NCBI GenBank assembly: GCA_021781115.1
Contig: JAJXXL010000175.1
Location: 1 to 39,877 of the forward strand
Origin: Planctomycetota bacterium
Lineage (GTDB): Bacteria > Planctomycetota > Planctomycetia > Planctomycetales > Planctomycetaceae
Reading direction: 5' to 3'
Length of the DNA: 39,877 bases
Shown: piece after piece, positions 1 to 39,877 of the stretch
Layout: each line of letters opens with the position of its first letter
Position numbering within the stretch: position 1 is the stretch's first letter
Position numbers and translations under genes: made by a program
Notes under the pieces: model-generated
The model's database searches: none
Told to the model about the DNA's origin: nothing
What the model saw: only the letters and a program-made list of their open reading frames with translations

Positions 1-2
1 TC

Positions 3-560
3 GCATTTTATCAGGCGCAGTACCCCGAAGTCGCGGCGGCGGGGTGCAACCCGCTGGTGCACTTCATTGAATATGGCGCGCGCCGGGCCCTGTCGCCCCA
101 TCCGGCGTTTGATGCCGCGTTTTACCTGGCCCACAACCTTGATGTTGCCGCGGCAAACCTCAACCCGCTCGTGCATTACCTGACAGGCGGCGCACAGGAG
201 CTGCGACAACCGCACCCCCTGTTTGACGTCGAGTATTATCTCCGTCAATGCCCCGATGCGATCGACAACGGCACTCGCCCGCTCGAGCATTACCTGCTGC
301 GCGGCGTTGCACTGGGGGCCGACCCCTGCCCGTTCTTCGATACCTCATGGTACTATCAGCAGCATGCCTCGGCGCGGCAATCAGGGTTGAACCCGCTGGT
401 GCATTACATACTTCGCGGCGAGCAAATGCGGCTGAACCCGCACCCGCTGTTCGATGTGGGCTATTACCTCGAACAGTACCCTGATGTGGCCGATTCGACA
501 GGGTCGCCACTCGTGCATTTCCTGACCTCCGGCGCGGGCGAGGGCCGCCGCCCCTCGCCC
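3..560 (+). repeat. Five visible protein-level repeats of ~37 aa (pattern HPLFDxxYYLxxxPDVxxxxxNPLVHYLxxGxxxxxxP)
   Basis: Aligned by eye: AFYQAQYPEV..HPAFD / AAFYLAHNLDV..HPLFD / VEYYLRQCPDA..CPFFD / TSWYYQQHASA..HPLFD / VGYYLEQYPDV..SPDFR. Confidence 0.8.
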
Positions 561-1895
561 GATTTTCGCATGTCGCGGCAGATCTCCCGGTTGTTGCAAC
601 AGGGCGACGGGCGCAACGCCTTGGCGTTGTATCAGTTGTCAGCCGTCCAGCGGCCGCTCGGCGAGCCTCGCGACTTGTCAATACTCGTTCGGATTCGGGG
701 GGTCGAGGAACGCCTTGAGGAACAGGGCGGGTTCTTGCACCAGGCTCCGCGCGAGATGATTCGTATGACAGCCCCGCGATTCGGCGGGTCGCCGCCCCGC
801 CACCTCGCCCCGTGTCTCGCGCCGTTGCCGCGTGAATATGTTGGCGAGCTGCGCGACATGACTGTCGTGGGCGGCACCAGGTTGATGATTGATGCAACCG
901 GTACGCTGCTGCACGACGAACTGGCGTGCATTTCGAATCCGGCGTATGGCGTCAAGCCCCACCAGTTGCGGTTCGTACACGGCAATTCGGCCATTGTGCA
1001 TCTGCAAACGCGGCCGGGCAACCGAATCGACGCGGGCGTGCTGATTTCGTGCGACCACGATAACAATTACTTTCACTGGCTGGTCGAATGCCTGCCCAAA
1101 GTGCTGCTGATCGATTCGATTCCCGAATGCCGCGGCCTGCCGCTGCTTGTGGGGCGGAACCTGCACCCGAACCTGGTTAAACTGCTGGATGTCGTGAATA
1201 CAACGGGACGGCGGATCATTCGCCTTCAGGATGGCGGCCAATATCGCGTCGAGCGGCTGATATACCCTTCCGACTTGTCGCGTCTGCTCGACCGCTATGA
1301 GGGAATCCCACGGCCCGAGATCGACTCGGTGTTTTGCATCCGGTGGATCAAACAGGTGATCGATCTCGTCAAGGAACGACTGCTGCCAGCGCCCGCCGCG
1401 GCCGACGGCCCCCGCGCCGCCGATTGCGCGCACACCGCGAGCGACACCGGCGGCAAAGGCGGGCGAAAGTTGTATCTCACGCGGCGGCGGGCCACCTATC
1501 GCCTGGTGCAAAACGAAACGGAACTCGAGTTGGCACTATTCCGCCGCGGTTTTGAAATCGTCGATCTCGACGGGGCTTCGCCCGAATTGCAGGTGGCACT
1601 GCTCGATCAGGCGCGGCTCGTCATTGCTCCAACCGGCGCCGCATTGACTAACCTTTTGTTTTGCCGTCCTGGCGCACGGGCGATCGTCCTCAATTTTGCC
1701 CACGAAAGCGCGAATTACCATATTTTCAGCCAGATTGCCGATGCCGCCGGGGCCAGCCTGCAATACGCCCTGGGCCCGCGCCTGTTCAACCGCTCGACGG
1801 CGACGGTACACGACGATTATCTGGCCGACATTCCCCTCGTATTGAACATGGTCGATGAACTTGAGCAATCGGCAGCCGGGCGCATCGCAGCGTGA
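3..1895 (+). CDS. Glycosyltransferase family 61-like (DUF563) protein with N-terminal ~37-aa repeats, 5' truncated by window edge
   Basis: Frame 3 is open from nt 3 (AFYQAQYPEVAAAGCNPLVH...), so the GTG at 57 is internal to a repeat and not a true start. The C-terminal half has GT61-like motifs: HDNNYFHWLVECLPKVLLID, KLYLTRRRA, FEIVDLDGASPELQVALLDQARLVIAPTGAALTNLLF. Confidence 0.75.
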   Translation, partial: AFYQAQYPEVAAAGCNPLVHFIEYGARRALSPHPAFDAAFYLAHNLDVAAANLNPLVHYLTGGAQELRQPHPLFDVEYYLRQCPDAIDNGTRPLEHYLLRGVALGADPCPFFDTSWYYQQHASARQSGLNPLVHYILRGEQMRLNPHPLFDVGYYLEQYPDVADSTGSPLVHFLTSGAGEGRRPSPDFRMSRQISRLLQQGDGRNALALYQLSAVQRPLGEPRDLSILVRIRGVEERLEEQGGFLHQAPREMIRMTAPRFGGSPPRHLAPCLAPLPREYVGELRDMTVVGGTRLMIDATGTLLHDELACISNPAYGVKPHQLRFVHGNSAIVHLQTRPGNRIDAGVLISCDHDNNYFHWLVECLPKVLLIDSIPECRGLPLLVGRNLHPNLVKLLDVVNTTGRRIIRLQDGGQYRVERLIYPSDLSRLLDRYEGIPRPEIDSVFCIRWIKQVIDLVKERLLPAPAAADGPRAADCAHTASDTGGKGGRKLYLTRRRATYRLVQNETELELALFRRGFEIVDLDGASPELQVALLDQARLVIAPTGAALTNLLFCRPGARAIVLNFAHESANYHIFSQIADAAGASLQYALGPRLFNRSTATVHDDYLADIPLVLNMVDELEQSAAGRIAA

Positions 1896-1983
1896 TGTGC
1901 CCACCGACAGTTTTTGAGACCGCCATTTTTCGTTGCGTCAAATCCAACTTATTTCCAACGCATTGACGTTCGAAGGAAAGCAG

Positions 1984-2763
1984 ATGCCCCTGAACAAGGT
2001 TTCGCCAACGGCCCAGATCGGCAGGAATGTGACCATTGGCGACTTCACGATCATTCATGACAACGTGGTCATTGGCGACGGTTCGACCATCGACAGTCAT
2101 TGCGTGGTCGGGTACCCCTCACGGCTCGCCCTGAAGAAGACCGTGGTCATCGGGCCGAACAGCACCGTTCGCAGCCACAGCGTCATATATGAGGGGTGCA
2201 CGTTTGGCGAGCGCCTGACCACCGGTCACGCCGTGCATATCCGGGAAAACACTCAGGCCGGCCGGTACGTGCAAGTGGGAACAAATTCCGATATCCAGGG
2301 CGACTGCGTACTCGGCAACTTCGTCAAGCTGCATTCAGAAGTGCACATTTCGAAGGCGTCGCGCGTGGGCGATTTTGTGTGGATCTACCCCCGCACACAG
2401 TTCACGAATGACCCGTTTCCACCGTCACATATCGTCGAGTCAATCCTTGTCGACGACCTGGCGGTCATCGCCACGAACACCCTGGTTCTGCCGGGAATTC
2501 GCATTGGGCTGGCGTCGTTCGTGGCAGCCGGCAGCGTGCTGCGGGCACATGTGCCCGACTTGCATTGCGTCGGCGGCGTGCCCGCGAAAACGTTCGCGAC
2601 GATCGACCGGTTTTACAACATGAAATACAACCTCGGCGCCCCCTGGCCGAGCCACTACCGCGACGCTTACCCCCCCGAAAGCCAGCCGCTGCTCGATGTC
2701 ATTCTCACCCGCGTGAATGCCGCGATCGAACTCCGCCGCATCGAGCGCGAAAACGCCGCCTGA
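1984..2763 (+). CDS. Left-handed beta-helix (hexapeptide repeat) acyl/acetyltransferase
   Basis: Hexapeptide periodicity: AQIGRNVTIGDFTIIHDNVVIGDGSTIDSHCVVG... and LVLPGIRIGLASFVAAGSVL. ORF track starts at TTG 1933; ATG at 1984 is preferred. Confidence 0.8.
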   Translation: MPLNKVSPTAQIGRNVTIGDFTIIHDNVVIGDGSTIDSHCVVGYPSRLALKKTVVIGPNSTVRSHSVIYEGCTFGERLTTGHAVHIRENTQAGRYVQVGTNSDIQGDCVLGNFVKLHSEVHISKASRVGDFVWIYPRTQFTNDPFPPSHIVESILVDDLAVIATNTLVLPGIRIGLASFVAAGSVLRAHVPDLHCVGGVPAKTFATIDRFYNMKYNLGAPWPSHYRDAYPPESQPLLDVILTRVNAAIELRRIERENAA

Positions 2764-2902
2764 AGACTACCGCCCCCTGAGAGATTGGGCGTCTGGCCTG
2801 CCACCCGCGACCGTGGCGCAGGGCGTACGGCCGCGCCCTCGCCACAGCCGCACGACGGCGATCGCTCCTGTTTGGAACATCAACGGCGCGGGAACGAACG
2901 GG

Positions 2903-4141
2903 CTAAATGCCCGGGACTGGAAAACTCTTACAGAATTCGCGAATTTCGCCGCGCACGCGGTCAGCCAGCGCTGCGTCTTCAGGCGCGCGCAGGATCCGCA
3001 AGATCCAACCGCCCACCTGTTTCATTTCAAGTTCCTTCATGCCGCGCGTTGTCAGGGCCGGCGTGCCCAGGCGAATTCCGCTGGGGTCAAGCGCCTTGCG
3101 CTGATCGTAGGGAATCATATTCTTGTTGACGGTGATTCCGGCGCGGTCGAGGGCTTTTTCGGCAATGGAACCGGTCAGGCCAATCGCGGTAACATCGGCA
3201 AGCATCAGGTGGTTGTCAGTGCCTCCGCTGGCCAGCGTGACGCCCCCGGCGGTCAGCGCGTCGGCGAGGGTTTTGGCATTGGCCACGATCTGCCGGGCGT
3301 AGGTTTTGAACTCGGGCTGCAGGGCCTCATGAAAGCAAACGGCCTTGGCGGCAATGATGTGCATCAGCGGGCCGCCCTGCATTCCGGGAAAGACGCTTTT
3401 GTCGAGCGTTTTGGCGTGAACCTCCTTCGACAGCACGAAGCCCGAGCGCGGGCCACGCAGCGTCTTATGCGACGTCGAGGTTACGAAATCAGCGCATGGT
3501 ACAGGGCTGTTGTGAATTCCGGCGGCGACGAGGCCGGCATAGTGGGCCATGTCGACCATCAGTACTGCACCAATTTCGCGCGCGATTTCAGCAAACCGGG
3601 CGTGGTCGATTTCCCGCGGGTACGCGCTGGCCCCGGCCAGAATCATTTTGGGCCGATGCTCGCGGGCCAGCCGCGCCACCTGATCAAAGTCAATGCGGTG
3701 GTCTGACTCGCGCACGCCGTACGGAATCGCCTGGTAAATCTGGCCGGAAAAGTTGAGGCTCATGCCGTGCGTCAGGTGACCGCCATGCGCCAGATTGAAC
3801 GCTAGAAAAGATTCGCCCGGCTTGAGCACGCTGAAATAAACGGCCATGTTCGCCTGCGACCCGGCATGCGGCTGTACGTTGGCATGCTCGGCCCCAAACA
3901 GTTGCTTGACGCGATCGCGAGCGAGGTTCTCGACGACATCGACGTATTCGCAACCGCCGTAGTACCGTCGCCCCGGGTAGCCCTCGGCGTATTTGTTTGT
4001 CAGGACGGTGCCGGCGGCCTGCATCACGGCGGCACTGGTGTAATTCTCAGAGGCAATCAGCTCAAGCCCGTCGTGCTGGCGGGTCATTTCCTGTTGAATG
4101 GCGGTCCACAGTGTCGGGTCGTTCTGGGCAAGCAGGTTCAT
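2903..4141 (-). CDS. glyA: Serine hydroxymethyltransferase
   Basis: PLP-lysine motif [64 protein letters not shown]. Start [12 protein letters not shown] at 4141; the longer track ORF (to 4429) has a non-family N-terminal extension. Confidence 0.95.
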
Positions 4142-4563
4142 GTCAGCCTCGGCTGTAAATGCTGCGTGGAAAAAAAAGTCAGAATCAGCGGCTGTGGAAC
4201 CGCCCATCGGCAATTCGGCCCCGGTCGCTGATTTCGCACGGCCACTCCTGACAACCAGCCGATCGAGCACCGCTTCGTTGATGCTCAGGTGTCGGCGGGA
4301 CAGCCGCGGCCACATGCCGAAAATCGCTTTATAGTAGCTTGGCGAGGCAAACGCTACCCAATCCGGTAGTCGGCAGGTATGCTCAACCTGCGTCACCAGG
4401 CTGCGCGCTGGGCGACTGTGGAAATCCAACGCCCGCGATACCGCGGTGGGCGCTGCCAGCCCTGCGAAAGGCGGACTGCGAGCGAGTGCCCTTGCCCGTT
4501 TGCGGCAGTCAGTTCCGGTGTCAGAGTACCGCTTGATTATCCCAAGACCACGTTGACTTCGTC

Positions 4564-5763
4564 ATGCAAAATTCGCCCGTGCCCCGTGCCCCGTTGCCGC
4601 TTGCAGGCGAGCGTGTGGCGTTTACCGGCACGCTGGCGTCGATGACGCACAACCAGGCACACGCTTTGGTCGAATCGCACGGGGGGACGGCAACAGAACA
4701 CGTCAGCCGGCAGACGACACTGCTCGTCGTAGGCGAAGAGGGCTGGCCGCTCGAGCCCGATGGCAAACCCGCGCTCAAATGGCAACAGGTCGAACGCTGG
4801 CGAGCCGAAGGCCTGGAAATTCGCGTGGCAACCGAATCGGAGTGGCTGGAATTCGTGGGGTTAAGTGAAAGTCGGCAGGAGGTGCACCGGCATTACACGC
4901 CGGCCATGCTCAGCCAGGTGCTGAACGTGCCGGTGAACCTCATTCGCGCCTGGGAACGCACCCAACTGATCAAGCCGGTCGCGCGGGTGTTTCGCCTGCC
5001 GTACTTTGATTTTCAGGAGGTCGCGAGCGCTCGGCGGCTGGCCGAACTGGTGAGCGCAGGTGTTTCCTGCAAGGAAATCCGATCGAGCCTCGAACGCTTG
5101 GGGCAGGTGTTTGGCGGAGTCGAACGGCCCTTGTCGCAATTGGAAGTTTTGGCGCGCGATCGCCGCGTGGTCGTGCGCAACGCGCGGGGCCGGCTGACAA
5201 CCGCCGCAGGCCAGATGTTGTTTGATTTTGAACCACCCGCGGCAGCGTCAGAATCAGGGCCGGTGCTGCCCATTCCGCTTGACGCTCCGCTCGAATTGTC
5301 GGCCGAAGAATGGTTTGCCGAGGGATGCCGCCGCGCCGAACGGGGCGACCTGGCGACTGCGATCGAGGCCTTTCGTATGGCGCTCATGGACGAGCCCGAC
5401 CGGGCCGATGTACAGTTTCATCTGGCCGAGGCATTGTACCGTGCTGGCAACGTGCGCGGCGCGATCGAGCGGTACCATGCGGCGGTCGAACTGGACCACG
5501 ATTATCTCGAAGGCTGGACGCAACTGGGGTGCGTCTACGCCGAAGTCGGCGAGCTCGAAGCGGCGGTCGAGGCGTTTGACGTGGCTCTCGACGTGCACTC
5601 CGATTACCCCGACGCGCATTTGCACCTGGCAGAAGCGCTACACCAGTTGGGCCGCACGGCCGAAGCCGTTCCCCACTGGAGGCGCTACCTCGACTTCGAT
5701 CAGCGCGGGCCGTGGGCCGCCGCCGCAAAAGAACGGCTGGAATTGGCAACTCCGCGCGGCTGA
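4564..5763 (+). CDS. BRCT domain + MerR-type HTH + TPR fusion protein
   Basis: N-term GERVAFTGTLASMTHNQAHALVESHGGTATEHVSRQTTLLVVG (BRCT-like); middle HYTPAMLSQVLNVPVNLIRAWERTQLIKPVARVFRLPYFDFQEVASARRLAELVSAGVSCKEI (MerR-like); C-term TPR (DRADVQFHLAEALYRAGNVRGAIERYHAAVELDHDYLEGWTQLGCVYAEVGELEAAVEAF). Confidence 0.8.
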   Translation: MQNSPVPRAPLPLAGERVAFTGTLASMTHNQAHALVESHGGTATEHVSRQTTLLVVGEEGWPLEPDGKPALKWQQVERWRAEGLEIRVATESEWLEFVGLSESRQEVHRHYTPAMLSQVLNVPVNLIRAWERTQLIKPVARVFRLPYFDFQEVASARRLAELVSAGVSCKEIRSSLERLGQVFGGVERPLSQLEVLARDRRVVVRNARGRLTTAAGQMLFDFEPPAAASESGPVLPIPLDAPLELSAEEWFAEGCRRAERGDLATAIEAFRMALMDEPDRADVQFHLAEALYRAGNVRGAIERYHAAVELDHDYLEGWTQLGCVYAEVGELEAAVEAFDVALDVHSDYPDAHLHLAEALHQLGRTAEAVPHWRRYLDFDQRGPWAAAAKERLELATPRG

Positions 5764-5820
5764 TTGCCCGGCAGCGACGCCGCTGGCTGATCGCAGGGGG
5801 GGGTGCGGGGCGAACAGAGG

Positions 5821-6057
5821 CTATTCGTCGGCATCGGCTGAGTGGGCAGGCGGCGGCTCGTTGTGCCGGGTCGCAACTGTGACCAGCACGACGGCCCCCA
5901 TCGCCAGCAGCGAGTACAGGAAAAATCCGGTCAGCATCTTGCCGATCGTGCTCACCGCCTCGGTGTCGTCGGCGCCGAATTGCGAAATCTCACCCCGATC
6001 AAACAGCGGGGCAGGCGCGACAGGATCAGCCGCAGTTACAGTCGAATGATCAGACAC
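5821..6057 (-). CDS. Small single-pass membrane protein, unknown function
   Basis: VSDHSTVTAADP...MLTGFFLYSLLAMGAVVLVTVATRH...; GTG start at 6057 preceded by a purine-rich GAAAGAGAG; one clear TM segment. Confidence 0.5.
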   Translation of the reverse strand: MSDHSTVTAADPVAPAPLFDRGEISQFGADDTEAVSTIGKMLTGFFLYSLLAMGAVVLVTVATRHNEPPPAHSADADE

Positions 6058-6213
6058 GTGCTCTCTCTTTCGCTTGAAGCCAATCGAATCGCATCGGCCC
6101 GCCGCCGACACGTCGCTATTGTGTGCAAAATCCTGATCGCTGTCGAGGGAAAATGGTGCGAAACTCGCACGGTGGCGACACGCACCACCCTGGTTCGCCC
6201 CACGCTTGCCTGG

Positions 6214-8415
6214 CTAGGGGTGCAGCACCCCGGTGTGCAGCATGGCCTGAACGAATTCGCGAGCGACCGGCCCGGCGGCATGGCCTCCTGAGCCAGCATG
6301 CTCCAGAACAACGACAAAGGCAATCTTTGGCCGGTCGGCCGGCACATAGCCGGCAAACCAGGCGTGGTCTTCGCGGCCGCCTCCGGTTTCGGCTGTTCCC
6401 GTCTTTCCCGCGATGGCCATCTCACGAATGCGAACTGTCTTATACCCAGTGCCACGCGGGTCCGCCACGACTCGCTTCAATCCGCGGTCAATGGCGCGCA
6501 GAGTTGCCGGCGACAGCCCGAAAATGACGTGGGGCTCGGGTGGTGAAAGGTCTTCTGACGCGGCGGCCTGGACAACCCCCGTTTCGACGACGGTGGGACC
6601 AAACGACTCGACGAGGTGGGGCGTCACGAGCCGTCCGCCGTTGGCCACCGCTGCCATCATCCGTACGATTTGCAAAGGGGTCGCCGTGAGCCGGGCCTGC
6701 CCGATCGCCAGTCCCAGCGCCTCGCCCGATGCCTTGGCCGGGCGGCGGCCCGGCACAGCAGGAACCGGAAAACTGCCAGAGTTTTCGTGAGGCAGGTCAA
6801 TGCCGGTGGGCTGCCCGAATCCAAATCGCCGCCCCCATTCGTAGATCGGGTCGGGGCCAATCCGCCGGGCAGCGGTAAAGAAATAGACGTTGCATGAGCG
6901 GGCCAGGGCGTCGGCCAAGTCGACGTCGCCATGCACGAGGCTGTGATAGCAGCGAAACGCATCGGGGTTGTCGAGAAACCCCTGGCAGTAAACATGCTCT
7001 GAGGGGTCGAGCCGGCCGCTTTGCAGAAACGCCGCCGCGCTCAGCACCTTGAATACCGAACCGGGGGGCAGCGCCATTTCAGAAACTCGCGGAAAGAACG
7101 GCTTTCGAGGATCGCGCACCAGCCGCTGCCAGGCGGCTTCGTCGTGATTGACCAGCAGGTTCAAATCGAACCGTGGCGCCGCCGCCGCCGCGAGCACGGC
7201 GCCGGTTCGCACGTCGACCGCCGCAATACAGCCGCCCCTGGGAACCGGAAGTTCGGCGCCGGTCAGTTCGTCTTGCCGCGGCCCTTGCAGCGTGGCATCA
7301 AGCAGTTGCTCGGCCGCGTGCTGCAGGTTGAGATTAAGCGTCAGCACAAGATCCTGACCGAATCGGGGCGGGCGGGTGAGCTCCTTATGGATCAATTCGC
7401 CGCGCCGGTTAAAAACCAGCCTTTGCTCGCCGCGCAAGCCGCGCAATTGTTGCTCGTAGTACTGCTCGAGGCCCGCCAGCCCCACCTGATCGCCAGCCCG
7501 GTAATCGAGCGGGTCGCCCTTGGGAAACCGCCCCCGCCGGTCGGCCAGAGCCTCGTTCGAGATTGCGGTGCGGTAACCGATGAGGTGCGCCGCGGCGTCA
7601 TGCCGGGGATACACGCGCCGCACGGCCAGCGCCACGCGCACACCGGGAAAGAAATGTGGCTGCGTTTCGATAACGGCAGCCATATCAGACGAGATTTCCG
7701 AAATGATCGGGTGGTATTGCAACTGTTCTTGAATAATCAGCGGCTCGTCGCGTTCGCGCTCGGGGCTGGTTGTCAGCGCCGCGGCCGCGCTGCTCCAAGC
7801 CCACCGCCACCACGATTCGCCCGGTGCGGCCATGCGCGGCGGCGCCTCGGCGTTCTGGCGAGTGCGACTTCCCGCAATCTTTTGCAGAACACGTTCAACG
7901 CGAGTCTGGATCCCGCGACGACGTTCGGCCAGTGCCTCCGGCGAAACCCCCGCCACCTGCGACAACCGCCGCCACATTTCGGCCCGCTGTGCGAGCAGCC
8001 GCTCGACGCCTTCGCGAATGCGCTCGGGGCGGCGCTCGCGGCGGTCAAGCTGCGACAGCACCTGCTGTTTCAGCCATAACGGGTCGGGCGGCTCTTCGAG
8101 CCAGCGATAGTGAACCTGCACGCCAAACAGCCCCACATCCTGCGCCAGCACTTCGCCGTCGCTCGACAGAATTCGCCCGGTCGTGCTTGGAATCGATTCG
8201 AACCGTTCGGTAGTCATCTGGTACGCGGCAGCGAATGATTCGCCAAGTTGCGATTGAACCTGGGTTAATCGCACCGCCACCACAACCATAAGAATCGCCA
8301 GCCCCACAAACAGCAGCGCCAGCCGCAAGCCGGGGCTTTGGTCGATCGCCCCCCCGGGGGCAACGCCGGCTGACGTACGACCGGTCACGAACGGGCTGTG
8401 CAGTCGATTGCGCAT
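6214..8415 (-). CDS. mrdA: Penicillin-binding protein 2 (class B PBP, peptidoglycan transpeptidase)
   Basis: All three catalytic motifs: SVFK (PPGSVFKVLSAAAFL), SCN (LARSCNVYFF), KTG (IAGKTGTAETGG); N-terminal TM (LRLALLFVGLAILMVVVAVRL); lies in an mre cluster. Confidence 0.9.
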   Translation of the reverse strand: MRNRLHSPFVTGRTSAGVAPGGAIDQSPGLRLALLFVGLAILMVVVAVRLTQVQSQLGESFAAAYQMTTERFESIPSTTGRILSSDGEVLAQDVGLFGVQVHYRWLEEPPDPLWLKQQVLSQLDRRERRPERIREGVERLLAQRAEMWRRLSQVAGVSPEALAERRRGIQTRVERVLQKIAGSRTRQNAEAPPRMAAPGESWWRWAWSSAAAALTTSPERERDEPLIIQEQLQYHPIISEISSDMAAVIETQPHFFPGVRVALAVRRVYPRHDAAAHLIGYRTAISNEALADRRGRFPKGDPLDYRAGDQVGLAGLEQYYEQQLRGLRGEQRLVFNRRGELIHKELTRPPRFGQDLVLTLNLNLQHAAEQLLDATLQGPRQDELTGAELPVPRGGCIAAVDVRTGAVLAAAAAPRFDLNLLVNHDEAAWQRLVRDPRKPFFPRVSEMALPPGSVFKVLSAAAFLQSGRLDPSEHVYCQGFLDNPDAFRCYHSLVHGDVDLADALARSCNVYFFTAARRIGPDPIYEWGRRFGFGQPTGIDLPHENSGSFPVPAVPGRRPAKASGEALGLAIGQARLTATPLQIVRMMAAVANGGRLVTPHLVESFGPTVVETGVVQAAASEDLSPPEPHVIFGLSPATLRAIDRGLKRVVADPRGTGYKTVRIREMAIAGKTGTAETGGGREDHAWFAGYVPADRPKIAFVVVLEHAGSGGHAAGPVAREFVQAMLHTGVLHP

Positions 8416-8456
8416 GCGGGTTTTGTCGTCGAAGGTTTAATCAGCCGGCTGCCCGG

Positions 8457-8993
8457 CTATTCCGTCAGCATATTCCAGCGATTGACGCGGTTTGCCGAAT
8501 CAGACGGTCGCGCGGCGATTCCCGCCACCTTTGCCAGAAACACAGCCACGCCGGCGATAAGGGCCGTATACGCCGCCGAACCCAGGCCAGCCAGTATGAG
8601 CGCGGCCCAGCCGGCCGCCGTCTCAGGTGGTGCAGCGTGAATCAGCCCAGTCAGGAACTGTGTGCTCCAGACCGTAAGGCCACACAACAGCGTTGCGGCA
8701 CCAGATCGCCCGCGAAACGGAAGCTGGCGGAGTTGCTGCGTGGCCCAGGCCGCAAGTGAAAAGCTGATCAGGCCTGCGCCGAAGGAGTCGGGCGCCAAGC
8801 CATCGGTTACCACTCCGCAGGCCACGGCGACATTGAAACCGGCGCAGCCCGGCAACCGCCAGACTGCGGCCAGCGTTCCCAGCACGATGAAATGCGGCAC
8901 AGCACCGCGCCAGGCGATTGTGGGCGCCAGCGCCGTTTGCAGCACACACATCGCATAGATCCAAGGTGTCAGTTGGACCAGCATTCGTAACAT
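8457..8993 (-). CDS. mreD: Rod shape-determining protein MreD-like membrane protein
   Basis: 178 aa hydrophobic multi-TM protein between mreC and the PBP2 gene; call mainly positional. Confidence 0.65.
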   Translation of the reverse strand: MLRMLVQLTPWIYAMCVLQTALAPTIAWRGAVPHFIVLGTLAAVWRLPGCAGFNVAVACGVVTDGLAPDSFGAGLISFSLAAWATQQLRQLPFRGRSGAATLLCGLTVWSTQFLTGLIHAAPPETAAGWAALILAGLGSAAYTALIAGVAVFLAKVAGIAARPSDSANRVNRWNMLTE

Positions 8994-9066
8994 GACAAGA
9001 CCTTTACCCCTACCGGGGGGGTGTGCAATTGGGCGCTACGACCAGTCGCAGCCGACAGGGCGGCAG

Positions 9067-10011
9067 TCATTGGGCTGCCAGACGGAGCGGGTTCAACCGG
9101 GTGCGTAAAACCTGAACAGTTTGCAACGACTCGCGATCGAGGGCCGGCGCTACCTCGATCACCCATTCAAGCCTTCCGGGCGGAAGTTCGGCCCGCACGA
9201 CGGTGCCATAAAACATCGGGTAGGGCAACACGCCGTCGCCACCCCCGGTAAACACCAGGTCGCCCGCACTGACCGGTTCTTCAGCGCGAACGTGCAAGAC
9301 GCGGCAAATCGGGCCGCCCACACCCTCGATGACGGCTTCTCCGCCAAACACGACGCCATCGGCGGTATTGCGGGCAATGCGGGCCCGCCCGGTGAACCCC
9401 GGCGATGTCACGAGTTGCAGCGAACTGCTCCAGCGGCCAACCGCGGCAATTCGACCGACGACGATTCGCCCGGAATACGCCGGCTGATCGGGAGCCAACC
9501 CAGCGTCTTGTCCCTGATCGACAAGCGGGTGCGGGCTGCCCAGCACGAGCGAGTTTTCGCGAAGTCCCGCGGTGGCACCGGCGTCGAGCAGTTTGCCGCT
9601 TCGCCACAGGTCGGCGGTTTCTTCTCCCAGGACACGCGCCACGACGAAATCGGCTTGCAGCAATTCCGGCGTGGAACGGTCGCCCCCGTCGTTCGGCGGC
9701 CGACGGCACAATTCCTGGCGGAGCCGGGCGTTTTCTACCATCAATCGCCGCGTATTCCGCTCAGCGACGGAAAGTTTCGCTCGCAGCAGCCCGTCATAGC
9801 CGCGGTCAAGGCTGATCGGCGAAATCGCCGAAACGCTCTGGGCAGCCGCGCTCAGAGAGCGCCATACCGCCTGGCCCGGTCGCAACGCGTCACGCACGGT
9901 GTTGCGCAGAGTTTGCAGGAGTTCCGACGGAGCCGCGCGGCAACCCAGCCCGGCCAGGCACGCCACCGTGACCATCCATGCACTTGCCGCCCGGTTGTGC
10001 GTTTGCATCAT
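9067..10011 (-). CDS. mreC: Cell shape-determining protein MreC
   Basis: N-terminal hydrophobic segment, then NTRRLMVENARLRQEL coiled coil and beta-rich C-term (ARVLGEETADLWRSGKLLDAGATAGLRENSLVL...GRIVVGRIAAVGRWSSSLQLVTSPGFTGRARI). ATG at 10011 preferred to the track start at 10107, which would overlap mreB. Confidence 0.8.
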   Translation of the reverse strand: MMQTHNRAASAWMVTVACLAGLGCRAAPSELLQTLRNTVRDALRPGQAVWRSLSAAAQSVSAISPISLDRGYDGLLRAKLSVAERNTRRLMVENARLRQELCRRPPNDGGDRSTPELLQADFVVARVLGEETADLWRSGKLLDAGATAGLRENSLVLGSPHPLVDQGQDAGLAPDQPAYSGRIVVGRIAAVGRWSSSLQLVTSPGFTGRARIARNTADGVVFGGEAVIEGVGGPICRVLHVRAEEPVSAGDLVFTGGGDGVLPYPMFYGTVVRAELPPGRLEWVIEVAPALDRESLQTVQVLRTRLNPLRLAAQ

Positions 10012-10046
10012 TCGTCCGTTGTGCAAATTGCAGAGTGGTTCAGGGG

Positions 10047-11120
10047 TCAGGCCTCGCCATCGCCCGTATCGAGGCTGTCGCGCCACTCGCGCAGGTGTTC
10101 GAGACAAATCGCAGCACCGCGGGCGACGGTGGTCAGGGGGTCGTCGGCGATCCGCACGGGCACGTTGAGCTGTTCGGCCAGGAGTTGGTCAAGCCCGCGG
10201 AGCAACGCACCGCCGCCCGTGAGTACGATCCCGTTGTCGACCAAGTCAGAAACCAATTCCGGGTTGCACTGTTCGATCACCGATTTCAGGCAGACCAGGA
10301 TCGCTCCGATCGGTTCCCGCAGGGCCTCGCGAATTTCCTCACTGGTCACGATCGCCTTGCGGGGCACGCCGCTAACCGTGTCGCGCCCGCGGACTTCGGC
10401 CGTCAATTCCTGATCGAGCGGGTAAGCACTACCGATCTCGAGCTTGATCTGTTCGGCGGTTTGCACGCCAATTCGCAATGAATAATGTTGTTTGAGGTAC
10501 TCGACAACCGCCTCATCCATTTCATCGCCTGCAATGCGAATCGACCGCCCCGCCACGATTTCCGACAGGCTGAAAATTGCAACGTCGGTCGTGCCGCCAC
10601 CGATATCGCAGACCATGCTGGCCATCGGTTCGGCAATGGGCAGCCCCGCGCCGATTCCCGCCGCCTTCGATTCGGAAATGAGAAAAACTTGACCAGCGCC
10701 GGCACGCTCGGCGCTGTTGAAGACCGCGCGTTTTTCGACGGGGGTGATGCCACCGGGCACGGCAATGACCACGCGTGGCCGAAACCCATGCGACTGGCGC
10801 AGCGCTTTGCGGATAAAATACCGCAACATCGCCTCGCATAGTTCAAAATCGGTGATGACACCGTCTTGCAACGGGCGAACCGCCGTGATCGAATCAGGAG
10901 TTCTGCCCAGCATCTGACGGGCGAGCTTGCCCACGGCTGTCCCCTTGCCCAACAGCCGCCGCGTGCCCTTTTGCAACGCGACGACCGAGGGTTCATCGAC
11001 GACAATCCCCTTGCCCTGCAGAGCGACCAACGTATTGGCCGTCCCCAGGTCGATTGCCAGATCAGGGCATAACCAGCGTCGCAGGCGGTTCAGCATCCGT
11101 GCCAGCTTTCCGAGAATCAT
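10047..11120 (-). CDS. mreB: Rod shape-determining protein MreB (actin-like)
   Basis: DLAIDLGTANTLVALQGKGIVVDEPSVVAL, VVIAVPGGITPVEKRAV, MVCDIGGGTTDVAIFSLSEIV, GIVLTGGGALLRGLDQLL. Confidence 0.95.
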   Translation of the reverse strand: MILGKLARMLNRLRRWLCPDLAIDLGTANTLVALQGKGIVVDEPSVVALQKGTRRLLGKGTAVGKLARQMLGRTPDSITAVRPLQDGVITDFELCEAMLRYFIRKALRQSHGFRPRVVIAVPGGITPVEKRAVFNSAERAGAGQVFLISESKAAGIGAGLPIAEPMASMVCDIGGGTTDVAIFSLSEIVAGRSIRIAGDEMDEAVVEYLKQHYSLRIGVQTAEQIKLEIGSAYPLDQELTAEVRGRDTVSGVPRKAIVTSEEIREALREPIGAILVCLKSVIEQCNPELVSDLVDNGIVLTGGGALLRGLDQLLAEQLNVPVRIADDPLTTVARGAAICLEHLREWRDSLDTGDGEA

Positions 11121-11511
11121 TTCCCGCCGGGAGTCGCGGCGGTCAATGACCGCAACACATTACTCAACTGACAGTTAGGAGCGGCATTTTGTATCCGATT
11201 CGGACAATTCCAGCAAGAGGCAGTTTCGAGGGAAATCCGCCCTGCAACCGCAGGACCTGCTGCGTTTTATGCCGAGCCGGCAACGGAATAATCCGACCAC
11301 GCCACGCAAAACGCCAGCCTCAGGGGTCGAATATCCGATGATAGGAATCGAACGCTTGCGCTCGGCTCCGCCGGTTTGACGCAGCATGGCATGCACGGCA
11401 CCAATACGTGCGGTGCCGCAAGGTACTGCGGCGGGCAGCGTACGTGCGCCCCGCCTAGTGGGCCAGATCCTGGCGCAATTCGCTGAGCAAAACCGAAAGG
11501 CACGCCAGTTT

Positions 11512-12372
11512 ATGATCGTCATTCTCGGAGGAATCGTCGTCCTCGCCGCAGTGCTGACCGGGTTCAGCATGGCGGGGGGGCACGTTCACGCCCTGATTCA
11601 TCCTTCGGAATTGGTCACGATCGGCGGGGCGTCGCTGGGCGCCCTGATCATGATGTCGACCAAAAAGGTGCTCACCGACCTGGTCCACAGCCTGATCGGG
11701 GTCATGAAGAACTCGCCGTACAACGATCAAATGTACCGTGAACTGTTCAAATTGACCTACGACCTGATGCGTGTCCAGCGTCGCGACGGGTTGCTCGCAC
11801 TCGAAAACCATATCGTCAACCCCTTTGAAAGCCCGATTTTCGGAAAGTACCCGCGGTTTCTGAAGGACCATCACGCGGTCGAATTCCTGTGCAGCAGCCT
11901 GGCATCGCTGCTCGACGGCGGGGCGACCCCCGAGCAGGTCAGCGAGTTGCTCGAAGCCGAACTGAAGGTGCTTGACGAAGAACATCACGCCCCGATCAAC
12001 GTGTTGAGCAAATCGGCCGACGCGCTGCCGGGTTTCGGCATCGTCGCCGCCGTGCTGGGCATCGTGGTGACAATGGGCGCAATTGACGGACCAGTCGAAG
12101 AAGTGGGCCACAAGGTCGGTGCGGCGCTCGTGGGAACGTTTTTGGGAATTCTCATGTCATACGGGCTGTTCGCGCCCCTGGCCGCCCGAATGGAACTGCT
12201 GGGCGCCACGGAGCTCGCCTTTTTTCGCACGATCGCCACGATCGTGCTGGCCCAGGCGAAAGACTACGCGCCTCGAGTGGCGATCGAACGGGCTCGCCGC
12301 GGAGCGCCCACCGAAGTCCGCCCCAAACGGACCGACATGGATCAACTGTTCCGCGAAGCTGAAGCGGCGTAA
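11512..12372 (+). CDS. motA: Flagellar motor stator protein MotA
   Basis: MIVILGGIVVLAAVLTGFSMAGGHVHALIHPSELVTIGGASLGALI; KSADALPGFGIVAAVLGIVVTMGAIDGPVEEVGHKVGAALVGTFLGILMSYGLFAPLA. ATG at 11512 preferred to the longer track start at 11386. Confidence 0.93.
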   Translation: MIVILGGIVVLAAVLTGFSMAGGHVHALIHPSELVTIGGASLGALIMMSTKKVLTDLVHSLIGVMKNSPYNDQMYRELFKLTYDLMRVQRRDGLLALENHIVNPFESPIFGKYPRFLKDHHAVEFLCSSLASLLDGGATPEQVSELLEAELKVLDEEHHAPINVLSKSADALPGFGIVAAVLGIVVTMGAIDGPVEEVGHKVGAALVGTFLGILMSYGLFAPLAARMELLGATELAFFRTIATIVLAQAKDYAPRVAIERARRGAPTEVRPKRTDMDQLFREAEAA

Positions 12373-12419
12373 CCGCGCCGAGCCGGCGGCGGCTGTCTGC
12401 CGGAAAATGAGGATATGCA

Positions 12420-13139
12420 ATGGCGGGTAAAGGCGGCGGTGCATGGAAGGTGGCGTACGCCGACTTCGCGACTGCCATGATGACGTTTTTTCTCGTGATG
12501 TGGATTACGGGCCAAAGCAAGCCGGTCAAACAGGCGGTGGCCAAATATTTCGAGGATCCGCTGGGCGTGGGCAAAGGGTCGCGGTCGACGTCGCTCAAGG
12601 GGCTCGACGATTCCATTACCATCGGGCCGTTTGAAAGCGGGCGCGGCCCGGCCCGCGGGCTGGCGATGGCCAACCTGCGCAGCAATGCACCGCTGAACCC
12701 ACGGGGTGTTTCCGCCACGAAGCCCCCGCGGATGATCCTGTACCGCGATATCGCGCGCACCCGCAGTACGGGCACGATTGTCCAATTCCCCGAGGAATCT
12801 GCCGAACTCAATGAGGACGGCCGCAACCGGCTGACTTCCATCGTGCCCCTGATGCTGGGTAAGCCCAATGTCGTCGAAATTCGCAGTCCATTGCCGCGCC
12901 GGCCACCGCCCGATGGCACGCCGGTCGAACAGGCCTGGCAATTCTCGCTGGCCCGCTGCGTGGCCACCATGAAGTTTCTGGAAAAAGAAGGCATCGAACC
13001 ACATCGGTTCCGGCTGACCCAGGCGGCGGAGTTCGAAAAGTACATGTCTGACGGCGAAGGCAACGGCCCACCGCCCGATTCGTTCGTCGAGGTGTTCGTA
13101 ATTGACCAGTACGTGAACGCCGCGAAGGAATCGCGGTAA
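12420..13139 (+). CDS. motB: Flagellar motor protein MotB
   Basis: WKVAYADFATAMMTFFLVMWITG with the conserved stator aspartate in YADF; OmpA-like C-terminal region (IVQFPEESAELNEDGRNRLTSIVPLM...SLARCVATMKFLEKEGI); directly downstream of motA. Confidence 0.88.
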   Translation: MAGKGGGAWKVAYADFATAMMTFFLVMWITGQSKPVKQAVAKYFEDPLGVGKGSRSTSLKGLDDSITIGPFESGRGPARGLAMANLRSNAPLNPRGVSATKPPRMILYRDIARTRSTGTIVQFPEESAELNEDGRNRLTSIVPLMLGKPNVVEIRSPLPRRPPPDGTPVEQAWQFSLARCVATMKFLEKEGIEPHRFRLTQAAEFEKYMSDGEGNGPPPDSFVEVFVIDQYVNAAKESR

Positions 13140-13205
13140 CCGGCACGCGAGGCATGCCCCCCGGCCCAGCCCACAAACCGGGGAAGGCATCACGAAAGGA
13201 GCGCT

Positions 13206-13802
13206 TCAGCGCTGTTCCGGCAAGAGTTCGCCGGCTTGTACCGCAGCGCGTTCGCCGCGGCGCGAAATTCGGGCAAGCACGAGAAACGCCAGAAAATCGT
13301 ACAAACTGTGCGTGACCACCTCTGGCAACAAGTTGCCCGTTTCTTGCAGCATCCAGCCCAGAAACAGGCCAACGGCTCCCGCCAACAGGGCATAGGCCGG
13401 CGTAACGCAATGGGCCAAGCCGAACAGTATGTTGCTCCACCACAGGCCCAGCCAGGGTTGAAACAACCCACGGAACAACAACTCCTCGCCAATTCCGGCG
13501 ACGGCCGAAATCAGCAGCAGATCGTACCAGCGGCAATGAATGATCGAGGGGCCAAGCGAGCCGAGCAAAAACGATTTGATCGCGTCGAGCGGCCCGACGG
13601 GGTAACGAATCGCAATTAGAAACAGCGCAAACAACAGCAGGGCCCCGGCAGCCCCCCAGGCAAGTGCCTCGGGCTGCCAAAACAGCGCCGCCGCCGGGTT
13701 GACCCCAGCCACCCACCCTAAACCGGCGGCAATCGCAATCAGACTCGATTCAAACAGCACGGCCAACCGCAGGAAATCGGCGCGCTGGGCGGGGTCGGTC
13801 AT
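13206..13802 (-). CDS. CPBP family intramembrane metalloprotease (CAAX protease-like)
   Basis: GIGEELLFRGLFQPWLG, NILFGLAHCVTP, VVTHSLYDFLAFLVLA; multi-TM. Confidence 0.85.
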   Translation of the reverse strand: MTDPAQRADFLRLAVLFESSLIAIAAGLGWVAGVNPAAALFWQPEALAWGAAGALLLFALFLIAIRYPVGPLDAIKSFLLGSLGPSIIHCRWYDLLLISAVAGIGEELLFRGLFQPWLGLWWSNILFGLAHCVTPAYALLAGAVGLFLGWMLQETGNLLPEVVTHSLYDFLAFLVLARISRRGERAAVQAGELLPEQR

Positions 13803-13846
13803 CGGGCGCGAGGTCTTTCATTCGGCGACAGCCCGCAAGGCGAGCG

Positions 13847-14764
13847 TCAGTTTGCAGAGTCTTGGTTGGCGGGCTGGGCGACCCCGCTCGGTTCGCGCTC
13901 GAAAATGATGATATGCTGCCGGGGCAGCACGCCAATCGTTTCCTTCCATTTCAACTGAAATTCAGCCTGTTCGATCTCGCGCCGCACCTGCTTTTGCGTC
14001 ATTTTGTGAACAAGCTTGATCGGAACGGCGGGGTCTTCTTTGCGGTACTCGACAAACACGACCCGGCCGCCCGGCTTCAAGGCGGCCGCAATGCCCTGAA
14101 TCATTTCGTACGGAAATGCAAACTCGTGATACACGTCGACCATGATTGCCAGATCGACCGTGGCCTTGGCCAAACTCGGTGTTCGCTCTTCGCCCTTGAT
14201 GAGTTCGACATTGTCGATCTTTTGCAATTTGAGTTTTCCAGCGAGCCGGTCGAGCATTTCCTGCTGGACGTCGACCGCCAGCACCTTGCCGGCGGCGCCC
14301 ACTTTGCGCGCCATCATCAGCGTCAACACGCCGCTGCCTGCGCCGATGTCGGCCACAATCATGCCCGGTTCGAGTTTGAGCGCATCAACGAGTTGAACGA
14401 GCGACTCCTCCTGCTCGCGCTCAGGGCGCTCGAGCCAGTCAATTCCCTGAAATCCCATGACGTGCGCAATTTCACGCCCCATGTAGAATTTGCCGATCCC
14501 ATCGGGGTCGTGGTCGCGCCGCGTTTTGTAGCGTGACGGTTCCTTGGTTTTTTTTTCACCCGACGGCCTGGCCGGCACATCGGCCTTAGCCGATGGAACA
14601 GGGTCGTCGACCGCAACAGCACACGGAGCGTTCAAAGCCAGAGCCAGCAACCCGCACAACAACCCGGTAAGAGTCGGGCCGGTTTTGCCGCCGTGGCAGC
14701 CATCGAGCCGTCGGGCCGCGGTGAGGTGCAGCGGGCAACGTTGCAGGATGTGGGTTGACAGCAT
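13847..14764 (-). CDS. Class I SAM-dependent methyltransferase with a predicted N-terminal signal/TM segment
   Basis: MIVADIGAGSGVLTLMMARKVG (motif I), LAIMVDVYHEF, ALKPGGRVVFVEYRKED; N-term TLTGLLCGLLALALNAPCAVAVDD. ATG at 14764 chosen over the track start at 15025. Confidence 0.8.
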   Translation of the reverse strand: MLSTHILQRCPLHLTAARRLDGCHGGKTGPTLTGLLCGLLALALNAPCAVAVDDPVPSAKADVPARPSGEKKTKEPSRYKTRRDHDPDGIGKFYMGREIAHVMGFQGIDWLERPEREQEESLVQLVDALKLEPGMIVADIGAGSGVLTLMMARKVGAAGKVLAVDVQQEMLDRLAGKLKLQKIDNVELIKGEERTPSLAKATVDLAIMVDVYHEFAFPYEMIQGIAAALKPGGRVVFVEYRKEDPAVPIKLVHKMTQKQVRREIEQAEFQLKWKETIGVLPRQHIIIFEREPSGVAQPANQDSAN

Positions 14765-14796
14765 AGCGGCAGCCCGCCTTTCGACAGAACAATGCA

Positions 14797-15072
14797 TCAG
14801 TGACAAGAATTGTCGGGCTCGGCGGGTACCGACAGTTCGACACTCGGGGCAGCATCGCCGATTCGTCCGTGGCGCTGCATGATTTCGCGCCACACCGCGA
14901 TCGGAAGCTCTTCGGCCTCTTCGATCAGCATGTTCGGAATGCCATCGAGAATGGCATACCGTCGCCGCGAATCGGGGCCGACACACACAAGCGACTCGCC
15001 ATCGCGGACAAGCCCAGCCCCGCATTGCGGACAGGCCAGCCAGGATTCGAGGATTTGTGGGTCAAAAGACAT
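14797..15072 (-). CDS. Trm112-like (UPF0434-type) protein
   Basis: 91 aa; ILESWLACPQCGAGLVRDGESLVCVGPDSRRRYAILDGIPNML. Confidence 0.8.
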   Translation of the reverse strand: MSFDPQILESWLACPQCGAGLVRDGESLVCVGPDSRRRYAILDGIPNMLIEEAEELPIAVWREIMQRHGRIGDAAPSVELSVPAEPDNSCH

Positions 15073-15135
15073 ATGTTTGGTTCAGGCCGCGCGACGTCGC
15101 CAACAGGCTGGCACACCAGGCTCGAAGCGAAAAAC

Positions 15136-16194
15136 TCAAAAGCCGCGTGCCCGGCGAATATGATCAAACGTACGCAAGTTGTAACTGATCATCACGAAAT
15201 CCAGCAATCGGCACAAGGCCCGGCAGGCGACGCCCAGCCCATCGGGGCCACTGAAGCCGCCGAACTGGCCGCCCCCCTTGAGGTGCGGTTCCAGCTCCAG
15301 CACCACGCCGGGCAGCCCCAGCTTGTGCAACTTTTTCGTCAGGTCGGGCACGTATTGGCGAAAGTCGCGCAGAATGGCCTCGTAGCCGCTGTCGCCCCGG
15401 TCGACGGGCACGAAGTTTTTGAGCCGCTCTTCGTCGACGACTCCCTCCCACTTCAGGGCCGGGTCGATGGCGTAGTCTTTCATGTGCATCCAGCCGGTAT
15501 ATTTACGCATGGCGGCATACTCTTCAAAACATTGCACCGCATTGAAATTCTGCGATGAAATATTGCCGCCGTCAAAAATGCAAAGCAGGTTCGGGTGGTT
15601 CACCCGGCGGGCCAGTTCGGCGATCATCCGCCCGCTCTGACCGACAAGGTTGGCCTCGACTTCCAAGCCGTAAACGACGCCCGCCGCCGCGCAGCGTTCG
15701 ACGATCGCCGCGAGATGCTCGGCCGCCTGGGTGAGGTGCAATGCCGGGTCGGCGCCGCGCGGCGGGTAAAATGAAAACCCGCGAATGGCGCGGGTATCGA
15801 GGGCGTGAGCACGGTCGATCGCGGTGGCCACATCGTCTTTGAGGTAACGCGCGAACGGAACGAACCGGTTTTTCGAACCGTCGTCAAAATCGAACAGTTT
15901 CACCTTGCCAATGGGCGACCCGATGCTGAACACCCGCATGCCGTAGTCACCGTGAAGTTGAACCAGCGATTTCAACTCCTGTTTGTTGAGCAGCATCACG
16001 TTTTTGACTTCCCCCGATACGTTGACGAACCGGGGGCTGTAGTATTCGAGGCCGAGCGCCGCCAGCACCGCCAGTTGCTCGACAATCGCTTTCGAATTGG
16101 CCGATTCATCGGCAAATGCACTGAGGATGACACGTGACGTCGCCGCATCAGCCGGGGCCGGTTTACCGCGATCGGCCGGGGAGTTGTGTTTCAT
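15136..16194 (-). CDS. Sugar phosphate isomerase/epimerase (xylose isomerase-like TIM barrel)
   Basis: VILSAFADESANSKAIVEQLAVLAALGLEYYSPRFV; VYGLEVEANLVGQSGRMIAELARRVNHPNLLCIFDGGNI; GWMHMKDYAIDPALKWEGVVDEERLKNFVPVDRGDSGYEAILRDF. Confidence 0.8.
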   Translation of the reverse strand: MKHNSPADRGKPAPADAATSRVILSAFADESANSKAIVEQLAVLAALGLEYYSPRFVNVSGEVKNVMLLNKQELKSLVQLHGDYGMRVFSIGSPIGKVKLFDFDDGSKNRFVPFARYLKDDVATAIDRAHALDTRAIRGFSFYPPRGADPALHLTQAAEHLAAIVERCAAAGVVYGLEVEANLVGQSGRMIAELARRVNHPNLLCIFDGGNISSQNFNAVQCFEEYAAMRKYTGWMHMKDYAIDPALKWEGVVDEERLKNFVPVDRGDSGYEAILRDFRQYVPDLTKKLHKLGLPGVVLELEPHLKGGGQFGGFSGPDGLGVACRALCRLLDFVMISYNLRTFDHIRRARGF

Positions 16195-16264
16195 GCATCA
16201 TTCCGTGTGAGTGACCAGTTCTTCGACAAAAACGTCCAGACCGGGTTGCCGTACCGTGATGAAT

Positions 16265-18985
16265 TCAATCACCGATTACTGCGGGTCCGCCACTGAGCAG
16301 CCCCTGGCTGAAGTTGGTCCACAAGGCATCGAGCACGCGGCGGTCAGCATCCTGCCAGGTCGTGCCGACGATCGGGGCGGCCACGGGGGGAGGCGACGGC
16401 GCCTGGTCGCCGAGCGGCAGCGCCGCGGGCGGGACAGCGGCTGCGGTCACCGTGTTCGCCAGATTCAGGGCGTTTTGCAGCAGGACAGGCGGCAGAACCG
16501 AAGCCGCCGACTGTCCGCCGTCGCCCGCCGAAAATTCGGCCGCGGCGCTGGCCGGAGCCGATGCCGACTCCAGCGCCGTTACCGGTGCCGCGACAACGAC
16601 GGGGGTGGCCGAAGTGAATCCGTACCCGAGCGGCGTATTGGCCTGCCAGATCCCGTTGTCGTTGGCAAGGATGTACGCATTTTCGGCAGCGCTGTCGGTG
16701 TACAAGTGCTCGCCATTCAGAGTTTGGTAAAGCTTGTAAATCAGCGTGCTGCCCGTCACTTGCGACGGATAGACAAACGCTTCGTCACCTTCGTATTCCC
16801 AGCCGCGAACCATCAGAAAATTGCGCTCACCGGTACTCGTCGTCAAATAGTGCTGGCCGTTGTTCGGGTTGTACATCCGATAATCGGTGACGGCCGAAAC
16901 GCCTCCAATGGGGGCTGTGGTGTTCGGCACGTAAAACGGCGAACCACCGGTCGTTTCGTCGTGCCAGACATTGGGGTTCAGCGCAACAATCGCGTTGAAC
17001 TCGGCCTGCGACGTCGTGAAAAAGTGGACCTGGGCCAAAGAATTGTACGCCCGGTACATGACAATTTCGGCCGCAGCGGGCGGGGGCGCAACGTCGAGCT
17101 TGCCCGTCGAATACCGGTACGATGTATTTGTGCCGTTGCTGAACTGAATCAAAACGTAATATGAACCGGCCGCCAGCCCTGGCACGCTGCCCGAGTTGAA
17201 CAGGTAGGAACCGGTATTGGGCACATTCGTGGCAATCGTGATTTCATTGCCGTTGCCCCGCGTACGGTCGGGGTCAAGCATGATCTTGTTGATCGTCACC
17301 GCACCGCCGTTGGCGTCGGCCGTGTTCCAGGTAATGTTGAATTGCCCCTGGGCGTTCGTGCTGAAGTTGCGCGTCAGCGTGATCGGGCCGACATACGACA
17401 CCGTGGGCGTGGGGTATTCGTGCGGGTCGATCCGCAGGTAATCGACATAGGTTTCGTTGCCGGTGCCCCACCGTACCTGGCCGGGGCTGAGCGGGTCGAT
17501 CGGCACGGTTGTCAGATCAACCGTAATGTATTGCAGCCCGTTTTCAACGATGATGTTGCCGGTCTGGTTGAAATTCGTCAATCCGATTTGCGGCGGGTTG
17601 GTGTTGGCCCAGGCAACGCGCATGATCGCTCCGGCCCCAATATCGCGCGGGCGATCCAGCAGAATCGGAATCGTCAGATTCGTGTATTGCGTGGCATTGA
17701 TTGCCGACGGCCCCAGGTTAAGCAGGAAATTCGTGTCAAAAGGGCTTTTCGTGGCGGTGGTATTGTCGGTGCGCAGCCAGTTTCCCGCGGGAAGATTGCC
17801 GCCGATTTGCGTCGCATACGGGTTGGCCACCGTGCTCGTCACGATCGTGGGGACACCATAATCTGAGGGCAGTGTCGTATAGGGCACGGTATAGGTCGAT
17901 GTCGAACTGAAGTTCCACGGGTCGGGCGACTGGCTCGGTTGTCCCAGGTTCTGGGCTTTGTAGAGCGAAGCGTAATCGGTCGAAAGATCACCCACGGCGT
18001 TGGGCGTGAGGATTTGCATGGTCGGCGTGCTGTTGACGACGACCTGTTGCGGTGCTGTTCCTGAAACCACGTTGCCGTTGGAGTCGAGCGCAAACAGGTA
18101 ATAAGTGCCCGATTCGAGCCCGGTCAGATCGACGCTGGTCAACGAACCCGGCGACGTCGGCCCCACCAGTTGCTCGCGCGAAACCGTAGTCAGGTCGCTG
18201 TTGCGAATGACCTGCATGATGTCGGCGGGGTTCGAATCCGGACTGACCCCGACCTGCGCGGTTGCGCTCGCGTCACCCGTCAGGCTCACGCCCACCGACG
18301 ACTGGGCCGCCCCGCTCAGCGTGACCCAGTCGAGGTGTTCGGTAATTCCTGACTGATTCGACGGGTACAGTCGCAACCCTGTAATCGCCCCCGTCCACGG
18401 ACCGGAACTGTTCTGAACCAGCGACAGGCTCCGCAGGTCGAAACTGTAAATGTTGGTGCCCGGAAACACGAAAAACGGCTGCGTGGCCGAGTCTTGCGGG
18501 TTCACCGGGCCGTTGTACCACTGAATGTTGCCTTGAACCGCAGCGCCTGGGTTCAACGTGGGGTCGGGCACGTTGTCGGCTGTCAGCTTGAACGTCAGAA
18601 TGTAATACTTCGAGGTGTCAATGGGCGTATACAGGCCCGAGGTCGGTTCGACCATCGTGTTGGTATAACCGGGGTGCAATAAAAAAATCTCGTTCGCCAC
18701 GTTCGACGTGGTGAAGTTGTATTCGCTGTTCGCAATGCTGACGTTCGACAGCCCGGTGTCGTCAAAACCAGCGTTGACGCGCTGGTCGGTCGTGAAATCG
18801 CGGGGGGCGTTTTGCTCGATCGCGAAATAATCCTGGCTGGCGGGGGCCACGCCAGCGTTCAGCGAAAAGGTCGCCAGCAGCCAGCGGCTTTCGAGCACTT
18901 CAATCACCCTGCGCTGACACGGCCGACGCCGCGTCGTCTTGGGGCGACCGGTGTTCCATCGCTTCAAAATCTGCAAGAATTTCAT
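16265..18985 (-). CDS. Secreted/surface protein with LEPR-XLL-like leader and C-terminal DUF5648-type module
   Basis: N-term RRVIEVLESRWLLATFSL; C-term MYRAYNSLAQVHFFTTSQAEFNAIV...YRMYNPNNGQHYLTTSTGERNFLMVRGWEYEGDEAFVYP...YKLYQTLNGEHLYTDSAAEN. Purine-rich GAAGGGAATGGGG upstream of ATG. Confidence 0.8.
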   Translation of the reverse strand: MKFLQILKRWNTGRPKTTRRRPCQRRVIEVLESRWLLATFSLNAGVAPASQDYFAIEQNAPRDFTTDQRVNAGFDDTGLSNVSIANSEYNFTTSNVANEIFLLHPGYTNTMVEPTSGLYTPIDTSKYYILTFKLTADNVPDPTLNPGAAVQGNIQWYNGPVNPQDSATQPFFVFPGTNIYSFDLRSLSLVQNSSGPWTGAITGLRLYPSNQSGITEHLDWVTLSGAAQSSVGVSLTGDASATAQVGVSPDSNPADIMQVIRNSDLTTVSREQLVGPTSPGSLTSVDLTGLESGTYYLFALDSNGNVVSGTAPQQVVVNSTPTMQILTPNAVGDLSTDYASLYKAQNLGQPSQSPDPWNFSSTSTYTVPYTTLPSDYGVPTIVTSTVANPYATQIGGNLPAGNWLRTDNTTATKSPFDTNFLLNLGPSAINATQYTNLTIPILLDRPRDIGAGAIMRVAWANTNPPQIGLTNFNQTGNIIVENGLQYITVDLTTVPIDPLSPGQVRWGTGNETYVDYLRIDPHEYPTPTVSYVGPITLTRNFSTNAQGQFNITWNTADANGGAVTINKIMLDPDRTRGNGNEITIATNVPNTGSYLFNSGSVPGLAAGSYYVLIQFSNGTNTSYRYSTGKLDVAPPPAAAEIVMYRAYNSLAQVHFFTTSQAEFNAIVALNPNVWHDETTGGSPFYVPNTTAPIGGVSAVTDYRMYNPNNGQHYLTTSTGERNFLMVRGWEYEGDEAFVYPSQVTGSTLIYKLYQTLNGEHLYTDSAAENAYILANDNGIWQANTPLGYGFTSATPVVVAAPVTALESASAPASAAAEFSAGDGGQSAASVLPPVLLQNALNLANTVTAAAVPPAALPLGDQAPSPPPVAAPIVGTTWQDADRRVLDALWTNFSQGLLSGGPAVIGD

Positions 18986-19198
18986 GCGACCCCATTCCCT
19001 TCGTGTGCGCCGTTGACCGTGCCCATCGCCAACTCTGGCAGTCGCCAGACGGATTCTTCACCACGGAATGGAATGAAGACGCCACACGCCATTATCCCCC
19101 CCGCCCGCATGAAGTCAATTCATGGCCGTGCGCGGGCCGGCGGGTTGCCGCCGGGCTGCAAATTGCGACGCTCGTTGAGCTCTGCATCCTGCGGCACT

Positions 19199-22100
19199 CT
19201 ACCCGAGAATTCCTGCTGCCGAATTGCCCAAACGGAGGCTGACCTGCGTCCAGAAGGAATCCAGCCCGCTTGTCGAATCGGCACGGGTTGTGGCGGTCAG
19301 TGGCGTGCTGCCGTCGGCGACGACATTCGCAGTCCCGCCCGGTGCATCGAGTGACGCGCTGGCGCTGGCGCTGCCAGCCGGCGCCAGGCTATTCGCTCCA
19401 TTGACAGCCAGACTGCTCGCCGCACCGCCGACAATCGTCGCAGTCGATGAAACCGTTGCGGTCGAAAGATCAGCCGCCTGCTCGGGAGCCGACTGAATTG
19501 CGGCAGTTTCCGCTGCGCTCGACGCAGGCAGCGACGTGCCGACGTCGATTGCAAACGCAAACCCCAAGCTGGCATTTTGCACCCAAATGCCGGGGAACTG
19601 CGCCAGAATGGCGTCCTTTTGACCGGCGACGGCGGTATACAGGTGCTCGCCGGTGATTGTATTGTACAAGCGGTAAACTTCGGTCGAGCCGTCGGCACTG
19701 GCGGCCGGGTCGAGGTAGCCTTCAATCTTTTCAAACGACCACCCCTGGTTGACCAGGGAATCGCGCTCGTTGGCGTCGGTCGTATAGTAATGCAGCCCCG
19801 CATTGGGATCGTACAACCGGAACAGCGGCACCGCGCCAGCAACCTGTGTCGAATACACGGCGAAGGAGGGTTGCCCCGTCGTTTCGTCGCGCCAGCCGTT
19901 GGCCAAGGCGTTATCAAACTCGGCCAGTGAGGTTGTAAAGAAATGGGTGTTGTTATTCGGGTCGAACGCCCGGTACATGAGCATTTCGCCCGCCGGAACT
20001 GTTGTCGTGCTGGGCGGCGACGACGTGATCGGCACCGAAACCGATGGGCTGGAAACAGTCAATGAAACCGGCTTCTGTGTCAGGTCGTCAATCTGAATCA
20101 CAGGGTTCTGGAACGTTGCTGATTCAACATTCCAGGTGGCACGGTTGTTGGGATCGAAACCGGGGTATTCGTATTGGTTCTCAAGGTACAGTTGCATGCC
20201 GCCAGCGGTCCCATTGGCCAGGTTGCCGTATTGGCTGGGCGAGTTGACAAGAAACGGTCGGTTCTGATTGGTCAGGGTCGTCAGCGTGGCCTGATAAGGA
20301 TTTGGCGGGTTGCTGCTGTTGACGATGATCTGGTCACTTCCTTGACCAACATGCGACAACGGTTGGCCGTTGGGGTTGATCGTGCCGTCGGCATTGTGGG
20401 TTCGGTCGGGGTTGGCTGCCGAAAACGAAAAGAACGCAGTGGCAATGTTCGTAAACGCGCTGTTCGGTGCCGCGTTCGTGGCGTTGGGGTAAATTCCAGT
20501 TCTGGCAGCCACAGGCAACTGATTTTGCGTCACCGGCGCCCCCGAAAGAACCTGGCTGTCGGTCAGCGCCAACTGGTCTGCCGGCGCAGTTCCGTTGGGA
20601 AGGACATTTCCGTTTTCTTTTGCTGGCCCCGTCAGCAGAAACGCGCTGCTCGCGTTGCGGACGAGGTAGAAACCGATCGGCGCGTTCGTTGTCATGGTGC
20701 TGAAAGTTGTTGAACCCGCCAGCGGCCCCGGTGCGTTGAACGTGTCCGTCGCCGACGAATTGAACGGCCGCACGATGCCGATATTGGCCGCCGCCAAAGC
20801 GGTCGCCGCATACGCGGGGTTTTGTGCCGTCCCCAGGCTGGGGGCGACGCCTTTGACTGCTCCGGTTACCGCGGCACCGGTCGACGTCCCCGTGCCACTG
20901 TTCGAAGTTGATGTACCATCGACGTAATAGAACCCGAATTCGTCATTGGTCAAGGAGTGGGAATCGAACGTCGCCGGGCTCGAATCGGGGTAGGCCACCG
21001 TCGCCAACCGCCACAACACGCCGCTGATGTCCCAGGAATAATTCAAGACTGGCTGTTCGCCGTAGGGGCCACTGGCGAGGACGTTGCCGCCGCCGTCTTG
21101 GAACGTCACGGTCTGGTTGCCTTGCGGGTTCTTGGCGCCCGGAGTGAAAATGTAGCCATAGTTGGCAGCGCCGATCAGGGTCGGGTTGGGGTTGATCGAA
21201 GTCGCTCGCGAAAACTCCGACGTGTCACCGTTGACGTCGGTCGCGGTCGCCACGATCATCGTCCCGGGGTTCAAGGTCGTCATGCCGGCCGGCAGCGCGA
21301 CAGGTACACCGACGTCGACCACGCCCTGCCCCTGGCCGGCCCGCGAGTATAGTGTGTTGCCCAGATACGTTTGCCCCTGGCGGCCTTCGGCATCGGCGAG
21401 GAAGAATTCAACATTTACGCCGCCCACGACGCCCACGGGTACGCTGAACTGCACCTGCATTAACGTGGGCGACACCATGTAGGCGTAATTGATTTCGGGC
21501 GTGTTGAGCAGTTGATTCGGGCCGGCCTGCGTCGCGGCGGTGCCGATCGCCGACAGGTCGTTGATGCGATTTCCGCTGTTGTATTGCAGTTTCGACGCAA
21601 ACGGCGCGCTGACCGTCGCGATGACCTGCGAGTTGGCGGCGTCTTCCTTCTGACCGTCGAGTTCAATGCCCACGCCGGTCATGCCACCGTTTCCGTAGAT
21701 TGAATTCTGGCTGATCATCTCGCCGACGTTGTTTGACGAATCCTCGACGAGCACGCCTGGGCCGACATTGTTGTCAATGATGTTGCTCGTACCGGAGCTG
21801 CCGCCGATGCGGGCGTTTTTAACCGCCCCCAGTACCACGCCACCGTTGACGGCCGCAACGCCGGCCGTCGTGGAATTAACTCCCTGATTGTTTTCAATTG
21901 TGGAGCTTTGCAAGTAAAACAGCGAATGCACAACCGCCTGACCGGCGACGCCCACCCGTACGCCCGCCTGGGCGTTGCCGTGAATCCAGTCGCTGGTCAG
22001 CACGACGTTGTCGCGCTCGGCCGTATTGTCGAACGCCACGCCATCGCCCGCCGTACCCAGGCCGCCGGTGATTTGCAGGTTCGTGACCGCCACAAAAGAC

Positions 22101-25100
22101 GAAGCGATCGTGACGACTGGCGAAGTGACCGTGGGGTTGGCGGTATTCTTGTATTCCAGCAGTGTTTTCGTGTTGCCCGCGTTCCCGCTGACCGTCATGC
22201 CGCTTTCGATGCGCACGTCACCCTGCAATTGCACGGTGATCGGCGTTGCCACACCAAACGTCGTGTTGCCGGCAACCAGCGTGATGGCATCCTGCGCGGC
22301 GCCGGCGAGGCTCGCGGCGCCGGTTCCAACCGACACGTTTCCAAAGAACTGCGTACTGGGGGCGCTGCCGGTCGTTCCCCCCGACGATGTGGCGAGGTTG
22401 GAGGCACCTGTAACGGCTTGCTTGAACGCCAGAATGCCCCCGCCGTTGAAATACGTGTTTTGCAGCAACCGTACGTTGTCGTTGTACGTCTGGCCGCCCA
22501 CGGTGGCGACAGTGACTGTGGCCGGCGTTACGCCGACAAAGTTGAATTCCGCCGCCCCGGCCGGCACCCCCGCAATCAGCGCGGCGGGGTCGTCAGTCGT
22601 CAGGCTGAGCAGGGCCGTGGTCGTGCCCACCGGGCCGTTAAAGATTTCATTGCCCGTCGAATTGACGGTCAGGGCAAAACCACCATTGATTGACCTGCCA
22701 AATGTGATATTGGCGCCGCCGGCCGAAGTGCTCGACAACACGGTGTTTTGCAGAAGTTGCACGTCGTCGTTGTACGTCTGGGCCCCGGACGTCGTGACCG
22801 TGAAAGTCGTGGCGCTGGCCCCCAACACACCGAATTGCACAAACGCTCCGGGAACCCCGGCGATCGCCGACGCCGGGTCGTCGGTCGTCAGGCTGGCAAG
22901 CGCCGCCGCATTGCCGATGCGACCCTGGAACAGCTCATTTCCCGCCGAATTGACCGTCAGGGCAAATGCCCCGTTAATCGTTTTGAGAAACGACACCGTC
23001 CCGGCGGCCGTGCTCGACAAGACCGCATTCTGCAAGAGCAGTACGTCGTCATTGTATGTTTGGGCCCCGGTTGTGGTCACAGTAAACGTCGTGGCGTTCG
23101 CCCCGGCGACGTTGAACTGCACCTGCCCCCCGGTTATGCCGGCGGCGAGGTCGTCGGTGGTGAGCGCCGTCAAAGCGGCCATGTTGCCAACCGGCCCGTT
23201 GAACCGCTCATTGCCCGCCGAATCGATCGTCAGGTGAAACGCCCCGTTGACGGTGCTTTCAAAGGTGATCGTTCCGGCGGCCGTGCTGGCGAGCACCGTG
23301 TCCTGGAACAGGGCTACGGCGTCGTTGTATGTCTGATTCCCCGTCGACGTCACGGTGTAGGTTGTCGAATTGGCCCCGGGCACGTTGAACTGGGTCTGCC
23401 CGCCGGGCACGCCGGCGATCAGTGACGCCGGGTCGTCGGTGGTCAGGCTGGCCAGGGCAGCGGTATTGCCCACGCGGCCGTTGAAAACTTCATTGCCTGC
23501 CGAATTGACGGTGAAATTGAAGTCCCCATTTACTGTCGATTCGAACGTGATGGTTCCGGCCGTCGTGCTCGACAAGACCGTGTCTTGCAGTAATGCCACC
23601 GCGTCGTTGTAGGTTTGCGCACCGGTCGTGGCGACCGTAAACGTCGTGGCGTTGGCTCCAGCGACGTTAAACTCGGTTTGACCACCGGGAACGCCGGCAA
23701 TTCCTGACGCGGGGTTGTCGGTCATGAGTTGCGACAGAGCCACGGCGTTGCCCACGCGCCCATTGAAGACGTCATTGCCCGCCGAGTTGACGGTGAAATT
23801 GAAGTCCCCATTTACTGTCGATTCGAACGTGATTGTGCCGGCCGCAGTGCTCGACAGCACAGTGTTGTTTAACAGCGCCACAGCGTCATTGTACGTTTGC
23901 GCTCCGGTCGTGGTCACAGTGAACACCGTGGGCGCCGCCCCCCCGACATTGAATTGCACTTGCCCGCCGGGCACGCCCGCCATGGCCGAGGCCGGGTCGT
24001 CAGTCGTCAAACTGGCCAGTGCCGCCGCATTACCGACCTGGCCGTTCAACACTTCATTTCCCGCCGTATTCAGGGTCAGTCCGAACGCGCCGTTGATCGT
24101 CTTTCCAAAAGTGATCGTGCCGGCCGCGGTACTCGACAGCACGGTGTTGTTGAGCAATTGTACGTCGTCGTTATACGTCTGGCTGCCGGTCGTGGTCACA
24201 GTAAATGCCGCCGGAGTGACGCCGCCAACGTTAAACTGGGTCAAGCCGGCCGGGACACCTGTGAGCAGCGATGCGGGATTGTCAGTGGCCAGGTTGGCCA
24301 GCGCGGCGAGATTGCCCACCCGCCCATTGAAAACCTCATTTCCCGTGGAATTCGCAGTGAGGTTGAATCCCCCGTTGATCGTGTTTTCGAACGTGATCGT
24401 TCCGCCCGCCGTACTCGACAGCACCGTGTTCTGTTGCAGGAGCACGGCATCATTATACGTTTGCGCGCCGGTCGTCGTCACGGTGAACACCGCGGGCGCC
24501 GCGCCGACGACGTTGAACTGCACCTGGCCACCGGGCACGCCGGTAATCAGCGAAGCCGGGTCGTCAGTGACCAGGCTCGCGAGTGCCGCGAGGTTTCCGA
24601 CACGCCCGTCGAAGACTTCGTTGCCCGGCGAATTGACCACCAGTGAGAACCCGCCATTCACGGTGTTGCCAAACGTCACCGTACCGGGCGCCGTAAGAGC
24701 TGAAAGCGTGGTGTTGGCGCTTAAAGTCACCGCGCCGGTATAGGTCTGGGCCCCGCCCGTCGTGACCTGCGCCCCGTTCAGGTCGACTGTACCGGCCGCG
24801 CTCACGCTCGCCGCGCTGACTGCCGCCTTGAACACAACGTCAATCGTTGCATTGCCGGTGCCAGTGACCGACAACGCACCAATCGCGCCATTGGCGCCCC
24901 CGCCTACGGCCCCGGTAAACGTCGTCCCGCCAGTTCCCGCGGCGACAGTTAACGAATACGCCGTCGTGGTCGAATTGTCGATTGTCGAACCGAACAGCAC
25001 TGCACTGTTGGTCGTTGTCAGGACCGTATTCGCACTCAGCACCACAGCCCCGGTGTAGGTTTGCGTGCCGGTCGTCGTCACTGTGCTGCCATTCAGGTCT

Positions 25101-28100
25101 GTCGTGCCCGCAACATTGAGACTGGCCGCATTGACGGCTGCCTTGAACACGGCATCGTCGACCGCATTGCCTGTACCGGTGATCGACAGCGCGGCGATCG
25201 CCCCATCGGCGCCCCCGCCCACGACACCGGTAAAGGTCGCCCCCCCCGTGCCGGCCGCGACTTTTAGCGATTCCGCAGTCGCCGTGGCGTTATCGACCGT
25301 GGAGCCGAACAGCACGGCGCTGTTCGTCGTCGTCAGCGTCGTATTGGTGCTCAGAATCACGGCGCCGGTGTAGGTTTGTGTGCCGCTGGTCGTCACCGTC
25401 GCACCGTTGAGGTCCGATTTGCCCGTCACCGAAACACTGGCCGCGCTGACCGCTGCCTTGAAAACGGCATCATCAGCCGCATTGCCCGTGCCCGTCATTG
25501 ACAACGCGCCGATTGCGCCATTCGCGCCGCCGCCTAGCGCACCGGTAAACGTCGTGCCGCCGGTTCCTGCGGCGACTGTCAGCGATTCGGCAGTTGCCGC
25601 GGCATTATCGACTGTCGAACCGAACAGCACTGCACTGTTGGTCGTTGTCAGGACCGTATTCGCACTCAGCACCACCGCCCCGGTGTAGGTTTGCGTGCCG
25701 GTCGTCGTTACCGTGCCGCCGTTCAAGTCGGTCGTGCCCGCCACGTTCAGGCTGGCTGCCTTGACGGCCGCCTTGAACACGGCATCGTCCAACGCGTTGC
25801 CCGTACCGGTGATCGACAGCGCGGCGATCGCTCCATTGGCACCGCCGCCCACCGCGCCGGTAAACGTCGTGCCGCCGGTTCCTGCCACGACTGCCAGCGA
25901 TTCGGCGGTCGCCGTGGCATTATCGACTGTCGAGCCGAACAGCACCGCGCTGTTGGTGGTCGTCAGCGTCGTCGGCGCGCTCAGCGTGACCGCCCCGGTA
26001 TAGGTTTGGGTGCCAGTCGTCAGAACCGACCCGCCGTTAATGTCGGTGGTGCCTGAAACGGCCAGCGCGATCAAGCTCGCGTTGGACCCGACCGGGCCGT
26101 CAAAGACGGCATTGCCGGTGATTGTCACACTGCTCGCAACCGCCCCCGAATCGACTGTGCTCGCAAACGTGAGGGTACTGCCGGAAAGCGTCGTATTTTC
26201 TTCAAAAGTGACAATGCCCGAGTAGTTCTGCACGCCGGTGGTGATTACGGTTCCGGTAACGAAATCGGTCGAGCCTGTCGACAGGAGGCTGCCGGCGGAG
26301 ATCAGACCGGAAATCGTCGTTTCGGCAGCGAGGAGTGAAACCGCGCCTGTTCCGCCGGCAGTCACGGCGGCCCCGATCGACATCGTCGACGAGGTCAGAG
26401 TAATGTTGCCATTGGGCGTGCTGGTGACGGCGCCGGTCGTATCGATCTCTTTCCCCGCGTCAGTGACAGAAACGCTGCCACCGCCTGATTCGCTGATTCT
26501 GGTGATCGTCGTGACCAGTGCAGTGTTCGTCAAAGTGACATTCCCGCTGGTCGCGTTCGTGGCATTGAACGTCGCGACGCTATTACTGCCATTCAGCACT
26601 GTGCCCGTGGCCGAATCGGTCGTCAACGTAAAGGCGGTATTGATCGTGCCGGTCGTCTCAGTGATTGCGCCCGAAGCATTCAGACTGACACCCGCATCAT
26701 CGTGAACCGTGCCGGCCACTTCAATGTCGCCATTCGTGTTGGTAAACGAAACCAGCCCGCCAGAGTTTTCGGTCACGTTTGCCAAAATCAGCGGCGCTGC
26801 AGTCGTGGGCGAGTTCTCGAGTGTAATTCCGGCACCTGAACCATCGGAACCGGTATAGGTCGCCACGCTGTTGGCGCCGCCCAGGGTTGTCCCCAGGCCC
26901 GAAGCAGACGACAGCGTGCCAGTCGTGATCAGCCTGCCTGCCGCGACGTTTTCAGAAATGATGCTGCCCACGGTCAACGTGATGCCGCCGTTCGCCGTGG
27001 CCGCCGCATCGATGGCGATGTTGCTGCCCGTCAGGCTCAGGCTGTTCGCGCCCAGCCCCAGCGCCCCGGCGACCGTAACGTCCGTGAAACTCTCATTGCC
27101 GTTGATCGTGAGCGCCGACGTCAGGTTGGCCGTGTTGACGCTGATCGTATCGGTGACGACACCCGAACCACTCGTGCCATTGGCGTTGATCGTCAGCGAA
27201 CCGGTGGGGTCGGCGAACGTTGTCATTTCAAATGCCCCGTTGCCGCTGACCAGTTCGACGTTGCCGCCGTTGTCTTGAAGGGTGGCCTGGTCATTTCCCG
27301 CTGGCAGGTTCAGCACAACATTGGCCGCCGTGCCGGTGTTGGTGATCGGCGCCAGGCCGGTGTAGGTGATCGTGTCGGTCAATGTGCCGGCCGAATTGGT
27401 CAGCTTGACGTCGCCGTTATGGCCGTTTGTGTAGTCGTACGTTTCGGTCTTGAATGTGCCGCCGGTGAAGTTCAGCGTGCCCAGATTGTTGAATCCGTTG
27501 AACGTCAGGCCGCCCGAGGGAAGCGGGTCGCCATTTGTATAATCGACCGTCAAGCTGTTGGCCGTTGCCGTGCCGTTGACCACCAGCCCTGTAACGGCGC
27601 TTGGCGAAAAGCTGGCAATCAGCGCGTTTGTGCTGTCGCGGTATTCATCCAAACCGGTGACACTGTTGTATGACAATGTGGCAGCGCCGGCCACGCTCGG
27701 CGCGGGCAGCGTATACGAGGGGTTGACGGCCACTTGAAACGCGGGCGTCGATGTTGCCTTTGTCAACAGGCCGCTGGTGGCGTCGAGCGTATAGCCGGTG
27801 CCAGTCCGATTGATATTCACCCCGCTGAACGTCGCCACACCATTGGAATCATTGGTCGCCCCGCCACCCGACAGCGTGGCGCCGGTCGTTCCCGTACCGG
27901 CCGTGATGCTCAACGTGACCGGGGTGGCACTGTCGTTCGTTAAAACATTGCCGAACTGGTCTTCGACATTCACCGCTACGGCGGGGCTGATCGATGTGCC
28001 GACGGTCGTATTGGAGGGCTCGGTGGCGAATGCGAGTTTCGCCGCGGCACCCGGTACTTCGGTAAGTGTGCCCAGATTCGCCGAAATGGACACACCGTTG

Positions 28101-28684
28101 ATTATGCCAGAAGAGTTGACGATGTTGCCGCTCGTCAGAGGCGCGCCAGCGGTCGGCTCGACCTGAATATTTTCGAACAGCAGCGTGTCGGGAGTCACCG
28201 TCGACGGGAAGTTAATCTGGAAGGCAATTTGACTGGCCGACACAGCAAAGGCGTTGAAGCTCGACCCCACGGCAAGCTGATTGATATTGTTTGCCGCAGT
28301 CGCGTCGCCGGCTGTGATTTTGATATCGGGGGTCGAAGACGTGTTGAATCGGAAACCTGAGGGCGCTTCGAGAATTAAAGTACCGGCCGGACCCACATCG
28401 GAAGGTGCTCCTTCCGTGATCGTGGGGCCGGTGAGCGTCGTATACGCGGCCCCGGGCGCGCCAACCGCCGTATCAGCGGAAATCGAAGTGCCACCCGTGG
28501 CGGGGATGACCGTTGCTGAAAGCAGCGCCCGCTCCTCGAGTCGTTCACAGCGGCGGCCAACGATCACTGAACCGCCCAGCGGGTGCCGCAGTCGGCGGCC
28601 CCGTTCGTCACGCCGCCCCCGGCGGGTTGAAAGTGCACGAAGAACGCTGTTCGGCAAAGCGGCGAGCCAAGAGGTGATCAACAT
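19199..28684 (-). CDS. Giant (3161 aa) repeat-rich surface/adhesin-like protein with LEPR-XLL-like leader, beta-helix region and C-terminal DUF5648-type module
   Basis: Leader RRCERLEERALLSAT; Big/invasin-like VAVNVEDQFGNVLTNDSATPVTLSITAGTGTTGATLSGGG; two tandem repeat families; beta-helix-like NIIDNNVGPGVLVEDSSNNVGEMISQNSIYGNGG; C-term MYRAFDPNNNTHFFTTSLAEFDNALANGW...HYYTTDANERD...GEHLYTAVAGQKD. AAGGA upstream of ATG. Confidence 0.85.
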   Translation of the reverse strand: MLITSWLAALPNSVLRALSTRRGRRDERGRRLRHPLGGSVIVGRRCERLEERALLSATVIPATGGTSISADTAVGAPGAAYTTLTGPTITEGAPSDVGPAGTLILEAPSGFRFNTSSTPDIKITAGDATAANNINQLAVGSSFNAFAVSASQIAFQINFPSTVTPDTLLFENIQVEPTAGAPLTSGNIVNSSGIINGVSISANLGTLTEVPGAAAKLAFATEPSNTTVGTSISPAVAVNVEDQFGNVLTNDSATPVTLSITAGTGTTGATLSGGGATNDSNGVATFSGVNINRTGTGYTLDATSGLLTKATSTPAFQVAVNPSYTLPAPSVAGAATLSYNSVTGLDEYRDSTNALIASFSPSAVTGLVVNGTATANSLTVDYTNGDPLPSGGLTFNGFNNLGTLNFTGGTFKTETYDYTNGHNGDVKLTNSAGTLTDTITYTGLAPITNTGTAANVVLNLPAGNDQATLQDNGGNVELVSGNGAFEMTTFADPTGSLTINANGTSGSGVVTDTISVNTANLTSALTINGNESFTDVTVAGALGLGANSLSLTGSNIAIDAAATANGGITLTVGSIISENVAAGRLITTGTLSSASGLGTTLGGANSVATYTGSDGSGAGITLENSPTTAAPLILANVTENSGGLVSFTNTNGDIEVAGTVHDDAGVSLNASGAITETTGTINTAFTLTTDSATGTVLNGSNSVATFNATNATSGNVTLTNTALVTTITRISESGGGSVSVTDAGKEIDTTGAVTSTPNGNITLTSSTMSIGAAVTAGGTGAVSLLAAETTISGLISAGSLLSTGSTDFVTGTVITTGVQNYSGIVTFEENTTLSGSTLTFASTVDSGAVASSVTITGNAVFDGPVGSNASLIALAVSGTTDINGGSVLTTGTQTYTGAVTLSAPTTLTTTNSAVLFGSTVDNATATAESLAVVAGTGGTTFTGAVGGGANGAIAALSITGTGNALDDAVFKAAVKAASLNVAGTTDLNGGTVTTTGTQTYTGAVVLSANTVLTTTNSAVLFGSTVDNAAATAESLTVAAGTGGTTFTGALGGGANGAIGALSMTGTGNAADDAVFKAAVSAASVSVTGKSDLNGATVTTSGTQTYTGAVILSTNTTLTTTNSAVLFGSTVDNATATAESLKVAAGTGGATFTGVVGGGADGAIAALSITGTGNAVDDAVFKAAVNAASLNVAGTTDLNGSTVTTTGTQTYTGAVVLSANTVLTTTNSAVLFGSTIDNSTTTAYSLTVAAGTGGTTFTGAVGGGANGAIGALSVTGTGNATIDVVFKAAVSAASVSAAGTVDLNGAQVTTGGAQTYTGAVTLSANTTLSALTAPGTVTFGNTVNGGFSLVVNSPGNEVFDGRVGNLAALASLVTDDPASLITGVPGGQVQFNVVGAAPAVFTVTTTGAQTYNDAVLLQQNTVLSSTAGGTITFENTINGGFNLTANSTGNEVFNGRVGNLAALANLATDNPASLLTGVPAGLTQFNVGGVTPAAFTVTTTGSQTYNDDVQLLNNTVLSSTAAGTITFGKTINGAFGLTLNTAGNEVLNGQVGNAAALASLTTDDPASAMAGVPGGQVQFNVGGAAPTVFTVTTTGAQTYNDAVALLNNTVLSSTAAGTITFESTVNGDFNFTVNSAGNDVFNGRVGNAVALSQLMTDNPASGIAGVPGGQTEFNVAGANATTFTVATTGAQTYNDAVALLQDTVLSSTTAGTITFESTVNGDFNFTVNSAGNEVFNGRVGNTAALASLTTDDPASLIAGVPGGQTQFNVPGANSTTYTVTSTGNQTYNDAVALFQDTVLASTAAGTITFESTVNGAFHLTIDSAGNERFNGPVGNMAALTALTTDDLAAGITGGQVQFNVAGANATTFTVTTTGAQTYNDDVLLLQNAVLSSTAAGTVSFLKTINGAFALTVNSAGNELFQGRIGNAAALASLTTDDPASAIAGVPGAFVQFGVLGASATTFTVTTSGAQTYNDDVQLLQNTVLSSTSAGGANITFGRSINGGFALTVNSTGNEIFNGPVGTTTALLSLTTDDPAALIAGVPAGAAEFNFVGVTPATVTVATVGGQTYNDNVRLLQNTYFNGGGILAFKQAVTGASNLATSSGGTTGSAPSTQFFGNVSVGTGAASLAGAAQDAITLVAGNTTFGVATPITVQLQGDVRIESGMTVSGNAGNTKTLLEYKNTANPTVTSPVVTIASSFVAVTNLQITGGLGTAGDGVAFDNTAERDNVVLTSDWIHGNAQAGVRVGVAGQAVVHSLFYLQSSTIENNQGVNSTTAGVAAVNGGVVLGAVKNARIGGSSGTSNIIDNNVGPGVLVEDSSNNVGEMISQNSIYGNGGMTGVGIELDGQKEDAANSQVIATVSAPFASKLQYNSGNRINDLSAIGTAATQAGPNQLLNTPEINYAYMVSPTLMQVQFSVPVGVVGGVNVEFFLADAEGRQGQTYLGNTLYSRAGQGQGVVDVGVPVALPAGMTTLNPGTMIVATATDVNGDTSEFSRATSINPNPTLIGAANYGYIFTPGAKNPQGNQTVTFQDGGGNVLASGPYGEQPVLNYSWDISGVLWRLATVAYPDSSPATFDSHSLTNDEFGFYYVDGTSTSNSGTGTSTGAAVTGAVKGVAPSLGTAQNPAYAATALAAANIGIVRPFNSSATDTFNAPGPLAGSTTFSTMTTNAPIGFYLVRNASSAFLLTGPAKENGNVLPNGTAPADQLALTDSQVLSGAPVTQNQLPVAARTGIYPNATNAAPNSAFTNIATAFFSFSAANPDRTHNADGTINPNGQPLSHVGQGSDQIIVNSSNPPNPYQATLTTLTNQNRPFLVNSPSQYGNLANGTAGGMQLYLENQYEYPGFDPNNRATWNVESATFQNPVIQIDDLTQKPVSLTVSSPSVSVPITSSPPSTTTVPAGEMLMYRAFDPNNNTHFFTTSLAEFDNALANGWRDETTGQPSFAVYSTQVAGAVPLFRLYDPNAGLHYYTTDANERDSLVNQGWSFEKIEGYLDPAASADGSTEVYRLYNTITGEHLYTAVAGQKDAILAQFPGIWVQNASLGFAFAIDVGTSLPASSAAETAAIQSAPEQAADLSTATVSSTATIVGGAASSLAVNGANSLAPAGSASASASLDAPGGTANVVADGSTPLTATTRADSTSGLDSFWTQVSLRLGNSAAGILG
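22385..24625 (-). repeat. Tandem array B: eight ~94-aa (mostly 282-bp) coding repeats
   Basis: GNEVFNGRVGNxAALASLTTDDPASxIAGVPGGQxQFNVxGAxxTTFTVTTTGAQTYNDAVxLLQNTVLSSTAAGTITFExTINGxFxLTVNSA. Starts at ~24625, 24343, 24061, 23779, 23497, 23215, 22942, 22654; copy 6 is 91 aa, copy 7 is 96 aa. Confidence 0.95.
24788..26047 (-). repeat. Tandem array A: four 105-aa (315-bp) coding repeats
   Basis: Unit boundaries at 26047, 25732, 25417, 25102, 24787 (TD(I/L)NG...TTGTQTYTGAV...FGSTVDN...FKAAVxAAS). The shadow antisense ORFs at 25065, 25380, 25695, 26010 show the same 315-bp spacing. Confidence 0.95.
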
Positions 28685-29089
28685 CGGTGTGAGTCCTTGG
28701 TGGTATTCAATCCGTTTGCGTGGTTGAGTTCATCGCAAAATCGTGACTTCGTTTCGATGCGTCTGGATTCGAGCTGCCGTTCGGGGAAGGCTCGACTTTG
28801 GTTCGCGCCGTGAGTGGTGCATTGGGTTTGGTGCGGGCCCATCGAGATCGCCCCCGGTGTTCATCTTCCAAACCTGTGCCCGTCCGTGGAAGACATTCTA
28901 AGCACACCCGATGCCCAAACGGCATACGATTGTGCACCCGCCAACGCTCCGTCGATAACCCCTCGCGGCAGTGGCGAAATCTGATTCGCTATCAATGCTC
29001 TACGACTGTAGCTGAGCCAAGACCAACCAGCGATCGCCCTGTTGGTCCCCGTTGAGCACACCGAATCGCTACAACCATCACGTCTTACC

Positions 29090-29115
29090 GAATCTGATGC
29101 AAATTACGCAGATTC
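29090..29115. repeat. Perfect 7-bp inverted repeat GAATCTG-12 nt-CAGATTC
   Basis: gaatctg atgcaaattacg cagattc in the intergenic region upstream of the giant gene. Confidence 0.5.
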
Positions 29116-29798
29116 ATGGATTCATTTAACCCGGTACGCAGTCGCGATTCAAGATAAAACCTGCTCAAACCAGAAATTTGTCGGATTCCGTAACTTGACC
29201 AGGATTTGACGAACTGCATGCGTGACGCTGCCGGCCTCAGTATCATCTCACGTTACAAGTCGATGCGAATGTCGCAACATGTCACCAGCCCTTTTGGCAG
29301 ATGAACCCAAACTCGATCCTGACGCCCCTGTAGACGACGCCTCACTATTTCACAAGCGACTCCCGACGTGGCGACGCGAAACCGATCTCAACCGCGTTTG
29401 CTCGTTGCCATGCGGAACACACCCGGTCCCTGGCAAGGACCAACCTGACGGCGACTTGGCCGAACATTGCATCGTCAGCCACAACATAACCATTTGCCGT
29501 ATTGATGGTTAGACCATGACGATCGTCCGCCGGTGCGCGTCGGCCGAAGCGCCTCGCACGAACTCTGCGAATTCACCGACGGTGACCTGGTCGCCCTGAC
29601 GATGATTGCCGCAATCGCGGGCGGCTCGCTGGCGATGGGGGCCAGACCACTGATTTCGTACGCGGCTCAACATGTCGATCACCGCGCATCGTCAGCCGTT
29701 TACAATGAATTCACGATCAGGCCGCATTCCGCCGCCTGACGCCGCGTCGCATGATTTACGACTGTGTGCGAAACACCTAGTATATTTTTTATACAGCT

Positions 29799-29827
29799 AT
29801 TATATAGGTACTTATTGAAAGTGACAG
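29799..29827 (-). promoter_or_regulatory. Candidate sigma70-type promoter on the minus strand (CTGTCA-17 nt-TATAAT)
   Basis: Reverse complement gives CTGTCA (4/6 to TTGACA), 17-nt spacer, perfect TATAAT, inside an AT-rich island (29776-29820). Confidence 0.3.
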
Positions 29828-30137
29828 GCTGCCCGTGGCCAAAACTGGCTTACGCCGTTTTTTTCGGCGTTGCGGCAGTGTTTCCCGACATGGTTGCGTC
29901 TGGAACCGCGCATCCTTTGTCTCGCCTTCCGGCAACAAATCGGGCATTTTTTCTATCATCGGAGCGATGCGGCCGTTAGAATCAAAAAACTGGCGGTTGT
30001 TGAATCTTGGGCAGGACTCGGTCGAAGTTTTGCAGGTCGCCAGGTGGTTCTGAATCTGACGATTACGTGCGTGTTGATTTGCCGGGCCGACGATTTCCAC
30101 CGCTCGGCTGGTCATCGGGTGGGGAGACGACTCGGGT

Positions 30138-33100
30138 ATGCTGGTTCGTGGTCAGATTCTCGACGGTCGCTGGGAGGTCGATTGCAAAATCGCCGAAGGG
30201 GGGCATGGTGCGATTTACCGCGGCATTGACCGGCGCGGCCTCGAAGACGAAGGGGTCGCGATCAAAGTCATGAAGGCGGAAGGCGCCGTCGAACTGGCCG
30301 CTTTCAAAAGCGAGGCGCTGCTGGCGCAGAAATTTCGCCATACCAACGTCGTGCGCGTGCTCGATTACGGGCCGAATGCGGCGGATGCGAATGTTCCGCC
30401 GTTCCTGGTCATGGAATGGCTCGAAGGAAAAACTCTCAGCAGACTGATCGGCCGGCTGGAGGGCGACAGCATTTGCCGGCTGGTCGAGCAGGTGGCGTCG
30501 GCGTTGCAGCAGGCACACCGCAACAACCTCGTGCACCGCGATTTGAAACCGCTAAACATTATGCTGGTCCATGCGGGAGCCGAAGATGAGCGATTCGTGC
30601 TGCTCGATTTCGGAATTGCCACGAAGACCGATGCGTCGAAGACGCTCCGCAACGAGGCAGGCAAGGGGCTGGGCACGCTGGTTTACATGGCGCCCGAGCA
30701 ATTCCGGGAGCGCTGCGATCCTCGTAGCGACATTTATTCCTTCGGTGTGATCCTGTTTGAAGTGCTGACCGGCGTTGTGCCATTTCCTTTCACCGGCCGG
30801 ACGATCACGGCCATTCCCAACTTCCTGCGCACGCTGGAAGAAACCCCCCCGCCACGGTTACGCGATTTGGCCCCCGGGTTGGACGTTGCCCCGGAAATCG
30901 AAGCGCTGTTGCACCGCTGTCTGGCAAAACGCCCCGACGAGCGGCCCCAGTCGATGAAGGATGTCGCCGACGCATTCCTGCGGGATTTTCAGCCAGAACG
31001 CTACGTGCCGCAACCGCCTCCCCCACCGCCTTCGACGGCGGAAATGTCGGTCTATGGCAGCCACGAACGGCCGGCCTCTGACGCTGATCTGACCGTGGCC
31101 GCATCCGATCAGGTCTTGGCCGATTCCGATGACGTGTTGGCGGCGAATCGGCGAAACGCGACGGCGGGTTCGGATCTTGCAGACCCGTTTCCGCGAGTCA
31201 GCGATGACCCGGCCATGAACACCGCAATCCATGCCGATCGCTCGGGATCGGGTTTGAAACTCGATTCACCGGAGCCGATTTCTCGACTGTCGCTGCCGGA
31301 CACGGGCGCCTTGAATCATGAGCGTGATGGCACCCAAAGGGACGCGCTACCCCGGCCCGAAGTCGCACAGCGCGCCGAGCAACGGTTGGCGAATGCCGCG
31401 GCGACGCTGACCCCCAACACCGAGCTTCCCACGCCAACGTCCCGCGCCGGAACGGGTCTGCAACACATGCCGGACCACGCGCCCGACGCCGCCGAGCAAT
31501 CGCTCGCCGCATTCAGCGAATTCGACGATCAATTTGTATTCCGCGACAAACACAGCGGGAGACGGCGCCGCGCCGCAGGTGCGGCGCTGGGGCTTGCGGC
31601 GTTACTGATTGCGGCCGTTCCGTTGGCGCAGGCCGTGATCATTCCCACCCGAGTGGAGTCGCTGCTGGCTGCAGGCGATCACCCCGCGGCACTCGCCTGC
31701 CTTGAATCCCAGAATCGGATGTCGATGCTGCTGATTGACCCCGCCCCGCTGCGAAGGAGGATTCGCGAGGCGTGGTTTGTACGCGGCTGCGACCTGTTTG
31801 AAAAAGATGCAAAATACGCCGACGCCCTGCAAGGCTTTACGGCGCTTGTCGAAGCATATCCCAAGGAGGCCGAGGCGGCGGCCATTCGTGAACTGGCCCA
31901 GAAATTTGCCGCCGACCATTTCGAGATCGTCGCCGCCGAAGTGCACAAGCTGCAGGCTGCGGGCAACCATGCGGCCGCGTGGGACCGGCTGCGCGCCCCC
32001 GACGTGTCGGCGGCGCAGCAGGTGATTCAGGACATTGCACACGGGCCGGCTGAAACGGCCAGTTTGGCTGATTTGCAGCGCCATGTGCGGCAATTGTGGC
32101 TGAGACACGCGGCAACGCTGCCTGAATGCGAGCAGGTGCGCGAGTACGAGGGCCTGCGCGAGCGGGCCTCCGCTGATGAACGCCCCCGGCTTGAGTTCCG
32201 CCTGCATCGGGCGCGGGCGGTCTGCCTGCTGGGGCAGAACGACGCGCCCCGGGCGATCGACGAATTCACGCAGGCACTGAATGCCGACCACCAGGTCGAC
32301 GACGCGCTGCGGCGCGACATTGCCCTGCAACTGGCTGCGGCCCGACTCAAGGCCGCCCCGATGGCGACCGACGGCGAGACGGCACTCGACATGTTCCAGG
32401 CCGCCGTCGCCGGCCTGCGGCAGTTGCTTCACGAAACGCCAGACCTTCAGGCGGCGCGCGAAAAACTGGCGACGGCGCAGCTCGCCTGGGCACGACAGTT
32501 ATACAAGAACGTTCCCGGAAACTGGTCGGTTGCGGCGGCACGGTCGTCAGCAGATGCGGTGTGCCTGTTGCAGGCTGCACAAGCGATACCGGCATTGCCA
32601 GCCGGTGAACGCCGGGAAATCGAACAACTTCTGAGCGAAATTCACGAAACGGCGTGCGCCCAGGGAAACCTGCACGGGCTGCAGGGGGACCGCGAAGCCG
32701 AAAATGCCGTCCTGAAGAATGGTGCGATTGACGACGATGCGAATGCCGCGGCAGACAAGGAATATGCAATTTCCAATTGGGCGTTTGGCGTGGCCATTCT
32801 CGCGCGGCCCGATCAATCGCCGGTCATTTTTCTGGAACGCAGCCACGTACGATACTCGGGCTCCAGGCCCGACTACGAAGGCACGATCCAGGATCTGAAG
32901 AAATACCTCGACCGGACAAACATACCAGACGGCGCCGGCGGGGCCGACAAACTGCTGCGGGCCAAAGTTCTCGCGCGAATCGCTCTGATCTATTCGACCG
33001 CCCCGCCCCGGTTTCAAAACCCGCAACAGGCTCTGATACTGGCCAAACAAGCGTTTGAAATCGCCCCCAAAAGTGCCGATGTCTTGTTCTCGCTGGCCAC

Positions 33101-33296
33101 CACCCACGCGGCGATGCATCAGTTTTCCGCGGCGCTCGATTACCTGATCGATGCCGAGCAATTCGATAAGGACAAGACGCTGGCAGGCAAGATCAACGAT
33201 TATCGCGCCCGCTATGAAAACGAGGAACTTCGGATCGACCCCCGTGACAACTCGGAAACCGCCGAACCGGCGCCGTGCCCGCCCGAACATCCCTGA
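30138..33296 (+). CDS. Transmembrane Hanks-type Ser/Thr protein kinase with C-terminal TPR-like region
   Basis: IAEGGHGAIYRG, VAIKVMKAE, LVHRDLKPLNIML, LLDFGIA, YMAPEQF, RSDIYSFGVILFEVLTG; single TM AAGAALGLAALLIAAVPLAQAVII at ~31575-31645; alpha-helical TPR-like C-terminus. Confidence 0.92.
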   Translation: MLVRGQILDGRWEVDCKIAEGGHGAIYRGIDRRGLEDEGVAIKVMKAEGAVELAAFKSEALLAQKFRHTNVVRVLDYGPNAADANVPPFLVMEWLEGKTLSRLIGRLEGDSICRLVEQVASALQQAHRNNLVHRDLKPLNIMLVHAGAEDERFVLLDFGIATKTDASKTLRNEAGKGLGTLVYMAPEQFRERCDPRSDIYSFGVILFEVLTGVVPFPFTGRTITAIPNFLRTLEETPPPRLRDLAPGLDVAPEIEALLHRCLAKRPDERPQSMKDVADAFLRDFQPERYVPQPPPPPPSTAEMSVYGSHERPASDADLTVAASDQVLADSDDVLAANRRNATAGSDLADPFPRVSDDPAMNTAIHADRSGSGLKLDSPEPISRLSLPDTGALNHERDGTQRDALPRPEVAQRAEQRLANAAATLTPNTELPTPTSRAGTGLQHMPDHAPDAAEQSLAAFSEFDDQFVFRDKHSGRRRRAAGAALGLAALLIAAVPLAQAVIIPTRVESLLAAGDHPAALACLESQNRMSMLLIDPAPLRRRIREAWFVRGCDLFEKDAKYADALQGFTALVEAYPKEAEAAAIRELAQKFAADHFEIVAAEVHKLQAAGNHAAAWDRLRAPDVSAAQQVIQDIAHGPAETASLADLQRHVRQLWLRHAATLPECEQVREYEGLRERASADERPRLEFRLHRARAVCLLGQNDAPRAIDEFTQALNADHQVDDALRRDIALQLAAARLKAAPMATDGETALDMFQAAVAGLRQLLHETPDLQAAREKLATAQLAWARQLYKNVPGNWSVAAARSSADAVCLLQAAQAIPALPAGERREIEQLLSEIHETACAQGNLHGLQGDREAENAVLKNGAIDDDANAAADKEYAISNWAFGVAILARPDQSPVIFLERSHVRYSGSRPDYEGTIQDLKKYLDRTNIPDGAGGADKLLRAKVLARIALIYSTAPPRFQNPQQALILAKQAFEIAPKSADVLFSLATTHAAMHQFSAALDYLIDAEQFDKDKTLAGKINDYRARYENEELRIDPRDNSETAEPAPCPPEHP

Positions 33297-33494
33297 ATAC
33301 CCGCGCTGCCAGTGCCTTGAACCCCACCAGGCTGCTTTTGCAGCCACGTGCGCCCCGAGAGACCAGGCGAGCGCCGCCCACCCACTCAAACCGGCAGATT
33401 ATCGCTGCCGTCCGGCAATGACAGGTTTCCGTTTCGCCGACATTGGGCCAAGGAGTGCGTCTGGATCCCAAAAGGGGCGTCAATCGACGCCGCG

Positions 33495-35768
33495 TCAGTT
33501 GAACAGCCGCACCGTGTTTCGGATGTCCTGTGCGGTTTTCGTGCGGTCACTAGTGGGCGCAATCAAGCGGGCCGGGCGGTCCCACTGGGCGGCCGAACGC
33601 AGGCTGTCGGTCAACCGCTGCGGCCGATCGCGGCGGGCCGAGGCCAGGCTCGGTTTCGTGCGTGGCCGCCGCTCGGGCGGCAGATCAAGGAACTGCTCAT
33701 AGTATTTCGCTTCGGGCGAATCGGGCCAGTTCAGCATGATCGTCAGGATTTCTTTCGTCGCCGCGTCGACATTTTCGACGGTTGGTTTTGCTTGCGCCGC
33801 GCCGAAATCACCCAAGTGCAACCCGGCGAGCATCCACAGCGCGCGCAGCGCACGCTGCGTATAACCCAACTGTTGCTTTTGGGCCAGTTGCTCGTAAATT
33901 GCCACGGCGGCGGCAGGATCCTTGTCGATGAACAGGGCGTAATCGGCTTCGATTTCCAGGCGCATGGCGTCTTCGGTGACTTTCGCACGGAACGTATGGG
34001 CTTTGGCGAGTGCCTGCCGAGCGTTTTCGTTGCTGAACCCGCCCGCCTCGGTGTTGAAAACGTGGTTCGCCACCAGGTACCAAGCCCAGGGGTTTTCAGG
34101 ATCGGTGCGCAACACTTCGTCAATTTCCCGCCGGGCCTCGAGCAAGGACTTGCGGCCCTGGTCGTCATTGCGTTTGAAGGCCAGCGCCGCTTCAAGGTGA
34201 AATTCGCCCCAGAACAGATGATCGTCGGCAGCGGCCGGGGGGCGCTGGTTCGCAATCACCAGACCGGTTCGGGCTAAGGGCCCCGACGCCTGCGACAATG
34301 CAACCAGCGCGTGTTGCAACAGGTCGTTTCGCGATGGGCCGGCCACCTCGAGGGTCGCCGGTTTGCCGCCGTTGGCGTCAAAAATGTAAAGCCGGCAACC
34401 GGCGCTGGCATCATTGGCGCTGGCATAGTCGCCCCAGACCACGAACCGGGCGTTCAACTCGTCGGCCAGCGCTTTGAGCACGTCGTCATCCGGGGCCTGT
34501 GCGGCGGCCTTGGCTTTGGCACCTTTTTTCCAGGCTTCTTCGACCTGCCAGATCAACGCCACGTCGAAACCCGGAACCTTCATCAGCTGCGCACACAACT
34601 TCGACGCGAAGGCGGTCGGCGGCTGGCTCGGCGCAAAGTCGATCTGGCGCAGCGGCATCGGCGGCAGAACCACGACCCGCACGCGGTTCTCGTTTTCGAA
34701 TTTCTCCAAGTCGGATTTGTCGAACGGTTTGAGTTCCTGATAACTGGTAGCCGCCGCTGGCTGCCGGCCGAGCGCGTCGAGCATCCCGGCGTCGTTCAGG
34801 TCGAAGACCGAACCGCGGGTCTGATCAGCCAGGGTTCGGGCAAAATCGTTCCATCGAGCCCGCAATCCAGCCGCGGTGGCAGCCAGAACTTCATTGTCGC
34901 GTACATCGGCGCCGCGCCCGAAATCCGACTGGCACAGCACGGCATGCACGGTAATGCCCTTTTGAGCGGCGAGTGCCGCGAGATCCTGGGTTTTGTGCGC
35001 CCGGAGCGGCTGACGAATGCCGCGGGTGCGCTCATTCCGGGCATTCAGGGCAGGGTCCATCCACACGGCTTCGTCGAAGGGCGGCGCGTCGCCCGCGAGA
35101 ATGACAAGCCGGGTCACGCCGCCCCGCCGCCCCGGTTCGTCGACCGGGGTCCAATCGAGCTCTGTGAGGGCCGCGTACAACCCGCGATCGACCTGCTCTT
35201 CAAAATACGGCTCGCCCGCCATGAGCGGAATGGAATTTAACCGGGCGATGATTTCGTCCATACCAGGCTTGTTGTGCGCAACATCGATAAACCGCCGCGT
35301 CAGCACTTCGACAGCCGCGGCTCCGCCCGGCGCTGAAAGCAAGTCGCGGTAGACGACGACCGCCACCCCCAGTTCTTCGACCGAATTATTCTCGTTCTGT
35401 TTGAGCGCGCGGTCCAGCGATTCGACCCATTTCGGCAGGTCGTCCTTCAATGACAGGATGTCGCGGCCCATGCTGTCGGTGCCGTCGATGACAAATGCAA
35501 TTTCGATGCGTTTTTTGAAATCCTGCAGTCCGAATGCCGTGCGCTGATAAAACCCGCGGCTGCGGTCGTAGGGCTTGATGATGCCTTGCGGCTGAATCGC
35601 AAACCCAATCGCCCGCCCCAGCGTTCCAGCAGCCGCCGGGGAGCCGCCCAATGAACCGACCGCGACAGCCGCCGATTGGGCCTGGCACTCGGCGGCAACA
35701 GCAAGCATCGCGATGAACCCGCTCGACGCCAGACAACAATTGACCACGATACATTTCCGGCGAAACAT
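33495..35768 (-). CDS. Predicted exported von Willebrand factor A domain protein with TPR-like C-terminus
   Basis: N-terminal signal-like CCLASSGFIAMLAVAAECQAQSA; VWA start KRIEIAFVIDGTDSMGRDILSLKDDLPKW with DxTxS MIDAS variant; C-terminal helical repeats (WAWYLVANHVFNTEAGG...ALAKAHTFRAKVTEDAMRLEIEADYALFIDKDPAAAVAIYEQLAQKQ). Confidence 0.75.
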   Translation of the reverse strand: MFRRKCIVVNCCLASSGFIAMLAVAAECQAQSAAVAVGSLGGSPAAAGTLGRAIGFAIQPQGIIKPYDRSRGFYQRTAFGLQDFKKRIEIAFVIDGTDSMGRDILSLKDDLPKWVESLDRALKQNENNSVEELGVAVVVYRDLLSAPGGAAAVEVLTRRFIDVAHNKPGMDEIIARLNSIPLMAGEPYFEEQVDRGLYAALTELDWTPVDEPGRRGGVTRLVILAGDAPPFDEAVWMDPALNARNERTRGIRQPLRAHKTQDLAALAAQKGITVHAVLCQSDFGRGADVRDNEVLAATAAGLRARWNDFARTLADQTRGSVFDLNDAGMLDALGRQPAAATSYQELKPFDKSDLEKFENENRVRVVVLPPMPLRQIDFAPSQPPTAFASKLCAQLMKVPGFDVALIWQVEEAWKKGAKAKAAAQAPDDDVLKALADELNARFVVWGDYASANDASAGCRLYIFDANGGKPATLEVAGPSRNDLLQHALVALSQASGPLARTGLVIANQRPPAAADDHLFWGEFHLEAALAFKRNDDQGRKSLLEARREIDEVLRTDPENPWAWYLVANHVFNTEAGGFSNENARQALAKAHTFRAKVTEDAMRLEIEADYALFIDKDPAAAVAIYEQLAQKQQLGYTQRALRALWMLAGLHLGDFGAAQAKPTVENVDAATKEILTIMLNWPDSPEAKYYEQFLDLPPERRPRTKPSLASARRDRPQRLTDSLRSAAQWDRPARLIAPTSDRTKTAQDIRNTVRLFN

Positions 35769-35873
35769 GATTCACGCTCCTCCCCCAAAGACGGTGCGTT
35801 TCCCAAACTGAGATTAACTTCGCGCCCGGGCCGATGCCAGAGCAATTATCGATTTCCAGGCGCCATCGCGCAC

Positions 35874-38800
35874 TCACCGGCGACCGCGCAGCAGTTGTCC
35901 CTCCGGCGGAAAAGTGACCGACCGCCTCACTTGTGGCCGCTGTGACTTTTTGTCGCCCGGGCGCAGCATTTTGCCGTCACGGCGTTCGCCGCCGCGAAAT
36001 GCGCCGAGCATTTCCGGCACGCGGCGTTCGACGTAGGCGCCGAGTTCCTCGATCGACGACGCCGCGGCGCCCCGCCGGCCTTCGAGCGCCTCGATGACTG
36101 CGGCTGTGAACAGGCCGTGGCCGGTTTTTTGCCCCGCGTGCATGAGCACATCGTCAAATTCGAACGAGATCTCGCCCGCGTCGCAGGCGAGCAGCACCTG
36201 GGGGCCGAATTGCAGACTGCCGGAGTTGAGCAGGCGGGTTTGATCCATTTCTGCAGAACCGGAATGGCAGGCGTCGATAAGCAACAGGGCCGGGCAGGCG
36301 AGTCGATTCAGGCGCTCGTAGAGGTCCCGCCCCCTGATTGCCGTCGATTCGAGATTGTCGCCAGCGTCTTCGACGAGGTAGTAAAACTCCGGCTGCGCTT
36401 CGACGGCGCCGGGCGCCGCGCGAAACTGGTTTTGGCCGTGCCCGGCGAATAGCACGCAAACGAAGTCATCGGGTTCGACTTCGGCCTCAAGGTCGTCGAG
36501 AGCTTTCAAAATATTGTCGCGTGTGGGCGCGGGCACGCCGCTGGGGGCCCCCGCGCCGTTGGCCAGCACGGCGGCGACGACCTGGTCGAATACCGGGCGG
36601 TCGCCCCCCCCCTCGGTCGCCGCGAGCTGTTTCAGCGCCTGGCCGAGAAACCAGGCGTCGTTGGCTGCACTCCTCAGCGGCTGCAGGTCGTGGCGGGGGG
36701 TGCGAAACGAATTGACGCCGACGCCGAGGTAATGCAACCGCCGCCGCGCGGGCGCGGCCTCGACCTGAAACAACCGCACTTCCGGCAGGGCAAACGCCCC
36801 CTGCCCCGGTTCGCCGACCTCGACCGTGACCACAATCTTGTTCAAACCGCCGCGCAGCACGCTGGCGGGCACGGGCACGCGCACGTCGGCCTGGCTCGAT
36901 TTGAGCGGGTGCGCCGCCAACCGCCGACCGTTGCACCAGACATGCAGCGTCAACTCGCCGCGGGCATCGCCACGGACGGCGTGCAGAGTCAGGTCGAAAT
37001 CGGACTTGTCGCGCAGGTCATGCACGCCCTCGACCTGAATCGCAGGCAGAATCTGGTCATCGGCCAACCCCTTGTTTCGCACGTAATCCTGAATGATCGA
37101 CCGGTCGTGGCGTTCGATGACTTCCAGGATTTTGCGGCGATAATCGAATTTGGTCCAATATTGTTCGGGCACAGTGTTCTTCACGTTTTCGATGCGAAAC
37201 ACATTCTGATCGCGTTTGCTGAACAGCATGTTGAGCGGGGGGTTGATATGCCAGTACATCTGCGCATCAATCAGCGCAATCGACGAATCGTAAACGCCCT
37301 GCGGCGTCCACACGACCCAGTTTGAGGCGTCTTGCAATGGCAGCAGGGTCCACAAGGCGTCGTGCGTCACGTTCGTGGCAACGGTGTACTCTGACTGGCT
37401 GCTGCGAACCGTGACCATCAGCTCGCGACCAGGAATTGGCTGCCCGAGTTCCAGCGGCCAGTCAGCCACCGGAACGTCGTGGCCCGCCGACTTGACGCCG
37501 AAGATCTCGGCCCCTTTTTCAAACCCCGCCGCCCAACCGGGGCTGCCGGATGCGACTTCGTCGACGAACAGTTTGCGGCCGTTCGAACGAAATCGTACCC
37601 CCAGTTCCAGGCGGTGTTCGGACGACAGGCCGAGGTCTTGCAGGCCCCAGGCGCTGATCGTGCCGTCGTCTGATCCTGACACCAGCCACGAGCCATCCTG
37701 GGCGGTCGCCAGGCAGGTCACACGGCCTTCATGCCCCAGAAAACTTCGCAGCAGCGCCCGTCGCAACTCGCGGGGGTTCTGTTCGAGCCCCTTTTGCAGG
37801 GCCGCTTCGTCCCACACGAGGATTCCCGCAACGTAACCGATGGCGGCGAACTTTCGCGCCCCATGTCGAAACCGGGTATAGCACAGGGGAAGGTTGCCGT
37901 TAAGGAGCGGAATCGGACCAACTCGCCCCGATTCCAGGTAAAAATCGCCTCCACGCGGCGCGATGATAATGTCGCGCGTGCCGAACAACCTAGGCGGCGG
38001 CGACTTGCCACTCAGCGGCACCGCTTGCAACCGCCCGCGAATGCTCCGCCCGTCGAGCGTGAATTGCGTGGTTGGGGGCGGGGGCGGCAAGAGTTCTTCA
38101 AAGGCCCCTGTCGCGAATTGAATCGACAATTCACCGGGTCGCGCCCCCTGCACCAGCGCCACGTTGTTTATCGGGCTGCCGCCGTCGCCCGCGCCGGCCT
38201 CGGGCGGGTATTGGCACAGCAAATGGCCGTCGGCGATCGACCAGACGCGAAGCTGATAGCGGGCCGGGGCGCCAGACGTGCGCGGCCGGTCGATGCCGGC
38301 GGCGGCCAGATACCGCCCATCGGCCGAACAGGCCAGTGCCATGACGCGCGATTCAAAGTCCCCACGTTCAAATGCGATGCCGGCACGGCCAAGCTGCTCG
38401 ACCCCGGCCACGACGCCGGGCCGCGGCAGCCATTCCTTGAAGAACCCGGCCACCAGCCGGTCAGACTGCCCCACGCGAACCAGCTTGTCGATGCCGGTAT
38501 GTAACGTCTGCCGCACCAGCAGTTTGTCGTCCAAGCGATGCAGCGTGACATGAGCCCCGGCGGGAATCGGCCCGACGGTTTCAATTTTTGCGCCCGAGGA
38601 ATTGTCGATGACCCATAGATTCAGAACGCCTTCGACCGCAAGATTTCGTGTGGCCGCAGAATCAAGCGGCAACAGATCACTCCACTTTGCAGCGAGGATT
38701 TCGGCCGGTTGCAGGGGTTGCGCCGACACCGCGAATTTATACGACAGCCGGTGGCCCGTCGAGTTGGTCCAATACGTTCCGCGCGGCGCTCGGTCAGCCT

Positions 38801-39647
38801 GAATGAGTTTGCCGTCGCGATGAAGCGCCAGGCGATCGTCCTCAGCCAGAGCCGCGGCCCAAGCGGCCTCGCCAGTCCAGGCAAACGCCGTCGCCGTGCG
38901 ATTCAACCGGGCTGAGAGGGCCGCATCTTCGACTTCGCGGGCGACATTCCACACGCGAACCTGTCCCTCAGCGGTTCCTGAAACAGCCGCGAGCCTGTCG
39001 CCCGCAGTGTTGAATGCCAACTGCCGAACGGCATCGACCTCGGCAGACAGGATCGTCTGCAACTCGGTGCGATCTCCGGCGGTGCGCCACAGCGCGACCC
39101 GGGCGTCTTTCAAACCGGCGGCCCCGTTGTGCGCGACGGCTAGAATGTCGCCTTGCGGGCGGAACGCCACCGCAGTGACGAAATGCTGGCGGGCGCTGAC
39201 TTCGGCCGGCAGCAAGACCTGAACCAGCGCCGGTCGAGCCAGATCAAGGAGCTCGACCAGCGGCTCTTTAATGCCCATGCCACCAAACGCCAGGCGGCGG
39301 CAATTGCCGCTGGCGTCGGGTTGCACATCGAGTGCGAAAATTGTGCCGCGCTGATCGGCCGCAACCGGCCAGCGGATGACGTCTGCCGGGTGCAATTCCA
39401 TTTGTCCGCCGGCAGCTCGCCGTACCTGCCATTTTCTGACGACCTTGTCGTCGCCGGTTGAAAACAGGCAATCGCCACCTTCGTCTCTCGAAAACATCAA
39501 TTGCCGCACAACGCCCGATGGAGACTGCGAATTGGGCCGGAGTATAGGCCGGCCCATCACGTCACGCCGCATCTGCCCCACCGACGTTTCAAACGTCGAA
39601 AGCAAAACCACGATACCCCCCAAGATCGTCGTCAGACTCCGCGACAT
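35874..39647 (-). CDS. Predicted exported WD40 repeat + PDZ-like + caspase-fold (peptidase C14) protein
   Basis: Signal-like MSRSLTTILGGIVVLLSTFETSVGQ; WD-like VTCLATAQDGSWLVSGSDDGTISAWGL; PDZ-like VDEVASGSPGWAAGFEKGAEIFGV; caspase His motif CVLFAGHGQ and Cys motif LLLIDACHSGSA. ATG at 39647 preferred to the track start at 39692. Confidence 0.85.
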   Translation of the reverse strand: MSRSLTTILGGIVVLLSTFETSVGQMRRDVMGRPILRPNSQSPSGVVRQLMFSRDEGGDCLFSTGDDKVVRKWQVRRAAGGQMELHPADVIRWPVAADQRGTIFALDVQPDASGNCRRLAFGGMGIKEPLVELLDLARPALVQVLLPAEVSARQHFVTAVAFRPQGDILAVAHNGAAGLKDARVALWRTAGDRTELQTILSAEVDAVRQLAFNTAGDRLAAVSGTAEGQVRVWNVAREVEDAALSARLNRTATAFAWTGEAAWAAALAEDDRLALHRDGKLIQADRAPRGTYWTNSTGHRLSYKFAVSAQPLQPAEILAAKWSDLLPLDSAATRNLAVEGVLNLWVIDNSSGAKIETVGPIPAGAHVTLHRLDDKLLVRQTLHTGIDKLVRVGQSDRLVAGFFKEWLPRPGVVAGVEQLGRAGIAFERGDFESRVMALACSADGRYLAAAGIDRPRTSGAPARYQLRVWSIADGHLLCQYPPEAGAGDGGSPINNVALVQGARPGELSIQFATGAFEELLPPPPPTTQFTLDGRSIRGRLQAVPLSGKSPPPRLFGTRDIIIAPRGGDFYLESGRVGPIPLLNGNLPLCYTRFRHGARKFAAIGYVAGILVWDEAALQKGLEQNPRELRRALLRSFLGHEGRVTCLATAQDGSWLVSGSDDGTISAWGLQDLGLSSEHRLELGVRFRSNGRKLFVDEVASGSPGWAAGFEKGAEIFGVKSAGHDVPVADWPLELGQPIPGRELMVTVRSSQSEYTVATNVTHDALWTLLPLQDASNWVVWTPQGVYDSSIALIDAQMYWHINPPLNMLFSKRDQNVFRIENVKNTVPEQYWTKFDYRRKILEVIERHDRSIIQDYVRNKGLADDQILPAIQVEGVHDLRDKSDFDLTLHAVRGDARGELTLHVWCNGRRLAAHPLKSSQADVRVPVPASVLRGGLNKIVVTVEVGEPGQGAFALPEVRLFQVEAAPARRRLHYLGVGVNSFRTPRHDLQPLRSAANDAWFLGQALKQLAATEGGGDRPVFDQVVAAVLANGAGAPSGVPAPTRDNILKALDDLEAEVEPDDFVCVLFAGHGQNQFRAAPGAVEAQPEFYYLVEDAGDNLESTAIRGRDLYERLNRLACPALLLIDACHSGSAEMDQTRLLNSGSLQFGPQVLLACDAGEISFEFDDVLMHAGQKTGHGLFTAAVIEALEGRRGAAASSIEELGAYVERRVPEMLGAFRGGERRDGKMLRPGDKKSQRPQVRRSVTFPPEGQLLRGRR

Positions 39648-39877
39648 TTGACCCTCGGTCCGATGGATTTCGACGAACGTTGAATTCGTCACGCGTGCAA
39701 GGACAGGTTGGCAGTAGAAAAAGCGTGGCGACGCTGGAAGCGAGTCGCCATGTTTGCGATCGACCCAGGGGGCTGCACCGTGGGAGACATCTGACGCCCT
39801 CCTGGCAGGCCCCTTTATCCTGAAGCGTCGACCGCACCCGCCAACTCATGGATTCTAGCCGGATTGGGATTTATGTT

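Follow-up and report, generated by a model that had tools for sequence, protein, structure and literature searches.

A conserved VWA–caspase gene pair with probably exported products beside a transmembrane Ser/Thr kinase in a planctomycete genome

Discussion of caspases in bacteria centres mainly on cytosolic roles in cell death or phage defence. A locus of a Planctomycetota bacterium, in which genes for a caspase-like protein, a VWA protein and a transmembrane Ser/Thr kinase stand side by side, raises the question of whether the three form one module and on which side of the cytoplasmic membrane their products would act. The window, namely the whole stretch of 39,877 nucleotides that was analysed, corresponds to a complete contig (C77); the genome has 591 contigs and 5.74 Mb in total. 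The three genes are as follows:

30138..33296, + strand: transmembrane Ser/Thr kinase, 1052 aa (ORF; PF00069, 1.5e-37)
33495..35768, − strand: probably exported VWA protein, 757 aa (ORF; family profile A1/A2)
35874..39692, − strand: probably exported WD40/PDZ-like/caspase protein, 1272 aa from a GTG start (ORF; Pfam)

These coordinates and strands, taken from the ORF list and the sequence, agree with those of the first-pass annotation. The layout that it described, with co-oriented caspase and VWA genes about 105 bp apart that converge on the kinase, was likewise recovered: the VWA and caspase genes are co-directional across a gap of 105 bp, and the kinase and VWA genes are convergent across 198 bp. 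A single transcript for all three genes is excluded because the kinase is oriented against the other two, and no promoter- or terminator-like signal that would settle co-transcription was seen in the gaps. No match was obtained in Rfam and tRNA searches of the window.

The conservation of the locus was analysed in related genomes using a VWA-family profile. Of the 398 genomes of the class, 19 (20 counting G010) had full-length members (E below 1e-50); the other genomes gave generic VWA matches, none better than 8.5e-23, and the phylum sample outside the class yielded no member of the family. Eighteen genomes were evaluable after leaving out G170 and G010, in which the locus is broken at contig ends. 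In 15 of these 18, the VWA gene has a WD40-PDZ-caspase gene no more than 3.5 kb away: the two genes adjoin or overlap in 13 genomes, and G040 and G269 have the caspase gene within that distance; no such gene lies near the VWA gene of G030, G244 and G258. A second collection comprised 27 named loci, including Rhodopirellula, Rubripirellula, Roseiconus and others. By our own reading of the neighbourhoods, a caspase gene is present in 21 of the 23 evaluable loci (L118 and L140 are without one), and the two counts are not independent because the named loci overlap partly with the first genome set. The pair is also present in cultured species, among them Rhodopirellula sallentina and Rubripirellula obstinata. 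In most relatives, the caspase and VWA genes are divergent, but they are co-directional in the window and in its nearest pair-carrying relative, G276 (L104); given this difference in orientation, the adjacency either outlasted rearrangement or had more than one origin. The VWA-linked members need 3 changes on the caspase tree, compared with 12.4 when labels are shuffled, a clustering to which close relatives contribute. The VWA–caspase pair is a conserved two-gene unit across several families.

The VWA protein was divided into the following features:

35777..35783, − strand: Shine–Dalgarno-like GGAGGAG, 8 nt before the start codon (sequence)
35679..35768, − strand: signal-peptide-like N-terminus, residues 1–30 (...AAECQA^QS; sequence, homologs)
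34749..35531, − strand: VWA domain, residues 80–340 (homolog Pfam matches, fold match, alignment)
34269..34721, − strand: alpha/beta middle domain, residues 350–500, like the periplasmic part of CadC (weak Foldseek match, 7.9e-4)
33687..34271, − strand: helical TPR-like domain, residues 500–694 (model and fold matches)

The whole protein had no Pfam match at 1e-3, and it is recognisable as a VWA protein through its homologs, 8–10 of 14 of which are matched by VWA models. Its MIDAS-like residues (D95-x-T97-x-S99, D142 and D227) are invariant in the 14 homologs, and its structural model, of modest confidence (mean pLDDT 69.5), matches an integrin VWA domain at 1.9e-4. TPR models match the helical region in some homologs. 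The homologs and the model bear out the VWA/TPR assignment that was made from sequence. The middle domain (residues 350–500) gave no Pfam match; together with the helical part, it resembles the periplasmic side of CadC, where an alpha/beta part is likewise joined to a helical one, according to the weak fold match. The window protein differs from CadC in carrying a VWA domain before this part and in having no DNA-binding domain.

For the caspase protein, ATG 39647 is the better start, giving MSRSLTTILGGIVVLLSTFETSVG^QMRR, and the following features were determined:

39576..39647, − strand: signal-peptide-like N-terminus from the ATG start (...TSVG^Q; sequence, homologs)
38703..39575, − strand: first WD40 region, about residues 40–330 (Pfam)
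37623..38375, − strand: second WD40 region, about residues 440–690 (Pfam)
37293..37640, − strand: PDZ-like stretch, residues 685–800 (sub-threshold PDZ_2)
36717..37043, − strand: beta-sandwich region before the caspase domain, about residues 884–992 (AF2 model, modest confidence)
35922..36800, − strand: caspase domain (C14, metacaspase-like), residues 965–1257 (PF00656, 7.7e-14; fold and profile matches)
36438..36440, − strand: catalytic His1085 (FAGHGQ), invariant in 24 aligned caspases
36267..36269, − strand: catalytic Cys1142 (DACHSG), invariant in 24 aligned caspases

A WD40-PDZ-caspase protein with an intact His/Cys dyad had been proposed. The WD40 repeats (PF00400, 1.4e-20), the C14 domain (52.4 bits for the isolated domain against Pfam Peptidase_C14, curated threshold 21.4) and the dyad all hold, whereas the PDZ part stays sub-threshold, with PDZ_2 at 0.018 (15.8 bits) in the window and 6e-4 (20.5 bits) in the homolog L038, both below the curated 27 bits. 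The AF2 model of the C-terminal half is of modest confidence (mean pLDDT 59.8); its best matches among solved structures are metacaspases, and the sequence-profile matches are likewise. The Asp two residues before the catalytic Cys (D-x-C; DAC in the window) is kept in 23 of the 24 aligned caspases. In metacaspases, this Asp lines the pocket for basic P1 residues. Arg/Lys specificity is therefore predicted, and by this analogy the caspase-like protease is probably Arg/Lys-specific. The protein shares the C14 fold family, the dyad and the D-x-C Asp with metacaspases and orthocaspases (T. brucei MCA2, Arabidopsis MC4, C. glabrata), and differs from them in that the protease lies behind WD40 and PDZ-like parts, is probably exported and is paired with one specific, probably exported VWA protein. 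It scored 37.3 bits against the EACC1-associated caspase family (NF047832), below the curated 140. A search of the full caspase protein against the genome contigs gave no match, and a plasmid search returned weak caspase-domain matches at most. The PF00656 search of the own genome missed the window copy and is unusable for counting caspases.

Export of the VWA and caspase proteins had been suggested from apparent signal peptides. These N-termini are visible by eye and kept in most homologs of both proteins, so the suggestion stands, although the evidence is supporting only: a crude signal-peptide rule was positive for 15 of 17 VWA proteins, 25 of 35 caspases and 1 of 26 kinases (negative control), and also for 118 of 249 other neighbouring proteins (47% background). 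N-terminal helices of caspase homologs have been noted as possible signal peptides in the available passages of PMC3501461, in which WD40 is among the commonest partner domains of prokaryotic caspase homologs; a VWA gene partner or a kinase triad is absent from those passages. Export of the VWA and caspase proteins is likely from their sequences, and an extracytoplasmic placement of the kinase, VWA and caspase proteins is plausible.

The kinase was resolved into three parts:

30165..30977, + strand: kinase domain, residues 10–280 (Pfam match, motifs)
31587..31643, + strand: single TM segment, residues 484–502, with RRRR before it (hydropathy)
31644..33293, + strand: TPR-like region past the TM segment, probably extracytoplasmic (TPR_2 6.1e-5, below the cut-off)

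The motifs HRDLKPLN, DFG and VAIK are all present. Of the kinase with one TM segment and a C-terminal TPR-like region in the first-pass annotation, the kinase and the TM segment are supported, and the TPR part is weak. By the positive-inside rule, the post-TM region would lie outside the cytoplasm; it has essentially no homolog among 58 relatives. The PknB/Stk1 PASTA kinase model (NF033483) reached 207 bits of the 450 needed and matched the kinase part only, the ectodomain here being TPR-like.

A transmembrane kinase that converges on the VWA gene, as in the window, was found in Pirellulaceae and one other family, and in 12 of 19 evaluable named loci by our own reading of the neighbourhoods. 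These triad kinases form one family, and those of most of the named loci (L116–L139) have HCD in place of HRD. Several of them align in the kinase domain only; their ectodomains therefore differ, which suggests that ectodomains have been swapped. The window kinase shares the place, orientation and topology of the triad kinases. Its match to them is about 50 bits along a short segment, a lower value than for any other kinase in the comparison, whereas kinases of other loci reach 147 bits. Among the genome-wide matches listed to the window kinase, G049 has 25 other kinases without its triad kinase, and the triad kinases of G340 and G393 are absent as well. On these two grounds, the window kinase was rejected as an ortholog of the triad kinases. 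The expectation that the three genes would be neighbours in related genomes thus holds for the VWA–caspase pair and for a Pirellulaceae triad with a transmembrane kinase, and fails for this particular kinase.

The pair alone could then be the functional unit, with the window kinase a chance neighbour, one of about 40 in the genome. The 43 kinase matches in 5.74 Mb, the missing orthology, the convergent orientation with its separate transcript and the pair of G276, which has no kinase beside it, all point this way. The same 43 matches imply that a kinase would be expected within 3 kb about 4–6% of the time, and a kinase was found within this distance of the WD40-PDZ-caspase gene in 12 of 27 genera, in loci that were picked by similarity to the window caspase and not at random. 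This is far above expectation, the window kinase takes the place, orientation and topology of its Pirellulaceae counterparts, and the ectodomains of triad kinases vary too; we regard a chance neighbour as the less likely reading. The association of kinases with WD40-PDZ-caspases is real in general, and judged from the sequence comparisons, the kinase link in this window is probable. WD40 genes often stand beside Ser/Thr kinases in Planctomycetes (PMC5587647), and kinase–WD40 fusions occur here as well, such as the triad kinase of L099; the passages available from that paper differ in that a VWA partner and the triad are absent.

G030 and G258 belong to two different families; in both, genes for an FGE-TPR protein and a trypsin-like peptidase come after the VWA gene in place of the caspase gene. 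Two such neighbourhoods are as follows:

L036, 8457-14627: VWA gene, then FGE-TPR and trypsin-like genes (gene neighbourhood)
L102, 8714-14490: VWA gene, then FGE-TPR and trypsin-like genes (gene neighbourhood)

Both peptidases have a signal- or anchor-like start and keep GDSGG, with TAAHVV in one and TVAHVV in the other. A VWA protein beside a protease, both predicted to be exported, is a recurring theme.

This exchange of caspase for trypsin echoes the vWA-MoxR ternary conflict systems (Kaur et al. 2020, PMC7159879), which are defined by MoxR, join VWA to a peptidase of either the caspase or the trypsin kind, one standing in for the other, and have FGE-like proteins at some loci. Caspase and VWA domains co-occur in such systems, the PADLOC caspase model matches the window protein at 5.6e-10, and the distribution is patchy (about 5% of class genomes). 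The module might accordingly be a defence or programmed-cell-death system whose protease, activated on infection or damage, would kill or disable the cell. We consider this improbable. The VWA and caspase proteins are likely exported, and no MoxR AAA+ ATPase was detected among the window ORFs scanned or the flanking genes of relatives scanned; no VMAP component was recognised with models of a general kind, and the loci checked showed no recognisable defence system. The best PADLOC kinase match (PD-T4-6 and other defence kinases, 1.1e-62) spans residues 8–304, the kinase part, and such matches are probably generic ones to the kinase domain. In one Pirellulaceae genus, the locus sits between stable chromosomal flanks and not in a variable defence island: an NtrC-type regulator was found in 7 of 7 genomes and a RecQ-type helicase in 6 of 7, at 84–94% identity, and the PADLOC models that these flanking genes matched are generic ones for helicases and regulators.

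With plausibly extracytoplasmic proteins and no MoxR partner or recognisable defence system found at the loci checked, an envelope reading is better supported than cytosolic abortive infection, as had been proposed; the proposal of one three-gene module holds in part, the window kinase being no ortholog. With slightly better than even confidence, we favour a two-gene module in which the VWA and caspase proteins work jointly beyond the cytoplasmic membrane as an envelope-side protease system, with the kinase as a looser partner. More tentatively, this might be an extracytoplasmic signalling module of the caspase family, built from an exported VWA adaptor and an exchangeable exported protease (metacaspase- or trypsin-like), with a transmembrane kinase of exchangeable ectodomain as its readout. 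In such an envelope-side module, the VWA–CadC-like–TPR protein may be a scaffold subunit that binds in a metal-dependent way, recruiting or sensing a target may fall to the WD40/PDZ-like part of the caspase protein, and the metacaspase-like domain may cut envelope proteins after Arg or Lys. The one-TM Ser/Thr kinase with its extracytoplasmic repeat domain could report the state of the VWA–caspase complex to the cytoplasm, a role that would fall to the kinase beside the pair in many relatives and to a different kinase in the window. Envelope-stress or surface signalling by regulated proteolysis is the likeliest use; the 'execution' role once suggested is conjecture. No description of the VWA–caspase pair or the triad was found in open-licence papers. 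If the favoured reading is correct, caspase proteolysis would be placed in the bacterial envelope through a probably exported caspase and one specific exported partner, and the pair would offer a testable system for the roles of many planctomycete caspases and kinases.

Other arrangements were observed at the loci of relatives. Two genes from the pair of G276, a 1698-aa protein (L104, 3529-8625) combines a VWA domain with a TM segment and a degenerate caspase-like part; it matched the caspase profile and was rejected as an active caspase partner, being a VWA protein without the dyad motifs. Three other WD40-caspase loci (L049, L058, L059) have a DUF4384 gene that separates the kinase gene from the caspase gene. 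Paired caspase-domain genes occur in other genera of the class (L045, L050, L051), with an adjacent kinase in L045 and L051.

Within the window, 1.45 kb upstream of the kinase (28685-30137) has no evident gene, a lower G+C (0.561) and no Rfam match. It is preceded by a 3161-aa protein (19199-28684) that has a DUF5648 domain and tandem repeats at the DNA level (about 282 and 315 bp), and the neighbouring 906-aa protein (16265-18985) also has a DUF5648 domain. A cell-shape neighbourhood (6214-12372) is among the further neighbours of the module:

6214-8415: penicillin-binding protein
10047-11120: MreB
11386-12372: MotA/ExbB-type protein
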